From contig NZ_KZ845665.1 in assembly GCF_003313465.1 (NCBI RefSeq), positions 248,001-312,000 of the forward strand: a stretch of DNA of 64,000 bases, read 5' to 3'. The position numbers were made by a program, and so were the translations under genes. This document shows positions 1 to 64,000 of this stretch, one piece after another. This stretch comes from Thermoflavimicrobium daqui. GTDB taxonomy: Bacteria > Bacillota > Bacilli > Thermoactinomycetales > Thermoactinomycetaceae. Below the pieces are notes generated by a model. It had not been told where the DNA came from. It saw only the letters and a list, made by a program, of their open reading frames with translations, and ran no database searches. Position 1 is the first letter of the stretch; each line of letters opens with the position of its first letter.

Positions 1-2
1 CG

Positions 3-170
3 GTTACACATGAATGTAATGTACCCACTGATCGTAGTGGATACCACTTGATTCTAGGTGTTTGGGAAATTGCAGATACGGGCAATGCCTTCTATCAGGT
101 AATAGATGCTAATCTAATTAATGGTAGTTCAAGTGTCCAATTCCCTGCAGTACCTAGTAAAAATTTTTAG
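3..170 (+). CDS. C-terminal fragment of AA10 lytic polysaccharide monooxygenase (chitin-binding protein)
   Basis: The gene enters from the left edge; only its last 55 codons are present. The frame starting at base 3 reads [20 protein letters not shown], then [18 protein letters not shown], and ends SKNF-stop. The GYH[21 protein letters not shown] pattern is the C-terminal signature of AA10 copper monooxygenases (GbpA/Cbp21 type), which oxidatively cleave crystalline chitin or cellulose outside the cell. The N-terminal copper-binding histidine lies outside the window. No further domain follows, so this is probably a single-domain enzyme. Family assignment is firm; substrate is not determinable. 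Confidence 0.85.
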
Positions 171-372
171 GTAATTAACTGAGGATGCTGTTCGACCATA
201 CTAATAACCAGAGAAAATCATTTCTAATGTAAGAGAGACTTTCTCCCAGTAGGACAGAGTTGATTAGATGGGAATATAAGGGAAAATGCTAAGAGGTGCA
301 TTGAGAGGTTACGAATAGACAAGAGATATTTTAATTTATCATTTATGAAGGATAATAAGCTGCTACTTAAGA

Positions 373-399
373 GGAGGGCTATAAAAGCTCTCCTTTTTT
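373..399 (+). terminator. Rho-independent terminator
   Basis: An 8-bp stem (373-380 with 386-393, one G-U pair), a 5-nt loop and a run of six T. It ends transcription coming from the left, possibly from the monooxygenase gene about 200 bases upstream. The T-run and the bases after it resemble those following the terminator at 21975-22003. Confidence 0.75.
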
Positions 400-469
400 G
401 TATGCGTTAACAAATCATAATAGATAGATCATAATGAAAAAGAAGATTTATGATGGATAAAATCTTATA

Positions 470-610
470 GAGCATGTTGCATAAATCGAGTTAAAACCCT
501 TGTTCTACCTATTCCAAGAGCAAATCGTGTTTGAAACGAGTGACTTTTGTACCAGCCTATAGCGGAAGCGAGTTCAAAAGTGATGAGCGGTTGGTTTATG
601 TAACAACCTC
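470..610. repeat. 141-bp MITE-like inverted-repeat element
   Basis: The ends GAGCATGTTGCATAAATC (470-487) and the complement of 593-610 (GAGGTTGTTACATAAACC) match at 14 of 18 positions. Inside, ACTTTTGTAC-type and GTTCAAAAGT-type arms (about 542-581) form a second inverted repeat. There is no reading frame of note. This looks like a small non-autonomous transposon relic; no clear target duplication is visible. The outermost 11-12 bases recur at 22965-22976. Confidence 0.45.
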
Positions 611-766
611 TGATAATTATATTATAGTTGATCTAGTTGTTCAGAGTGTTTTTTAAGCTTTATACAGTAACATATCTATTTTACAATGAATCTTGAACCC
701 CATTTAACGAATATTTAATTAAATTAAATTTAATCTAATTATTAACCTCTTTTTACATCTCAATAA

Positions 767-795
767 GTAACAAAGATAGAAAGTTATGTTATACT
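767..795 (+). promoter_or_regulatory. Candidate sigma-A promoter of the NRPS operon
   Basis: GTAACA (767-772, four of six match to the -35 consensus), a 17-base spacer, then an extended -10 TGTTATACT (TATACT at 790-795). It lies about 110 bases upstream of the first synthetase start within an AT-rich stretch. The rest of 611-766 shows only AT-rich sequence. Promoter assignment is by eye only. Confidence 0.4.
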
Positions 796-907
796 TTTAT
801 ATGAACATTATTAATTAAAAGATAGTCCAGATATTTTGTAATGGGCGGAATAGTAGTTAACTTATTAAATTACAGACTTCGATGCTTAAAAGGAGGCAAG
901 GTAGGTA

Positions 908-3900
908 ATGAACAAACGCTATCCTTTAACCGAGGCTCAAAAAAGAATGTGGTATACGGAATCGATTTTTCCTGATACAGGTGTATCGAATGTTGTTGGA
1001 CGAATAAAGTTTCAGGATGTAAAGATTGATTTGATGCAGAAAGCGATTCAATTAATTATTTCTCATTATGAGATATTGCGTGTCAGACTATTCCCGCAAA
1101 AGGGCATGGAGCCTACTCAATACATATTCGAAGATTCATCGGTTGATTTAACACTCGTGGATTTAAGTGATTATAAGAAGGAGCGATTAGAAGAATGGTT
1201 TCAAGAGAAAGCCAAAGCTCCTTTTTGTCTTTATCATTCAAATCTCTATGATTTTGTTCTAGTAAAGTGGAAAGCAGAAATGTTTTTATTGATAAAGTGC
1301 CATCACATCCTATTAGATGGAATTTCAATTAATCTATTGGCACAAAAGATTATAGAGACTTATGAACGACTTCATCAGGGTCTTTCGATCGAGATGACTC
1401 GTTCATATGGATTAACGCAATATATCGAATCGGAGACAGAATACAAAGAGTCTAAGCGGTTTCTTAAAGATCAGCAGTTTTGGCATAGTGAATTTGAGAC
1501 GATTCCTGAATATTTATCAACACGTGTAGATGAATTATATAGAAAGAGTATCGTAGCCAATCGGAGAGCGTTTGTCATTCCACCAGATTTAAAGCAACAG
1601 ATGGAGTTGTTTTGTCAAGAACACAAAACCAGTATGTATACTTTGTTTATGTCTGTACTTTTTATTTATTTTTCTCGTATTTACAATGAAAAAGAGATCA
1701 TACTGGGTACTTATGTTGGTAATCGGAAGCGTAATGAGCGTGATGCACTTGGTATGTTTGTCAGTACGGTACCTTTTCGTATAGCAGTAAGTGACCACCT
1801 GCCCATTTTGGAATGGCTACAGAGCCTGAACCGTAAACAGATGAAGATTTTCCGTCATCAGAAATATCCATATAATCAATTGATTCAGGATTTACAACAT
1901 CAAGGACATGATGTGAAACAGCTTTTCACAGTTGGTATTGAATATCAAGAGTTAACAACAGAAGGAGATCAAATATTTAGTGGATATGACTTCTATGAGA
2001 TCAATGTTCACATCAAAAATTTGATTCAGACAGATCAACTTGTACTAAATGTTGATTATCGACAGGAAGTATATCAAGAGGATGAAATTGAACTGCTGGT
2101 TGAACGTCTAATTACTCTTATCAAAGAGATTATTCAGTATCCTTACAAAAAGATCGCACACTTCGAAATTTGCACAGAGTTAGAGAAACGTAAACAGATG
2201 GTCGAATGGAATCGTACGAAAGCAGATTTTCCAAAGGATCAAACCATTCAGGAACGATTTGTAGAACAAGTAATGAAAACTCCAAATAACATCGCTGTTG
2301 TATACAAGAAAGAGAAACTGACGTATCAAGAGCTACATGAACGATCGAACGTAGTAGCGCAAGTATTAAGACAACAGGGTGTGAAGCCAGGTGACCGAGT
2401 TGGATTATTAATGGAGAAATCGCTTGACTTAATTATAGGAATGCTAGCGATTCTCAAATCAGGCGGAACATATGTGCCTATTGATCCTGAGTATCCACTT
2501 ACGAGAATTCGATATATGTTAGATGACAGCCATGCACAAACGATTTTAAGCCAATCTTCTTTGATCGAAAGATGGAATATGAAAGGTGAATGGTCAAATA
2601 AGTGGTTGGATATTCAAGAGATCAATCAAGTAGAGTTTGAAGCTTCCAATCTACTATCAACCAATCAATCGACCGATTTAGCCTATGTGATTTATACCTC
2701 AGGCACAACTGGACAGCCAAAAGGTGTCATGGTTGAACATCAAGGTGTAATCAATCTGGTTGCATATAGCCAAAAAGAATGGGGCATTCAATCTGGTGAT
2801 CGGATCGGACAAGTTGCGAGTATTGCCTTTGATGCTTCTGTTTGGGAAGTGTATGTCAGTCTATTAACAGGTGCGAGCCTCTACTTGATTCCAAAGGAAA
2901 CAATTCAGGATACGTCAAGATTTGAGGACTATGTAAGTGAACAAAAGCTGACAGTACTTTCTCTCTCAGCTACCTATTTAAACCAATTGAATTCAGAAAA
3001 AATGATGGGTCTTTCGCATTTACGTAAAGTCTTAGCCATTGGTTCAGCTAGTTCTCTGGATCTCGCTAGAAAATGGAAAGGAAAATACGTTAATGCTTAT
3101 GGACCTGCTGAAGCAACGGTTTATGCGACCATGTGGCAAGGAGATGGAGAAATCAACTCCCTTTCTTATGCACCAATTGGAAGACCGATTATGAATGCTA
3201 AAGTTTATATTGTAAATGAACACATTCAATTACAACCGATTGGTATTCCAGGTGAGCTATGTATTGGTGGGATTGGTCTGGCTCGAGGCTACTTAGGGAA
3301 ACCAGAACTCACTGCTGAAAAATTTGTTCCAAGTCCCTTTGTACCAGGTGAAAAATTATATCGGACGGGTGATTTAGCTCGGTATTTACTTGATGGAAAT
3401 ATTGAGTTTTTGGGCCGAATGGATCATCAAGTCAAAGTACGAGGTTATCGGATAGAACTAGGAGAGATAGAATCGGTACTCTTCGAACATCCAAATGTAA
3501 AAGATGTTGCTGTTCGAGATTGGAAAGATGAACAGAATGAAACATATTTGTGTGCTTATGTGGTATTGGATGACACAGTGTCAAGTAGTGAGTTAAAGAA
3601 ATATATAGGACAAAAGTTACCCAGTTACATGATTCCATCCTTTGTTATAGAGATGGAAGAAATACCACTGACTCCCAATCGTAAAGTGGATCGAAAAGCA
3701 TTACCTAAACCAGATAGCACAAAAATTCAAGAGGATTATGTACCACCTGTTACAGATATGGAAAAGCAGTTAACCCGTATTTGGCAACAAGTATTGAATA
3801 TAGAAAAAATCGGTATAACCCATTCCTTTTTCGAATTAGGTGGAAATTCAATTAAGGCCATTCAATTGGTGAATAAGCTAAGCAAAGAACGAATTGTCGT

Positions 3901-6900
3901 TACGGTACAGGATATTTTTCGTTATCCCACGATTGCCGAGTTAAGCCTGCATGCGTATGAAGAAGAGTCAGACGAGCTTTATTTACCAACTGTTGTAGAA
4001 GATGAAGAAAACTTCTATCAACCATTTTCCTTAACAGAAATACAGTTGGCTTACTTACTTGGGCGTAATCAGCATTTTGAGCTGGGTGGAGTAGCAACGC
4101 ACAGCTATTTGGAATGGGAAACCTCTTTGGATATTCGACGCTTTAATCAATGTTTACAGCAAGTTATTCGACGTCATCCCATGTTACGTGCTGTAGTGTT
4201 ACCAAATGGAACCCAACGGATCCTTTCTGAGGATTTGACTTATCCGATTGAAATAGAGGATTTAACAGGGTTAAGTCTTGAAGAACAGGAGCAGCGAGTA
4301 CTTGCTGAGCGTTCTCGTATGTCACACCAAGTATTTCCATCTGAAAAGTGGCCGTTATTTGAATTCAAAGCTTTCCGTTTGAATGAGACTTCACATCTAC
4401 TTTGTTGCAGTTTTGACGTGCTGGTTATGGATGGGGCAAGTTTGCGTATCTTTTGGAAAGAATTGATGGAGTTATATCATCAGCCGGACTTGCTACTTCC
4501 TTCATTAAGTTTGACCTTCCGTGATTACATGTCGGCTTACCAGAAAATGAAACAGAGTAAGAAATACGAGGAAGCCAAAAATTATTGGTTGAGTAAGCGG
4601 GAGGACTTTCCAACTGCGCCGATCCTACGTATGCGGAGAAACCCGAATGATATTACACAGCCTCGTTTTAAAAGCTTGTACCAAACGATTAGTCAAGATC
4701 AATGGAAGAAAATCAAGCAATGGGCACAAAGAAATCAAGTAACGCCCTCAGCGCTGCTTTGTACGGTATATGGTGAGATCTTGGCTCATTGGTCTAATCA
4801 GAGGCGACTAGCGATCAATTCAACGGTATTTAATCGTTATCCCGTTCATTCTCAAGTGGAGCAGATTATCGGTGATTTTACTTCCTTGATTTTGTTAGAT
4901 CTTGATTTGCCGCCAGATCAGTCGTTTGTCCATAAAGTCAGGAAGACACAAGAGACGATGATGGAAGGCTTAGAGCATCGCTATTATGATGGTGTTCGCT
5001 TTCTTCGAGATCTGATGCAGGTGAATCAAATAGAAACAAGGGCTTTGATGCCAATCGTCTTTACCTCCTTGCTTCTCGATGATGATGGATTTAATTGGAA
5101 TGACATAGGTACCCTGCGCTACATGACGGCACAGACACCTCAGGTTTATCTGGATTATGTAGTGACAGAGCAGAATGGCGAGTTGGTTATAATGTGGAAT
5201 TATGTGGAGGAGTTATTTGATCAGGACATGATCAAAATCATGTTTGACCAATATGTATCCATGATGGACCAGCTAGCAGAAAAAGGCGAGATCACTCCTT
5301 TACAATTAACCCAATCAGAGCAAACCTTGCTTACGCAATATAATCAAACGAAAGAGGAACTGCGAAAAGCAACTTTACATCAATTATTTGTCGAGCAAGT
5401 TCAGCGTACACCAAATCAATTGGCTGTAGTATTTGAACATCAAAGTATCACCTATCAGGAGCTAGATCGACGCTCCAATCAAGTAGCTTATTATTTACAA
5501 CAACAAGGAATGGGTGTCGGTGATCGAATCGGTGTGTTAGCTATCCGTCAAGTGGAAACGATTGTCAATCTATTGGGAGTGATAAAGGCTGGAGCGGCTT
5601 ATGTACCAATTGATCCAGACTATCCAAAGGATCGACAAGACTACATCTTAAATCATAGTCAATGTCGGGAATTGATTACCCCAGATCTGTACCACAAACA
5701 AAGCCTTAATGAAGTTCCAGATCATGAAGTGAGAAGCGATGTCACACCAGAAGATGTGGCATATATCATCTATACTTCGGGTAGTACAGGGAAGCCAAAA
5801 GGTGTCGTTGTTTCTCATGAAGCGGTAACCAATACCATTCAAGATATCAACCAGAAGTTTGGCGTTAGCGAACTAGATCGAGTGATTGGAATTTCATCCA
5901 TGTGTTTTGATCTTTCAGTCTATGATATTTTTGGCACGTTAAGTGCGGGAGCAACCCTTGTAATGGTGAAAGACCAACGTGATGTACATCAGTTAGTCGA
6001 AACAGTGAATCAATATGAAATCACGATCTGGAATTCAGTTCCAGTGATTATGGATCTCGCTTTAGAATCCGTTGACTCACACTTTGAAAATAACTCGTTA
6101 CGTTTAACTTTGTTAAGTGGTGATTGGATTCCTCTTACCCTTCCGGCAAAGGTAGCGCAACATTTTCCACATGCTGAAGTGATTTCGCTGGGGGGAGCGA
6201 CAGAAGCTTCGATTTGGTCGATCTATTATCCTATTCATGAAGTAAAACAAGAGTGGAAGAGTATTCCTTATGGAAGACCGCTAGCAAACCAGCAGTATTA
6301 TGTATTGAACGATCATTTGCAACCTTGTCCTATTGAAGTTGAAGGTGAGTTGTTCATTGGAGGGAGTGGTTTAGCGGTAGGTTATTTATTTGATAAAGAG
6401 AAGACAAAGCAAGCATTTATCCAACATCCGAAACTAGGTAGACTCTATCGCACAGGAGACTACGGGCTTCTTCATCGCGATGGCTATATCGAATTTTTAG
6501 GACGAAAAGATCATCAGGTCAAGATTCAAGGTTACCGAGTGGAATTGGAAGAGATCAGTAATACCTTGCTGACCAAGTGGTCGATCACACAGGCCGTTGT
6601 CGTTGATGATACGGAAGAGGGTAGAAAAGTGCTTGGTGCTTATTTTGTGGCCGAAGAGTTGATCGATGGATCAGAGTTGCGTGACGAGCTTACTCGTTTG
6701 TTGCCCAGATATATGGTTCCTGCTTACTTTGTACAGTTAGAGAGCATGCCCTTAAATCCCAATGGAAAGATTGATCGGAATGCTCTTCCCAAACCAACCG
6801 GAATTTCACACAAACAAATCGAATATGTAGGCCCACGGAATGAGATAGAAGCGAAGCTTGTATCTGTATGGGAGCAAGTTTTAAAGGTGGAGCAAGTAGG

Positions 6901-7180
6901 TATTCGTGATGACTTTTTTGCATTCGGTGGGGACTCCATCAAGGCGATCCAGATCATCCAGTTACTTGCCAAAGAAGAGCTTACTCTCAGTTTAAATCAT
7001 TTTTTTAATGCATTAACGATAGAAAAAATGGCTCCTTATCTTGAGGACAGGAAGTCCGTCGATCAGATGAACCATTGCTTGGAAGAGATTGAAACGGAAA
7101 GAACATCAAGGAAATTGAGCGATGAAAGCCTTTCAGCGGAAGAGTTAGCATATATTCAAGATATTTTTGCAGATGAATAA
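908..7180 (+). CDS. Non-ribosomal peptide synthetase 1: Cstarter-A-PCP-Cy-A(Cys)-PCP
   Basis: First subunit of the assembly line, 2090 residues. Residues 1-435 are a condensation domain closely resembling the lipo-initiating starter domain of SrfAA (LTEAQKRMWYTE opening, CHHILLDG core, FRHQKYPYN motif), implying N-acylation of residue 1. A1 spans about 450-955 (TSGTTGQPKG near 595); its specificity residues read by eye as D-A-W-S-L-I-A-V-Y, which I cannot assign. PCP1 has GGNS near 979. Residues 1043-1470 are a heterocyclization domain with D-V-L-V-M-D near 1168 in place of HHxxxDG. A2 (about 1490-1960) gives D-L-Y-N-L-S-L-I-W, the cysteine code. PCP2 has GGDS near 2007 and is followed by a tail resembling the end of an epimerization domain. 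No oxidase domain is present, so the ring should stay a thiazoline. SD AAGGAGGC precedes the ATG. Confidence 0.95.
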   Translation: MNKRYPLTEAQKRMWYTESIFPDTGVSNVVGRIKFQDVKIDLMQKAIQLIISHYEILRVRLFPQKGMEPTQYIFEDSSVDLTLVDLSDYKKERLEEWFQEKAKAPFCLYHSNLYDFVLVKWKAEMFLLIKCHHILLDGISINLLAQKIIETYERLHQGLSIEMTRSYGLTQYIESETEYKESKRFLKDQQFWHSEFETIPEYLSTRVDELYRKSIVANRRAFVIPPDLKQQMELFCQEHKTSMYTLFMSVLFIYFSRIYNEKEIILGTYVGNRKRNERDALGMFVSTVPFRIAVSDHLPILEWLQSLNRKQMKIFRHQKYPYNQLIQDLQHQGHDVKQLFTVGIEYQELTTEGDQIFSGYDFYEINVHIKNLIQTDQLVLNVDYRQEVYQEDEIELLVERLITLIKEIIQYPYKKIAHFEICTELEKRKQMVEWNRTKADFPKDQTIQERFVEQVMKTPNNIAVVYKKEKLTYQELHERSNVVAQVLRQQGVKPGDRVGLLMEKSLDLIIGMLAILKSGGTYVPIDPEYPLTRIRYMLDDSHAQTILSQSSLIERWNMKGEWSNKWLDIQEINQVEFEASNLLSTNQSTDLAYVIYTSGTTGQPKGVMVEHQGVINLVAYSQKEWGIQSGDRIGQVASIAFDASVWEVYVSLLTGASLYLIPKETIQDTSRFEDYVSEQKLTVLSLSATYLNQLNSEKMMGLSHLRKVLAIGSASSLDLARKWKGKYVNAYGPAEATVYATMWQGDGEINSLSYAPIGRPIMNAKVYIVNEHIQLQPIGIPGELCIGGIGLARGYLGKPELTAEKFVPSPFVPGEKLYRTGDLARYLLDGNIEFLGRMDHQVKVRGYRIELGEIESVLFEHPNVKDVAVRDWKDEQNETYLCAYVVLDDTVSSSELKKYIGQKLPSYMIPSFVIEMEEIPLTPNRKVDRKALPKPDSTKIQEDYVPPVTDMEKQLTRIWQQVLNIEKIGITHSFFELGGNSIKAIQLVNKLSKERIVVTVQDIFRYPTIAELSLHAYEEESDELYLPTVVEDEENFYQPFSLTEIQLAYLLGRNQHFELGGVATHSYLEWETSLDIRRFNQCLQQVIRRHPMLRAVVLPNGTQRILSEDLTYPIEIEDLTGLSLEEQEQRVLAERSRMSHQVFPSEKWPLFEFKAFRLNETSHLLCCSFDVLVMDGASLRIFWKELMELYHQPDLLLPSLSLTFRDYMSAYQKMKQSKKYEEAKNYWLSKREDFPTAPILRMRRNPNDITQPRFKSLYQTISQDQWKKIKQWAQRNQVTPSALLCTVYGEILAHWSNQRRLAINSTVFNRYPVHSQVEQIIGDFTSLILLDLDLPPDQSFVHKVRKTQETMMEGLEHRYYDGVRFLRDLMQVNQIETRALMPIVFTSLLLDDDGFNWNDIGTLRYMTAQTPQVYLDYVVTEQNGELVIMWNYVEELFDQDMIKIMFDQYVSMMDQLAEKGEITPLQLTQSEQTLLTQYNQTKEELRKATLHQLFVEQVQRTPNQLAVVFEHQSITYQELDRRSNQVAYYLQQQGMGVGDRIGVLAIRQVETIVNLLGVIKAGAAYVPIDPDYPKDRQDYILNHSQCRELITPDLYHKQSLNEVPDHEVRSDVTPEDVAYIIYTSGSTGKPKGVVVSHEAVTNTIQDINQKFGVSELDRVIGISSMCFDLSVYDIFGTLSAGATLVMVKDQRDVHQLVETVNQYEITIWNSVPVIMDLALESVDSHFENNSLRLTLLSGDWIPLTLPAKVAQHFPHAEVISLGGATEASIWSIYYPIHEVKQEWKSIPYGRPLANQQYYVLNDHLQPCPIEVEGELFIGGSGLAVGYLFDKEKTKQAFIQHPKLGRLYRTGDYGLLHRDGYIEFLGRKDHQVKIQGYRVELEEISNTLLTKWSITQAVVVDDTEEGRKVLGAYFVAEELIDGSELRDELTRLLPRYMVPAYFVQLESMPLNPNGKIDRNALPKPTGISHKQIEYVGPRNEIEAKLVSVWEQVLKVEQVGIRDDFFAFGGDSIKAIQIIQLLAKEELTLSLNHFFNALTIEKMAPYLEDRKSVDQMNHCLEEIETERTSRKLSDESLSAEELAYIQDIFADE

Positions 7181-7192
7181 GGAGTGTCTTTG

Positions 7193-10100
7193 ATGGCGAA
7201 GGTAGAAAAGGTTTATGATTTATCACCAATGCAAGAGGGAATGTTGTATCATTCTCTCTTGCAAGAGAACACAGAAATGTATTTTCAGCAGGTGACTTTT
7301 TCGATCCAAGGTGATCTAGATATTCACGTTTTTGAACAAAGTATCCAACAATTGATCCAAAGGCACGATATACTTCGTACAAACTTTGTCTATCAAAAAA
7401 TCAAAAAGCCTCAGCAAGTCGTATTAGATCATAGAAAAGTAATTGTCCATTATGAAGATTTATCCAATCAATCCGATGAAGCATTTATGCAGTTCATGCA
7501 ATCTTTTTTAGTAGATGATAGGCGAGCTGGTTTTAACTTACGTAAGGATGTATTAATGCGTTTTGCTATTTTCAAAAGGGCTGACCAGAATTTTCGCTTG
7601 GTTTGGAGCTATCATCATATTTTATTGGACGGTTGGAGTATTGGGATTATCATGAATGAATTACTTCAAATCTACTTATCCCTTAAAAAACAACAACCCA
7701 TACAATTCGAAAAAGTGAAGCCTTATCAAGAATTTATTAAATGGTTAGATGTGCGAGATAATAGGAAATCACTAAACTATTGGAAGCAGTATTTACAAGG
7801 ATATCAATATCGACCCTTAATACCCATGAAACCAAGTCAGGTACAGACACCTGATCAGTACAAAACGGTGACCTTCACTCTAGATGAAGAAATGACAGAG
7901 TCACTAATCCATTTGGGTAAGAAGCATCATATCACGCTAAATACCCTGTTTCAAGCCATTTGGGGAGTACTATTGCAAAGATATACCTATCAAGAGGATG
8001 TTGTTTTTGGATCAGTGATATCAGGGAGATCAGCAGCCATTCAAGGGATAGAGAAAATGGTGGGGTTGTTTATTAATACAGTACCTGTTCGTATAGCAAA
8101 AAGTGATGGCTCATTTATAGCGTTCGCTAGAGAATTACAGCAACAGTTTTTTGCTGCTGAAGAACACGGCTATTGTCCCCTTTATGAAATTCAGGAACAA
8201 AGTGGTCATAAACAAGAGTTGTTTGATCATATTATTGCTTTTGAGAATTTCCCTTTGGATCAAGAAATTGGGAACTTACAACATGATCAGGAGTCTATGT
8301 TAAAGATCAGTGATGTGACTAGTTTTGAGCAAACGAATTATCCGCTAACGATCTCAGTAAATCCTAAAAAATCGTTGGAAGTTCGTATGAAATATAATCA
8401 CTCCTTCATTAATCAAGAATTTATTGATCGGATTGAGAATCACTTCAAAAAGGTTACTCAAACAGTGGTGGATCGTCCGAATGTTCAGGTTCGTCAGATT
8501 GATATATTGACAGATTCTGAGAAACAGCAAATTTTGAATACGTGGAATGATACTCGCATGGAATATCCAAAAGAGAAAACGATACATCAATGGTTTGAAG
8601 AGCGAGTAGATCAAGCTGCTCATCATGTAGCAGTGGTTTTCAAGGAAAAACGCCTAACATATTTAGAGTTAAATGAACAAGCAAACCGTTTAGCACGAGT
8701 ACTACGACAAAGAGGAGTTAAACCAGAGGATCGGGTAGGGCTGATCATGGAGCGTTCCTTCGATATGATCATAGGCATCCTGGGCATTTTAAAAGCTGGA
8801 GGCTCTTATGTTCCGATTGATCCCGAATATCCAATCGAGCGGATACGATATATGATAGCCGATAGTGGTTCCAATCTTGTTCTGAGTCAATCTAGAATCA
8901 TGGAAAGACTCGACCCAGAAGAAGTTGAGTCAGTCGAATGGCTAGATGTCCAAGCCTTGGATATGAAGGGGATGGATTGTTCTAACTTACCTCATATCAA
9001 TCAGTCGTCTGACCTAGCTTATGTCATTTATACCTCTGGAACGACTGGACGACCCAAAGGGGTTATGATGGAACACCGCCAACTGGTTAACTTATTACAC
9101 AATCAAATTTCAAGTGAGGAGATTGCTTTTACTGGGAAAGTATTGCAGTTTAGCTCCATTAGTTTTGATGTGAGCTTTCAAGAAATTTTTTCAGCCCTTT
9201 TATCTGGCGGTTGCCTATATGTCATTGAGAGTCAAATGAGACAAAATATTGTTCAACTATTGACATATATTGAAGAACAAGACATTTCGATTGTTTACTG
9301 GCCTGTCTCTTATGCGAAAGCAGTGTTTCAACTAACCGATCAATTACCACAGTCGATTCAACATGTAATTACAGCAGGAGAACAGTTAGTTGTGCCGTCT
9401 TCACTGAAACAGTGTATTCGTCAAAGTGATGTGCAATTACATAATCACTATGGCCCTTCAGAAACCCATGTTGTAACAACATATAAACTAACGTCTGATC
9501 AAGAAATCGTAGATTATCCACCAATTGGGAAACCGATTGCGAATACAAAGATTTATTTACTACATGAAAATGGTCAATTACAACCACCGGGTGTTGTTGG
9601 TGAAATATATATTTCGGGTGATAGTGTAAGTAGAGGTTACTTGGGTAAACCGGAACTCACAGCAGCCAAATTTTTGCCCAGTCCCTTTGTCTTAGGTGAG
9701 CGAATGTATCGAACCGGAGACCTTGGACGCTACTTACCAGATGGAAATATTGAATTTTTGGGGCGGGTCGATCATCAAGTCAAAATTCGTGGCTATCGCA
9801 TAGAGTTAGATGAGATTGCTTCCGTATTCTTGGAGCATCCAAAGGTAAAAGATGTAGTCGTTCAAGATTGGAAAAGCGATCAAGATGAGACTTATTTATG
9901 TGCTTATGTTGTATTGAATGAGCCTATATCAAGTTCTGAGCTAAAGAAATATTTGAAACAAAAGTTGCCTGACTATATGATTCCCTCCTTTATTCTGGAA
10001 ATGGATCAGCTTCCTTTGACAACGAATGGTAAGGTGGATCGAAAGGCATTACCTCTCCCTAATGAATCAAAACATCAAGTAGTGTATGTACCACCTACGA

Positions 10101-13100
10101 CAGAAATGGAGAAACAGTTAGTAGAAATTTGGCAGCACGTATTAGGGATTGATCGTGTTGGGATCACAGATCACTTTTTTCATATCGGTGGTCACTCCCT
10201 AAAAATAATTCAATTAGTGTCCATGATCCACCAAAAGCTACAAATCGAATTACCGGTTCGTGCAATTTTTGAGTATCCTTCGATTCAGGAATTAACTTCT
10301 TATCTTGCAGAAAGAGAGAAGACGGATTTTCAATCGATTCAGCCAGCTCCATCTCAACCCTATTATCCACTCTCTTCAGCACAAAAGCGGATGTTTGTAT
10401 TGCAGCAAATGGAGCTAAACTCTACGCACTATCATCTACCTGGAGCGGTTATGATCGAAGGTGAATTAGACATTCAGCGCTTGGAACGAGCATTTCAAAA
10501 ACTGATTGAACGTCATGAAGCCTTACGTACCTCATTCGAGCTAGTAGACGGAGAACCTATGCAAAAGATTCATCCCAAGGTTCCCTTTAAGATCACTGTG
10601 CAAAAGGGTACCAAAAGAGAAGCGGAAAACAGGATCAATCAATTTGTTCGTCCATTTTCGTTGGAACAAGCTCCATTATTCCGTGTGGAATTAATCCAAC
10701 TTCAGTCAAAAAAGCATTTGCTACTGATCGATATACACCATATCATTACAGATGGTATTTCAACCGATGTGATGTTAGATGACCTTTCGAAACTATATCG
10801 TGGAGAGAAACGATCAGATCTTCCAATTCAGTATAAAGATTTTGCAGTCTGGCAACAGGAATGGATGGAATCAGATTCCTTCCATCAACAAGAGAAATAC
10901 TGGTTAGAAACCTTTTCGGATGAGATTCCTGTTTTGGAATTACCAACAGATTATATGCGTCCAGAGGTACAAAACTTTGCAGGTAGCCATGAAAGCTTTG
11001 TCTTAAATGAAGAGCTAACGAAATCACTAAAAAGGCTTGCATCTACAACAGGTACAACGCTATATATGCTACTGCTAGCTGCCTATAGTATCTTGTTACA
11101 AAAATATTCGAAGCAAGCGGAAGTGATTATAGGAACGCCCGTTGTCGGTCGATCACATGCCGATATTCAGTCAGTAATGGGATTATTTGTGAATACACTG
11201 GCGATTCGAACCCGTCCCGAAGGACATAAGAGCGTTGTTGATTTTGTACGAGAGGTGAAAGAAGAGGCTCTAGGTGCTTATGATCATGCTGACTATCCTT
11301 TTGAAATACTTGTAGAAAAGCTCTCCCTTAAGCGTGATACCAGTCGCAATCCACTATTCCAAGCGATGTTTACGATGCAAGACTTTGGTAGTGATACCTT
11401 TAAGCTCGATGGGTTACAGGTTAAACCACTTGAATTGGAGTATGCGATTTCGAAGTTCGACCTATCCCTGGTAACTAAAGAGAGTCAAGACCAGATTATA
11501 TGTCAATTCGAGTATGCCCATTCTCTATTTAAGCGAGAAACGATAGAGCGGATGAAGCAGCATTTTGAGCAGATTGTAAACGAAATGGTAACACATCCTA
11601 ATAAGAAAATAAAAGAAGTTGACATGTTAACGGATCAAGAAAAGTATCAGCTGTTAGTAGAGTGGAATCACACTACAACCCCGTATCCCAAACAAAAAAC
11701 AATCCATGAGTGGTTTGAAGAACAAGTAGCTAAAACCCCAAATAACATAGCGGTGGTATGTAAAGATGGGAAATTGACATACCAAGAGTTAAATGAACGA
11801 GCCAATCGTTTGGCACATGTCTTAAGAAAACGTGAAGTGAAACCAGATGATCGAGTAGGATTGTTATTAGCGCGTTCGTTTGATGTGGTTGTGGGGATTT
11901 TAGGAATTTTAAAGGCGGGTGGAGCTTATGTGCCTATCGATCCCTCCTATCCAGTAGAACGGATTCGATATATGTTGGAAGATAGTCAGGCTATGATTGT
12001 TTTAAGTCAGGCTTCCATAATAGAAAAGCTTTTGGATGAAGGCAATGAGATCGGAGAATGGTTAGATATAGGAGAGGTTGTCTCCACAGAAGTTGATTCT
12101 TCGAATCTATCGAATATGAACAAGCCTACTGATTTGGCGTATGTGATTTATACTTCAGGAACAACAGGACAACCAAAGGGAGTAATGGTAGAACACCAAA
12201 GTTTGATCCATCTCATATGTCACTTCCAAACCGAGTTTCTCATAAATGAGCAAGACCGAGTCGGTCAATTTGCCAATATTTCCTTTGATGCCGCCGTCTG
12301 GGAAATCGGAGTTAGTCTGCTATCTGGGGCTTGTCTGTATATGATTCCTCATGATGTGGTCTTAAGTCCTGTTGACTTTGAACAGTATGTGAATCAGCAT
12401 CATCTAAGTATCCTATTACTTCCTCCTACTTACCTATGCTATCTTCATAAGCAAAATATGAAATCACTACGAAAAGTAATGGTTGGGGGCTCCGCAAGCT
12501 CATCGAACTTAGTAGAACATTGGAAAGAAATCTATACTAATGCGTATGGACCTACCGAAACGACTGTCTGTGCTACCACATGGGAGCCAACAAAAGAAGA
12601 GGATGTTATGGAAGTTCCAATTGGAAAACCGATTTCCAATACAAAGATATACATCTTAGATGAAAACTTACAGTTACAACCCATCGGAGTTCCTGGAGAA
12701 CTGTGTATTGGTGGAGACGGGCTGGCAAGAGGGTACCTCAACAAACCGGAATTAACCGCCGAAAAGTTTATCCTTAATCCGTTTATTCCTGGAGAGCGAA
12801 TCTATCGTACGGGAGATGTTGCTCGCTATTTGTCAGATGGAAATATCGAATTTTTGGGGCGAATCGATGAGCAAGTAAAAGTACGAGGCTACCGAATTGA
12901 GCTAGGTGAAATTGAGTCTATACTAATGAGTCACCCCAATGTAAAGAATGTAACGGTACGCGAGTGGACAGATGAACAGGATGAAATGGATTTATGTGCG
13001 TATGTAGTATTGAATGAGCACATATCAAGTAGTGAACTGAGGAAGTATCTGAGGCGAAAACTCCCTGATTATATGATTCCATCCTTTATCATGGAGATTG

Positions 13101-14860
13101 ATGAGATTCCCATTTCACCCCATGGTAAAGTAGATCGAAGTCAACTACCAAAACCAGATGGACTTGAATTACAAACAGAATATGTGGCGCCAGTTACCGA
13201 GATGGAGAAGAAGTTAGCCCATATTTGGCAACAAGTATTAGGTCTAAGAAAAATAGGTGTAACCCATCACTTTTTTGAATTGGGAGGAGACTCGATCAAA
13301 GCAATTCAAATAGCTGCTATGTTACAGAAAGAAAATCTGATCCTAAGCGTAAACCATCTTTTTCGCGCGCCAACAATTCAAAAGGTGATCCCTTATATCA
13401 AGAGCAAGAAGCAGCAAGTGAAGCAAGACCTCGTACAAGGTGAAGTACCTCTTACTCCGATTCAAGCCGAGTTTTTTATGCATGCAGGGTCTTATGTCAA
13501 TCACTTTAATCAGTCTATTCTATTATATAGTCCCACACATCTCCATGAGGATGTTTTAAATAAAGTGTTAATGAAACTTGTAGAGCATCATGATGCACTG
13601 CGAATGATCTATCGGAAACAGAAAGATCAATGGATTCAGATGAATCGCGGACTAGAAGAGACCCCTTTCCAGCTTGATTCATTTGACTTGCGGAATGAGA
13701 AAAATGTGAGAGACCAAATCGAAGAGTTAGCAAATCAAATGCAAAGCAGCTTAGATATTACTAAAGGCTTGCTAATGAAGGTCGGGCTATTTCAAACAGA
13801 TCATGGTGACTATTTACTAATAATTATTCATCACTTAGTTGTTGATGGTGTTTCATGGCGGATTTTATTGGAGGACTTTGAAAGTGGTTATCAACAGGCA
13901 TTGAAACAGCAACCTATCCAACTTCCATTGAAGACAGACTCTTATTTAGCTTGGGCGAATGGTTTGAGAGAATATGCAATCAGTTCCCAGATACAAAAAG
14001 AGATTCCGTATTGGGAAAAGCTATGTCAGTCCGAGATTGTGCCTCTACCGAAGGACCGTGAGGTGAAAGAAAGCTTCATACAAGAGAGTGACTATATCGA
14101 GTTATCTTTAACCAAAGAACAAACGAAACAACTGCTGAGTCAAATTCATCACGCCTATAATACGGAAATCAATGATATTCTACTAACGGCTGTAGGATTA
14201 ACTGTAAAAGATTGGGTCAACACTGATCAGGTAAGTATTTTATTAGAAGGACATGGTCGTGAGGAGATTTTAGAAACAATTCGTCTTCATCGAACTATCG
14301 GTTGGTTTACAAGCTGTTATCCAGTTGTCTTTGATTTTGCTCAAGATGATTCTGAAGAATCGATCGATCAGCGCCTGTCAGACAGTATCAAAAAAGTAAA
14401 GGAAACTTTACGCAGGATTCCGAATCGAGGGATTGGCTTTAGTATTTTGAAATACTTGCGTCAAGCTGAACTTAGGTCTACTGAATTCACTCATTTTCGT
14501 CCAGAAATTACTTTTAACTATCTTGGGCAATTTGACCCAAATACGAAGGAAAATGGTCATTTTCAGATCTCTTCATTGAAAACAGGTAAGTTGGTAAGCC
14601 CACAGATGAAACGAAGACACACGATTGAGATGAACGGACTCATTTTCAATGGGAAGTTTACACTGCAAGTAGGTTATAGCTGTAAGGAATACAACCGAGA
14701 GACCATCATCAAGTTCACTCAATATCTAAAGGAAAACTTGGAACAATTGATCAAACACTGCGCCGGAAAGTCTGAAACAGAAATCACCCCAAGTGATGTA
14801 GGGGATAAAAACCTTTCGTTAGAAGACTTACAATATATGCAAAGTATACTTGAAGGATAG
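7193..14860 (+). CDS. Non-ribosomal peptide synthetase 2: C-A(Pro)-PCP-C-A-PCP-E
   Basis: Second subunit, 2555 residues. The ATG at 7193 is chosen because AAGGAG (7179-7184) sits 8 bases upstream; the GTG at 7184 overlaps that site. Order: C with HHILLDG near 141 and the LSPMQEGMLYHSLL opening typical of DCL domains; A1 with TSGTTG near 610 and code D-V-Q-W-I-A-H-V-V (proline type, W for L at one site); PCP GGHS near 999; C with HHIITDG near 1182; A2 with TSGTTG near 1653 and code D-A-W-L-M-G-A-V-C, probably a bulky or aromatic residue; PCP GGDS near 2031; then an epimerization domain (HHLVVDG near 2212, FNYLGQFD). Residue 4 is therefore D. It begins 12 bases after NRPS1 ends. The C-terminal tail LSLEDLQYMQSIL looks like a donor docking segment. 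Confidence 0.95.
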   Translation: MAKVEKVYDLSPMQEGMLYHSLLQENTEMYFQQVTFSIQGDLDIHVFEQSIQQLIQRHDILRTNFVYQKIKKPQQVVLDHRKVIVHYEDLSNQSDEAFMQFMQSFLVDDRRAGFNLRKDVLMRFAIFKRADQNFRLVWSYHHILLDGWSIGIIMNELLQIYLSLKKQQPIQFEKVKPYQEFIKWLDVRDNRKSLNYWKQYLQGYQYRPLIPMKPSQVQTPDQYKTVTFTLDEEMTESLIHLGKKHHITLNTLFQAIWGVLLQRYTYQEDVVFGSVISGRSAAIQGIEKMVGLFINTVPVRIAKSDGSFIAFARELQQQFFAAEEHGYCPLYEIQEQSGHKQELFDHIIAFENFPLDQEIGNLQHDQESMLKISDVTSFEQTNYPLTISVNPKKSLEVRMKYNHSFINQEFIDRIENHFKKVTQTVVDRPNVQVRQIDILTDSEKQQILNTWNDTRMEYPKEKTIHQWFEERVDQAAHHVAVVFKEKRLTYLELNEQANRLARVLRQRGVKPEDRVGLIMERSFDMIIGILGILKAGGSYVPIDPEYPIERIRYMIADSGSNLVLSQSRIMERLDPEEVESVEWLDVQALDMKGMDCSNLPHINQSSDLAYVIYTSGTTGRPKGVMMEHRQLVNLLHNQISSEEIAFTGKVLQFSSISFDVSFQEIFSALLSGGCLYVIESQMRQNIVQLLTYIEEQDISIVYWPVSYAKAVFQLTDQLPQSIQHVITAGEQLVVPSSLKQCIRQSDVQLHNHYGPSETHVVTTYKLTSDQEIVDYPPIGKPIANTKIYLLHENGQLQPPGVVGEIYISGDSVSRGYLGKPELTAAKFLPSPFVLGERMYRTGDLGRYLPDGNIEFLGRVDHQVKIRGYRIELDEIASVFLEHPKVKDVVVQDWKSDQDETYLCAYVVLNEPISSSELKKYLKQKLPDYMIPSFILEMDQLPLTTNGKVDRKALPLPNESKHQVVYVPPTTEMEKQLVEIWQHVLGIDRVGITDHFFHIGGHSLKIIQLVSMIHQKLQIELPVRAIFEYPSIQELTSYLAEREKTDFQSIQPAPSQPYYPLSSAQKRMFVLQQMELNSTHYHLPGAVMIEGELDIQRLERAFQKLIERHEALRTSFELVDGEPMQKIHPKVPFKITVQKGTKREAENRINQFVRPFSLEQAPLFRVELIQLQSKKHLLLIDIHHIITDGISTDVMLDDLSKLYRGEKRSDLPIQYKDFAVWQQEWMESDSFHQQEKYWLETFSDEIPVLELPTDYMRPEVQNFAGSHESFVLNEELTKSLKRLASTTGTTLYMLLLAAYSILLQKYSKQAEVIIGTPVVGRSHADIQSVMGLFVNTLAIRTRPEGHKSVVDFVREVKEEALGAYDHADYPFEILVEKLSLKRDTSRNPLFQAMFTMQDFGSDTFKLDGLQVKPLELEYAISKFDLSLVTKESQDQIICQFEYAHSLFKRETIERMKQHFEQIVNEMVTHPNKKIKEVDMLTDQEKYQLLVEWNHTTTPYPKQKTIHEWFEEQVAKTPNNIAVVCKDGKLTYQELNERANRLAHVLRKREVKPDDRVGLLLARSFDVVVGILGILKAGGAYVPIDPSYPVERIRYMLEDSQAMIVLSQASIIEKLLDEGNEIGEWLDIGEVVSTEVDSSNLSNMNKPTDLAYVIYTSGTTGQPKGVMVEHQSLIHLICHFQTEFLINEQDRVGQFANISFDAAVWEIGVSLLSGACLYMIPHDVVLSPVDFEQYVNQHHLSILLLPPTYLCYLHKQNMKSLRKVMVGGSASSSNLVEHWKEIYTNAYGPTETTVCATTWEPTKEEDVMEVPIGKPISNTKIYILDENLQLQPIGVPGELCIGGDGLARGYLNKPELTAEKFILNPFIPGERIYRTGDVARYLSDGNIEFLGRIDEQVKVRGYRIELGEIESILMSHPNVKNVTVREWTDEQDEMDLCAYVVLNEHISSSELRKYLRRKLPDYMIPSFIMEIDEIPISPHGKVDRSQLPKPDGLELQTEYVAPVTEMEKKLAHIWQQVLGLRKIGVTHHFFELGGDSIKAIQIAAMLQKENLILSVNHLFRAPTIQKVIPYIKSKKQQVKQDLVQGEVPLTPIQAEFFMHAGSYVNHFNQSILLYSPTHLHEDVLNKVLMKLVEHHDALRMIYRKQKDQWIQMNRGLEETPFQLDSFDLRNEKNVRDQIEELANQMQSSLDITKGLLMKVGLFQTDHGDYLLIIIHHLVVDGVSWRILLEDFESGYQQALKQQPIQLPLKTDSYLAWANGLREYAISSQIQKEIPYWEKLCQSEIVPLPKDREVKESFIQESDYIELSLTKEQTKQLLSQIHHAYNTEINDILLTAVGLTVKDWVNTDQVSILLEGHGREEILETIRLHRTIGWFTSCYPVVFDFAQDDSEESIDQRLSDSIKKVKETLRRIPNRGIGFSILKYLRQAELRSTEFTHFRPEITFNYLGQFDPNTKENGHFQISSLKTGKLVSPQMKRRHTIEMNGLIFNGKFTLQVGYSCKEYNRETIIKFTQYLKENLEQLIKHCAGKSETEITPSDVGDKNLSLEDLQYMQSILEG

Positions 14861-14891
14861 AAAAAGACTTAAAGGGAAAGTGTAAGTGCCG

Positions 14892-14948
14892 AACCTCTAT
14901 GACTAGAGATTAACGTTTCCATCTAAGTGGTTTTTAGTCATAGAGGTT
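14892..14948 (+). repeat. Perfect 13-bp inverted repeat between NRPS2 and NRPS3
   Basis: AACCTCTATGACT (14892-14904) and AGTCATAGAGGTT (14936-14948) pair perfectly around a 31-base loop in the only sizeable gap of the operon (146 bases). There is no T-run after it, so it is not a standard terminator. It could be an mRNA processing or stability hairpin, or a protein operator. Confidence 0.6.
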
Positions 14949-15006
14949 GGCTTCGATTGATAGAAAATCGTTTTAGAAACAGCTTCTAGTAAGGAGTGGG
15001 GCTTTG

Positions 15007-18000
15007 ATGTCAAATCAAATAAAAATTGAAAAGGTTTATAATTTATCACCGATGCAAGAAGGAATGCTATACCATTCCCTCTTGCAGGAAAAAACAGCAA
15101 CCTATTTTCAACAAATGACTTTTTCGATAGAAGGAAATTTAGATGTGCCGAATTTTAAACAGAGTATTCAACGATTGGTACAAAGACATGATCTACTACG
15201 AACAGCTATTTTTTATCAAAAAATAGAGAGGCCCAAACAAGTTGTATTGACAGGTCGTGAAGTTCCTGTCTATGTTAAGGATCTATCTCATCTATCAGCT
15301 GAAGAATCGCAGTCTGTGATTGAATCGTATCAACAAGAAGATCGACAAAAAGGTTTTCACTTGCAAAAAGATGTATTAATGCGTTTTGCTCTGTTTAAAC
15401 GGAGTGAAAAGGATGTTTATGTGATTTGGAGCTTTCATCACATTCTCTTAGATGGTTGGAGTATGGGTAGTCTGGTCAAAGAATTATTTTCGATCTATTC
15501 ACTTACAAAAAATAAGCAACCTATCCTTTTGGAAGAGATAAAACCTTATAAAGAATTTATCGAGTGGTTGGAAGAGCGCGACGATATAGACTCTCTGAGC
15601 TATTGGAGAGAATACTTGCAGGGGTATGAAGATTTAGCCTATTTGCCAAGGAAACAAAGTCGAATAGAAGAGGATGAAACATACCGGGATTTTACTTTTA
15701 CTTTTAGTGAAGAAATGTCCAAGGCACTGATCCATTTTAGTAAGCAGCAACACGTAACATTAAATACAACGTTTCAAGCTATTTGGGGCGTTTTATTACA
15801 CAGATATACCAATCAAGATGATGTTGTTTTCGGAGCGGTTCATTCGGGAAGATCCGCATCGATTGATGGAATCGAGAAGATGGTGGGGCTATTTATCAAT
15901 ACCGTTCCTGTTCGTATTCGAGGTAGTCATGGTTCATTTTCAGCGTTTGTGAGTCAAATACAAAAACAAGCATTTGACTATGAAATGCACGGCTTTTGCC
16001 CTCTTTATGAAGTTCAACAACAAAGTATCCATCAACAAGCGTTATTTGATCATCTCATGGTTTTTGAAAGCTACCCATTGGATCAAGAAGTACAAAATCT
16101 TTTCAATGGGCAGAGACAAGAGTTGCGGATTCGTGATGTAAAATGTTTTGAGCAAACGAATTATCCGCTGACCATCGCTGTGATGCCTGGGAGTTCCATT
16201 CAGGTGAAACTTACATACGATTCATCTGTACTTCAGGATGTGTTTATTTCGAATATTGAAAAGCATATGAAGCAAGTTGCTAAAGCTGTGTTGGCTGATC
16301 CAGAAATAAAGGTTCAGCAAATCGATATCTTGGATGAAGAAGAAAAACAACGATTACTCAAATCGTGCAATGATAATCAGGCGGATTATCCGAAAGAGCA
16401 GACGATTCATAAATGGTTTGAGGAACAAGTAGTGAAAACACCCCATCAGGTAGCAGTAGTCTACAAAGATGACCAACTTACCTACCAAGAACTAAATGAA
16501 CAAGCGAATCGCTTGGCTTACGTGTTACGTCAAAAAGGAACAAAGCCTGATGATCGGATAGGGTTGATGATAGAGCGTTCCTTGGATATGATCGTAGGCA
16601 TTCTTGCGATTCTAAAGGCAGGGGGAGCTTATGTTCCGATTGATCCCCAATATCCAGTCGAACGGATGAGATACATGCTAGCTGATAGTGGAGCTAATCT
16701 GATTCTCAGCCAATCATCGATCATGGAAAAACTCAACAAAGAAGAGCTTGGATCGGTAGAATGGTTGGATGTTCAAACTTTAGATTTAAAAGAAATGGAT
16801 GTTTCCAACTTATCCGATGTCAATCAGTCAACTGATTTGGCCTATGTAATGTATACTTCGGGAACGACAGGACAACCCAAAGGAGTGATGATTGAACATC
16901 GGAGCGTGATCAATTTTTTATATCATTGGAACAAACAGTTGGACATTCAGGAAGATGACCGGATTGGACAATTTGCTAGCGTTTCGTTTGATGTTTCCGT
17001 AGAAGAATTGGGGATGAGTCTACTGACAGGAGCATGCCTTTATATCCTAACTCCTGAGCTGATTTATGATGTAGTGGAGCTAGAAAACTATATCAAGCAA
17101 AATCAGCTAACGATTCTCCATTTGCCTCCATCTTATGCTAAGTACCTAAAATACGAGGAGCCATCTTCACTTCGTCATTTTATTTTGGGAGGATCTTTAG
17201 CGCCATGTCCTTTAGTGGAGAGATGGAAAAAAATTTGTATCAACTCCTACGGACCTACCGAAACAACGGTTACTGCCACCATGTGGAGAGCGGATAAAAA
17301 TCTCCCTGTTTCCTCTGTACCAATCGGAAAGCCCATTCCCAATGTACAGGTTTATATCATCAATCAACACTTACAGCTGCAACCATTTGGTGCTCCAGGA
17401 GAACTATGTATCGGTGGAGTGGGGCTAGCTCGTGGATATCTCGGAAAACCAAAATTGACAGAAGAAAAGTTTATTCCCAATCCATTCGTTCCTGGAGAGC
17501 GCCTGTATCGCACAGGTGATCTAGTACACTATTTGCCTGATGGCAATCTAGCGTTTTTGGGTCGGATCGATCAACAGGTAAAAGTACGTGGATATCGGAT
17601 TGAGCTGGGAGAGATTGAATCTATTCTTCTAACACATACCAAAGTCAAAAGCGCAACGGTACAAGATTGGAAAGATGCACAAGGTGAAATTTATCTCGCT
17701 GCCTATGTCATCTTAGATGAAACGGGAGTGAGTCATGAGCTAAAAAAGTATTTAAGTCAAAAGCTACCAGCCTACATGATTCCTTCTTTTATCATAGAGG
17801 TGGATGAAATTCCCTTGACCCAAAACGGTAAAGTGGATAAAGCAGCTTTACCCAAACCGGATGAGTCAACCATAGTAGAAAATTATGTACCACCTGTAAC
17901 CCAACTGGAAAAGCAGTTGGTAAAGATATGGCAAGAATTATTAGGTATTGATCCGATTGGGATAACGGATGACTTTTTTCAGATTGGCGGACACTCATTA

Positions 18001-21000
18001 AAAGCGATTCAGTTGATGTCGATGATCCATCAAAAGCTAGAAGTAGAGGTTCCAGTACGAGCGATTTTTGAACAACCAACCATCCAACAACTGGCTACCT
18101 ATTTGCGAGATCAAGAAATGACAGCGTTCCGCTCGATTCAGCCTGCTCCTGTTCAGAGGTATTATCCTGTCTCTTCCGCACAAAAACGGATTTATATCCT
18201 ACAACAATTGGAGCGAAACGCAACCCACTATAATATGTCTGGTGCATTGATGCTTAACGGATCACTTGATAGAGTGCGTTTGGAGCAAGCATTCCAAAAA
18301 CTGATCCAACGTCATGAATCACTTCGAACTTCATTTCAAGTTATCAATGGCGAGCCTATGCAATATGTTCATACTGAAGTCGACTTTCAGCTACGTGTTC
18401 GCAAGGGAAGCAAAGAAGGAGCAAAGAATTGGGTGAATCAGTTCATTCAGCCTTTTTCACTAGACCAAGCCCCACTATTTCGTGCTGAATTAATTCAGCT
18501 AGAGCCGGAAGAGCATCTACTTTTGATTGACCTTCACCATATTATCGCAGATGGTGTATCCGTTGATCTGTTACTTGATGAACTCTCTAAGATCTATCAG
18601 GGTGAGAATTTACCTAAATTACACATTCAATATAAAGATTTTTCTGTTTGGCAACAAGAATGGATGAAATCAGATGAATGGAAACGACAAGAAACCTATT
18701 GGTTAAATATTTACGCAGGTGAAATTCCTGTTTTGGATTTACCGACTGACTATGTTCGGCCAGAGATGCAAAGTTTTAAAGGGAGTTATTGGGACTTTGT
18801 TTTAGACTCTGATTTAACCCATTCCTTAAAACGACTGGCATCTAAAACGGAAACCACCATCTATATGCTACTACTTACTGCCTACAATGCTTTGCTTCAC
18901 AGATATACTGGTCAATCAGATATCATTGTGGGATCGCCTGTCGTTGGTCGGTCACATGCGGATGTGCAATCTGTTGTGGGGATGTTTGTCAATACATTGG
19001 CGATACGTAATTATCCAGAAGGACAAAAAAGATGGATTGACTTTATTCAAGAAGTAAAAGAGAGCGCAGTAGCTGCTTACGATCACGCTGATTATCCCTT
19101 TGAGGTTTTAGTAGATAAGCTTTCTCTTCAGCGAGATACAGGTCGTAATCCATTGTTTCAAGCAATGATAACCGTTCAAGACTTTGGTCGAGACTTACTT
19201 CAGTTGGACGGTGTGCAAGTAACACCCTATGAGCTAGATTATGCCATTTCGAAATTTGATCTCTTATTATTTGCAACCGAGAGACAAAATAAAATAGAGT
19301 GTCGATTGGAATATGCAACTTCTTTGTTCATGCCAGAAACGATTCAGCGGATGACCCAACATTTTATACAGATCGTTCAAGAAATGGTCAATGATCCTGA
19401 TAAATGTATTGCCGAAATGGAAATGTTGACAGAACAGGAGAAGCAGCGACTGTTAGTGGAATGGAACGATACGACGAGTGTACAAGATCTGTACGAAAAG
19501 ACGATACACGGGTTATTTGAGGAACAAGTAATCCAAACATCGAACAAAATAGCAGTGGTATTCAAAGAGGAACAGCTGACTTATCATGAGTTAAATAACC
19601 AATCTAATCGCTTGGCAAGATTGTTACGTAAGCATGGAATCAAGCCAGATGATCGTGTCGGTCTACTGATGGAACGTTCTTTGGAAATGATTGTTGGGAT
19701 GCTTGCCATTTTAAAGGCGGGTGGAGCTTATGTACCCATTGACCCTGCATATCCAACTCAGCGAATCGAATACATGTTGTCAGATAGTGGAGCACAGATC
19801 GTTATCAGTGATGATGTAGTGATGAGCCAATTTAAAGAAACAGAATGGAATACAGCCATAGAGTGGCTCAATGTCAAGCAAGCTACATGCTCAGATCTGG
19901 ACTCTTCCAATCTACCCCATATCTGTACAAACAGCCATCTAGCTTATGTCATCTATACTTCAGGAACGACAGGTCAACCCAAGGGAGTGATGATGGAGCA
20001 CCGTCAGCTACTCAATTTATTACAAGATCAATTATTAAATACATCGATTCCTTTTGATAGAAATGTATTGCAATTTAATACCATCAGCTTTGATGTAAGC
20101 TTCCAAGAAATTTTCTCTACCCTATGTTCAGGTGGATGTTTATATGTGATTGACAATCAAATGAAACAAAATATGAGACAGCTATTACAATATATGGAAG
20201 AGCAAGCCATTACCGTTATCTTCTGGCCTGTTTCTTATCTGAAAGCTGTGTTCCAATGGGTAGATCAGCTGCCAGGATCGATTCAACATGTGATTACAGC
20301 AGGTGAACAACTTGTCCTATCATCATCATTACAGCAGTATATCAGTCAAAGTGATGTGTACTTACATAATCACTATGGTCCATCGGAGACACATGTGGTA
20401 ACGACTTACACTATTTCTTCACGAACAAAAAAGGTCGAACATCCTCCGATCGGAAAGCCGATTGCCAACACAAAAATCTATTTGCTCAACAAGAATCAAC
20501 AACTACAACCTCAAGGAGTGGTAGGGGAAATTTATATATCGGGAGATAGTGTAAGTAGAGGGTACCTTGGAAAGCCAGAGCTAACGGCTGAGAGATTTAT
20601 CCCCAATCCCTTTATACCTGGAGAACGTATGTATCGTACAGGGGACTTAGCCCGTTATCGATCCGATGGAAATATTGAATTTTTGGGTCGAATCGATCAT
20701 CAAGTCAAAGTGCGTGGTTATCGTATCGAACCGAGTGAGATTGAAACGATACTCTTAGACCATGCAAAAGTGAAAGACGCAGTGGTATGTGACTGGACCG
20801 ATGAGCAAAATGAAGTTTATCTATGTGCCTATATTGTAGAAGATGCATCTGTATCAAATACTGAACTAAAGAATGATTTAGCCAAAAAGCTTCCTCAGTA
20901 CATGCTCCCATCTTTTATAATCAAACTGGATCGGATACCACTAAATTCCAATGGTAAGGTAGAGCACAAACAATTACCAAAACCAAATACGATGCATATG

Positions 21001-21936
21001 CAGAGTGAGTATGTAGCACCTATTACCAATCTGGAAAAACAATTGGTTTGTATATGGCAGGAAGTATTAGGTATGGATCAGATCAGTGTAACTGATGACT
21101 TTTTTCAGATGGGTGGTCACTCATTAAAAGCCATTTCAGTGATCAGTAGAATCAATGATATTCTGCATAAGAATGTTAACTTATCTGTCATGTTTAAACA
21201 TCGAACCATTCGAGATCTTGCTGCTTATCTTTCGACCTCAGCACATCAGTCAAACCAATCGTCACTATTAACCGCGTTAAATCAGGAAAGCGATTCAAAT
21301 ATCTTCTGTTTTCCACCCATTGCAGGGTATGGAGGGATATTTTCATCGTTGGCTCAGCATATCCATACACACACGATCTATGGTTTAGACTTTATTCATG
21401 AGGACGATCGGATACCAAAATATATAGAGCAGATTCTAAGTATACAAGTAGAAGGACCTTATTGTTTATTAGGTTATTCGGCTGGATGTTGCCTCGCTTT
21501 TGAAGTAGCAAAACAAATGGAAAAAGAAGGATATAAAGTATCGGATCTTATTCTGCTCGATGGGTTACCAAGAAAAGAAATTCTTTTCTTTACCGAGGAA
21601 GAAGTGAAAAAGCAAGCTAAAGAAGCAGTAGAAACCTTTCTGCAACATCAGTTAATGAATGATTTATCCATATCTACCAAACAAGAGTTCCTTGAAAGAG
21701 TAAAGAACTATCTCATCTATTTTAATCAATTGATGAACGATGGAAGTGTACAAGCTTCGATTCATTCGATCCAATCGGAAGACGGCAGCGATAGGATCAA
21801 GGACTGGCAATCCATGACCTCACACTTTAACTTTTATCATGGATCAGGAGGACATATGGATATGTTGATTCCACCCCATTTAGAAAAAAATACTACCATT
21901 ATCCAGAAAATCCTAATGAACAAAGTAGAAGTTTAG
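15007..21936 (+). CDS. Non-ribosomal peptide synthetase 3: C-A-PCP-C-A(Pro)-PCP-TE
   Basis: Terminal subunit, 2309 residues. AAGGAGTGG lies 8-10 bases before the ATG at 15007. The first C domain (HHILLDG near 145) opens almost exactly like that of NRPS2 and suits a D-configured donor, as expected after the NRPS2 epimerase. A1 (TSGTTG near 617) reads D-V-E-H-I-G-S-V-T; the acidic residue at position 239 hints at a basic amino acid, but this is tentative. PCP1 GGHS near 993; C2 HHIIADG near 1178; A2 reads D-V-Q-W-I-A-H-V-V, proline type, and is very similar to NRPS2 A1. PCP2 GGHS near 2036. Residues about 2090-2305 are a type I thioesterase with GYSAG near 2156 and a GGHMDML histidine region, which releases the peptide by hydrolysis or cyclization. 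No MbtH, Sfp-type transferase or exporter gene is in the window. Confidence 0.95.
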   Translation: MSNQIKIEKVYNLSPMQEGMLYHSLLQEKTATYFQQMTFSIEGNLDVPNFKQSIQRLVQRHDLLRTAIFYQKIERPKQVVLTGREVPVYVKDLSHLSAEESQSVIESYQQEDRQKGFHLQKDVLMRFALFKRSEKDVYVIWSFHHILLDGWSMGSLVKELFSIYSLTKNKQPILLEEIKPYKEFIEWLEERDDIDSLSYWREYLQGYEDLAYLPRKQSRIEEDETYRDFTFTFSEEMSKALIHFSKQQHVTLNTTFQAIWGVLLHRYTNQDDVVFGAVHSGRSASIDGIEKMVGLFINTVPVRIRGSHGSFSAFVSQIQKQAFDYEMHGFCPLYEVQQQSIHQQALFDHLMVFESYPLDQEVQNLFNGQRQELRIRDVKCFEQTNYPLTIAVMPGSSIQVKLTYDSSVLQDVFISNIEKHMKQVAKAVLADPEIKVQQIDILDEEEKQRLLKSCNDNQADYPKEQTIHKWFEEQVVKTPHQVAVVYKDDQLTYQELNEQANRLAYVLRQKGTKPDDRIGLMIERSLDMIVGILAILKAGGAYVPIDPQYPVERMRYMLADSGANLILSQSSIMEKLNKEELGSVEWLDVQTLDLKEMDVSNLSDVNQSTDLAYVMYTSGTTGQPKGVMIEHRSVINFLYHWNKQLDIQEDDRIGQFASVSFDVSVEELGMSLLTGACLYILTPELIYDVVELENYIKQNQLTILHLPPSYAKYLKYEEPSSLRHFILGGSLAPCPLVERWKKICINSYGPTETTVTATMWRADKNLPVSSVPIGKPIPNVQVYIINQHLQLQPFGAPGELCIGGVGLARGYLGKPKLTEEKFIPNPFVPGERLYRTGDLVHYLPDGNLAFLGRIDQQVKVRGYRIELGEIESILLTHTKVKSATVQDWKDAQGEIYLAAYVILDETGVSHELKKYLSQKLPAYMIPSFIIEVDEIPLTQNGKVDKAALPKPDESTIVENYVPPVTQLEKQLVKIWQELLGIDPIGITDDFFQIGGHSLKAIQLMSMIHQKLEVEVPVRAIFEQPTIQQLATYLRDQEMTAFRSIQPAPVQRYYPVSSAQKRIYILQQLERNATHYNMSGALMLNGSLDRVRLEQAFQKLIQRHESLRTSFQVINGEPMQYVHTEVDFQLRVRKGSKEGAKNWVNQFIQPFSLDQAPLFRAELIQLEPEEHLLLIDLHHIIADGVSVDLLLDELSKIYQGENLPKLHIQYKDFSVWQQEWMKSDEWKRQETYWLNIYAGEIPVLDLPTDYVRPEMQSFKGSYWDFVLDSDLTHSLKRLASKTETTIYMLLLTAYNALLHRYTGQSDIIVGSPVVGRSHADVQSVVGMFVNTLAIRNYPEGQKRWIDFIQEVKESAVAAYDHADYPFEVLVDKLSLQRDTGRNPLFQAMITVQDFGRDLLQLDGVQVTPYELDYAISKFDLLLFATERQNKIECRLEYATSLFMPETIQRMTQHFIQIVQEMVNDPDKCIAEMEMLTEQEKQRLLVEWNDTTSVQDLYEKTIHGLFEEQVIQTSNKIAVVFKEEQLTYHELNNQSNRLARLLRKHGIKPDDRVGLLMERSLEMIVGMLAILKAGGAYVPIDPAYPTQRIEYMLSDSGAQIVISDDVVMSQFKETEWNTAIEWLNVKQATCSDLDSSNLPHICTNSHLAYVIYTSGTTGQPKGVMMEHRQLLNLLQDQLLNTSIPFDRNVLQFNTISFDVSFQEIFSTLCSGGCLYVIDNQMKQNMRQLLQYMEEQAITVIFWPVSYLKAVFQWVDQLPGSIQHVITAGEQLVLSSSLQQYISQSDVYLHNHYGPSETHVVTTYTISSRTKKVEHPPIGKPIANTKIYLLNKNQQLQPQGVVGEIYISGDSVSRGYLGKPELTAERFIPNPFIPGERMYRTGDLARYRSDGNIEFLGRIDHQVKVRGYRIEPSEIETILLDHAKVKDAVVCDWTDEQNEVYLCAYIVEDASVSNTELKNDLAKKLPQYMLPSFIIKLDRIPLNSNGKVEHKQLPKPNTMHMQSEYVAPITNLEKQLVCIWQEVLGMDQISVTDDFFQMGGHSLKAISVISRINDILHKNVNLSVMFKHRTIRDLAAYLSTSAHQSNQSSLLTALNQESDSNIFCFPPIAGYGGIFSSLAQHIHTHTIYGLDFIHEDDRIPKYIEQILSIQVEGPYCLLGYSAGCCLAFEVAKQMEKEGYKVSDLILLDGLPRKEILFFTEEEVKKQAKEAVETFLQHQLMNDLSISTKQEFLERVKNYLIYFNQLMNDGSVQASIHSIQSEDGSDRIKDWQSMTSHFNFYHGSGGHMDMLIPPHLEKNTTIIQKILMNKVEV

Positions 21937-21974
21937 AAGAAGAACCATGAAACCAAACATGATCTGTCAGCTTT

Positions 21975-22003
21975 AAGGAGAGTATTTTCGACTCTCCTTT
22001 TTT
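21975..22003 (+). terminator. Terminator of the NRPS operon
   Basis: A perfect 9-bp stem AAGGAGAGT (21975-21983) with ACTCTCCTT (21991-21999), a 7-base loop and a T-run. It lies about 40 bases after the NRPS3 stop and closes the operon. Confidence 0.85.
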
Positions 22004-22181
22004 GTATAGTTACAAATTAATAATAATAGAACCGTGTAGAAAATTTTGATTTTAACATAAGACAATTACATTTCAGCATAAGTTAGAAAATGTAGCAGTT
22101 ATATAACATTGGAACCAAATGATTGGGTAAGACATATCGTATCTATGAGGGTTTTAGAAAATAGATCAAGGAGGCGTATCC

Positions 22182-22898
22182 ATGGCTGGCTTGATAACAT
22201 CAGTAGCCCTTCTACTTAAAGAGATGTTATTTTTTGTTTCATACATAAAAAATAATGCATTTCCACAACCATTATCTGAGGTTGAAGAAGAAAAAAATCT
22301 TAAATTGATGGCCGAAGGAGATATGAAAGCCCGCAATCTCTTAATTGAGCACAATTTACGTTTAGTGGCCCATATTGTAAAGAAGTTTGAAAATACAGGA
22401 GAAGATGCTGAAGACTTAATCTCCATCGGTACAATTGGTCTAATCAAAGCCATTGAGTCTTATCAGACAAATAAAGGTACCAAGTTGGCTACGTATGCAG
22501 CAAGGTGTATTGAGAATGAGATTCTCATGCACCTACGTTCACTAAAGAAATCGCGAAAAGATGTCTCTTTACATGATCCGATTGGAACTGATAAAGAAGG
22601 AAATGAAATAACATTGTCGGATATTCTAGGCACAGATCCGGATGAAGTGGTTGAACTCGTTCAGATGAAAATTGAAAAGAATAAAATATACCAGCATATC
22701 CATATTCTTGATGATCGGGAGCAGGAAGTGATTCGCAGTCGTTTTGGGCTAAATGGTGAAGAGGAGAAGACACAGCGTGAAATTGCTAAAGAGTTAGGGA
22801 TTTCTCGTTCTTATGTTTCACGGATCGAAAAAAGAGCATTGATTAAGCTATTTCATGAGTATTATCGTTCTTCATCTTCTAATGAACGGAGGAGATAA
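22182..22898 (+). CDS. sigK: Sporulation sigma factor SigK (pro-sigma-K)
   Basis: 238 residues, full length, one uninterrupted gene. The first about 20 residues ([20 protein letters not shown]) match the membrane-associated pro-sequence of Bacillus pro-sigma-K, with SpoIVFB cleavage expected before [12 protein letters not shown]. Region 2 carries [20 protein letters not shown] and [17 protein letters not shown]; region 4 ends in the helix-turn-helix [20 protein letters not shown]. It directs late mother-cell transcription (coat and cortex genes). No skin-type element interrupts it, unlike some Bacillus and Clostridium strains. SD AAGGAGGC is 6 bases before the ATG. It begins 245 bases after the NRPS stop and is probably transcribed separately. 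Confidence 0.97.
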
Positions 22899-23428
22899 AG
22901 GATAAGGAAGGGGTTGGCTTTATAATTATATTTTAATAGAATTAAATATGTAATATATTATGATGAGCATGTTGCAAACGATTCCGCTTTAGCTTCCATA
23001 TAAGCCCACCGAAACTATAAATTGGTACACCAAGCATTGAATAATCTGTGTATCACTGAATTTTTTCGGCCTACCACATAATGGTTGCGTTTCATAGAAG
23101 AGTAACACTAGATCCTCAATACAATGAAAAATTTGAAATATGAAATGGTTTCTGGTTCATGCTACACTCATTACAAAAGAATGGTTGGATTATACTGTTT
23201 CGGTAGGTATAGGAAAGTCTTATCATAGTATTTCGGGATACCTTACTGTAAAAAGTTAAAAGGTTCTGATTAGCCACTGCTATAAGATAATGCAGTGGTA
23301 TATTTGTGCAAACATACAAAAAATCGAATGCAATGGATTGATCATTTTTTTGATTCATCCGTTGTGAAGGAATCAAAAACTGTTGTTAAATAAAGTTAAA
23401 TCACTCATTTTTATAAAGAGGTGAGTTT
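22899..23428. other. 530-bp intergenic region with possible mobile-element relic
   Basis: No convincing gene. GAGCATGTTGCA at 22965-22976 repeats the terminal bases of the 470-610 element, so a decayed insertion end may lie here. A stretch near 23137-23250 stays open in one frame (WFLVHATLITKEWLDYTV and on) but has no start signal and later stops; I cannot identify it. The promoter and SD (AAAGAGGTGAG) of the next gene are at the right end. Confidence 0.4.
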
Positions 23429-24559
23429 ATGAAAATTGTTATAGCACCTGACTCCTATAAAGGTAGTTTATCGAGCAAAGAAGTAGGATTGATTATCCAA
23501 AAGGCCTTCCAAGAAGAAATGCCGACAGCCGACATCGAAGTTGTTCCGATGGCCGATGGTGGGGAAGGAACGTTAGAGACAATCCTGTTCGCTGTAGGTG
23601 GAGAAAAAGTTGACCTAGAAGTTACTGGGCCATTAGGAAATCGGATTATGACAAGCTATGGAGTTTTAAGTGATCAGGAAACAGTTGTGATCGAAATTGC
23701 CCAAGTGGTAGGATTACCCCAAATTCCTCAAAATCAGAGAAATCCTATGTTGACAACTACCTATGGAGTAGGTGAGCAAATGATCCACGCTTTAAAGCGA
23801 GGGTATCGCAAATTTATAATCGGTCTGGGGGGAAGTGCTACCAATGATGGTGGTCTTGGAATGTTACAAGCACTGGGTATTACTTTTTTAGATCGCGATG
23901 GAAGCGCTGTCAAACCGATTGGTGCTTCACTTGAGAAAATTAAAGAAGTCGATTTTGGTACGATTCATCCCGAAGTTCTTAAGTGTGAGATTAAAGTAGC
24001 AAGTGATGTTAAAAATCCACTTTGTGGAAAGACAGGTGCATCGTATGTTTTTGGACCGCAAAAAGGAGCCACCAAAGAGCAAGTAGAAAAGCTGGACCAA
24101 GGTTTAGCACATTATGCTTCCTTAGTTGAGAATGCACTTGACCAATCCATTCAGTATGTAGCAGGTGCTGGTGCGGCTGGGGGACTTGGATTTGGACTTC
24201 TTACGATAGGAGCTAAGATTCTTTCAGGTTCACAGGTGCTGGCTGAAGCCACTGGATTAGAGGAAAAAATAAAAAAGGCCGATTGGGTTATTACAGGAGA
24301 AGGGCAAAGCGACTTTCAAACTCTTTACGGTAAAGTGCCATCATTTGTTGCTAAACTTGCCAAAAAGTATGATAGCAAAACAATTCTGATTTCGGGTAGT
24401 TTGGGGAATGGTTTTGAGCAGCTATATGAAGAATTTATTAGTTGTCATTCAATTGCTATAGGACCCCTGAGTATAAAAGAGTCGATCGCGAGCGCAAGCA
24501 AGTATTTATATATATGCGCATGTAACATTGCTCGTCTGTTGAAAGCGTCATCAAATTAA
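23429..24559 (+). CDS. glxK: Glycerate kinase (type 1, GarK/GlxK family)
   Basis: 376 residues, the usual family length. It phosphorylates D-glycerate with ATP to feed lower glycolysis. Visible family hallmarks are the N-terminus MKIVIAPDSYKGSLSSKEV, VPMADGGEGTLET, IGLGGSATNDGGLGMLQALG (about residues 131-150) and ITGEGQSDFQT near 288. SD AGAGGTGAG precedes the ATG. The GntP-type permease starts 21 bases downstream, so the pair looks like a glycerate uptake and phosphorylation operon. No regulator is adjacent. Confidence 0.95.
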   Translation: MKIVIAPDSYKGSLSSKEVGLIIQKAFQEEMPTADIEVVPMADGGEGTLETILFAVGGEKVDLEVTGPLGNRIMTSYGVLSDQETVVIEIAQVVGLPQIPQNQRNPMLTTTYGVGEQMIHALKRGYRKFIIGLGGSATNDGGLGMLQALGITFLDRDGSAVKPIGASLEKIKEVDFGTIHPEVLKCEIKVASDVKNPLCGKTGASYVFGPQKGATKEQVEKLDQGLAHYASLVENALDQSIQYVAGAGAAGGLGFGLLTIGAKILSGSQVLAEATGLEEKIKKADWVITGEGQSDFQTLYGKVPSFVAKLAKKYDSKTILISGSLGNGFEQLYEEFISCHSIAIGPLSIKESIASASKYLYICACNIARLLKASSN

Positions 24560-24580
24560 AAAATTTGAGGGGGGAGTTTT

Positions 24581-25939
24581 ATGGTACATGGACCGTTATT
24601 GTTTTTGATTATCATACTTGGTGTTGGATTTATTGTGTTAGCAACAGCAAAGTGGAAGCTACATCCGTTTCTGGCTTTATTGATAGCAGCTTTTGGAGTG
24701 GGGATAGCTACAGGAATGCCACTCGGTAATGTTGTTAAAGTGGTAAATGAGGGCTTTGGTGGTCTAATGAGCAGTATTGGTATAGTGATCGTAGCGGGTA
24801 CAGTCATTGGAACGATTTTAGAAAAGTCGGGTGCTGCTTTACGGATGGCCGAGGTCGTATTAAGACTTGTAGGCGAAAAAAGACCCCAGTTGGCCATGTC
24901 TTTAATAGGAGCCATTGTGAGTATTCCTGTTTTTTGTGATTCGGGATATGTAATCTTGTCGAGCTTGAAAAAAGCACTTGCTAAGCGAACCAAAGTAGCT
25001 CTTGCCTCTATGGCAGTTGCACTGGCTACTGGATTATATGCGACTCATACTCTCGTCCCACCTACACCTGGACCGATTGCAGCAGCAGGAAATATCGGTG
25101 CAAGTAATTATTTAGGGACCATTATTATTATCGGACTTATCGTATGTATTCCAGTTATTTTAGTCGGATATATTTGGGCGATGAAGGTAGCTAGTAAAAT
25201 TCGGATTGAAGGAGAAGAAGATCATAACTTTCAATACGAAGAGGTTGTGAAACAGTTTGGAACCCTTCCTTCTACTGGAAAGTCATTTGCTCCGATTGTC
25301 ATTCCAATCTTATTTATTGGTTTAGCTTCGATTATTTCTGCTGTCGGATGGAAAGGAGCTTTAGCTAATTTTTTTCTTTTTCTGGGTACACCCATTGTAG
25401 CTCTGTTAATCGGAGTATTTGTTTCTTTTACTCTCCTACCCAAATGGAATGAAGAAACATTAACAGGGTGGGTTGGAGAAGGAATCAAAGATTCGGCAGC
25501 AATCATTCTGATTACGGGAGCTGGAGGAGCTTTTGGCTCCGTGATTAAGGCAACACCCGTGGCTGATTTGATTAAAGGACTAGCTGATGGGGGTCTTTTA
25601 GGTGGAGCTTTAGTTCTACTGATTCCATTTATCGTTGCAGCGGCTTTGAAAACAGCACAAGGATCATCAACAGCAGCCTTGGTTATTACCTCTGCTCTTA
25701 TCGCCCCCATGATCAAACAGTTAGGGATTGAAGGTGCAATTCCGCTCGCTCTGGTTGTGATGGCTATTGGAGCGGGAGCCATGACGATAAGTCATGTAAA
25801 TGATAGTTACTTCTGGGTGGTTACACAATTTAGTGGAATGAAAGTAACGGATGCATACAAGGCACAAACAATGGCTACATTATTGCAGGGACTAACAGCT
25901 ATTATTGTAACGATGATTTTATGGGTGATTTTAGTATAA
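24581..25939 (+). CDS. GntP-family gluconate/glycerate:H+ symporter
   Basis: 452 residues of almost entirely hydrophobic sequence with about 12 predicted membrane spans, the size and composition of GntP-family permeases. Family-typical segments include VPPTPGPIAAAGNIGA (about 161-176), the CDSGYVILSS stretch near 123 and AQGSSTAALVITSALIAP near 365. Strong SD GAGGGGGGAG. It follows glycerate kinase by 21 bases, so D-glycerate is a reasonable substrate, though gluconate or a related sugar acid cannot be excluded from sequence. Long reverse-strand open frames across it are shadows of its Gly/Ala-rich codons. Confidence 0.92.
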   Translation: MVHGPLLFLIIILGVGFIVLATAKWKLHPFLALLIAAFGVGIATGMPLGNVVKVVNEGFGGLMSSIGIVIVAGTVIGTILEKSGAALRMAEVVLRLVGEKRPQLAMSLIGAIVSIPVFCDSGYVILSSLKKALAKRTKVALASMAVALATGLYATHTLVPPTPGPIAAAGNIGASNYLGTIIIIGLIVCIPVILVGYIWAMKVASKIRIEGEEDHNFQYEEVVKQFGTLPSTGKSFAPIVIPILFIGLASIISAVGWKGALANFFLFLGTPIVALLIGVFVSFTLLPKWNEETLTGWVGEGIKDSAAIILITGAGGAFGSVIKATPVADLIKGLADGGLLGGALVLLIPFIVAAALKTAQGSSTAALVITSALIAPMIKQLGIEGAIPLALVVMAIGAGAMTISHVNDSYFWVVTQFSGMKVTDAYKAQTMATLLQGLTAIIVTMILWVILV

Positions 25940-25986
25940 AAGAAATGATTTCATATAGAGATTGATTAATGGAATGATGTCATGCT

Positions 25987-26022
25987 ATATGGACTGATCG
26001 GCTTTAGTCGTTCAGTCCATAT
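25987..26022 (+). terminator. Inverted repeat, probable terminator of the glycerate operon
   Basis: ATATGGACTGA (25987-25997) pairs perfectly with TCAGTCCATAT (26012-26022); only a weak T-rich tail follows. It lies about 50 bases after the permease stop. Confidence 0.55.
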
Positions 26023-26044
26023 TTATATAAAGATTTGACTGTTC

Positions 26045-26080
26045 CACACGCTGAAGCCGTGGGATGAAAGACAGCAATGA
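26045..26080 (+). mobile_element. Relic of an IS200/IS605-type left end
   Basis: GCTGAAGCCGTGGGATGAAA and the following GACAGC (26050-26075) match the end motif of the IS200/IS605-like remnant at 34841-35225, read on its minus strand (CGTGGGATGAAAGAC then TGC). No transposase or second end is present here. The rest of the 26023-26419 gap shows no gene. Confidence 0.5.
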
Positions 26081-26419
26081 CTGTAAAGCTCGTTAGAAAG
26101 TCACTTTTCTTAAATGAAGCGGTGTGCCAAATTAGAATCATTCGTAACTGAAGAAGAGTAAAGGTATAACTGGTCGGGATATGACATAAAATAGCAGATA
26201 GAGTTAGGTGATCAATCGGATCATGTAAAACTGAGTAGATGTACGAAACAATAATTGAAAAATGATCTTAAATGAAAAGCTCTACCCGATTTAAAAGAGG
26301 AGCCCTTTTCTATGTTCAAAATAAAAGATTATTCATCCTATCCAAATTTACCCCATACCGTTACTCCTATAAAGTAAGAGAGAAACGATTCAAACCCGTT
26401 GTTCCCCTTAAGATATCTG

Positions 26420-26902
26420 TTAGTATTCTAATTGAATGGCCTTCGTAGCATTCATATAATCATTGGCAAGTAATTGATTTAAATCGTATGATGGATAATA
26501 ACCTTTTTGATACATGTAGTAATAGACTTTTCCATGTAATTTAACTGCATTTTTTAGTTGTTTTGTTAAAACCTTTCTCAAAGCAGGAGTGGCGGTTTCT
26601 GTAATGGCTATTGCATAATTTCGTACCGCTGTTTTTGCTAACCCCAATAGATTTCCCGCATAAAATGGGGTTTCATCTATTTTACTCGAATCCATCATTA
26701 CCTTTGGAGTTTCTGGATAAAATGCAAGGAGTTCAGTTAAATTCTGTTTAAGGGAGTGAATAGAGAATTTGTATAACTCCCTTAGCTTCGGATCGTGTAC
26801 CATTTTAATACTTTTTTTAAGCATAAAGAGTCCAGCTGTTTGAAAAGCGACCAATTCATGCATATCTAAGGTTTCATGCCAAGCTAAATGATCATGAATC
26901 AT
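26420..26902 (-). CDS. CotF-family spore coat protein
   Basis: 160 residues, soluble, no signal peptide. The C-terminal half ([20 protein letters not shown], then LNQLLANDY) matches the CotF/YhcQ coat-protein domain, which is ferritin-like and helical. The N-terminus [20 protein letters not shown] has the His-rich start typical of this family. SD AAGGAGG is 8 bases before the ATG. It is expected in the mother cell late in sporulation; an independent transcription unit divergent from the SRAP gene. Confidence 0.85.
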
Positions 26903-26997
26903 ACCTAAGTCCTCCTTGGGTATTTTAGAATTATTTTATTCGTAGTACCAGAATGGTGTGCAGTAATATATCTCTGTATCGAACAAGGGGTGATGAT

Positions 26998-27693
26998 ATG
27001 TGTGGTCGTTTTTCTTTATTTCATGATATGGAACAGCTGCAAAAACAATTTGACATGATCATGGTAGATCCGATGAAAGTCCGATATAATATAGCTCCCA
27101 CTCAACTTGTTGTTACGGTTGTTCTTGAAGAAGGGAAGCGAGTTGGAAGATCGATGAAATGGGGACTGATTCCATCTTGGGCCAAGGATATGAAAATAGC
27201 CTACAAACTCATTAATGCAAGAGCGGAGACAATTGATGAGAAACCCATGTATAAGGAATTGGTCAAGAAACGGCGATGTATTATTTTAGCTGATGGCTTT
27301 TATGAATGGAAAAGGGAAGGGAAAGAAAAACGTCCATATCGGTTTCAGCTAAAATCTGGAAAGCCCTTTGCTTTCGCGGGACTATGGAACCAATGGATGC
27401 AGAACGGAGAAACATTAGATACCTGTACGATTATTACCACAAAACCCAATGAGTTGGTCAAAAAAGTACATGATCGGATGCCAGTAATACTACCACCCAA
27501 TGCTTATGAGATATGGTTACACCATGAGATGCAAGATATCGAGTATCTAAAGAATCTGCTACAACCATATCCAGCCGTCGAAATGAAGGCTTTCGAAATT
27601 TCAACGTTAGTCAATTCACCTAAGAATGATCATCCGTCCATTTTAGAATCGCTTAGTTGTGTTGAAGGCTTATGGGATAATATATTTGAGTGA
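26998..27693 (+). CDS. SRAP-domain protein (HMCES/YedK family, abasic-site DNA-protein crosslinker)
   Basis: 231 residues. The start ATG at 26998 (SD AAGGGGTGAT) is chosen over an upstream ATG at 26953 because the family requires Cys2, exposed after Met removal, to form a thiazolidine link with abasic sites in single-stranded DNA: the sequence begins M-C-G-R-F-S. Other conserved elements: NARAET near 74, ILADGFYEWKR near 97-107 with the conserved Glu, FAFAGLWNQW, and VHDRMPVIL near 158-166 with the conserved His. It shields stalled forks from error-prone processing. No SOS box is obvious by eye. Confidence 0.95.
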   Translation: MCGRFSLFHDMEQLQKQFDMIMVDPMKVRYNIAPTQLVVTVVLEEGKRVGRSMKWGLIPSWAKDMKIAYKLINARAETIDEKPMYKELVKKRRCIILADGFYEWKREGKEKRPYRFQLKSGKPFAFAGLWNQWMQNGETLDTCTIITTKPNELVKKVHDRMPVILPPNAYEIWLHHEMQDIEYLKNLLQPYPAVEMKAFEISTLVNSPKNDHPSILESLSCVEGLWDNIFE

Positions 27694-27699
27694 ATACTT

Positions 27700-27852
27700 A
27701 AAAAAACGTTGACAAACCGAGTTTTCCTTTTCCAATTGAACGACTTTTACTGGTTTTTTAGCAATGAGAGTGAAACGGAAAAGGAAAACATCCACAGAAA
27801 AAGACTTTGTCAACAAGTTGAACAACTCGTTCTATGAAATGAGTTGTTTTTA
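27700..27852 (+). ncRNA. Structured small RNA candidate A
   Basis: Outer stem GTTGACAAA (27708-27716) pairs perfectly with TTTGTCAAC (27806-27814). Inner stem GTTTTCCTTTTCC (27721-27733) pairs perfectly with GGAAAAGGAAAAC (27777-27789), preceded by GAGTGAAAC. A terminator hairpin follows. The same inner stem and GAGTGAAA segment recur at 54200-54338 with a different but still paired outer stem, which argues for a conserved RNA fold. I do not recognise the family. Confidence 0.55.
27821..27852 (+). terminator. Terminator after small RNA candidate A
   Basis: AACAACTC (27821-27828) pairs with GAGTTGTT (27841-27848), followed by a T-run. The remainder of the gap to 28064 is AT-rich and holds the lipase promoter (TATAAT/TACAAT-like hexamers near 27990-28010). 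Confidence 0.75.
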
Positions 27853-28064
27853 TTATGGATAAAATTTAATTATAAACTCGCTTTCGACAAAGGGAATTGC
27901 ATAAATAGGTTCATCTGAGAATAACAAGATGTATAACTATACTTATTATCATAAAAATTTTTATTATTTAATAATATCAGTTTAAATGGGTATAATATTA
28001 TGATACAATATAGATAAAATATTCAAATAATTTAAGGTATATTATTGGAGGTGTTTTTGAGTAT

Positions 28065-29399
28065 ATGCTAAAAAAGATCAATAGTGTTCTGCTCATTTTC
28101 TGTTTATTCGCTTTTTGTTTTGCCCCTACTGCTTTAGCTTTCAGTTCGAGTCAACAGCCACAATATCATTCGACTGCGGAGCAAGCTGAAGAGGAATTGA
28201 AGATTAAGCCGAGTATCAATCCGCATCCCACTAATGATGAAGCAAGAAATCACTACCCTATTGTGTTGGTACATGGTTTGACAGGTTGGGGAAGAGATGA
28301 AATGTTGGGTTTCAAATATTGGGGCGGTATTCAGGATATTGAAAAAGATATGAAAAGCCATGGTTATGAAACATATACAGCTGCAGTGGGTCCAGTTTCA
28401 AGTAATTGGGATCGAGCTGTTGAACTATATGCACAGATTAAAGGTGGGAGAGTTGATTATGGAGAAGCCCATTCTAAAAAACATGGACATGCCCGATATG
28501 GTAGAACATACCCTGGACTATATCCAAAGTGGGGAGAAATAAATCCAGAGACGTCTATGATTTATAAAATTCACCTAATTGGGCATAGTTTGGGAGGACA
28601 GACGATTCGGGTGTTAAATCAACTTTTGGCACAGGGAGATGAAAATGAAAGACATGCTACACCTAAAGACGAATTATCTCCCTTGTTTAATGGAGAGAAT
28701 AAGCCGTGGATTCATAGTATCCTATCCATTGCTTCACCACATGATGGGTCTGCACTTACTTATAAGGTGAAAGAATTGATTCCACATCTTCAACAAATTG
28801 TAACATTAGCTGCATCGGCTACAGGCTCCAAAGATAATCCCATGTACGATTTCAAATTGGATCAATGGGGATTAAAAAGACTTCCTAATGAGCCCTTTGA
28901 TAGATATTATCAGCGTGTTCGGAATAGTTCCCTTTGGAAAACTTCAAAAGATACTGCTGAATGGGATTTAAAACCAGAAGGTGCCAAAGAGTTAAATGAT
29001 TGGGTTAAAGCCCAACCTAATGTGTATTACTTTTCTGTATCCGCAGAGCAAACCTATAAAAGCATCCTAACAGGACACCAGATTCCTGAGCCACTGATGA
29101 ATCCGCTTTTTCACCCTACATCGTATTTTTTAGGGTCGTATACGCAAATTGGACAAGGTAAAGTCCCTATTAACTCGGCTTGGTGGCGAAATGATGGCAT
29201 GGTTCATACTTCTTCGATGGATGGTCCAGCCACAGATCCGATTGTTTCCTATAATAAAGATGCGCAAAAAGGAGTGTGGAATCATCTGGGGATTATGCGT
29301 TCATATGACCATATCGACTTGATTGGCTTAGGAGTCAGAGATATGCGTGCATGGTATCGGGCATTAGGCAAGTTGTTGTACTCTTTATCAGCTCAGTAA
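28065..29399 (+). CDS. Secreted triacylglycerol lipase (family I.5/I.6-like)
   Basis: 444 residues with a Sec signal peptide (MLKKINSVLLIFCLFAFCFA, cleavage after ALA near residue 26). The mature enzyme has the oxyanion motif PIVLVHGLTGWGRDEM (about 65-80), a nucleophile elbow GHSLGG near 173-178, and the His/Asp-rich segment EAHSKKHGHARYGRTYPG that in Geobacillus lipases binds structural zinc. DGMVHTSSMDGPA and YDHIDLIGLG near the C-terminus carry candidate catalytic Asp and His. It hydrolyses lipids extracellularly. The nucleophile motif GHSLGG is closer to staphylococcal lipases than to the AHSQG of Geobacillus. SD GGAGGTG is about 10 bases from the ATG. Confidence 0.95.
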   Translation: MLKKINSVLLIFCLFAFCFAPTALAFSSSQQPQYHSTAEQAEEELKIKPSINPHPTNDEARNHYPIVLVHGLTGWGRDEMLGFKYWGGIQDIEKDMKSHGYETYTAAVGPVSSNWDRAVELYAQIKGGRVDYGEAHSKKHGHARYGRTYPGLYPKWGEINPETSMIYKIHLIGHSLGGQTIRVLNQLLAQGDENERHATPKDELSPLFNGENKPWIHSILSIASPHDGSALTYKVKELIPHLQQIVTLAASATGSKDNPMYDFKLDQWGLKRLPNEPFDRYYQRVRNSSLWKTSKDTAEWDLKPEGAKELNDWVKAQPNVYYFSVSAEQTYKSILTGHQIPEPLMNPLFHPTSYFLGSYTQIGQGKVPINSAWWRNDGMVHTSSMDGPATDPIVSYNKDAQKGVWNHLGIMRSYDHIDLIGLGVRDMRAWYRALGKLLYSLSAQ

Positions 29400-29528
29400 A
29401 GCCGATATGAATGGATATCTTGGAAAAGCATAATTTAATAGAATTGACTATATTATATATAAATTACTATATTAAAAGAGAGAATAAAATTTACACCATA
29501 AAAATGTGCTATATGAGGAGACATCTAG

Positions 29529-30275
29529 ATGAAAACATGGTTAAAAATAATAGGATTAGTCATATTTTTTATGATCGTTCCTGAACTTCTTTCTATCATA
29601 ACATTCCCTATCTTTTCAAGCATACTAAATTTACCCTTTGTGCCAGTTAATTTATTAAATGATGGTGTCACCTTTATCGTATTAGTCGCCATAGTGCTTT
29701 GGAGACGTCGTCGCCTTACAGAACCGATTTATCTGAATAAGCCAAAAACCTCTGTCCTGCTTTTAACGATTCCATTAGCTCTCGCCATGAATTTCTTTAG
29801 TGGGTATTTAATGGAGCTTTTACCCTTAGCGGAAGAGCAGAAGGCTATAGAAGAAATGTTTAAGCCCTTTGTTCAAGCACCATTGTGGATGGGAACTTTA
29901 TATTTCGGTGTATTTGCAGCATTAAATGAAGAGTTATTATTACGAGGACTTATCTATCATGAGTTAAGAAGAAAAATGTCAGTCATCGTTGCTGTGATCA
30001 TTCAAGGGGTTTTGTTTGGGATCATGCATGCAAACATTTATCAATTGATTTATACGAGTTTAATGGGTATTATTATTGGATTGGTCTATGTATGGACACG
30101 ATCCATTTGGGTTACGATGTCGATTCATTTTGTCAATAATTTTTATAGCCTTATTATCACTAAATATACAACGTTTAAGCTTACAGGAAGTATTCTATAT
30201 TTAGCTATTAGTTTATTAATGATTTTAGTGTTTCTGATTTGGATTTATCGAGCAGAGCATCGAAGACCTGCATAA
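29529..30275 (+). CDS. CPBP-family intramembrane metalloprotease (CAAX/Abi type)
   Basis: 248 residues with about seven hydrophobic segments. It contains the family's glutamate motif in LNEELLLRGLIYHELRRK (about 136-153) and a downstream histidine motif FGIMHAN (about 165-171) plus SIHFVNNFYS near 218. These residues form the active site of type II CAAX-like intramembrane proteases. Bacterial members serve bacteriocin immunity, peptide processing or membrane protein turnover; the role here is unknown. SD GAGGAG is 8 bases before the ATG. Confidence 0.9.
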   Translation: MKTWLKIIGLVIFFMIVPELLSIITFPIFSSILNLPFVPVNLLNDGVTFIVLVAIVLWRRRRLTEPIYLNKPKTSVLLLTIPLALAMNFFSGYLMELLPLAEEQKAIEEMFKPFVQAPLWMGTLYFGVFAALNEELLLRGLIYHELRRKMSVIVAVIIQGVLFGIMHANIYQLIYTSLMGIIIGLVYVWTRSIWVTMSIHFVNNFYSLIITKYTTFKLTGSILYLAISLLMILVFLIWIYRAEHRRPA

Positions 30276-30279
30276 ATCA

Positions 30280-30332
30280 TAAGAGAAAGGCTAAGGCAGC
30301 ATCATATTAGGATGTTCTCTTAGTCTTTTTTT
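30280..30332 (+). terminator. Probable terminator after the CPBP protease gene
   Basis: TAAGAGAA (30280-30287) pairs with TTCTCTTA (30315-30322) around a loop with a smaller hairpin, followed by a seven-T run. Confidence 0.6.
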
Positions 30333-30345
30333 ATTTTTTCAATAA

Positions 30346-30459
30346 AGTATTGATCTGAATGAGATTGACACAGTGATTCGTGAAGTTGACGTTGCAGAAG
30401 AATGGACAGAGGAGTTAACCAAAAAAGAAGTAAATTGGCTAGTAGCAAAAGCAGAATAG
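30346..30459 (+). pseudogene. Short orphan coding remnant
   Basis: A 37-codon open stretch reads DLNEIDTVIREVDVAEEW, then TEELTKKEVNWLVAKAE-stop. It looks like real, charged, protein-like coding sequence but has no ATG/GTG/TTG start or ribosome site and is preceded by a stop. It is probably the 3' end of a deleted gene. I do not recognise the protein. Confidence 0.35.
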
Positions 30460-30511
30460 GAAATAAGAATGTACGGATTGCTAATCAATTTGGTCATAAT
30501 AGTTAATTTTG

Positions 30512-30560
30512 TCAACAACCAGACCTAGCATCTGGAAGAGATACTAGGTTTGGTTGTTGA
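30512..30560. repeat. 17-bp inverted repeat (strong hairpin)
   Basis: TCAACAACCAGACCTAG (30512-30528) pairs with CTAGGTTTGGTTGTTGA (30544-30560) with one G-U pair and a 15-base loop. No T-run follows on either strand. It sits in the 460-bp gap before the PIG-L gene. It may be a relic terminator or small element; the rest of the gap shows no gene. Confidence 0.5.
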
Positions 30561-30735
30561 GAGGAATGACTTATTAATAAGTAACCGTTTTCATATGTAG
30601 AGGATAAATTTTCTCCAATTTTTGCGTTGTTACTTTGATTCGCGTAATATTCTATATTTGAATAATCGTTTCCATTTTGGTTTTATAGAATAGTAAGGTT
30701 ATTAATTATAATAAAACTGACAGGAGGCGAAAATT

Positions 30736-33282
30736 ATGGTAGTTGGGAAAAAACGTTTTAGGATTGCCATTTTACTCGTACTATTACTTGTTACCAGTGT
30801 GTTAATCCCTACAGGAGCCTTTGCTTCCGTACCAGCTAAAGAGAAAGATCAAGAGCTTTGGAAGGCACTTTTACCACTTGATACCGTGGTTAGTTTCATG
30901 AATACCGGAGCTCATCCAGATGATGAACAAAGTGCTTTACTTGCCTATTTATCTTTAGGGAAAGGGGTACGCTCTATCAGTCTCATCGCCAATAGAGGAG
31001 AGGGTGGGCAAAACGAGATTGGATCAGAGCTTTTTAATGGCTTAGGGATGATTCGTACCCGAGAACTTCAAGAGGCTTCGAAATTACTTAATATTCATCT
31101 TCTCCAATTAAGTGAGAAACCTGATGATTCTATTTTTGACTTTGGTTTTTCCAAGTCTCCAACAGAAACACTTGAAAAATGGGGAGAAAACCTTACGTAT
31201 GAACGATTAATTCGCAAGATCCGTGAAACTCGCCCTGATATTGTCATGCCTTCTTTTCTCGATGTACCATCGCAACATGGGCATCATCGGGCCATCAATC
31301 AGCTAACTGTGAAGGCATTTGAAGATGCAGCTAATCCTAATATTTTTCCGGAACATTTGAAACAAGGTCTTCAACCTTGGCAAGTGAAAAAACTCTATCT
31401 TCCTGGAGAGGACAAAACCACCACACTCAAATTTAACATTGGTGGAAAAGTAGATCCAATTTATGGGCTTACTTATCCTCAATTGGGTGAGGAATCTCGT
31501 AAGTATCATAAATCACAAGGAATGGGACGGGATCTTCCGATTGCTGATTACTATGTTTCGCTTCAGCTAGCGAAGTCGAAAGTAGGAAGTGTCGGAGCAG
31601 AAGAAACGATTTTTGATCATCTTCCATATGATTTTCAAGCATACAGTAAGAAAGTGAATAATACAAAGATTAAAAGTAAACTGATTCAATTACAAATGCA
31701 ATACGAAACGACAATCAAAAGTTATCCTGATCATGTCACTGTAACCAAAAACGTACAAAAGGCCTTAAAGTTGACACGTCAATTAATGAAAGATTTAAGA
31801 AAGCATCCGCTCTCAAATGATTTACAATCCGATCTCTTATATCGTCTTCAAGTAAAAGAAAAGCAACTTGAGCATGCCAGTGCAGTTGCTTCCAAAGTAC
31901 AAGTATCTCTCAATGTCGGGGATGGTGTTTGGACTCTAGGTTCAACCAAAAATGTTTCAATACAAGTGCAAAACCACAGTGTGACCACACTTGCAAATAT
32001 TCAAGTGAAACCTGTTTTTGCGAATAATGGATGGAAAGCAAGTACAAAATCATTTATTAGACATCTTAAAGCTGGAGATCATCTGACGATCTCTTCGAAT
32101 ATCACGGCTCCTGCTAAAAGTGACTCTTTTTATGAGCCTTACCAACCATCCGCTGTACAATTTGACGTAAGCTATAAGCTATATGGCGAAACCGTTACCA
32201 AGCGGGTTTCCGTAGATTCTTTAAAACAAACGGTTGCCTTGTTACCTGATTGGGGACTATTGCTTACTCCAGAGTCGGGGATCATTAATACAGAGAAACA
32301 GCAAGATATCAAAAAAGTAACAGTTCAAGTAACAAACTACCTGCAAGGAGCCAATAAGGGAACACTGGAATTAGAATTACCAAAAGGCTGGAAAGCAGAA
32401 CCAAGTGTGCAAACAGTCGAATTCCATAAGTTTTTAGAGAAGAAAAATGTAACCTTTACCATCACAACCAAAGCTGGATTTGGAGAACAAAATGTCCAAC
32501 TTCCAGTCATAGCAAAAGTAAACGGTAAAGCATTCTCTAAGCAAGTACAACCCATCTCCTATCCTCATATAGGAACGGTCTATTATGTTCGAGATGCTAA
32601 GATAACTTTTACTGGAGTTTCTTTAAAATTTGATCCAGATCGAAAGATTGGCTATATCGAAAGCGGTTTTGATAATACAGCGAATGCTTTACGAGAAGCT
32701 GGACTTCAAATTCATTCTCTAACTGAAACGGATATTAAGTCTGGCGACCTAAGTCAGTATGATACGATCGTTGTCGGGATTCGTGCTTATCTCTCGCGTA
32801 AAGATCTTCTAGAAAATAATCAAAGATTGCTAGACTATGTGAAAAATGGTGGACATGTGGTTATGCAGTATCATAAGCCCGGGGATAATTGGAAACCAGA
32901 ATTAGCTCCATACCCGCTAATTCCCGGAAACCCACCTATTAACTGGCGTGTTACTGATGAGAATGCGCCTGTCACCTTTCTAGATCCAAATCATCCGATT
33001 ATCAAAGGCCCTAATTTAATTACTTCTAAGGACTTTGATAACTGGGTACAAGAGAGAGCAGTATATTTCCCATCTACATGGGATTCGGAAAACTATCATC
33101 CACTCTTCTCCATGTCAGATCCAGGAGAAAAGCCATTTAATAGTGGTGTGTTAGTAGCAAACTATGGAAAAGGAACTTATATTTATACCAGTCTGGTACT
33201 TTATCGTGAAATTCAATCACAAGTACCTGGTGGTTATCGTCTGATGGTCAATCTCATTGAGTATCCACAAAAATCATCATAG
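30736..33282 (+). CDS. Secreted PIG-L family deacetylase with C-terminal ThuA-like domain
   Basis: 848 residues with a signal peptide (hydrophobic stretch about 8-24, cleavage near AFA-SVP). Residues about 50-260 are a LmbE/PIG-L zinc deacetylase: GAHPDDEQS (about 58-66) and HGHHRA near 182 supply metal ligands; such enzymes N-deacetylate GlcNAc-type sugars. A helical linker (about 300-390) is followed by beta-rich repeats resembling NPCBM-associated NEW3 modules (about 390-610). Residues about 640-840 resemble a ThuA/glutamine-amidotransferase-like fold (YDTIVVGIRAYLSRKD, NGGHVVMQYHKPGD). As a secreted enzyme it probably acts on cell-surface or environmental glycans, not on bacillithiol synthesis. 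SD AGGAGGC. It is followed by a strong bidirectional terminator. Confidence 0.85.
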   Translation: MVVGKKRFRIAILLVLLLVTSVLIPTGAFASVPAKEKDQELWKALLPLDTVVSFMNTGAHPDDEQSALLAYLSLGKGVRSISLIANRGEGGQNEIGSELFNGLGMIRTRELQEASKLLNIHLLQLSEKPDDSIFDFGFSKSPTETLEKWGENLTYERLIRKIRETRPDIVMPSFLDVPSQHGHHRAINQLTVKAFEDAANPNIFPEHLKQGLQPWQVKKLYLPGEDKTTTLKFNIGGKVDPIYGLTYPQLGEESRKYHKSQGMGRDLPIADYYVSLQLAKSKVGSVGAEETIFDHLPYDFQAYSKKVNNTKIKSKLIQLQMQYETTIKSYPDHVTVTKNVQKALKLTRQLMKDLRKHPLSNDLQSDLLYRLQVKEKQLEHASAVASKVQVSLNVGDGVWTLGSTKNVSIQVQNHSVTTLANIQVKPVFANNGWKASTKSFIRHLKAGDHLTISSNITAPAKSDSFYEPYQPSAVQFDVSYKLYGETVTKRVSVDSLKQTVALLPDWGLLLTPESGIINTEKQQDIKKVTVQVTNYLQGANKGTLELELPKGWKAEPSVQTVEFHKFLEKKNVTFTITTKAGFGEQNVQLPVIAKVNGKAFSKQVQPISYPHIGTVYYVRDAKITFTGVSLKFDPDRKIGYIESGFDNTANALREAGLQIHSLTETDIKSGDLSQYDTIVVGIRAYLSRKDLLENNQRLLDYVKNGGHVVMQYHKPGDNWKPELAPYPLIPGNPPINWRVTDENAPVTFLDPNHPIIKGPNLITSKDFDNWVQERAVYFPSTWDSENYHPLFSMSDPGEKPFNSGVLVANYGKGTYIYTSLVLYREIQSQVPGGYRLMVNLIEYPQKSS

Positions 33283-33285
33283 TAT

Positions 33286-33323
33286 GAAAAAACTAGACTC
33301 TGTTTTTAGAGTCTAGTTTTTTC
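33286..33323. terminator. Bidirectional terminator
   Basis: GAAAAAACTAGACTCT (33286-33301) pairs perfectly with AGAGTCTAGTTTTTTC (33308-33323): a 16-bp stem with A/T runs on both sides. Confidence 0.92.
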
Positions 33324-33369
33324 TATTCAGTATAATCGGTAAAAAATATATCGATTATTTGGTTAATTT

Positions 33370-33378
33370 TGGTATAAT
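33370..33378 (+). promoter_or_regulatory. Extended -10 promoter for the coiled-coil gene
   Basis: TGGTATAAT (33370-33378) fits TGnTATAAT exactly; no good -35 is visible. Transcription from here would start near 33385, only a few bases before an upstream ATG at 33391, favouring the ATG at 33412. Confidence 0.55.
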
Positions 33379-33411
33379 GCAAATATTAGAATGGAGGTGG
33401 CCAGGATAAAT

Positions 33412-33924
33412 ATGGAAGAGAAAATGGATCATTTATTTAAAGAAATGGGCTTGTTAAAAATGAATATGAATGAAATACAAGAAACGATGGCTATAAAGGA
33501 TGAAGTTGAAGCAGTAGCACGTACCTTAGAAATGATAGCGCTTGGTACTTCAGAGGAAGCAGCTGCAACGGTAGAAGATAAGGCGGAGGCTGGTTATGTC
33601 ATACTACAATCTTTATTTCATGGATTAGAGATGCGAACAAATAAGAGATTTGATCAATTGGATACAAAAGTACAGGAAATTCAAACCGATATAAAGCAAC
33701 AAGAGAAGCAGATCCAAAAACTCCAAACTGAGGTCAAGCAGCATAATCAGCAAATGATTAATATGCAGATGAGTATAAATACACTGGCTGAATCAATGAA
33801 TAACAATATGAAAATCCAAGTAGAACGATTTGATCAGATTTTTGATATGATGCGGAGTTGGGTAACAAAACAAACTGAAATAGAGGATACAATTGTAGCT
33901 TTGAAACGTTCGATTGAAGATTAA
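33412..33924 (+). CDS. Coiled-coil protein of unknown function
   Basis: 170 residues from ATG 33412; an in-frame ATG at 33391 is itself part of the GGAGGTGG ribosome site and is less likely. No signal peptide or membrane span. The sequence is strongly heptad-patterned: residues about 5-30 (MDHLFKEMGLLKMNMNEI) and about 75-165 (RFDQLDTKVQEIQTDIKQ and onward), with a short Ala/Glu-rich segment between. The distal half resembles the repeated RxDxLxxKVxxIQ pattern of phage-associated and chromosome-tethered coiled coils. I do not recognise a specific family. It has its own promoter and terminator. Confidence 0.7.
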   Translation: MEEKMDHLFKEMGLLKMNMNEIQETMAIKDEVEAVARTLEMIALGTSEEAAATVEDKAEAGYVILQSLFHGLEMRTNKRFDQLDTKVQEIQTDIKQQEKQIQKLQTEVKQHNQQMINMQMSINTLAESMNNNMKIQVERFDQIFDMMRSWVTKQTEIEDTIVALKRSIED

Positions 33925-33969
33925 TTAGATAGATATAAATTTAGACAGCATTAAGATGATGCATTCGCT

Positions 33970-33996
33970 AGTTCCTATCATGTAGGAGCTTTTTTA
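33970..33996 (+). terminator. Terminator after the coiled-coil gene
   Basis: AGTTCCTA (33970-33977) pairs with TAGGAGCT (33983-33990; one G-U), followed by six T. In the gap to 34283 there is an orphan AAAGGAGGT ribosome site near 34189 with no reading frame after it, suggesting that a gene start has decayed there. Confidence 0.75.
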
Positions 33997-34283
33997 TTTA
34001 TAACGAAGTTAATATAAAAATGATAAATAAAAATATTCATCATTAAAAATTTTTAGTATTTTTTAATAAGTTGGGCTTGATTATTTAAAAGAGACCATGT
34101 TTTTTAGAAAAGAAAGGAATAAGGATACTATAAATTGCAACTGTGCACCTAATATTACATCTATTATGAATTGAAGTGAAATAATGAAAAGGAGGTACAT
34201 ATAGTTTCATAAAATAAAATTTAAAATAAAGCAGATGATATTTAACCAATTTTAAAGATAATAAATTTATGGAGGTTATCGTA

Positions 34284-34842
34284 TTGGGAAACTTAGAAGA
34301 AACATATGATGTGATTATTATTGGATCAGGTTTAGGTGGCTTAACAGCAGGTGCATTATTAGCACAAGCTGGTGCTACTGAAGAAGATTAAATTTTTAGA
34401 AGTAGATCCGATGTATCGTTTGGTTTTAGGAAATTATCGTTATGATATACCTGCAAATATAGATCAATTAGCTCAAAAGATGGGGAAATGGTTCCCAGAA
34501 GATCAACAAGCAATTAAAGAAACTCTATTAGAAATCAAACAAATAGGTAATTTCATTTTTGGGAATAGTTATGAGAAAAGTGAAACTATTTCTAAAAAAG
34601 TGTTTGACATCATGGGGATGTTTTTTGCAGAATATCTGGATAACCGCTTTAAGCATCCACATGCTTCCAAAGTACTAGGCTCCTTACATCCATATGCAGG
34701 AGTTCCTATGAACGAGTTATCTGCTCTTTTTATGATGTGTGTGATTACCTCTTATCAAGGTGGGGCATTTTATCCTCGTGGAGGCTAGCAAAAAATGGTA
34801 AATATTTTAAGGGATTATATTCAGGAATAAGGTGGGGAATTG
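34284..34842 (+). pseudogene. Decayed CrtI/RetSat-type FAD-dependent oxidoreductase
   Basis: TTG start at 34284 behind TGGAGG gives MGNLEETYDVIIIGSGLGGL, then TAGALLAQAGA: an intact dinucleotide-binding GxGxxG start of a phytoene-desaturase/retinol-saturase-like enzyme. After 34380 an out-of-frame deletion joins it to a middle section in another frame (from 34372: KIKFLEVDPMYRLVLGNYRY ... SYQGGAFYPRGG), ending in TAG at 34786. That TAG replaces the expected Ser of the YPRGGS motif, and in-frame QKMVNILRDYIQE continues to a further stop. The IS200/IS605 remnant then begins and the C-terminal half is missing. Clearly non-functional. Confidence 0.8.
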
Positions 34843-35228
34843 ACACTCCCACGGCTGAGGCCGATGGGATTCTTGGGTAGTTAGCGTTCGCAGTCCGTTT
34901 CCGTTTTGAACAACTCCCAAGTTCAGGGGTGTGTCATCACCCCGTCCCATGCAGTTAGAAATGTACCCACATAGGCGGAACGCCTATCACCAGCGTTCTA
35001 GTTCCTTTTCACTCACTCTCATGATTTTACCTAGTGGGAAAGACTTGTTCGCCACTAGAACCCCATACCATGACGTACTTAGGAACAAAACCTACTATAA
35101 GTAGGATGAGCACCGTTCATGTATTCGATTATACAGAAAATTGTTGCTCTAAGCAATCCCAAAAAGGGATTACCGAGCAACGCAGTCTTTCATCCCACGA
35201 TTGAAACCGTGGGCTTTCAGCCCGCAAT
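34841..35228 (-). mobile_element. tnpB-less IS200/IS605-family remnant
   Basis: About 390 bp. The plus-strand left edge (TTGACACTCCCACGGCTGAG then GCCGATGGG) is the typical subterminal hairpin at the right end of TnpB-type elements. The other edge (ATCCCACGATTGAAACCGTG then GGCTTTCAGCCC, 35183-35223) is a left-end palindrome, with a second hairpin GTTGCTC/GAGCAAC at about 35144-35181. Orientation is therefore minus. No transposase frame remains; a 23-codon open stretch near 34995-35070 on the minus strand could be a tnpB scrap. The 34841-34960 part has the position and hairpins expected of an omega-RNA 3' end. It may be mobilised in trans or be dead. Confidence 0.7.
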
Positions 35229-35264
35229 ACCTGTAAGTGAATAAGATTCTATTTCAATTTCTAC

Positions 35265-36170
35265 CTAAAGTTCTGGATCCGATGAATTACTATTCGCTAT
35301 CTTTTGTATAATATATTTCTTGCCTTTTGCTTCGATGGTAACTTTATCAATGTCTAATTCGGCTAGTTGTTCAATGAATCCTTGGAGTTTGGAATGATGG
35401 AAATTAGCTTCCCTGTTTTGCTCATAACTTTTTTTAGGTTTTAGTTTTTCGATTGTGCGTAAGTCTGTTTGTACATTTCCCTCTACTTTTTCTTCTGATT
35501 GATTTTGCGAATGCATAGTAGAGCTATAATGATCATCACTAATGGTCCCCTCTACATTTAGATCAATTGCATTGCCATTGATCTCCCCAAAAACCTCCAA
35601 CTTTAAGGGTTGAACTTTGTCTATCTTAACATGGTTGTTCTTGGATAAGAAAACATCATCTTCAGAAGGAATGACATGGTTTGTACTAGGTAAATCTGTA
35701 GGAATATCTGAGAAATCAATTTTTCTCTCGATTTTTTTGGTCGGTGTGATTAATATGGAGGAGTTTGTTGGTTTTTTTGTGGTGGCTTTTACTTTATGGA
35801 TCACTTTTGATTTTAGATGAGTTTTTTGTTTGATGGGCTCCTGAACTATCTTCATTTCTTTGGTAGGAACGAAAGGATGTTTTTCTTTTAATGATGGTGT
35901 CACATTGATTGCTGGCTTTAGTGTAGGAAGAGGACTAGGAGAAGGAACATGGCTATAGATAGACGAATTGGGTGGCATAGCCGAAGCCGTTGCTGAAGAG
36001 ACTAAAGCTAGACTAAGTGTAACAAGAGGAAGCCATGGTGATTTCAACTTTTCGAACTTATGAAGCAGAGATTTTATGGTATTTTTTCGATAGGATAGTT
36101 CATCAGTAGCAAAAAACTCCAGCTGTTTCATTGGGGGGAGCTCAAAAAAGTTTTTCTCATTTCTATCCAT
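35265..36170 (-). CDS. Membrane-anchored Pro/Ser/Thr-rich protein of unknown function
   Basis: 301 residues. Residues 1-42 are cytoplasmic and charged (ELPPMKQLEFFATDELSYRK), about 45-65 a single membrane span (PWLPLVTLSLALVSSATASA), then a long low-complexity Pro/Thr/Lys outside region (about 70-170), and a C-terminal segment with QGFIEQLAELDIDKVTIEAK. SD GGAGGT precedes the ATG on the minus strand. No known domain is recognised. The layout resembles the RsgI type of anti-sigma protein (short inside part, one span, extended outside part), but no partner sigma factor is adjacent, so this is only an analogy. Confidence 0.7.
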   Translation of the reverse strand: MDRNEKNFFELPPMKQLEFFATDELSYRKNTIKSLLHKFEKLKSPWLPLVTLSLALVSSATASAMPPNSSIYSHVPSPSPLPTLKPAINVTPSLKEKHPFVPTKEMKIVQEPIKQKTHLKSKVIHKVKATTKKPTNSSILITPTKKIERKIDFSDIPTDLPSTNHVIPSEDDVFLSKNNHVKIDKVQPLKLEVFGEINGNAIDLNVEGTISDDHYSSTMHSQNQSEEKVEGNVQTDLRTIEKLKPKKSYEQNREANFHHSKLQGFIEQLAELDIDKVTIEAKGKKYIIQKIANSNSSDPEL

Positions 36171-36482
36171 TGCAAAACCTCCATTCTTTCGATTACCTAT
36201 AATTTCTAATTAATCTAATTATTCCCTCCCGTGATTTGAAACAAAAATTTTCTTCGTTATTTTACTTAACCATCGTTTTATAAGGTTTATTCTCGTATAA
36301 AATAATAGAAGGTGTATGGCTGTATTCATCATTGAGCCTATACAAATGAATCGAGTTGTTCTTGTCTATGATTATAAAATCTAGGCAGTGAGATTGAGTA
36401 GAAAATGATGAGTGGCTGTTCTAGAAAACAGTCTCAATGAGAAATAACATAAGTCGTGGGAAGGAAAAGGGAACGATGCTAA
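36171..36482. other. 312-bp intergenic region between divergent genes
   Basis: AT-rich. It should hold the promoters of both flanking genes, but I see no convincing hexamer pair, operator or RNA gene. SD GGAGGT for the left gene lies at its left end and GGAAAAGGGA for the right gene at its right end. Confidence 0.5.
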
Positions 36483-36926
36483 GTGGTTGATGATAGGAAG
36501 AATGGCAATTGGCAGCAGATGGAGGAGTGTGTCCAATGGATAGAAAAATATATCGGCTGTGAAGTTTACTTTATACATCATGAGCATCCAGAGAATGGTT
36601 TTGTGGAGTTTCGAAATGGGGGGCATATTATATATATTTTTGGAGATCAAAATCAAATGGACTTTCGTTTGTTTCTCGATATTCTAGCACATGAAGCTGG
36701 TCATGTTTTATATAATCAACGTCAATTTGCCAAGGGATTAACTTATGAAGAGATCATTCATCGAACAAAGGCGAAACTCCAATGTTTTGACCAACTCTTA
36801 GCACAGAAGATCATTACTAGTGACGAGTATAGCCGCCTTTATGCAGCTATTGAAGAAGAATGGGAAAGTAATTATGAGAAGGAAAATATTTTATCAAAAA
36901 TGAAAGATTTTCTTAATGATTTATGA
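36483..36926 (+). CDS. Small HEXXH zinc-metallopeptidase-like protein
   Basis: 147 residues from GTG 36483 (SD GGAAAAGGGA). The central sequence FLDILAHEAGHVLYNQ (about 73-88) contains HEAGH, the gluzincin HEXXH zinc motif, in the same sequence style as ImmA/IrrE-type peptidases (LAHELGH). A glutamate-rich stretch (AAIEEEWESNYEKEN) about 45 residues later may give the third ligand and resembles ImmA-like EWEANxFA. No helix-turn-helix domain or adjacent repressor gene is present, so a classical ImmA/ImmR pair is not evident. Cytoplasmic; substrate unknown. Confidence 0.7.
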   Translation: MVDDRKNGNWQQMEECVQWIEKYIGCEVYFIHHEHPENGFVEFRNGGHIIYIFGDQNQMDFRLFLDILAHEAGHVLYNQRQFAKGLTYEEIIHRTKAKLQCFDQLLAQKIITSDEYSRLYAAIEEEWESNYEKENILSKMKDFLNDL

Positions 36927-36985
36927 AATCGCAACTAAGTTGGCCCTTACCTCAAATTCTTTAGGTTCTACAGTATCCAATGTTC

Positions 36986-37606
36986 CTACAGTGTAAGAGG
37001 GGTATTTTTATGATATGACTTTCCAAGACGATAATAATAGTCTACGATTTGGGGATTTAGATTTTTGTATTTTTGCGGAACCTCAGGAAGATCATCTGCT
37101 TGCCTCTGGGTATAGACAGATTGACCAGGAGCTACGAAGCGATTGTCAGCAATTTTTACATGATTAGTAATAACAGCTCCGTGCATAATAACACAATTGC
37201 AACCGATTGTGGCTCCATAGATAGAAGCATGCTGACCGATCAATGTGTTATGTCCGATAAAGAGTGGACCATGAACAGCGGCATGATGTAAAACACTTAC
37301 ATCTCCTTCAATATACACACCTACAGCTTCATTATTTAGGCAGATTGATTCTCCGGGATGACAATGCATTATTACAAAGTCTTGTATGTTGGTTCTAGGA
37401 CCAATATAAAACGGTGGGGAAGCATCAGCGCGTAGCACATTGTGGAAGCCAATAAAGACATCTTTTGCAATCCGTATATCACCAATGATTACTGAATTAG
37501 AGCCGATGACAGCTTTTCGACTGATCGTTGGATACGTGGGGAAAGGAGCTTCGCGAACGGGTGGATTATGAAATAAAATGCTATGAAGTGAGTGTTTACC
37601 AATCAA
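36986..37606 (-). CDS. Gamma-carbonic-anhydrase-like hexapeptide-repeat protein
   Basis: 206 residues, TTG start with SD AAGGAAGGG 7 bases upstream. Left-handed beta-helix repeats run from about 30 to 165 (AVIGSNSVIIGDIRIAKDVF). Conserved gamma-class residues are visible: Arg/Asp in VLRADASPPFYIG, Gln in TNIQDFVIMHCH, and histidines in VLHHAAVHGPLFIG and IGQHASI, supplying possible zinc ligands. The VHGP element resembles the CcmM/CamH branch. A C-terminal alpha-helix packs on the trimer in this family. It may hydrate CO2 or be an acyltransferase-like relative; no signal peptide. It is divergent from the acyl-CoA dehydrogenase gene. Confidence 0.85.
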   Translation of the reverse strand: MIGKHSLHSILFHNPPVREAPFPTYPTISRKAVIGSNSVIIGDIRIAKDVFIGFHNVLRADASPPFYIGPRTNIQDFVIMHCHPGESICLNNEAVGVYIEGDVSVLHHAAVHGPLFIGHNTLIGQHASIYGATIGCNCVIMHGAVITNHVKIADNRFVAPGQSVYTQRQADDLPEVPQKYKNLNPQIVDYYYRLGKSYHKNTPLTL

Positions 37607-37851
37607 TGTGTATCCCTTCCTTTCTAGACCATAACCTATGAAAACTGAAGATATTTCGTGCTAGTCCGTCATTTTAATTTTGTTAAAGATGGGAATAAGG
37701 TTTAGCCCAAGGAGATAGGGAACTTCCCTTATTCCTAAATTTCATAATCGTATAATTACTCTTTTGAAATAGGGAAATAGTAGATGTTTGGGTACGTATA
37801 CGCTTAGATTAAACTTTTAAGAAGAATTATTTAAAGACAGAGGTGTTTTGT

Positions 37852-39009
37852 TTGAATAATGATTTAGGCAATGCAACAGCTTTATTGGAAAAAGCAAGAG
37901 CTTTATCGGAACGATTTGCACAAAGAGCAGCAGAAGTAGATGAAAAGGCAGATTTTCCAGAAAAAAATTTTAAGGATCTGAAAGAAGCAGGCTTTTTAGA
38001 ATTAACGATACCCAAAGAGTTTGGCGGACATGAAATTACATTATCCGAGTTGGTTCGGGTTATAGAATACTTAGGTGAAGGTGATGCCTCAACCGCTTTA
38101 TCATTGGGATGGCATTTAAGTATTTTGATGGAACAAGCAACACTTCGTCAATGGCCTCAAGATCAATTCGCTGATATCTGTCATGAGATCATCACCCAGA
38201 AAAAATTAATTAATCGCATTGCAACAGAACCTACGACAGGCAGTCCCTCACGTGGAGGAAATCCACAGACCATAGCCCAGAGAACGATGAAAGGTTGGGA
38301 AATCACAGGATACAAAACATTTGCAAGTATGAGTAAAGCGCTGGATTTTTTACTTGTAACAGCTACGATAAAAGAAACAGGTGAAGTTGCGGAATTCTTG
38401 ATTCGAAAAGGATTGCCTGGTGTTTTCTACGAAGAAACATGGAATACCCTTGGTATGCGTGGAACGATTAGTCATGATATAAGGCTTAAGAATGTGGTGC
38501 TACCTGAGGAGTCATTACTACGAATCATGCCTGAAAAACAGAAAAGAAGTTATGGGCGTGGGTGGATGTTGCATATTCCGGCTTGTTATTTAGGAGTGGC
38601 CAAAGCTGCACGCCGTTTTGCCGTCCAATTTGCTAAAGACTACTCCCCATATGGTATATCGGGTTCAATTCAACAATTTCCACATATACAGCGTTTCATC
38701 GGGGAAATGGAAGTAGAATATTTCACAGCACAAACACTGCTTTATTCCATGGCAGAGCGTTGGGATCATGATCCACAGCAGAGACTACATCTAGCTCCTG
38801 AATTAGCAGCAACGAAATTAGTAGTTACAAATACGGCATGTCATATTGTAGACTTAGCTATGCGAATCGTTGGAGGTCATAGCTTATATCGACGCTTTCC
38901 ACTTGAGAGATATTATCGTGATGTTCGTGGGGGATTACATAATCCACCTATGGATGATATGACGATCCAGATGTTAGCCCAACGAGCTTTTGAACAAAGA
39001 GATAAGTAA
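37852..39009 (+). CDS. Acyl-CoA dehydrogenase family protein
   Basis: 385 residues from TTG 37852, chosen because AGAGGTG (37839-37845) is then spaced 6 bases; a GTG at 37843 lies inside that site. Three-domain acyl-CoA dehydrogenase layout: N-terminal helices (LLEKARALSERFAQRAAEVD, PKEFGGHEITLSELVRVIEY), central beta domain (ITGYKTFASMSKALDFLLVT; GMRGTISHDIRLKNVVLPEE) and C-terminal helices with VDLAMRIVGGHSLYRRFPLE and RDVRGGLHNPPMDD. It oxidises an acyl-CoA or a related thioester using FAD. The substrate is unknown. It resembles the Bacillus YdbM type rather than classical beta-oxidation enzymes; no beta-oxidation partners are adjacent. Confidence 0.85.
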   Translation: MNNDLGNATALLEKARALSERFAQRAAEVDEKADFPEKNFKDLKEAGFLELTIPKEFGGHEITLSELVRVIEYLGEGDASTALSLGWHLSILMEQATLRQWPQDQFADICHEIITQKKLINRIATEPTTGSPSRGGNPQTIAQRTMKGWEITGYKTFASMSKALDFLLVTATIKETGEVAEFLIRKGLPGVFYEETWNTLGMRGTISHDIRLKNVVLPEESLLRIMPEKQKRSYGRGWMLHIPACYLGVAKAARRFAVQFAKDYSPYGISGSIQQFPHIQRFIGEMEVEYFTAQTLLYSMAERWDHDPQQRLHLAPELAATKLVVTNTACHIVDLAMRIVGGHSLYRRFPLERYYRDVRGGLHNPPMDDMTIQMLAQRAFEQRDK

Positions 39010-39171
39010 GATTTGAGAAGATGGACGGAGGTTAAGCATATAGGTAGTAAAAGTATTTAATGGTATTGATATAGACTCTATCAAACTGAAGTGGGCGATT
39101 TTATTTTAAGAAGATTTCATCTAGATGGGCCGATTGTGTCTTTATGAGCAACGGAAGGTCAACTTATGAAA

Positions 39172-39204
39172 AGCAGGCACTATTTTATTACAATAGTGCC
39201 TGCT
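39172..39204. terminator. Terminator between convergent genes
   Basis: AGCAGGCACTATT (39172-39184) pairs perfectly with AATAGTGCCTGCT (39192-39204). TTTTC follows on the minus strand. It probably serves the convergent acyl-CoA dehydrogenase and EamA transporter genes. Confidence 0.75.
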
Positions 39205-39269
39205 GATACTGTCTTATAATCCGCATTACTTTTCCAATCAAACGACTATCTCAAAGAAATAATTAAATT

Positions 39270-40184
39270 TTAGCTTTTTACTTTTGAGCCTAATATAATC
39301 GCTGCTAATATAATACAAAAACTTCCGACCCATTCGAAAATACCAAAAGGAACATGTAGCCAAATAACGGAGATAATTGCTGCTGTGAGTGGTTCAGAAC
39401 TTGCTAAAATGCTTGTTTCATTGGGTTTAATATATAGAATACTACGTGTGTAGAGAGAAAAAGGAATCGCAGTACCAAAAAGAATAATAAATATTAAAAG
39501 GGAGATTGAATCGAATGATGTGTTTTCTGGAAGCTGCCAAGGTGGAGCAATGAAGCTTAAAATGATGCCACCGATAAGCATAGCCCAACCGTTAACTTGA
39601 GTAGTGCCCCAGCGTTGAATGAGTTTCTTTGGATAAATGGTATAAAAAGCTAAGAAAACTGCTGATGATATCCCCCATATAAATCCCTCAAACGGGATAT
39701 TTAACTTATCGATCTTACCACTTGTAATTAAAAAGAAGGTGCCAAATAAAGCAAGAATTAATGCGATCATTTCATATTTATTAGGCATTCGTTGGAGTCG
39801 AATGGCTAGATAAACGGTAATAAAGACAGGACCTAAATATTGTAGTAGTGCAGCCGATGCAATATTGCTGGTTTCGATTGCCTTAAAAAATGTATATTGT
39901 ACTGCTAACATTCCGAAAATGGAATAAAGAATTAAAGGTAAACGATCTGACTTATTTTTCCATACAGTCCAAATGGAATGAGTTGTATCTGTGAAAGAGG
40001 AGAAACAAAGTAAGACGACTCCAGAGATTAGTAAGCGTATAGTGACTAGCCAGTTAGTCTGGAATCCGTAATGTTGAATTAAGTACTGTACCATCGAACC
40101 AGAAATTCCCCACAAAGCACAACTAATGATAACCATAGAAATTCCTTTTAATCGATAATGGTGATTTGGAATTGCTTTATTCAT
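39270..40184 (-). CDS. EamA/DMT-family permease
   Basis: 304 residues with ten hydrophobic segments in two homologous halves, as in EamA (drug/metabolite transporter) proteins. The first half opens MVIISCALWGISGSMVQYLI and the second repeats GFIWGISSAVFLAFYTIYPK. The loop ETSNIASAALLQYLGPVFIT and the matching NETSILASSEPLTAAIISVI are family signatures. It probably exports an amino acid or small metabolite; the substrate is not readable from sequence. SD AGGAGGC precedes the ATG on the minus strand. Confidence 0.9.
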   Translation of the reverse strand: MNKAIPNHHYRLKGISMVIISCALWGISGSMVQYLIQHYGFQTNWLVTIRLLISGVVLLCFSSFTDTTHSIWTVWKNKSDRLPLILYSIFGMLAVQYTFFKAIETSNIASAALLQYLGPVFITVYLAIRLQRMPNKYEMIALILALFGTFFLITSGKIDKLNIPFEGFIWGISSAVFLAFYTIYPKKLIQRWGTTQVNGWAMLIGGIILSFIAPPWQLPENTSFDSISLLIFIILFGTAIPFSLYTRSILYIKPNETSILASSEPLTAAIISVIWLHVPFGIFEWVGSFCIILAAIILGSKVKS

Positions 40185-40257
40185 AATGGTATAAATGCCT
40201 CCTATCTATTATACTCTCTTATATGCAATATATCGCATTCTACAAAAATAAGCAATA

Positions 40258-40289
40258 AAAGAACAGCTCTCAAATTCGAGCTGTTCTTA
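40258..40289 (-). terminator. Terminator of hmp
   Basis: AAGAACAGCT and AGCTGTTCTT arms (about 40260-40269 and 40280-40289) pair perfectly around CTCAAATTCG; read on the minus strand the stem is followed by TTTTAT. Confidence 0.75.
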
Positions 40290-40300
40290 AGGAAACTTAC

Positions 40301-41518
40301 TTACTCCAAATTCCCCTTAGGACCAAAGAATTCAAAATGAATATTTTCATCAGGAATTCCAATTATTTCTAATAATTTTTTAATAGCTTTCATATAAGGA
40401 GTAGGGCCACAGAAGTAAAAATCTGCTTTCTCATTGGGAATTACGGTTTTTAACCAGTCTAAATCAACATAACCCTCTTTGTGGAAGCGATGGGCTAAAC
40501 GATCATCTTCAGTTGGTTTTTCATATACCACATAATAATGAAGTTGATTATTTTCCTCCGCACGTTTTTGAAGATATTCTTTCATCGCATGATATTCTCC
40601 GCTAATTGCTGAATGAATATAATAAATTTGCCGCTCAGGTTGCTTTTGAATCATGGTATTAAGCATACTAATTAATGGGGTCATTCCTACACCACCACTC
40701 AAGAGTACAACAGGTGTATCTTTTTGAAGATCAAGATAAAAGTCGCCAGCTGGTGCACTGATCTCAAGTTGATCACCTACTTGAACCTGCTGATGAAGAT
40801 AGGTAGAAACAATACCTGCCGGCTTATTTGAAGAGCCATCTTCACGTTTTACAGAGATTCTATAATAATCGTTACCAGATGCATCTGACAGACTATATTG
40901 GCGAATCATGGTATAATCATAGCCTTCTATGTTGACTCGTAAGCTAATATATTGCCCTGGAAGGTAATTTGGAATGGCTTGTCCATCAGCAGGCTTAAGA
41001 TAGAAAGAAGTAATTACATTACTTTCTTGTATCTTTTTATCTACGATAAATGGACGATAACCTTTCCAGCCGCCTGGCTGATGTTCAGCTTTATCGTATA
41101 AGTTTTGCTCAGTAGTGATAAATATATCAGCTAACACCCCATAGGTTTGTTTCCAAGCATCAATAATTTCATCTGTAGCTGCATCTCCAAGCACATCTTT
41201 AATAGCGAGTAAGAGGAATTTACCAACGATCGGATAGTGCTCAGGTTTAATTCCAATACTGCGATGTTTATGGAAAACGACTTGAATTGCCGGAAGAATA
41301 TCTTCTAAGTGGTCAATATTAGCAGCTGCAGCATAAACAGCATTTGCTAGAGCTCGAGGTTGATCTTTTAACTTTTGATGGGTTTGATTAAATATATTTT
41401 TTAATTCAGGATGTGCTTCAAACATCATCTGATAAAAGCGGCTAGTGATCTGTTCACCATGAGCTTCTAAAACAGGCACAGTCGATTTAATGATCTCTTT
41501 AGTGTGATGACTAAGCAT
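40301..41518 (-). CDS. hmp: Flavohemoglobin / nitric oxide dioxygenase
   Basis: 405 residues, full length. The N-terminal globin (about 1-140) has the distal F-x-Q region (YQMMFEAHPELKNIFNQTHQ) and the proximal heme histidine in VFHKHRSIGIKPEHYPIVG near residue 85. The FAD domain has YLPGQYISLRV and RQYSLSDAS; the NAD domain has VVLLSGGVGMTPLISML and ends FYFCGPTPYMKAI with HFEFFGP. It converts NO plus O2 to nitrate with NAD(P)H. It is transcribed divergently from a Crp/Fnr-type regulator, with a TGTGA-N6-TCACA palindrome between them that probably controls both. SD GAAAGGCAG on the minus strand. Confidence 0.97.
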   Translation of the reverse strand: MLSHHTKEIIKSTVPVLEAHGEQITSRFYQMMFEAHPELKNIFNQTHQKLKDQPRALANAVYAAAANIDHLEDILPAIQVVFHKHRSIGIKPEHYPIVGKFLLLAIKDVLGDAATDEIIDAWKQTYGVLADIFITTEQNLYDKAEHQPGGWKGYRPFIVDKKIQESNVITSFYLKPADGQAIPNYLPGQYISLRVNIEGYDYTMIRQYSLSDASGNDYYRISVKREDGSSNKPAGIVSTYLHQQVQVGDQLEISAPAGDFYLDLQKDTPVVLLSGGVGMTPLISMLNTMIQKQPERQIYYIHSAISGEYHAMKEYLQKRAEENNQLHYYVVYEKPTEDDRLAHRFHKEGYVDLDWLKTVIPNEKADFYFCGPTPYMKAIKKLLEIIGIPDENIHFEFFGPKGNLE

Positions 41519-41589
41519 TTAAATCACTGCCTTTCATGAATATAGGATATTATCTAGTTATAGTTTAACTTCTATACGTAAATTGATTC

Positions 41590-41605
41590 TGTGATTTTAA
41601 TCACA
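41590..41605. promoter_or_regulatory. Fnr/Crp-type operator palindrome
   Basis: TGTGATTTTAATCACA is a perfect match to TGTGA-N6-TCACA, the Fnr/Crp-class consensus used by Bacillus Fnr. It lies 28 bases before the regulator start and 71 bases before hmp, in the 115-bp divergent promoter region, suggesting autoregulation plus control of hmp. Confidence 0.75.
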
Positions 41606-41633
41606 TGAAAAGTGACAAAGAGGTGAACTTGAG

Positions 41634-42152
41634 TTGAATCTTCATAAGGGTGAAGTTTTATTTATACAAGGTGAACAAGGTGATATTTTTCGATTGAAGA
41701 ATGGTTTGCTCAAAGTGGTTCGCTTTCAAGAAGATGGCACTTGTGTATTACTGAACTTGTTAACTCCAGGTGAATTATTTCCTCACCACTCGTTATTTAG
41801 TCCTAAACCTTACTATGCTACAGTGAGTGCAGTCCTTCCTAGTGAAGTGCAGGTCATACCTGCAGATTCTTGGTATAAAGAGCTAAAGGAAAATCCAGCT
41901 AAGCAATTTGAGCTAGCCCAAATATTAGAGAGAAATTTAGTTCGGATGCAGGAACGGGTAAGTATGACTACCGTTCCAACAAGCAAACGAATTCCATTAT
42001 TTCGTGACTGGTTATATAAATATTGTCCAGATCATCCCATTGAAGACTTATTAACACAAGAAGAAATTGGTCAATTCTTAGGAATGAGTCGAGAAACCGT
42101 TAATCGTTATTTAAAAAAGAATAAAATAATCAATGAATCTTTTGTAAAGTAA
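41634..42152 (+). CDS. Crp/Fnr-family transcriptional regulator
   Basis: 172 residues from TTG 41634 (SD AAAGAGGTG). The cyclic-nucleotide-like beta barrel begins directly (LHKGEVLFIQGEQGDIFRLK), so the usual N-terminal 20-30 residues, including the Cys cluster that binds the iron-sulfur centre in E. coli Fnr, are absent. A dimerization helix (AKQFELAQILERNLVRMQERV) leads to a C-terminal HTH DLLTQEEIGQFLGMSRETVN. Only two cysteines are present, well apart. With its position opposite hmp and an operator between, it may respond to NO or oxygen through another cofactor (compare DNR/NnrR heme sensors), but that is an inference. Confidence 0.88.
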   Translation: MNLHKGEVLFIQGEQGDIFRLKNGLLKVVRFQEDGTCVLLNLLTPGELFPHHSLFSPKPYYATVSAVLPSEVQVIPADSWYKELKENPAKQFELAQILERNLVRMQERVSMTTVPTSKRIPLFRDWLYKYCPDHPIEDLLTQEEIGQFLGMSRETVNRYLKKNKIINESFVK

Positions 42153-42207
42153 TAAAAAAGAAGTTCATCTAGAGAAAAAGAACTAAGTGAGACCTTCTCA
42201 AAAAAAT

Positions 42208-42236
42208 ATCCGTATCACTATAGAAGTGATACGGAT
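42208..42236 (-). terminator. Terminator of the small zinc-ribbon gene
   Basis: ATCCGTATCACT (42208-42219) pairs perfectly with AGTGATACGGAT (42225-42236); on the minus strand the stem is followed by a seven-T run. Confidence 0.9.
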
Positions 42237-42242
42237 GCACAT

Positions 42243-42437
42243 TTAGTAAGAACTTTTATTAGAATGGGTGGTGTGAGAAGCATATGATCCTTTATTTAAA
42301 GATGGAGTCAGTAAAGATTTTGTTTCAGCTAGACATTTAGCGCATAAGAGTAGATTTTTCCCTTCTAGAAAGGTACGAGCCTCATATTTTGCTGTCAATT
42401 TTCCACAACATTCGCACAAATATCCTTTGTTTTTCAT
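42243..42437 (-). CDS. Small zinc-ribbon protein
   Basis: 64 residues from ATG 42437, which has SD GAGGTG 6 bases upstream; a GTG three codons earlier overlaps that site. MKNKGYLCECCGKLTAKYEA has Cys-x-Cys-Cys and a later CAKC, a four-cysteine zinc ribbon (CxCC ... CxxC). The tail is Ser/Thr/His-rich. Such small ribbons often bind nucleic acid or partner proteins; the function is unknown. It has its own perfect terminator, supporting that it is expressed. Confidence 0.7.
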   Translation of the reverse strand: MKNKGYLCECCGKLTAKYEARTFLEGKNLLLCAKCLAETKSLLTPSLNKGSYASHTTHSNKSSY

Positions 42438-42622
42438 ATCATTCACCTCATTTCAATGCAATATCTATTCATATAGAAAAATTTTTATCAGCAGGAGAGT
42501 CGCGTGAGTATAATAATAGCTATTTACCTCTTTTCACTATCCTTTAAACTTCTTTTTTTGTTTTTATTGGAAGAGGGTGTTAGAATATTTATGTCATCCT
42601 ATTCTGTGAGGGATCAAAGGTT

Positions 42623-43723
42623 ATGGATAAACGACTTTATCAGGTAATATCTTGGTTACAAAATGAGCAATTAGATATGGCAATGATTCATTCTTCAACC
42701 AATGTTTACTATTTAACACAGTTTATGTGTGAACCTCATGAACGCTTTCTGGGGCTGTTTATTTTTCCACATGCTGAACCTTTTTTAATTTGTCCATTGT
42801 TGGATGTGGATAAAGCTCAAGATTCAGGTTGGTCATATACTGTGATTGGATATGATGATGTTGAAAATCCATGGGAAATTGTGCGAAATGAGGTTCGGAA
42901 GCGATTACCTAATCGACAAATAAGGATTGCTATCGAAAAAGAACGAGTAAGTTATGCACGAGTAGAACAGCTTACACAGGTTATAGCATCAAATGAGATT
43001 GTTTCCATCGATGAGGAAATAAATAAATGGCGTTTAATTAAGACAGATCAAGAGATCGATTGGATGCGAGAAGCAGCAAGGCTTGCAGATTATGGAGTCG
43101 AAATAGGAATGAACTTTTTGAAAAAAGGCTGCACAGAGATGGAAGTTCTCGGTCAAATTGAGTTAGAGTTAAAGAAAAAAGGGATCGAAGGTATGGCTTT
43201 TGATACGATGGTTTTATTTGGAGAAAAATCGGCCTTGCCACATGGAACTCCAGGGCTACGAGAATTAAACAAGGGTGACATGGTCCTATTCGATTTGGGT
43301 GTAAAATGGAAAGGATATTGTTCAGATATTACCCGTACGGTTGCTTTTGGGACGATCGATGAGAAACAACAAGAAATTTATGAGGTGGTTCTTCAAGCAC
43401 AGCTAGAGGCGCTAAACCATTGTAAGCCTGATATCAGAGTGGGTAACTTGGATCAAGCTGCACGATCTGTTATTGAAGAAGCTGGGTATGGCAAGTATTT
43501 TACTCATCGTGTTGGTCATGGTTTGGGGATGGAACTTCATGAATACCCATCACTTAATGCAACCAATGAGAATCTACTACAGGTAGGTATGACTTTTACC
43601 ATTGAACCAGGAATTTATATACCTAATCTATGCGGTGTTCGAATTGAAGATGACGTAGTTATTACAACGACAGGCTATGAAACGCTTACCTCTTTTCCTA
43701 AAGAATTACAAGTCATTTGTTGA
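42623..43723 (+). CDS. M24-family Xaa-Pro peptidase (PepQ/YqhT type)
   Basis: 366 residues. The N-terminal creatinase-like domain (about 1-125) precedes a pita-bread metallopeptidase domain with all expected metal ligands: Asp in FDLGVKWKGYCSDITRTVAF, His in HRVGHGLGMELHEYP, Glu in TIEPGIYIP and Glu in VRIEDDVVITTTG. It removes N-terminal residues ahead of proline or cleaves Xaa-Pro dipeptides in the cytoplasm. SD GAGGGATCAAAGG precedes the ATG. A terminator follows immediately. Confidence 0.93.
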   Translation: MDKRLYQVISWLQNEQLDMAMIHSSTNVYYLTQFMCEPHERFLGLFIFPHAEPFLICPLLDVDKAQDSGWSYTVIGYDDVENPWEIVRNEVRKRLPNRQIRIAIEKERVSYARVEQLTQVIASNEIVSIDEEINKWRLIKTDQEIDWMREAARLADYGVEIGMNFLKKGCTEMEVLGQIELELKKKGIEGMAFDTMVLFGEKSALPHGTPGLRELNKGDMVLFDLGVKWKGYCSDITRTVAFGTIDEKQQEIYEVVLQAQLEALNHCKPDIRVGNLDQAARSVIEEAGYGKYFTHRVGHGLGMELHEYPSLNATNENLLQVGMTFTIEPGIYIPNLCGVRIEDDVVITTTGYETLTSFPKELQVIC

Positions 43724-43726
43724 AAT

Positions 43727-43757
43727 AGCTCGTATCCTTTTTTGCGAGCTTTTTTTA
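43727..43757 (+). terminator. Terminator of the M24 peptidase gene
   Basis: AGCTCG (43727-43732) pairs with CGAGCT (43745-43750), followed by a seven-T run. Confidence 0.8.
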
Positions 43758-43855
43758 TGATAATAAAAGAGAGTGCCTTTCTTAATTGAACAGCTACAAT
43801 ATTAGAGAATTTTTCTTACAAACTGAATAGTAAGAATTATAAGCGAGGGATGCAA

Positions 43856-44299
43856 ATGCCTATTTATTTCTATCGAACGAATGAAAAATATGGTTGTTTT
43901 TCTAATTTCGCATCTTATCCAATTGAATTAGATGGACAAATCTGGCCAACGAGTGAACATTATTTTCAAGCACAAAAGTTCATTACCATCAATCCTTCCT
44001 ATAGCGAAAAGATTCGAAATACAAAATCACCTATGATTGCTGCAAAGCTCGGACGTTCACGAAAAATTCCGATTCGTCCTGATTGGGAAGATGTAAAAGA
44101 TGATGTCATGCGAAAAGTTGTACTTTGTAAAGTAATGACACATCGTGATGTTCATGAATACTTAGTTTCAACGGGTGATGAAGAGATTATCGAAAAAACA
44201 ACGCATGATAGATACTGGGGTTGTGGTATAGATGGAACGGGAAAAAACATGTTAGGTAAAATTTTGATGGAAGTTAGAGCAAAATTGATAAAACCATAA
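43856..44299 (+). CDS. NADAR-family N-glycosidase (YbiA-like)
   Basis: 147 residues from ATG 43856, placed 6 bases after GAGGG; an in-frame ATG at 43850 is too close to that site. Conserved family features: FYRTNEKYGCFSNFASYPIE, WPTSEHYFQAQKF, GRSRKIPIRPDWED and a C-terminal DRYWGCGIDGTGKNMLGKIL. YbiA homologues hydrolyse the N-glycosidic bond of early riboflavin-pathway intermediates, and other NADAR proteins remove ADP-ribose from nucleobases. No DarT-type or riboflavin gene is adjacent, so damage control of reactive riboflavin intermediates is the simplest reading. Confidence 0.9.
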   Translation: MPIYFYRTNEKYGCFSNFASYPIELDGQIWPTSEHYFQAQKFITINPSYSEKIRNTKSPMIAAKLGRSRKIPIRPDWEDVKDDVMRKVVLCKVMTHRDVHEYLVSTGDEEIIEKTTHDRYWGCGIDGTGKNMLGKILMEVRAKLIKP

Positions 44300-44496
44300 C
44301 TTACCTTAGAAATTCGAAATGGTTTTATAGTAAAAGATGATACATTTCGATATACTAAATAAGGTAGTAATGACCGAAATGTTTTTGAATTAGCTATTTA
44401 TCTCTAATAATTAGAATGATTTTATAAATAATTTCTACAATGATCTCTTATTGGGCTCATTGTTTTGATGATCGTCCTATTTTAAGGAGTGGGGAC

Positions 44497-45099
44497 ATGC
44501 TGCAGTATTTAATGGAATTCTTAAAAGAATATGGAGTCTTGGCCTTATTTATTGCCACAGCGATTGAAGCCTCAGCATTACCCTTTCCAGGGGCTTGGGT
44601 TGTGCTTGTTTTTGGTTTGATGTATCCAGCTAGTCCTTGGCAACTTATTCTAATTGCTGCAGCAAATGGGGTGGTATTTTCGATCTTTAGTTTGATTCCA
44701 TATATGATCGGAAGAAAATTGGAAGGGTTTACTAAGAAGAAATTTGATCCTACCAAAATTGAAAAAACACAAAATTGGTTTCGGAAATATGGTGAATGGA
44801 GTATTATATTTACCCGCCCACTAAGTGTAGGAAACTACATGTCATTTATTTCTGGAATGTGTAAAGTTCGTTTTTGGCGTTATCTTTTATTTACGTACTT
44901 TGGAGTATTTCCTTGGAATGCGTTTTTACTGTTGATGGGCCATTCAGGCAGCTTAGATAGTATTCAACGTTTATTAGCCCGTCTACAACATGTTGGTTAT
45001 ATGACTGGAGTAATTCTGCTAATCTTAATTGGTGTTGGTGTGGTTATTTGGCGAATGAAAAAGAAACAGAGACAATCTGAACAAACAGAGCGTGGCTAA
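44497..45099 (+). CDS. DedA-family membrane protein (SNARE-associated domain)
   Basis: 200 residues from ATG 44497, directly behind AAGGAGTGG; an open frame extends upstream but has no ribosome site. It has the DedA pattern: re-entrant segment FIATAIEASALPFPGAWVVL, then WSIIFTRPLSVGNYMSFISG containing the conserved Arg-Pro, then further spans and a basic C-terminus. DedA proteins act in lipid-carrier or phospholipid translocation and membrane homeostasis. It stands alone. Confidence 0.88.
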   Translation: MLQYLMEFLKEYGVLALFIATAIEASALPFPGAWVVLVFGLMYPASPWQLILIAAANGVVFSIFSLIPYMIGRKLEGFTKKKFDPTKIEKTQNWFRKYGEWSIIFTRPLSVGNYMSFISGMCKVRFWRYLLFTYFGVFPWNAFLLLMGHSGSLDSIQRLLARLQHVGYMTGVILLILIGVGVVIWRMKKKQRQSEQTERG

Positions 45100-45256
45100 T
45101 CGATGTGACACTTTACTTATGGTAAGGTGTCGCTTTTCGTATTGAATCCAGAAAAGGATTGATCTAAAACGATTCAAATTATTATAACAAGATTTGATTT
45201 GTTAATATGATGGTATTATAATAAATTTATAATTTATTTTAAATGGGAGTGGTTTT

Positions 45257-46024
45257 TTGTCCTTATTTAAGAAGATTTCGGCCAATCTTTTAGGAATAGG
45301 CGGTGCACAAGTCGATACTATTCTTGACGAATCGACCTATCGCCCCGGTGATTTGGTAACAGGAAAAGTCCATGTTCTGGGAGGAGAAGTCGCCCAAGAA
45401 ATTGATGATATGGATCTCTATGTGATGGCAAATTACCAATTAGATTCAGGATATTCTCAGTCAATTAAAATATATTCCCATCGTGTTCTACATCGATTTA
45501 CGATTTCACCTAGTGAATCGAGAAGTTTTCCTTTTCAATTTCAGTTACCTATCGATACACCCATCTCTTTAAGAACTTGTACTGTATGGATAAAAACCAA
45601 TTTAGATATAAAATATGGTCTTGATGCAAAAGATAATGACCAAATCGTTGTTCAACCACATCCTTGGATAGAGAAAATGTTAAGAGTAATGGGCCAGAGG
45701 AAATTTGAGCTACGGATAGTAGACAGTGAATATGCTCCTTTTCTTAAACGACGTTTACCTTTTATACAAGAATTTGAATTTAGACCCGATTTTTCTTGTA
45801 AATATATTGGAAAGTTAAAGGAAATTGAATGCATTTTTTTCCTTGAAGAAAAAGGAATGGAAATACTATTAGAGATAGACCGCAAAGCGCGCGAAGTAAA
45901 TGATTGGAAGAGTAGCATAGATGTATGGGTACGAGTTCACTTAAGTGACCTTGACTTACAGAGGAGCGAGGACGAACTTGCTAACCTTCTTGATCAAACG
46001 ATTGAAGCACAAATTAAACGTTAA
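45257..46024 (+). CDS. spo0M: Sporulation-control protein Spo0M
   Basis: 255 residues, TTG start with SD GGGAGTGG. Arrestin-like two-lobed beta protein: MSLFKKISANLLGIGGAQVD and LDESTYRPGDLVTGKVHVLG are the Spo0M signature opening, with RSFPFQFQLPIDTPISLRTC in the middle. In Bacillus it modulates entry into sporulation and cytokinesis. The B. subtilis homologue is under sigma-H; I cannot confirm such a promoter here. It stands alone and is followed by a terminator. Confidence 0.95.
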   Translation: MSLFKKISANLLGIGGAQVDTILDESTYRPGDLVTGKVHVLGGEVAQEIDDMDLYVMANYQLDSGYSQSIKIYSHRVLHRFTISPSESRSFPFQFQLPIDTPISLRTCTVWIKTNLDIKYGLDAKDNDQIVVQPHPWIEKMLRVMGQRKFELRIVDSEYAPFLKRRLPFIQEFEFRPDFSCKYIGKLKEIECIFFLEEKGMEILLEIDRKAREVNDWKSSIDVWVRVHLSDLDLQRSEDELANLLDQTIEAQIKR

Positions 46025-46053
46025 TATTTTATAAAAATGTTTGTAAACAAGCG

Positions 46054-46080
46054 GGCACTGGAGTATTCCAGTGCCTTTTT
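46054..46080 (+). terminator. Terminator of spo0M
   Basis: GGCACTGGA (46054-46062) pairs with TCCAGTGCC (46067-46075), followed by TTTTT. Part of the stem (CCAGTGC) is repeated just after the T-run. Confidence 0.88.
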
Positions 46081-46276
46081 CCAGTGCTTTTGTTAAATAA
46101 GTGGAGAGAATGAGGTTGGTTTGATTAAAATAAGGATATATGTATAAAAAAAGACATTTAATTAAGGAATGTTATATTGTCTCTGAGCATAATGAAACAG
46201 CACAAGGCTATAGGTAAGGAAAATCGCTTTCATCTTATTTGGGATGAATAGAAAAAGGAATATGGAGGAAGGTAAA

Positions 46277-46747
46277 ATGGATTTCTATAATATGGTTGTT
46301 AGAACTGCACAAGGCATTGAAAAAAGCTTACAAGAGTACAAAGGATTTCCTGTATTGATTGTGAATGTAGCATCTAAATGTGGTTACACTCCACAATATA
46401 AAGATCTTGAAAAGTTATATCAAACCTATCGTGACCAGGGACTTAGGCTCTTAGCCTTTCCTAGTAATGACTTTGGAGGTCAGGAACCAGGTACTATTGA
46501 AGAAATTAGGCAGTTTTGTAGGACGAATTATGGAGTGACATTTGAAGTTTTTGATAAGGTTCATGCCCAAGGAGATGAAATTCATTCACTATATAGATGG
46601 CTGACTAGCCAAGATCAAGAAGGGCAGGTAAAATGGAATTTTGAGAAGTTCCTGATCTCCAAAGATGGAAAGCTGATTCGCCGATTCCGTAGTAACGTGA
46701 ATCCTCTTGATCCAAAAGTGGTGCAATTGATCGAGCAAGCACTATGA
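46277..46747 (+). CDS. bsaA: Glutathione-peroxidase-family thiol peroxidase
   Basis: 156 residues from ATG 46277 behind GGAGGAAGG; an upstream in-frame ATG at 46244 lacks a ribosome site. Catalytic residues are visible: peroxidatic Cys in NVASKCGYTPQY, Gln in FPSNDFGGQEPG and Trp-Asn in VKWNFEKF. This is the cysteine form, which in bacteria usually uses thioredoxin to reduce hydroperoxides. It stands just ahead of yqeG and may be co-transcribed with it, since only about 60 bases and no terminator separate them. Confidence 0.92.
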   Translation: MDFYNMVVRTAQGIEKSLQEYKGFPVLIVNVASKCGYTPQYKDLEKLYQTYRDQGLRLLAFPSNDFGGQEPGTIEEIRQFCRTNYGVTFEVFDKVHAQGDEIHSLYRWLTSQDQEGQVKWNFEKFLISKDGKLIRRFRSNVNPLDPKVVQLIEQAL

Positions 46748-46805
46748 GCGTAAATCTGGGTTACCAATGTTTCAAAAAAGTATAATGAAAGTCGGGGTGG
46801 ACTCC

Positions 46806-47327
46806 GTGCTTAAAATGCTTATACCAGACCACTATGCGCAATCCATATATAAAATTGATTTTAAAGGTCTTAAGGATCGGGGAATACGTGCCGTTATCGT
46901 TGATTTGGATAATACTTTAGTAGAGTCCACTCGTCCAGATGCGACACCAAGATTAATAGAGTGGTTAGATGAAATTCAACAGATGGGGATCCAAGTCATC
47001 ATTGTATCGAATAACACCAAAACACGTGTTTCAAAGTTTGCTTATCCATTGGACATTCCGTTTATTCATGCAGCGAAAAAGCCTTTATCACAAGCTTTTC
47101 GAAAAGCATTAGAGCAGCTGCAAGCAAAGAAAGAAGAAACAGTAGTGATTGGAGATCAGCTTTTAACAGATGTTCTTGGCGGAAATCGCATGGGGTTATA
47201 TACGATTTTGGTTGTTCCAGTATCCAACGTAGAAGGTATTTTTACAAGGATAAATCGTCGAATTGAACGATTGTTTTTTCATTGGATGAAAAAACGTGGA
47301 TTACTCGGTTGGGAGGAAGGAAATTGA
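46806..47327 (+). CDS. yqeG: YqeG family HAD IIIA-type phosphatase
   Basis: 173 residues from GTG 46806, which gives the same start and length as the Bacillus protein (V-L-K-M-L-I-P-D against M-L-K-K-F-F-L-P-D); an ATG at 46767 is an alternative. HAD motif I is AVIVDLDNTLVE, motif II VIIVSNNT, and the Lys and motif III-IV region reads AKKPLSQAF then VVIGDQLLTDVLGGN. It starts the conserved Bacillales run yqeG-yqeH-aroE-nadD-yqeK-rsfS. Its TGA stop overlaps the TTG start of yqeH, suggesting translational coupling. The physiological substrate is unclear; the family is related to phosphatidylglycerophosphate phosphatase. Confidence 0.9.
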   Translation: MLKMLIPDHYAQSIYKIDFKGLKDRGIRAVIVDLDNTLVESTRPDATPRLIEWLDEIQQMGIQVIIVSNNTKTRVSKFAYPLDIPFIHAAKKPLSQAFRKALEQLQAKKEETVVIGDQLLTDVLGGNRMGLYTILVVPVSNVEGIFTRINRRIERLFFHWMKKRGLLGWEEGN

Positions 47328-48430
47328 ATGAGGCAGAATTCCATTGTGATGGCTGTGGTATTATATTACAGACAAAAAATCCATCACAATTAGGATATGT
47401 ACCAGTACAAGCACTAGAAAAACGAGATGAAATTTATTGTAGAAGATGCTATCGGATTCGTCATTATAACGAAATAGCACCCATTAACCAAGATCCTAGT
47501 GTATACCTTCAAAAGCTAGATGAAATTGCAAACACTCGTAGTTTAGTAGTACAAGTTGTTGATCTTTTTGATTTTTCAGGGAGTTGGATTTCAGGCATTC
47601 ATCGACATATCGGTAAAAATCCATTATTGTTATTAGCTAATAAAATCGACCTATTTCCACGCTCTACGAAGTGGGGGAGATTAAAAGAATGGCTACGTAA
47701 ATACGCCAATGAACTAGGAGTAAAGCCAGTAGATATTATTCTTTGTAGTGCCAATAAGGGAGTACATATCGATACTGCTATTGCCGCAATTGAAAAATAT
47801 CGTGAGGGACGTGATGTCTATATCGTTGGAACAACGAATGCTGGAAAGTCCACATTAATTAATCGAATTCTAAAAGAAGTAGCTGGCTTAGATGCCATTA
47901 TTACGACATCACCTTATCCAGGTACAACTTTAGATGCAATTCGTATCCCACTCGATGATGGGAAAGCAATCATCGATACTCCTGGTATCGTCCGTAAAGA
48001 TCGGCTAAGTGAATGGGTTTGTCCGACTGATTTACATGTTATTATGCCGAAGAACACTTTAAATCCACGAATTTACCAATTAAAAGAAAAACAGACATTA
48101 TTTTTTGGTGGATTAGCACGGATGGATTATTTAACAGGGGGGCGACAATCATTTGTCTGCTATGTATCCAACCATCTCTATGTGCATCGAACAAAAGTGG
48201 ATAGTGCGGATGAATTTTTAGCTAAACATCATGGGAAAATGTTATCTCCACCTAAAGATCCAGCCCAATTACCACCATGGAAAAAACATCGAATTGCCTT
48301 ATCAGGAAAAGAAAAACAAGATGTGGTCATTTCTGGTCTAGGTTGGATTGCTTGTGGCAAAGAAAAAGGATTGCTAGATGTCTGGGCTCCAGAAGGAATT
48401 CAAGTGGTAACACGCCCATCCATTATATAG
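47324..48430 (+). CDS. yqeH: Ribosome biogenesis GTPase YqeH
   Basis: 368 residues from TTG 47324 (SD GGGAGGAAGG), overlapping the yqeG stop. An N-terminal zinc ribbon (FHCDGCGIILQTKNP ... YCRRCYRIRHYNE) precedes a circularly permuted GTPase: G4 NKID near 106 and G5 come before G1 VGTTNAGKSTLIN (about 168-180), G2 TTSPYPGTTLD and G3 DTPG. A C-terminal TRAP-like domain follows. It is needed for 30S subunit assembly. The GTPase motif order is the hallmark of the YlqF/YqeH class. Confidence 0.96.
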   Translation: MNEAEFHCDGCGIILQTKNPSQLGYVPVQALEKRDEIYCRRCYRIRHYNEIAPINQDPSVYLQKLDEIANTRSLVVQVVDLFDFSGSWISGIHRHIGKNPLLLLANKIDLFPRSTKWGRLKEWLRKYANELGVKPVDIILCSANKGVHIDTAIAAIEKYREGRDVYIVGTTNAGKSTLINRILKEVAGLDAIITTSPYPGTTLDAIRIPLDDGKAIIDTPGIVRKDRLSEWVCPTDLHVIMPKNTLNPRIYQLKEKQTLFFGGLARMDYLTGGRQSFVCYVSNHLYVHRTKVDSADEFLAKHHGKMLSPPKDPAQLPPWKKHRIALSGKEKQDVVISGLGWIACGKEKGLLDVWAPEGIQVVTRPSII

Positions 48431-48477
48431 ATCCTAGTGCTCATGTGAGCTATTCTTGTACGGAGAGGAGGGAGTAA

Positions 48478-49341
48478 ATGAGAATAACGAGTCAAACTGG
48501 GGCAATGGGTTTAATTGGTCACCCTGTGGCCCATTCAAAGTCACCTGATATGATGAACCGTGCTTGTCAATATTTAGGTTTACCTTATGTTTATTTAGCT
48601 TATGATATTGATCCTGAAAAGCTAGAGCAAGCAGTAAATGGGATGAAGTCTCTAAAATTTCGTGGTTTTAATGTAACGATTCCTTATAAAGTGGAAGTAA
48701 TAAATTTTTTAGATGAATTAGATGATAGTGCAAAAGAAATCGGTGCAGTAAATACAGTGGTTCAAGATGCTGGAAAATGGGTAGGACATAATACAGATGG
48801 GGTTGGATATTTACGCTCATTAGTTGAAGAAATCCCACTTAAGCTGTCGGAGCAGAAAGTGGTGATGCTAGGAGCGGGAGGAGCAGCGAGAGCAGTTGGT
48901 TATGCTTTGGCGACAGCTGGCGTGAGGAAAATATCGATTGCGAATCGTACCGTCCAAAAGGCTGATCAACTGGCAAAGCATCTATCCAGATGGACAAGCA
49001 CTGAAGCGCTTGCACTATCACATGCAAATCAGTCGATACAGGAAGCGACGTTACTCATTAATACCACCTCAATAGGTATGCACCCAAATACTTCTCAAGC
49101 CCCAATTCCGAAGTCATGGTTGCATGAAAATTTGGTTGTAAGTGACCTGATTTATCACCCTAAAGAAACCGAGTTACTTCAAACAGCTAAACAATTAGGG
49201 GCACAAGTCCATAATGGATTGGGAATGCTTGTACATCAAGCAGCAATCGCTTTTGAATTATGGCTAGGTAAGGCAGCACCTATTCAGTTGATGAAAGAAG
49301 TATTAGAGGCATCTCTATCCGCAGCTAAGAAGAAAGAGTGA
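48478..49341 (+). CDS. aroE: Shikimate dehydrogenase
   Basis: 287 residues. It reduces 3-dehydroshikimate with NADPH in aromatic amino-acid synthesis. Substrate-binding S-K-S in GHPVAHSKSPDM, catalytic Lys in GFNVTIPYKVEV, Asp in GHNTDGVGY, nucleotide loop VMLGAGGAARAVGYAL and the NRT phosphate-binding motif (IANRTVQKAD) are all present. SD GGAGGGAG is 4-5 bases before the ATG. yqeH ends 47 bases upstream; nadD begins 7 bases downstream, without the yqeI (yhbY) gene that lies here in B. subtilis. Confidence 0.96.
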   Translation: MRITSQTGAMGLIGHPVAHSKSPDMMNRACQYLGLPYVYLAYDIDPEKLEQAVNGMKSLKFRGFNVTIPYKVEVINFLDELDDSAKEIGAVNTVVQDAGKWVGHNTDGVGYLRSLVEEIPLKLSEQKVVMLGAGGAARAVGYALATAGVRKISIANRTVQKADQLAKHLSRWTSTEALALSHANQSIQEATLLINTTSIGMHPNTSQAPIPKSWLHENLVVSDLIYHPKETELLQTAKQLGAQVHNGLGMLVHQAAIAFELWLGKAAPIQLMKEVLEASLSAAKKKE

Positions 49342-49348
49342 ACAAGTC

Positions 49349-49933
49349 GTGAAAATTGGAATCATGGGTGGTACTTTTGATCCGATTCATTTGGGACATT
49401 TGCTAATTGCTGAGCAAGCACGTGAGGTAGCTGGATTAGACCAAGTATGGTTTATTCCCTCAGCTTCTCCACCGCATAAACTAAATAAGAAAGTGACAGC
49501 GGTTGAGCATCGGTTACAAATGGTCAAGTTAGCGATTGACAATCACCCTCATTTTCATTTATCAGAAATCGAACTACATTTACCTAGCCCATCTTATACT
49601 GTTCATACATTAGAAACACTGTATAAAGTCTGGCCTAATAAACAATTTTCGATCATTATCGGGGCAGACATGGTTAAAGATTTACCAAATTGGTATAAAA
49701 TAGAAAGAATCCTTGAACTTTCACAGATTATAGGGCTAAAACGCCCCAATGTATTGGTGGAAAATCTACCTTCTTGGATCGCGACAAAAGTAAACTGGGT
49801 TACAGATCGTGTTGAAATTAGTCTTTCTTCGTCATATATTCGAAAACAGCTAAAGCAAGGGCTATCGGTCCGATATTTAGTTCCGTTCTCTGTTGAACAG
49901 TATATAAAGGAGCATCATTTGTATGGATCTTGA
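49349..49933 (+). CDS. nadD: Nicotinate-mononucleotide adenylyltransferase
   Basis: 194 residues, GTG start. It adenylates NaMN in NAD biosynthesis. The nucleotidyltransferase signature GGTFDPIHLGHLLIAEQ (about 7-23) with both T/HxGH elements is at the N-terminus; FIPSASPPHK and the ISxSSSYIR motif (about 166-174) near the C-terminus complete the family pattern. It overlaps yqeK by 11 bases, so the two are translationally coupled. Confidence 0.96.
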   Translation: MKIGIMGGTFDPIHLGHLLIAEQAREVAGLDQVWFIPSASPPHKLNKKVTAVEHRLQMVKLAIDNHPHFHLSEIELHLPSPSYTVHTLETLYKVWPNKQFSIIIGADMVKDLPNWYKIERILELSQIIGLKRPNVLVENLPSWIATKVNWVTDRVEISLSSSYIRKQLKQGLSVRYLVPFSVEQYIKEHHLYGS

Positions 49934-50504
49934 ACAAATTATCCAAGCTACTAAAAAGCAGATGCCTTTATCCAGATGGGAACATACACTCCGTGTTCGT
50001 GATATGGCATTAGAATTAGCAGAGCAACAAGCTGAGATCCAATCACATCAGGTTGAACTGGCAGCGATTTTGCATGATTACTGTAAGTTTTGGTCCGATG
50101 AGCAATTGGTGGCTTGGATTCAAGAAAAAAGTTTACCCGAAGAATTGCTACTTTATAATAAAGAGATCTGGCATGGTCCAGTTGGTGCTGAGGTAGCTAG
50201 GGAAAAATGGGGAGTTTTAGAAGAAGATGTATTAAACGCTATTCGTTATCATACGACAGGACGTCCCAATATGTCTGTCTTAGAAAAAATTATCTTTTTA
50301 GCTGATTATATTGAACCAGGTCGTCAGTTTCCTGGTATAGACGAAATTCGAAAATGGGCCAAACTAGACTTAGATCAGGCGCTGCTTCAGTCCCTAGAAA
50401 ATACCATTATGTTTTTGATTAGACGTAAGCAGAAGGTTTATCCACTCACATTCATAACACGGAATTATTATTTAGATCGAGTAAAGGAAAACAGTAAATC
50501 CTAA
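49923..50504 (+). CDS. yqeK: HD-domain diadenosine tetraphosphatase YqeK
   Basis: 193 residues. HD-domain ligands: WEHTLRVRDMALELAE (His), AILHDYCKFW (His-Asp) and a later RYHTTGRPNMS and FLADYIEPGR. This is the symmetrical Ap4A hydrolase described for Gram-positive bacteria, giving two ADP and lowering stress-related Ap4A. It starts within the nadD 3' end and is followed by rsfS after 66 bases. Confidence 0.94.
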   Translation: MDLEQIIQATKKQMPLSRWEHTLRVRDMALELAEQQAEIQSHQVELAAILHDYCKFWSDEQLVAWIQEKSLPEELLLYNKEIWHGPVGAEVAREKWGVLEEDVLNAIRYHTTGRPNMSVLEKIIFLADYIEPGRQFPGIDEIRKWAKLDLDQALLQSLENTIMFLIRRKQKVYPLTFITRNYYLDRVKENSKS

Positions 50505-50570
50505 ATGCCTAAGCGACTGCCTGAATGAAAATAGAAAGTGTACTTTGATAAATGCAAGGGAGGAATCTGT

Positions 50571-50912
50571 TTGAATCTAGTGGGAATCGCGCAGATAGCA
50601 GCCACCGCTGCCGGAGAAAAGAAAGCGCAAGGCGTAACCATCTTGGATATTCGCGGACTGTCTGTATTTGCTGATTACTTCGTGATTTGTCATGGTAATT
50701 CACAGACCCAAGTACAGGCAATTGTAAAAGCAGTTAAAGAAAAAGTCCAAAAAGAAGGCATCATGGTTAAAGGAATTGAGGGATTACGTGATGCGCGTTG
50801 GGTTTTAATAGATCTCGGCGATGTGGTTGTTCATGTTTTCCACAAGGATGAACGTCATTTTTACGATTTAGAACGTCTGTGGGGAGATGCTAGACAAGTT
50901 CTTGTACAGTAG
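50571..50912 (+). CDS. rsfS: Ribosomal silencing factor RsfS
   Basis: 113 residues from TTG 50571, chosen because GGGAGG (50558-50563) is 7 bases upstream; the upstream in-frame ATG has no such site. The DUF143/Iojap fold is evident: QGVTILDIRGLSVFADYFVI, VICHGNSQTQVQAIVKAV, GLRDARWVLIDLGDVVVHVF and DERHFYDLERLWGDA. It binds L14 (uL14) and blocks 50S joining in starvation. It ends the yqeG-to-rsfS run; a methyltransferase gene (yqeM), next in B. subtilis, is not here. Confidence 0.95.
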   Translation: MNLVGIAQIAATAAGEKKAQGVTILDIRGLSVFADYFVICHGNSQTQVQAIVKAVKEKVQKEGIMVKGIEGLRDARWVLIDLGDVVVHVFHKDERHFYDLERLWGDARQVLVQ

Positions 50913-51034
50913 ACATGCTTTTATGAATGCTGGCATAAAATAAACAGGGGACTAAGTCCAGTAAAAATAGGATCGTTATTACACAAAAAGGGCTAAAAAG
51001 CCATTGACATACCTCGTAATTCTCCATATAATTT

Positions 51035-51321
51035 TTATTAAATATTAACAGGCAATGATGAAGAGTAGTAACTTGTGGACTCAGCTCAGAGAGTTGGCGT
51101 TTCGGTGTGAGCCAATCTGAGAAAGCAAATGAACTCACTTTATCGCTCCAAAAGGGAAAATAAGTACTTTTTGGCGGCTCATCTCCGTTATCAGATATTA
51201 AAGTGAGTGTCTTTATCAGAAAGACTGTCTTTGTCTGATAGACACTAATTAGGGTGGTACCGCGGGAATGTTAGCTAACCTCTCGTCCCTAGCTAAAAAA
51301 GCTGAGGGCGGGAGGTTTTTA
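51035..51321 (+). promoter_or_regulatory. T-box leader (tRNA-Leu sensing) of leuS
   Basis: Stem I contains GATGAAGAGTAGTAAC (about 51056-51071) and the AG-bulge/distal loop features CAGAGAGTTGGCG and GGTGTGAGCC. The likely specifier codon is CTC (51134-51136) in GAACTCACT, which reads Leu. The T-box AGGGTGGTACCGCG is at 51251-51264. The terminator stem is at about 51278-51317 followed by TTTTT. Uncharged tRNA-Leu should stabilise the antiterminator and switch leuS on. Confidence 0.95.
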
Positions 51322-51355
51322 TAGTTTTACGGTATTAATAGTAGGAGGGGATGTT

Positions 51356-53821
51356 ATGAAAGAGTATAAAGCAAATGAAATTGAAGCAAAGTGGCAGAAA
51401 TATTGGGAACAAATAGGAATTCATCAAACAGAAGAGGATCTGAAAAAGCCAAAATATTATACATTAGAACAGTTTCCATATCCTTCGGGTGAAGGGCTAC
51501 ATATGGGACATATGCGAGTCTATTCGATTGGCGATGTTATTGCACGATTTCGTAAGATGAATGGTTATCGTGTACTCCATGTGATGGGAGCAGACGCTTT
51601 TGGCTTACCTGCTGAAAACGCTGCCATTTCACGGGGGATTAACCCCAGAGAGTGGACGATCAATAATATGGAACGTATCCGTAGTGAGCAAAAGTTAATC
51701 GGAGCTTCTTATGATTGGGATCGTTATGTTGGCACATGTTTACCAGACTATTATCAGTTTACGCAATGGCTATTCTTGTTACTTTATGAACGTGGACTAG
51801 CTTATCGTAAAAAAGCATCAGTTAATTGGTGTCCAACATGTAGTACGGTTTTGGCCAATGAGCAAGTCGAAGATGGAAAGTGCTGGCGTTGTGATACAGA
51901 AGTAACAAAAAAAGAGCTAGAACAATGGTTTTTGCGTATTACTGATTATGCTGAACGCTTGTTAGAAGGGCTTGAACAATTACCTAAATGGCCTGATAAG
52001 GTTAAAGCAATGCAGCGTAATTGGATTGGTAAGAGTGAAGGTGCTCATGTTACATTTACAATTCCTGAATTAGAAAATGAACAAGTTACCGTTTTTACTA
52101 CCCGTCCTGATACTTTATATGGGGTAACTTATATGGTGCTAGCTCCAGAACATCCTTTGGTACCTCAATTAATTAAAGGGAAAGAAACAGAATCAGATAT
52201 TTTGGCATTTATCGAGCAAATGAAAAAGCAAACGGACATCGAGCGTACTTCTACAGATACAGAGAAAATAGGTTGGTTTACTGGAGCTTATGCAAAACAT
52301 CCACTTACTGAAAAGTTGGTACCGATTTGGGTAGCGAATTATGTATTAATGGACTATGGGACGGGTGCGGTGATGGGTGTTCCTGCTCATGATGAGCGTG
52401 ATTTTGAGTTTGCCAAGAAATACGAGTTGCCAATACAAGTGGTAATTCGACCTGAAAATGATGAACTAGATGAAAAGAACCTTTCCAAAGCATTTGTTGA
52501 GGATGGTATTTTGGTGAATTCAGGGGCATTTTCCGGAATGCCAAATCGCCAAGGGCTACAAACGATTGCGAACTATTTGGCAGATATGAAGAAGGGGGGA
52601 CCTACGGTCAATTATCGTTTACGTGATTGGCTGATTTCTCGTCAACGCTATTGGGGTGCCCCAATCCCTATGATCTATTGTGAAAGCTGTGGCGTTGTAC
52701 CTGTGCCTAAAGAAGATTTGCCTGTCATATTACCAGAAGATGTCGTGTTTGATGGGAAACGAAACCCACTTACTACTTCGGAATCTTTCGCTCAAACTAC
52801 TTGTCCAAGCTGTGGTAAGACCGCACAAAGAGAAACAGATACGATGGATACGTTTATTGATTCATCTTGGTACTTCCTGCGTTATACGGATGCCAAAAAT
52901 AGTAAAATTCCTTTTGCAAAGGAAAATGCGGATGGCTGGATGCCTGTCGATGAATACATTGGTGGGATTGAGCATGCGGTATTACATTTACTATATTCAC
53001 GCTTCTTTACAAAAGTACTATATGATGCTGGAATGCTTTCAGTCGATGAGCCATTTACTAGCTTGCTGACCCAAGGTATGGTTCTTAAAGATGGCGCGAA
53101 AATGTCTAAATCCAAAGGAAATGTTGTAAGTCCTTTGGAGATTATTGAGAAGTATGGAGCCGATACAGCTCGATTATTTATCTTATTTGCAGCACCACCA
53201 GATCGTGATCTAGATTGGAATGATGCAGGGGTAGAAGGAAGTTATCGCTTCTTAAGCCGTGTATGGCGCTTAATCGTTCAGAATAAAGATCTATTTCATC
53301 AAGAGTTAAAACCGAACGGGCAGTCGGATAAGGAAGCGAAAGAGTTACGTCGTCTCTTACATCAAACCATTAAGAAGGTTACGCATGAAATTGGTGAACG
53401 AAATCATTTTAATACCGCAATTAGTTCTATTATGGAGCTTGTAAATGGATTATATAGTTATCCGGAGCAAGCAGATCGTGGTACTTTCAAAGAAGGATTG
53501 GAAACCCTTGTTATTTTATTAGCTCCTTTTGTGCCACACATTACTGAGGAATTGTGGGAAATGATGGATAAAGAGGGTAGTATTCATCTAGTTTCCTGGC
53601 CAATTCATGATCCAGCAGCACTGGTTCAAGATGAAGTTGAAATTGTCGTGCAGATCAATGGAAAAGTGAAAGAGAAATTAATGGTTCCAACTAAAGCTGA
53701 CCGAGCTGAAATAGAAAAGCTAGCTCTCTCTCAAGAAAAAGTTCAGCAGTTGATTGCTAACAAAACAGTACGCAAAGTAATTGTTGTACCCGGACGGCTT
53801 GTAAATATTGTTGTAGGTTAA
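51356..53821 (+). CDS. leuS: Leucyl-tRNA synthetase
   Basis: 821 residues, bacterial LeuRS. HIGH-type motif appears as [20 protein letters not shown] (about 38-57), the KMSKS motif as [10 protein letters not shown] near 580, a zinc-binding insert as [20 protein letters not shown], and the CP1 editing domain with [19 protein letters not shown] and [25 protein letters not shown]. Its expression is governed by the T-box leader upstream. A terminator follows. Confidence 0.98.
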
Positions 53822-53887
53822 CTATGGTTCCCAGAAGAGTAAACAAATAGGTTTTACTGTTTTTCGTTGCTTTTGAGAGTGACTTTT

Positions 53888-53921
53888 CCCTAGCTTAATT
53901 CAAAAGCTAGGGTGTTTTTTT
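53888..53921 (+). terminator. Terminator of leuS
   Basis: CCCTAGCTT (53888-53896) pairs perfectly with AAGCTAGGG (53904-53912), followed by a long T-run. Confidence 0.92.
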
Positions 53922-53980
53922 ATCTAGTATAGTATGGAAGGATCTGCTTTGGGGATTGCTATATAAAGGAGGGAGGGAAG

Positions 53981-54133
53981 ATGATGGAACGACGAAAACC
54001 CAATCCAATTCACTCAGAAGGAACAAGTAAAGGACGAGATGACTATCTAGCTAGAAAAGGAACACCATTAGGGGAAGCCGTCGAGGCAAATAAGGAGAAA
54101 AAAGTTAAAGGGCCAAATTTCCCTGCTACATAA
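53981..54133 (+). CDS. Small basic hydrophilic protein, 50 residues
   Basis: ATG at 53981 follows a very strong AAAGGAGGGAGGG ribosome site. The product begins MMERRKPNPIHSEGTSKGRD and ends KEKKVKGPNFPAT; it is rich in Lys, Arg, Gly and Pro with no cysteine or membrane span. The size and composition resemble minor small acid-soluble spore proteins, but I cannot match it to a named Ssp family. It lies between the leuS terminator and structured RNA B. Confidence 0.65.
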   Translation: MMERRKPNPIHSEGTSKGRDDYLARKGTPLGEAVEANKEKKVKGPNFPAT

Positions 54134-54199
54134 GGGATATACCTAATGGAGTCGATATTACAAAGAATATAAGTTCCTTTTGTATGGAATAAGATTTTT

Positions 54200-54345
54200 G
54201 ACAGACGATGAAATATCGAGGTGGTTTGTACTTGGTTTTCCTTTTCCAGTTCAATAAATTTTGCTTTTGTTAATGGACGGGAGTGAAAAGGAAAGTACCT
54301 TCATCTAATGACTATGATAGACTGTGGCAAAGTCTGTCTTTTTTT
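54200..54345 (+). ncRNA. Structured small RNA candidate B with intrinsic terminator
   Basis: Outer stem GACAGAC (54200-54206) pairs with GTCTGTC (54332-54338), followed directly by a T-run. Inner arms 54228-54246 (TTTTCCTTTTC core) and 54285-54298 (GAAAAGGAAAGTAC) pair with a 4-base bulge, preceded by GGGAGTGAAA. A small hairpin CGA-TGAAATA-TCG lies near 54207. The inner stem and GAGTGAAA match candidate A at 27708-27814 while the outer stems differ and remain paired. Family not recognised. Confidence 0.6.
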
Positions 54346-54464
54346 TATCCAATTTATATCAACTATGTGACATAGGTAATTTCTAAAATAAAGAAGATGT
54401 ATAATGAATAAGAATTATTATCGTGGAAGATACATATGAAATCATTTCTAGAAAGAAGAGGTAG

Positions 54465-57400
54465 ATGGTTTTGCAAACACCGTTTCTTAGTCAGATTGAA
54501 AATTTCCAAATGGTAACCGATGAGTTCTTTGTAAAGAGCAGAACATATAGAGAAAAGTCAGGTCAGCTAGAACAAGCTTTAATACTTGGAGATCGCTTGT
54601 TAGTAGCCGGTAAAGGAATCTCTCCTTGGGGACTTATCGATAGGTTTAGTGAAAGATTACATACTTATTCCACAAGTAATCCCAAGTCTTTATTAGAATT
54701 GATAGATGAATGGTTTAAAGTTGTATATCACTACGTTTTTCCTAAACAGCCTCTTTATCCTGAAATGAATCTTTGGGAGATAATGAATGTACTTCAAGTT
54801 CATTCGGATGATCTTGAGGATGAAATTAATCGATTATTTGATTTGGCATATCAAATGAGAAATAGCTTGATCTATTCAGATCAACCATTGTCGGATATTA
54901 AAGAAGATCAATTGATCAAGGCGACAATGGCTGTTATCATTGCACCATTGTATCGACATTTTGAAGCCATTCAATTACGACTAAGAAATTTAGTTGTTCA
55001 TTCGATAGAAAACGAAGAAACGATCTCTCTTTTGCAATCGACTGAAAGTGTTCGTTTACAAAAAGTCAAAGCTTTCTTGACACGCGAAGAATTGGTTTTA
55101 CAAATGACGAAAAAATTACAATTGAATGACGGAAATAGGGAGCAAGGGAAATATTATTTGTTAACAGGGTTTGAAGGAAGTGGAAAATCTACATTAGTAA
55201 GTCAAATGATCGAAAATTTAGTTAACACGACTCCTGTTTATGGTTTCTATGCTGATCATGTGCAGCGAACTGCACCTTGGTTACCTTTTACTCTTTTTGT
55301 TGATGGGAAGCAGTCGAATCGGATAGGAACGTTGATGAATTCAGTAATGGAACAAGCGAATACACTGATGGTAAACCCAATTCATCAACAAATTTTGCCA
55401 AAGGAACCACTTTCGAAAAGAATGGAGCAGTATCGCAGGTTAATCACGCAATTATTGGAGCAAATGGTTAAGGAGCGTGGACAAGCGCTACTTATTATCG
55501 ATCACTTCGATGAAATAGGTAAATATGATAACCAACTTTTTTCTTTTCTGCCTACATCATTACCTCTAGGTGCAAAGGTTTTACTAACAACTCAATCGAA
55601 CTCATTCGCTGAAAGGTGGGTTCATCATCATATTAAAGCAAATTCATTAGAAATATGGCGAATAGGCCATTTTACAGAGCAGGAAGCACTTGATGTTTTA
55701 AGTGTTAATGAAGATAAAGTAGGAGCACGTGAAGTAAGCAAATGGTGGCATAAGAACGCAGGTTGGCCTGTATATGTTCAATATGTCTCCCAACAATTGC
55801 AAGAGGGAAAAGAACTACAAGATATTCAGCCTTTTCAAGCTCACATTTTTTTTGAAGAGTGGATACAAGAATGGAATCATTCAAGTGATACGAAAGAACA
55901 AGCAGCTTTAGATAAAGTATTAAAACTGTTAGCTATATTTGAGCCGGTTGGCCCGCTTCATTTAGATCTCGTGCATTATTTTTTATATCAAAATGGAATT
56001 CAAATCGATAAACCAACTCTGAAAAAAAGATTAGCAAAGTTTAATGGTCAGCTAGAAGGTTTAAATTCACAAATGCTTAGATTAAGCTTATCTTCGTATG
56101 CTGAGTATATTCGTGAAACTTATTATAATCAATTCGACTTAATTCCGTTCTTTAAAAAGATCATTCATTGGTTGCTTCAGTTAAAAGAGTATTTTGATAC
56201 AAAGGTTGTGCTCGATGTTTTAAGTCGATTCACCTTTCATTGGGCAAATCAACAAAATATTCGCCAAAAGAAATTTGCTGAGATAACGATAAAATTGGTT
56301 GATCAGTTGAATCAAGAAAAAGAAGCAGATCTCTTGTATGGAATGTTTCAACAGATCCAAAAGGATAAAGGGATGACATTACTGGCTAGCCATTGTTTAA
56401 GAAAATCAGCTGATTTAGGACATGCTCCGGCTATGTTGGCAATGGGAATGGAACGATTAGGGGGGAAAAGGAGCAAAGAGAAGTTTGCTGAAGGTATAAT
56501 GTGGTTGGAAAGAGCTGCAAATCAAGGAAATACTGAAGCGATGCTGGTGTTGAGTAACTACTTACTTGACGGTAAAGGAATGGAACGAGATATAGACAAG
56601 GGGAGAGAATGGCTCGAAAAAGCAGTTGAGTGTGGTTATGATGAAGCAGTATTAACATTAGCGAATCGCCTGTTAGATCGAAAAGGATTGCCGCGGAATG
56701 AATCGCGCGGAAAATACTTGTTAGAGAAATTGGCTTACAGTGGGCACACAGGAGCAATGGTAAAACTGGCTCGTCGCCTGTTAGATCGTCGAGGACTTAA
56801 GCGTGATGTAATAGAAGGAGAAAAGTGGCTTAAAGAAGCAGCACGTAGGGACCATGTAGCTGCGATGCTGGAGTTAGGTCGTCGGTTTATGCAAGGAAAG
56901 GGATTACCGAAGGACGAAGAATTAGGTAGAAAATGGCTTGAAAAAGCGATAAAGTGTGGACATGTTGGAGCCATGTATACTTTAGGAAGTTGCTTATTAG
57001 CAAAAGGAAAAGAAGAAGGAAGAAGTTGGCTGGAAAAAGCAGCTGTTCGAGGTCATACAGGAGCCATGCTTGAACTAGGGCGCCGTTTTCTAGATGGAAA
57101 AGGCATAAGCCGTCAAGAAATAGTAGGGAGAAAGTGGCTAGAAGAAGCAGCGCATAATGGAAATTCTGGTGCGATGCTCGAGCTGGGTCGTCGTTTATTA
57201 GATGGAAGAGGATTGGAGGCTGAACAAGAAAATGGAAAGAAATGGCTGGAGAAAGCTGCGAAAGATGGGAATACAGGAGCAAAATTGGAACTCAGTCGCC
57301 GCCTATTAGATGGAAAGGGGCTAGAGGTGAACAAATGGGAAGGAAAGGCATGGCTAGAACAGCTCGCAAGTCAAGGAAATGAAGGGGCGATGCTTGAATT

Positions 57401-57803
57401 GGGAATACGCTATATTGAAGGGATAGCGCTTGAAAAAGATAAAGTAGCGGGTAGAAATTGGTTAGAAGAAGCAGCTATTAATGGAAATGTTGAAGCAATG
57501 TTTATTCTTGGAAATCGCCTTTTAGATGGAACTGGATTGGACACAGATAAAGAAACAGGGGAAAAGTGGCTAAAAAGAGCTGCTGAGTATGGAAATGTAA
57601 AGGCCATGATTACTTTGGCAGATCGATTGTTAGAGGGGCATGGCTTAGAAAAATGCGAAGTTAAAGGAAAGAATTGGCTTGAAGAGGCAGCTATATCAGG
57701 TAATGTTGGGGCCATGCTCGAGTTAGGAAAGCGACTCTGTACGGGTACAGGATTGGAACAAAATCAACTGGAAGGAGAAAAATGGATCAAAGAAGCAAAA
57801 TGA
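54465..57803 (+). CDS. STAND-like P-loop NTPase with HEPN-like N-terminus and Sel1 repeats
   Basis: 1112 residues, no signal peptide. Residues 1-220 are helical and contain RNLVVH (174-179), an R-x4-H motif with the polar residue after Arg usual in HEPN ribonucleases; a similar RNSLIYS (132-138) lacks the His. Walker A is GFEGSGKST (235-243), Walker B ALLIIDHFDE (341-350), and KVLLTTQSN (371-379) fits a sensor strand, as in NACHT/AP-ATPase STAND proteins. About 400-640 is a helical arm. From about 652 to the end there are roughly a dozen 32-36-residue Sel1 (TPR-like) repeats with consensus GN-x-GAMLELGRRLLDGKG and a following G-x-x-WLEEAA. The effector-NTPase-repeat order is that of antiviral STAND proteins, but no defence neighbours are present. 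SD GAAGAGGT is very close to the ATG. Confidence 0.75.
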   Translation: MVLQTPFLSQIENFQMVTDEFFVKSRTYREKSGQLEQALILGDRLLVAGKGISPWGLIDRFSERLHTYSTSNPKSLLELIDEWFKVVYHYVFPKQPLYPEMNLWEIMNVLQVHSDDLEDEINRLFDLAYQMRNSLIYSDQPLSDIKEDQLIKATMAVIIAPLYRHFEAIQLRLRNLVVHSIENEETISLLQSTESVRLQKVKAFLTREELVLQMTKKLQLNDGNREQGKYYLLTGFEGSGKSTLVSQMIENLVNTTPVYGFYADHVQRTAPWLPFTLFVDGKQSNRIGTLMNSVMEQANTLMVNPIHQQILPKEPLSKRMEQYRRLITQLLEQMVKERGQALLIIDHFDEIGKYDNQLFSFLPTSLPLGAKVLLTTQSNSFAERWVHHHIKANSLEIWRIGHFTEQEALDVLSVNEDKVGAREVSKWWHKNAGWPVYVQYVSQQLQEGKELQDIQPFQAHIFFEEWIQEWNHSSDTKEQAALDKVLKLLAIFEPVGPLHLDLVHYFLYQNGIQIDKPTLKKRLAKFNGQLEGLNSQMLRLSLSSYAEYIRETYYNQFDLIPFFKKIIHWLLQLKEYFDTKVVLDVLSRFTFHWANQQNIRQKKFAEITIKLVDQLNQEKEADLLYGMFQQIQKDKGMTLLASHCLRKSADLGHAPAMLAMGMERLGGKRSKEKFAEGIMWLERAANQGNTEAMLVLSNYLLDGKGMERDIDKGREWLEKAVECGYDEAVLTLANRLLDRKGLPRNESRGKYLLEKLAYSGHTGAMVKLARRLLDRRGLKRDVIEGEKWLKEAARRDHVAAMLELGRRFMQGKGLPKDEELGRKWLEKAIKCGHVGAMYTLGSCLLAKGKEEGRSWLEKAAVRGHTGAMLELGRRFLDGKGISRQEIVGRKWLEEAAHNGNSGAMLELGRRLLDGRGLEAEQENGKKWLEKAAKDGNTGAKLELSRRLLDGKGLEVNKWEGKAWLEQLASQGNEGAMLELGIRYIEGIALEKDKVAGRNWLEEAAINGNVEAMFILGNRLLDGTGLDTDKETGEKWLKRAAEYGNVKAMITLADRLLEGHGLEKCEVKGKNWLEEAAISGNVGAMLELGKRLCTGTGLEQNQLEGEKWIKEAK

Positions 57804-57825
57804 AGCCATTCATAAATAGGATCTT

Positions 57826-57864
57826 TAAACCTAGCATCCAATAGAAAGGTGCTAGGTTTATTTT
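57826..57864 (+). terminator. Terminator of the STAND gene
   Basis: TAAACCTAGCA (57826-57836) pairs perfectly with TGCTAGGTTTA (57850-57860), followed by TTTT. Confidence 0.85.
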
Positions 57865-57942
57865 AACATCGGACAATTATGACTTATCAAAATAGTATAT
57901 TTTTGTATAATAAGTATTAAATAGAAGTGAAGGGGTGAGAAA

Positions 57943-58566
57943 TTGATTTCCTTTGATTTTACACCACGAGAAAAGAAAATGTTGATCTCTCTATTTGTAA
58001 TGGGAATAATTACAGTAATTGCCGTTTTCTTACCTGAGCAGACTGATTCACCTCTAGAGGAGACAAAATTACAAGATTATCGTCCAGTGAAGGAGAAAAT
58101 AGAAAAATCACCTTCAACGAAATCTTCACAGCTTATCGTTGATGTAAAAGGTGCTGTCTATAAGCCTGGAATATATGAACTCAATTCACCAGCTCGTGCT
58201 TATCAAGCGATTCAAAAAGCTGGGGGAGCTAGAGATATTGCAGACCTGAATCGGGTTAATTTAGCAGAGGAGATCAAAGATGGTATGGTCATATATGTAC
58301 CGAAGAAGGGAGAAGAAATAACGAGTATCGGACAAGCTCCAGCAATTAATATAGGATCGTCCCAAAATTCTGACCAAAAAGTAAATATCAATAAGGCCAC
58401 TCTCCAGGAACTAGAAGAATTAGAAGGACTAGGGCCAGCTAAAGCAAAAGCGATTATAAAATATCGTGAAGAACATGGTCCATTTCGTACAGTAGATGAT
58501 TTGACTGGCGTACCTGGGATTGGTGAAAAGACTCTAAATCGATTTCGTGAACAGATCACAGTTTAG
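57943..58566 (+). CDS. comEA: Competence DNA receptor ComEA
   Basis: 207 residues, TTG start behind GAAGGGGTGAG. One N-terminal membrane span (MLISLFVMGIITVIAVFL), a linker, an SLBB/oligomerization domain (LIVDVKGAVYKPGIYELNSP, about 65-125) and a C-terminal double helix-hairpin-helix (VNINKATLQELEELEGLGPA; GVPGIGEKTLNRFREQI). It binds incoming double-stranded DNA at the outer face of the membrane and passes it to ComEC. A TATAAT lies at 57906-57911. I see no complete pair of ComK AT-boxes by eye. Confidence 0.95.
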   Translation: MISFDFTPREKKMLISLFVMGIITVIAVFLPEQTDSPLEETKLQDYRPVKEKIEKSPSTKSSQLIVDVKGAVYKPGIYELNSPARAYQAIQKAGGARDIADLNRVNLAEEIKDGMVIYVPKKGEEITSIGQAPAINIGSSQNSDQKVNINKATLQELEELEGLGPAKAKAIIKYREEHGPFRTVDDLTGVPGIGEKTLNRFREQITV

Positions 58567-58569
58567 ATA

Positions 58570-58608
58570 AAAATGGTACCATCCCTATAAGAGGAAAGGT
58601 ACCATTTT
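58570..58608. terminator. Bidirectional terminator between comEA and rocD
   Basis: AAAATGGTACC (58570-58580) pairs perfectly with GGTACCATTTT (58598-58608), with A/T runs on both sides, serving the convergent genes. Confidence 0.88.
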
Positions 58609-58624
58609 ACTTGCTGTATTTAAA

Positions 58625-59818
58625 TTACTTCGTTAGAACTTTTTTCACTTTGTCCAATGCAAGATCGAGCTCTTCTTTGGTAATGGTTAGTGGTGGAGCA
58701 AAACGAATGGTATTTTCATGTGTTTCTTTACAGAGAAGTCCTTCTTCCATTAATTGTTCACAGTATGAGCGTGCTGCTTCGTGAAGTTCCATTCCAATAA
58801 ATAGCCCTTTTCCGCGAACTTCTTTAATGATAGGGTTTTCGATTTTACGTAGCTCTTCGATAAAATATTCACCGAGTTCACGTGAGCGTTTGGGTAATTC
58901 TTCTTCTTCGAGTACGTCAAGAGCAGCAATGGCTACAGCACAAGCAAGTGGATTCCCACCAAAAGTCGAACCATGAGAACCTGGTTCAAACACGCCAAGA
59001 ATCTCTTTATCAGCAGCAACAGCAGAAATTGGCATGACACCACCACCGAGTGCTTTACCCATGATTACCATATCGGGCTTAACATTTTCCCAATCACAAG
59101 CAAAAGTTTGCCCTGTACGTCCGAATCCTGTTTGAATTTCATCAGCGATAAATAGTACTTGGTTTTCTTTACAAATTTCATAAGCTGCTTGGAGATAGCC
59201 TTCTGGAGGTACAATAACCCCAGCTTCACCTTGGATAGGTTCAAGCATGAAAGCTGCTGTATTAGGCGTAATTGCGTTTTTTAAAGCTTCGAGATCACCA
59301 TAAGGAATCACTTTAAACCCAGGGGTAAGTGGACCAAAACCACGTTGATATTCTTCATTAGAAGAAAGTGAAATCGCTGTCACTGTTCGGCCGTGGAAAT
59401 TGTCTTCACATACGATAATCTCTGCTTGATTGTCAGGTACCTTTTTAATATCATAAGCCCAGCGACGAGCTGCTTTGATAGCGGTTTCGACAGCTTCAGC
59501 ACCTGTATTCATCGGAAGGACCATTTCTTTTCCAGTCATTGCTGCGACTTTTTCATAAAAAATACCCAGCTTATCATTATGGAAAGCCCGGGATGTTAAG
59601 GTAATTTGATCTGCTTGTTCTTTTAACGCTTGAATTAAACGAGGATGGCGATGTCCATGATTTAATGCGGAATAGGCACTAAGCATATCCATATATCGAT
59701 TGCCATCGGCATCTTCAACCCAGATTCCTTCACCTTTTGCTAAAACAATAGGAAGTGGATGATAATTTCGTGCACCATATTTTTCTGTTAATTCAATTAA
59801 AGCTTGGTTTTTAGACAT
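58625..59818 (-). CDS. rocD: Ornithine aminotransferase
   Basis: 397 residues, class III PLP aminotransferase. It transfers the delta-amino group of ornithine to 2-oxoglutarate, giving glutamate semialdehyde. Visible: [33 protein letters not shown], the Asp of [14 protein letters not shown], and the PLP lysine in [38 protein letters not shown] follows. The N-terminal sequence [20 protein letters not shown] is typical of RocD. SD AGGAGGA on the minus strand. It sits, in reverse, between comEA and dcd. Confidence 0.95.
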
Positions 59819-60210
59819 AATATATCCTCCTTTTTACTTGATACTTCACATATATTGTAAGTTGTAAAATGCTAGAAATCAATAAAATGCATGTTTAATC
59901 GCAAGGGTGAATTTATTTAATTTAGAAGAGTTTATATTTAAATTTTAAAAAGCCTTATTTAATTGGTAAGATAAACCCTTCATTTCTATGCTTTCTTAAA
60001 GAGTGGATGTATATACATACATCCTTTGCTTAGGGGTCGATAGAATAAAAAAGTAGAGAGACATCTTTTCTTTATAGAACCGTTTAAGGCTAATGAAAGA
60101 TTTGACGCTAGTTATGTCTTCTTATAAGCACAAAAAAATGGCATATTGTATCCCTTCTAGCATTATGTAAAATGGAAAATGAGAATCCAGTATATAAAGG
60201 AGCTATTAAG
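59819..60210. other. 392-bp intergenic region, rocD/dcd divergent promoters
   Basis: AT-rich with no gene. A hairpin-forming palindrome GGATGTAT/ATACATCC lies at 60005-60012 and 60017-60024, a possible operator. The frame of dcd extends upstream to an ATG at 60172 but without a ribosome site. Confidence 0.5.
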
Positions 60211-60768
60211 ATGACCATTAAATCAGATAAGTGGATACGTAAGATGGCACAAGAAAACAAAATGATTGAACCGTTTATAGATCGTAATGTAGGAAAGGGA
60301 GAGGCAGTTAGCTTTGGTTTAAGTAGTTATGGATATGATCTACGAGTAGCTGATGAGTTTAAGATTTTTCATAATGCTTTAAACTCCGTAATCGATCCAA
60401 AGAATATTAGTAAAGACTCTTTTATCGATTTTAAAGGGGATGTATGTATTATTCCACCTAATTCATTTGCGCTTGCTCGTTCTGTGGAGTATTTTCGTAT
60501 CCCGGAAAATGTCTTAGCTGTTTGTGTTGGAAAATCGACTTATGCTCGTTGTGGAATTATTACCAATGTAACGCCATTTGAACCCGGTTGGGAAGGGTAT
60601 GTTACATTAGAAATATCCAATACGACTCCATTACCTGCCAAAATATATGCCAATGAAGGATTATGTCAAGTTTTATTCTTAGAAAGTGATGAAGTATGTG
60701 AAGTCTCTTATCGAGACAAGCAGGGTAAATATCAGCAGCAAGTTGGAATTACCTTACCACAAGTATGA
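60211..60768 (+). CDS. dcd: dCTP deaminase
   Basis: 185 residues from ATG 60211, which has AAAGGAG 8 bases upstream and matches the usual [12 protein letters not shown] start; an ATG at 60172 has no such site. Conserved elements: [15 protein letters not shown], the phosphate/substrate loop [20 protein letters not shown] and the catalytic Glu in [14 protein letters not shown]. It deaminates dCTP to dUTP for dTMP synthesis (a bifunctional dCTP deaminase/dUTPase cannot be excluded). It occupies the place of comEB, a dCMP deaminase, in the Bacillus comE locus. Confidence 0.95.
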
Positions 60769-60771
60769 AAA

Positions 60772-60804
60772 GAAGCCCTTGATTTAAGCAAAATCAAGGG
60801 CTTC
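60772..60804 (-). terminator. Terminator overlapping the 3' end of the chitin-binding-module gene
   Basis: GAAGCCCTTGATTT (60772-60785) pairs perfectly with AAATCAAGGGCTTC (60791-60804); read on the minus strand it is followed by TTTTC. It may also stop dcd transcription. Confidence 0.8.
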
Positions 60805-61441
60805 CGATTGCCTTCCAATAATTTCCTACACCTGGTATAAAGGCGCGATCAGGCTCTTTTCCAACATTAGGATGTACAGCTACATATACCAATCCTAGAT
60901 AAGTGACTTTGTCACCTCTGAAGTACCGTTTATTCGATTTCCATTCATTAATAGTGGATGGATTATCTTTATCTTTGTTCTCCGGGTTGGGTTTTGGAGG
61001 AGAGTTTTCCTGTTCCTCAGGTTCCGGGTTGTTATTAGGTGGCGGAGTACTTTGATTTTGTTTGGCTGATGGTGGAGATGACTTTTCTACTTTTACCTTC
61101 GCCTGTTCATTTTTTATAGGGATGATGACTTCTTTTGGTTTTTCTTGGACCTTTTTAGATTCTTGAGGAAATGTGGCTGGTACATTGATTGTCGAGCTGT
61201 CATCAGGCTTTGCTTTTGGAGTTGGGGTGTTTCCCATAGCAGTTGGTTTGTCTGGTTTGGACTCGGATGTTGCCCATATATAGATCGATCCTGCTGTAAT
61301 GAGTATGAGTAGGGCTGTTCCGATCATAGGCCACATCGATCGACTCATTTTGTTGGGTCTTTTTCTACGTAGAGATGTTTCATCCTTCAGGATAGTCGTT
61401 TCATCCTCTAGGATATTTTTTAAGCGTTTTCGTTTACGCAA
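60794..61441 (-). CDS. Membrane-anchored protein with C-terminal CBM5/12-type module
   Basis: 215 residues. A very basic cytoplasmic N-terminus (MRKRKRLKNILEDETTILKD), one membrane span about 35-58 (WPMIGTALLILITAGSIYIW), a long Pro/Lys/Glu-rich linker (about 60-165) and a C-terminal chitin-binding type-3 style module: EWKSNKRYFRGDKVTYLGLV then YVAVHPNVGKEPD and NYWKAIG, with the spaced aromatics W...Y..GD.V.Y.G..Y.A. It could bind chitin, cellulose or peptidoglycan at the cell surface. There is no catalytic domain. The overall layout matches the 35265-36170 protein. Confidence 0.82.
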   Translation of the reverse strand: MRKRKRLKNILEDETTILKDETSLRRKRPNKMSRSMWPMIGTALLILITAGSIYIWATSESKPDKPTAMGNTPTPKAKPDDSSTINVPATFPQESKKVQEKPKEVIIPIKNEQAKVKVEKSSPPSAKQNQSTPPPNNNPEPEEQENSPPKPNPENKDKDNPSTINEWKSNKRYFRGDKVTYLGLVYVAVHPNVGKEPDRAFIPGVGNYWKAIGSP

Positions 61442-61761
61442 GCTGAATCCCCTTTCTTATAGTTAGAGGTATGATTTACTATTAATATTTTGAATGCAGT
61501 TACTATTTTGTAATATGATAGATGAAATAGCCTATTATTTTTTTATGACTTGTCCCCATTTTTTGAGATTTTACAATGTACTGATATGAGTTCGAGAGCA
61601 CAAAATTACAATACCATAAATATAATACATTTCATAGATATACAAAAGATATATATTTGACAGTTTAAAATAGAATTTGTCGAAATAGGAAGGAAAATCA
61701 TGAGCTTCACGGGAAGTGTAGTAAAGATAATCTAGTATTGGAAAAAGGTGTGAAGAACAAA
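61442..61761. other. 320-bp intergenic region upstream of comEC
   Basis: Very AT-rich, no gene. TTGACA at 61657-61662 could be a -35 element but no good -10 follows at 17 bases. The region should hold promoters for both divergent flanking genes. Confidence 0.4.
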
Positions 61762-64000
61762 ATGCATCGTCCGCTTGTTTGGATAGCAGGTGGTATTCTA
61801 TCTGGGATTGTGTTAGCAGATATGGTAGGAAAACATATCTGGATATATATGGGTATTTGTATCATTGTCTTGCTAGTGGGAATATGGCAGTATTTATATC
61901 AAAATAAAGGGCTTCTATTACTACTTCTTTTTTGTGGAATCTTTATTGGAGCCAGTCGCCTTGGCTATGTAGAGGCCAAAAATCAATCCTCTTTTGATTC
62001 CATCTTTTTATCTAAAATGCCCATTTGGGCCATGGTCACAGGAAAAATCATCAATGATCCTGTGATTGATGGGGATCGAATCTTATTGGAAATGAAGGTT
62101 AGGAGACTTATTTATCAGCAAAAAGTTTGGATGATTCCCGACGAAAAAATAAAGGTAACCCTTTATCTCAGAAGTAAGTTAGCTTGGAAGAAATCACATT
62201 TATTAAAACGATCATCACAGATCCGACTGCCCCTACAGATGACTAAACCCATTTCGGTACGTAACCCGGGAGGGTTTGATTACTCCATTTATTTACATCG
62301 ACAATTTATTCATTGGACTGGAATTGGAAGTTTTACAGAAGAGACTCAAATGATCCCTTCATCACAGTGGGATCTATGGAGATGGTTGGATCAAGTTCGT
62401 TATAAGCTAGCACAACAAATTGATCTACTTTATCCTGAGTCACATGCAGGATTATTGCGTGGAATGCTTTTAGGAGAAAGACAGCGAGTTGATCCTGTAT
62501 TAGAAGAACAATATGCTACCTTAGGTCTTACTCATATACTATCTATTTCTGGTTTACATATAGGTATCATTGTCACAAGTTTATATATCATATTAAAAGG
62601 GATTGGGCTTACTAGGGAGAAAGCAGCTGGAGTTATCCTGGGAATTTTACCATTATATGTGATATTAACAGGAGCAGGGGCACCGGTTTTACGTGCAGCG
62701 ATTATGGCAGGATTGGTATTGCTTGCGATCATTTTACGCTATACACGAGATGTTCTATCATTTTTATCATTCGCATTGATTATTCAGTGTATTTGGAATC
62801 CTTATCAAGTATTTGAAGTTGGCTTTCAATTGACTTATATTATTACAGCTGCATTAATCATTGGGGTAGAGCCTTTAACAGACAAACTAACAGGGCTACC
62901 GAAGTGGCTTAGTCAAGCATTAGCTGTGACATTGATTGCACAAGTAGCTTCTTTTCCTTTGATTATCTATTACTTTTCTGAATTCTCCTTCATCTCATTT
63001 TTGGCTAATTTGCTACTAGTACCAGTACTGAGTTTGGTGATACCCTTAACGATGCTAAGTATGGTGTTTAGTGTAGTTAGCGAAGGGCTAGGTTGGATTT
63101 TCGCACAAATCGTTTCAGGGATGTTAGGTATATCAACATGGATGATAAACGGGTTAAGTGAATGGACATGGACGAAATTAACTTGGACACCACCTTCATG
63201 GATATGGATTTTATTATATAGTGGAATGGTAGTATATCTTTGGATTGCTTGGGTAGGAGACTTATTTTTTCGTCGCCGACATCAAATAATCGCAAGTATT
63301 AGTTTGGTCCTTCTTCTTATCTATGCATATTACTCACCTGCATGGCTACGTAAAACACGGATGACTTTCTTAGATGTAGGACAAGGGGATACAATGGTTT
63401 TAGAGACAGCAAAAGGAAAGGTAATTGTAGTAGATGGTGGAGGGAAAACGGACCGAAAGACAGAAGATTGGCAACGTAGGCGGAAAGAAATGGATATGGG
63501 TAAACAAGTCGTCGTTCCATTTTTGAAATATCGTGGAATCAAGCAGATTGATCTGCTTGTTCTTACACATGGTGATGGGGACCACATTGGTGGAGTGACC
63601 TCGATCGTTAACCGCTTCCCTGTGAAAAAGGTGATTCGTAACCCCCATCCTCCAAAAGTAGGCATGGAACAAAAGCTAATCAATCTCTTAAGACAAAAAG
63701 ATATTCCTATTTATATTGCACCTCTTGGAAGTAAATGGGAGGTAGAAAAAGGAATAAGCTGGTATTTCTTACATCCTGATCAGCAAGATTTATTGGGAGA
63801 TCAAAGGGAGACAAATAACGATTCTGTCGTTTTCTTAATGTCTATTTATCAGCATCAGATCATGATGACTGGGGATATTGAAAAGCAGGCTGAACAGCGA
63901 ATTTTGTCTCACTATAATTTACCTACTGTTCCCATTCTAAAAGTAGCTCATCATGGAAGTGATACTTCGACGACCCAAGCTTGGCTTAAACAATTATCAC
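61762..64000 (+). CDS. comEC: DNA internalization channel ComEC/Rec2 (3' end outside window)
   Basis: About 746 codons are present and the frame is open at the right edge. ATG 61762 starts MHRPLVWIAGGILSGIVLAD; a GTG at 61750 is an alternative. N-terminal spans and OB-like DUF4131 region (about 1-210) are followed by the competence membrane domain (about 225-520: LYPESHAGLLRGMLLGERQR, THILSISGLHIGIIVTSLYI). From about 533 there is a metallo-beta-lactamase domain: TFLDVGQGDTMVLE, LVLTHGDGDHIGGVTSIV and KVAHHGSDTSTT near the edge, the nuclease-type zinc ligands. It transports single-stranded DNA during transformation. Confidence 0.96.
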   Translation, partial: MHRPLVWIAGGILSGIVLADMVGKHIWIYMGICIIVLLVGIWQYLYQNKGLLLLLLFCGIFIGASRLGYVEAKNQSSFDSIFLSKMPIWAMVTGKIINDPVIDGDRILLEMKVRRLIYQQKVWMIPDEKIKVTLYLRSKLAWKKSHLLKRSSQIRLPLQMTKPISVRNPGGFDYSIYLHRQFIHWTGIGSFTEETQMIPSSQWDLWRWLDQVRYKLAQQIDLLYPESHAGLLRGMLLGERQRVDPVLEEQYATLGLTHILSISGLHIGIIVTSLYIILKGIGLTREKAAGVILGILPLYVILTGAGAPVLRAAIMAGLVLLAIILRYTRDVLSFLSFALIIQCIWNPYQVFEVGFQLTYIITAALIIGVEPLTDKLTGLPKWLSQALAVTLIAQVASFPLIIYYFSEFSFISFLANLLLVPVLSLVIPLTMLSMVFSVVSEGLGWIFAQIVSGMLGISTWMINGLSEWTWTKLTWTPPSWIWILLYSGMVVYLWIAWVGDLFFRRRHQIIASISLVLLLIYAYYSPAWLRKTRMTFLDVGQGDTMVLETAKGKVIVVDGGGKTDRKTEDWQRRRKEMDMGKQVVVPFLKYRGIKQIDLLVLTHGDGDHIGGVTSIVNRFPVKKVIRNPHPPKVGMEQKLINLLRQKDIPIYIAPLGSKWEVEKGISWYFLHPDQQDLLGDQRETNNDSVVFLMSIYQHQIMMTGDIEKQAEQRILSHYNLPTVPILKVAHHGSDTSTTQAWLKQLS

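Follow-up and report, generated by a model that had tools for sequence, protein, structure and literature searches.

An epimerization-domain remnant at the C terminus of an E-less nonribosomal peptide synthetase of Thermoflavimicrobium daqui

Layout of the NRPS1/NRPS2 junction

The window, the whole stretch of DNA analyzed here, comprises 64,000 nucleotides of Thermoflavimicrobium daqui (contig NZ_KZ845665.1, positions 248,001 to 312,000) and encodes the synthetases NRPS1, NRPS2, and NRPS3. The following features bear on the junction between the first two.

908-7180, forward strand: NRPS1, C(starter-like)-A-PCP-Cy-A-PCP-tail, from the open reading frame, Pfam, and domain HMMs
4016-6790, forward strand: Cy (4016-5341) and A2 (5375-6790), BmdB-type according to the match to 7ly7
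6842-7045, forward strand: second PCP of NRPS1 (PCP2), pre-E (T-E) class by clade and a held-out HMM difference of +12.5 bits
7061-7102, forward strand: E remnant, with DQMNHCLE as the final part of the last E-domain helix and EIETER as the COM seam, from tail comparisons
7103-7135, forward strand: degenerate COM lid, TSRKLSDESLS versus mostly TPSDF... in E-bearing tails
7136-7177, forward strand: COM donor helix AEELAYIQDIFADE, putatively docking, 11 of 16 residues identical with the G037 ortholog from LSAEEL onward
7193-8548, forward strand: N terminus of NRPS2, comprising its COM acceptor and, at 7214-8548, a first C domain of the DCL class with HHILLDG
13199-14857, forward strand: reference end of NRPS2, with PCP (13199-13402), E domain (13433-14761; HHLVVDG, EGHGRE), and COM tail from 14753
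15037-16371, forward strand: first C domain of NRPS3, DCL class, a control behind the NRPS2 E domain (coordinates computed from the domain position)

Neither an E nor a TE domain was found in NRPS1 by Pfam and domain HMMs. Its reading frame is open, and the Cy and C motifs are in place. A syntenic ortholog in genome G037 has the same domain order, is 77% identical over Cy-A-PCP-tail, and likewise lacks E, so that the E-less state is not an assembly error. The difference between the NRPS1 and NRPS2 tails rules out a collapsed repeat as well. Although the genome is a draft of 40 contigs, we regard an assembly or annotation artifact, or a decaying pseudogene, as practically negligible given the open frame, the intact motifs, and the identical architecture of the ortholog. 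The starter C domain had been considered as a pointer to an E-ended framework. Apart from the ortholog, its best relative, in G007, belongs to a C-A-PCP-TE protein; the starter C domain is therefore uninformative about E and was dropped.

PCP2, the C-terminal tail, and the downstream C domain

A preliminary description of this DNA had assigned PCP2 to the pre-E type, near the pre-E PCP of NRPS2, and this assignment stands. PCP2 carries the motif GGDSI...LTLSLNHFFNALT and is about 51-52.5% identical to the pre-E PCP of NRPS2 (52.5% over 80 residues). The score given above was computed with the window and G037 held out; positive values were obtained for 45 of 45 pre-E PCPs, 3 of 71 pre-C, 3 of 19 pre-Cy, 0 of 13 pre-TE, and 3 of 29 terminal PCPs, in a set from which we removed identical copies, PCPs with no A domain ahead of them, hits that were weak or partial, and PCPs truncated at a stretch end. 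PCP2 lies inside a 55-leaf clade with all 45 pre-E PCPs (support 93). A quick tree groups it with the pre-E PCPs of NRPS2, the G037 NRPS2, and G013 (support 74), and in a careful tree its neighbors are bacitracin-type pre-E PCPs and BmdB PCP1 (37/75). Between them, the trees favor neither a G013-like nor a BmdB-like parent.

The last 36 residues of NRPS1, which start with N-H-C at 7070, align without gaps to the post-E tail of NRPS2, which starts with K-H-C at 14753. The 14 identities reported earlier (HC, ETE, T, D, LS, E, L, Y, Q, and I) hold, over 35 positions rather than 33, whereas shuffled tails, allowed the best of 7 offsets, gave a mean of 4.8 and a maximum of 11 (n = 20,000). BLASTP of the NRPS1 C terminus against NRPS2 alone aligned 55 residues at 37.5% identity (E = 1.2e-6). 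The nearest E-ended tail comes from another genome, G013 (L112_+_2951), with 16 of 35 residues identical. We built an HMM from 19 E-ended tails, excluding the window, G037, repeats with identical ends, the frameshift-like ORFs L089 and L116, and the E-ended L096_814, L108_5044, and L110_809, which stop soon after the last helix. The last 44 residues of NRPS1 score 20.2 bits against it, compared with at most 10.7 bits among the 4773 shuffles reported of 5000, and at most 4.4 bits among other PCP-ended tails (28 of 33 reported). By itself, the E-domain part (DQMNHC...DESL) scores 9.0 bits, a value reached by 6 of 5000 shuffles; this is significant, if weaker than the whole tail, and bears out the earlier claim that the homology extends beyond the docking helix into the E domain proper. 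The COM helix by itself scores 11.6 bits and matches the E-ended LSxEELxxI type.

It is very improbable that NRPS1 simply has the ordinary docking tail of a PCP-ended protein, resembling an E end by convergence or through a COM helix that is common by itself. The G037 tail scores only 6.4 bits with the same HMM, its helix being the sole recognizable part, as such a reading would have it. LSxEE-like helices also end several PCP-ended proteins of the ordinary class (L013, L092, L191, and L193), so that the helix alone is not specific. However, HC and ETExT lie in register in the ungapped matches to both NRPS2 and G013, the HMM score is far above those of the other PCP-ended tails, and the next C domain is of the DCL class. 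The tail of NRPS1 is of E-domain ancestry.

Within this tail, with seam limits carried over from the TycA/BacC numbering of PMC12402864, the parts differ in their conservation. All 15 cis E tails and 22 of the 28 trans ones have an xPxD lid (37 of 43 together, including some duplicates), which is missing from NRPS1, where TSRK stands instead; of the features of a trans-COM donor, NRPS1 possesses the LSxEELxxI helix, but neither the TPSD lid nor a preceding E domain. Between the orthologs, seam and lid are identical at 2 of 19 positions in NRPS1 versus 15 of 19 in the E-bearing NRPS2 (Fisher, 4.7e-5), whereas the COM helix is identical at 11 of 16 and 11 of 15 positions, respectively (p = 1.0). 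Seam and lid of NRPS1 have thus decayed and the helix has not, a contrast that stands on one pair because there are two orthologs only. A single-sequence model of PCP2 and tail weakly predicts a helix at 108-120 (mean pLDDT 60.6). The E leftover seems to be retained just as a plug to the next enzyme, with the COM helix putatively docking NRPS1 onto the NRPS2 acceptor.

On the receiving side, the N terminus of NRPS2 has the features of a trans-COM acceptor, LSPMQEG (pattern L(T/S)P(M/L)QEG) followed by a DCL-class C domain. The DCL-LCL score of this C domain is +220, and it forms a clade (support 98) with all 14 cis post-E C domains; the first C domain of NRPS3, behind a true E, scores +231. 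Positive scores were found for 14 of 14 cis E-C but 2 of 74 cis PCP-C domains. The downstream C domain is therefore DCL-type, as previously described, and the class is kept in both orthologs, neither of which has an E domain in front of it. At junctions between adjacent proteins, an E-ended protein was followed by a DCL domain in 21 of 21 scored pairs (one more was unscored), other PCP-ended proteins by LCL in 8 of 8 (3 without a PCP score), and each of 3 proteins ending in a pre-E-type PCP, two of them orthologs, by a DCL domain. These loci are a non-random sample, since they were picked from matches to a Cy-A-PCP query, and some regions overlap (L018/L088 and L056/L104).

Origin of the E-less end

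NRPS1 is, judged from its sequence, a mosaic carrying a Cy-A block of the bacillamide synthetase type. Its Cy-A2 region is homologous to BmdB module 2, with 1347 bits to 7ly7 (query residues 3-994). The Cy motif is FDLSVYD, and the oxidase-binding RR of BmdB is replaced by QY. A match to the BmdC oxidase partner was absent from G037, and the genome of the window gave a 29% partial match only; the NRPS1 cluster thus has neither the BmdC partner nor the RR docking site of a bacillamide system. The A2 code begins DLY, as in BmdB, and presumably specifies Cys.

The C terminus of NRPS1 probably descends from a protein with a PCP-E-COM end. About 430 residues, the catalytic E domain, would have been lost from this end, so that a pre-E-class PCP now runs into the tip of the last E helix, followed by the seam, a decayed lid, and the COM donor helix. 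This helix would still dock to the COM acceptor of NRPS2, and a Cys-derived thiazoline may pass without enzymatic epimerization to a C domain of DCL ancestry. The loss could have been an in-place deletion after the bacillamide-type Cy-A arrived, or a replacement within the same recombination. We infer both the stereochemistry and this order of events.

The preliminary description had proposed that about 430 residues of E were deleted, leaving a scar. Its E-derived tail is confirmed; excision in place is not, because in a mosaic with a BmdB-type Cy-A2 it is inseparable from an exchange that removed E. Such an exchange, in which an E-less bacillamide-type Cy-A-PCP recombined onto the COM end of a G013-like C-A-PCP-E protein and E was swapped out in one step, is a possibility we rate below even. 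Its right breakpoint would lie in the last E helix, and the second module of NRPS1 would never have had an E domain. Besides the type of Cy-A2, it is favored by the PCP2 of BmdB, which is itself of the pre-E class and E-less, and by the first PCP of NRPS1, which is 56% identical to the pre-E PCP of NRPS2, as expected of a former pre-E PCP. The AU test does not reject a tree that groups PCP2 with BmdB PCP2 (p-AU 0.245), and the two are 65% identical over a piece of 37 residues. Compared over its whole length, however, PCP2 is more similar to the pre-E PCPs of G013 (58-61%) and NRPS2 (51%), BmdB PCP2 is outside its best 20 matches, and the best match along NRPS1 leaves the Cy-module group within residues 1901-2000, a span that includes the PCP2 start at 1980.

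A relative that retains the E domain, which the preliminary description had suggested looking for, exists in the G013 cluster, where the first NRPS gene encodes C-A-PCP-E with intact E motifs (61% PCP identity). A scan of genome contigs yielded one Cy-A relative of 46% identity (Brevibacillus parabrevis) and no ortholog. We searched 398 genomes of the class and 42 of the order (overlapping sets) with a profile of PCP2 and tail and, among the matches listed, inspected nine besides the window and G037 that run into the tail region, a selection that rarer cases may escape. These were PCP-C in G040 and G348, PCP-E in G012 and G144 (two places), PCP-TE in G190, PCP-ended proteins with an ordinary-class PCP and an LCL-scoring next C domain in G019 and G104 (126 residues of C in the latter), and one E-less pre-E junction in G213 (PCP +15.4; next C +196).

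Pre-E-class PCPs precede DCL-class C domains, with neither E nor an HC-type tail, in BmdB (in cis), G007, G213, and G293, and for this reason the pairing alone is no proof of excision; the telling mark of E loss in NRPS1 is its tail. In G007 (L097) and G213/G293 (L200 and L201), a pre-E PCP and a short tail are followed by a DCL-class C domain, as in NRPS1. Unlike in NRPS1, the modules are C-A-PCP rather than Cy modules, HC and seam are missing, and the tails score too low for COM tails (1.8 and 5.2 bits). The 558-bp gap behind the E-less G007 protein contains no E remnant. We tentatively suggest that E loss at pre-E-PCP/DCL junctions is recurrent, the partners staying, seam and lid decaying, and the COM helix persisting for docking alone. 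Cy modules might be one favorable setting because a thiazoline donor would relax the stereochemical gate, a tie that is weakened by G213/G293. If so, BmdB would be a cis example, the NRPS1 cluster a trans example with a scar, and G007 and G213/G293 cases in which the scar is gone.

It appears unlikely that the E function is supplied otherwise, by a trans epimerase or spontaneous thiazoline epimerization, and that the DCL domain still receives a D donor. Retention of the DCL class in both orthologs would agree with this, and spontaneous racemization beside thiazolines is known. As the preliminary description had proposed, spontaneous epimerization of the thiazoline may explain why the loss of E is tolerated. 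In thiazoline peptides, it is chiefly the exocyclic carbon preceding the ring that is labile, rather than the carbon read by a C domain. Among the 7 of 8 scanned downstream ORFs that have a Pfam hit, there was no racemase or epimerase, and in glycopeptide NRPSs DCL-class C domains act on L donors (PMC1894796).

Comparison with known systems

A 2025 study (PMC12402864) states that COM domains are found together with E domains and that the reason is unknown. It proposes that the role of seam and lid is to hold E in position with respect to C, docking being secondary, and reports that, of six seam or lid changes made in the E-bearing TycA, four reduced product to 9-42%, the other two being mild (82 and 91%). 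NRPS1/NRPS2 resembles the TycA/TycB and BacC COM described there in its donor helix, seam position, LSPMQEG acceptor, and downstream DCL-class C domain; in those systems COM lies between E and C, whereas NRPS1 has no E, and the parts that contact it, seam and lid, are in decay. Since published descriptions have COM occurring together with E, NRPS1/NRPS2 looks like a natural E-less COM junction and hence a natural test of the seam/lid scaffold model. If seam and lid serve E, they are expected to decay once E goes while the helix stays, and one ortholog pair shows just that. A further use of the junction is as a natural design in which a COM helix sits between PCP and C, an arrangement that lost much activity when engineered, in a study as cited in PMC11546977.

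BmdB (7ly7; PMC8795117) shares with NRPS1 a homologous Cy-A2 and a pre-E-class PCP that feeds a DCL-class C domain without E. It is a single chain that ends in a C domain condensing tryptamine and has the oxidase BmdC as its partner, whereas NRPS1 has a trans junction and an E-derived tail. In the glycopeptide NRPSs of Rausch 2007 (PMC1894796), E function was likewise lost before a C domain of DCL ancestry, but an inactive E persists in some clusters, compared with just the E end and docking helix in NRPS1. The T-C/LCL to T-E/E/DCL recombination of PMC8097286 is similar as a domain-level exchange involving a special pre-E PCP and a DCL domain; there E was gained with its partners, whereas in NRPS1 it would have been lost while the partners stayed. 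NRPS1/NRPS2 provides a case for asking how a DCL-class C domain handles a thiazoline donor.

Gene layout and the C terminus of NRPS1

The window carries three consecutive NRPS genes, in a 3.87-Mb draft genome of 40 contigs. Their domain architectures, assigned with domain HMMs, are:

908-7180: NRPS1, C-A-PCP-Cy-A-PCP
7184-14860: NRPS2, C-A-PCP-C-A-PCP-E
15004-21936: NRPS3, C-A-PCP-C-A-PCP-TE

Because the NRPS1 stop and the first NRPS2 start codon are 3 bases apart, there is no space for a separate epimerization (E) domain between them. The N-terminal C domain of NRPS1 (window 908-2257) falls into a starter-like group common to genomes G007 (in a C-A-PCP-TE protein), G013 and G022, with a DCL-LCL score of -71, intermediate between both classes.

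The preliminary description was correct in the coordinates and residues of the tails that it compared, from N-H-C at 7070 in NRPS1 and from K-H-C at 14753 after the E domain of NRPS2. Aligned from these positions without gaps, the tails are identical at 14 of 35 residues, compared with a maximum of 11 among 20,000 shuffles, each taken at the best of seven offsets. By BLASTP against NRPS2 alone, the NRPS1 C terminus aligned over 55 residues (37.5%, E 1.2e-6). On an HMM built from 19 E-ended tails, excluding the window and G037 (the genome with a syntenic NRPS1 ortholog), the NRPS1 tail scored 20.2 bits; shuffles reached at most 10.7 (4773 of 5000 reported) and other PCP-ended tails at most 4.4 (28 of 33 reported). 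In GrsA and TycA, the same aligned stretch runs from the last part of E into TPSD, the start of the communication-mediating (COM) donor (PMC11546977). A COM-type helix alone is little proof, since some ordinary-class PCP-ended proteins also terminate in LSxEE-like helices. As judged from these alignments, and as previously proposed, the homology takes in the end of E beyond the docking helix, the E part by itself scoring a modest 9.0 bits, which 6 of 5000 shuffles attain.

PCP and C domain classes at junctions without E

Domain classes were scored in the window and 57 loci (58 sources in all), which together contain 117 ORFs with at least one domain. PCPs were labelled by the following domain and tested with loci held out; positive, that is pre-E, scores were obtained for 45/45 pre-E, 3/71 pre-C, 3/19 pre-Cy, 0/13 pre-TE and 3/29 protein-terminal PCPs. 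All three terminal positives are accounted for by NRPS1 (+12.5), its counterpart in G037 (+12.4) and one protein of G007 (+15.6); the pre-Cy positives are PCP1 of NRPS1, of the ortholog and of the bacillamide synthetase BmdB. A C-domain classifier trained on 14 cis E-C and 74 cis PCP-C junctions returned held-out positives, that is DCL, for 14/14 and 2/74, respectively. NRPS2 C1 scored +220, and NRPS3 C1, which follows a true E, +231. The earlier assignments of NRPS1 PCP2 to the pre-E type and of the downstream C domain to the DCL type are thus borne out. Between neighbouring proteins, E-ended proteins were followed by DCL in all 21 scored pairs (one further pair unscored), pre-E-type PCP-ended proteins by DCL in 3/3, two of which are orthologs, and other PCP-ended proteins by LCL in 8/8, three of these without a PCP score.

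The same combination occurs elsewhere. BmdB of the solved structure (7ly7) came from Thermoactinomyces vulgaris (PMC8795117), and G004, from the same family as the window genome, encodes a protein with 2335 bits to it. In this protein, PCP2 (pre-E class, +18.3) is followed by a long linker without E, and C3 behind the linker is DCL class (+185). The remaining four C domains that come after Cy-A-PCP in the sample are LCL class (-247 to -304). Loci with definite or possible E-less junctions are:

L097:12953-19261 (-): G007, C-A-PCP-C-A-PCP, terminal PCP pre-E class (+15.6)
L200:3078-6383 (-) and L201:3139-6444 (-): G213 and G293, 1102 aa, C-A-PCP
L052:3063-10088 (-): bacillamide synthetase near BmdB, PCP2 pre-E class, C3 DCL class

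The next NRPS in G007 lies 558 bp downstream of the L097 protein and begins with a DCL-class C domain (+133); the L097 tail, at 1.8 bits, falls short of a COM tail, and the junction is a possible further E-less case. The G213 and G293 PCPs are pre-E class (+15.4 and +16.1) and the first C domains of the next proteins DCL (+196 and +196); this junction lies outside the adjacent-protein table, and the module before it is not Cy. The G213 tail, LSLDEMKELEEELK, is helix-like, but its 5.2 bits, reached by 21 of 5000 shuffles, are too low for a COM tail. The L052 PCP2-C3 gap measures 53, against 20-28 by the same measure for six ordinary PCP-C linkers listed; this synthetase is a possible older example of E loss in cis.

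Since BmdB, G007 and G213/G293 combine a pre-E PCP with a DCL C domain without E, these classes are no proof of excision. The E ancestry of NRPS1 is carried by its tail.

Relatives of NRPS1 and the loss of E

Among 41 further genomes from this order, one, G037, encodes an NRPS1 ortholog (77% over Cy-A-PCP-tail), with the same three-gene order and likewise no E; its tail retains PCP2 and the helix, with most of the intervening stretch gone. Beyond it, the best match in 398 genomes of the class is the BmdB-like protein of G004 (59%). The first gene of a related cluster in G013 encodes C-A-PCP-E with intact E motifs; it supplies the nearest E-bearing tail to that of NRPS1 (16/35) and, outside the ortholog, the nearest PCP to PCP2 (61% by BLASTP, 58% in alignment). 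Two groupings of NRPS1 PCP2, one with BmdB PCP2 (p 0.245) and one with the G013 PCP (p 0.451), both withstood an AU test.

Windowed BLASTP against the ORF set of this study gave the nearest relatives of each part of NRPS1. For residues 1-450 these are C domains of starter type in G013 and G022 (a separate comparison gave a closer one in G007); for residues 450-1000 (A1, PCP1), modules of its own or the ortholog's cluster; for residues ~1000-1950 (Cy-A2; 1347 bits to 7ly7), BmdB or another Cy module; and from residue ~1950 onward (PCP2), the pre-E PCPs found in NRPS2 and in G013. Because its segments differ in nearest relatives, NRPS1 was assembled by recombination, and the loss of E may belong to the event that built it. 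Of the excision proposed earlier, the E ancestry of the tail and the loss of E stand; deletion in place is plausible, though not to be told apart from a swap-out.

Proposed docking and the thiazoline stereocentre

A COM donor consists of seam, lid and helix, seam and lid contacting the E body (PMC12402864). The NRPS1 seam, EIETER, is E-tail-like, but its lid reads TSRKL where TPSDF is usual in E tails. An xPxD lid is present in 15/15 cis and 22/28 trans E tails (some duplicates); among the other six, three stop soon after the last E helix, two are frameshift-like ORFs and one is a variant. The E-ended proteins L108:5044-18915 (-), L110:809-11530 (-) and L096:814-11361 (-) stop shortly after the last helix, without lid, COM helix or TE, and are perhaps the last proteins of their lines. 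Between the window and G037, seam and lid (including the preceding HC) are identical at 2/19 positions in the E-less NRPS1 and 15/19 in the E-bearing NRPS2 (Fisher 4.7e-5), and the COM helix at 11/16 and 11/15, respectively. In this one ortholog pair the seam and lid have decayed and the helix has been kept, the pattern predicted for a seam and lid that work with E and a helix that works in docking. The acceptor motif LSPMQEG is intact in NRPS2. NRPS1 would thereby dock onto NRPS2 via the COM helix and pass on an unepimerised thiazoline.

A BmdC-like oxidase, the partner of BmdB, had no match in G037 and one partial match (29%, ~26 kb upstream) in the window's genome. The two BmdB arginines reported to bind BmdC (PMC8795117), 1512 and 1513, are Q and Y in NRPS1 (window 5375-6790) and the ortholog. 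The ring therefore probably stays unoxidised, so that its stereocentre should matter. The same source describes BmdB as making product from thiazoline as well as thiazole intermediates.

Published work reports that glycopeptide C domains of DCL ancestry use L donors after inactive E domains (Rausch 2007, PMC1894796), that gain of E brought in the special T and C domains that partner it (PMC8097286), and that COM strictly co-occurs with E, being always present where E is integrated (PMC12402864). We recognised no description of an E-less COM junction in the literature searched, partly available and with most subscription journals outside its coverage; such a case may have been published before, because COM domains are also reported from positions inside modules, bacillomycin D synthetase being one example (PMC11546977). 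The main interest of the E-less NRPS1 junction is as a natural test of the role of COM in the absence of E, and the junction is a variant of a known docking system.
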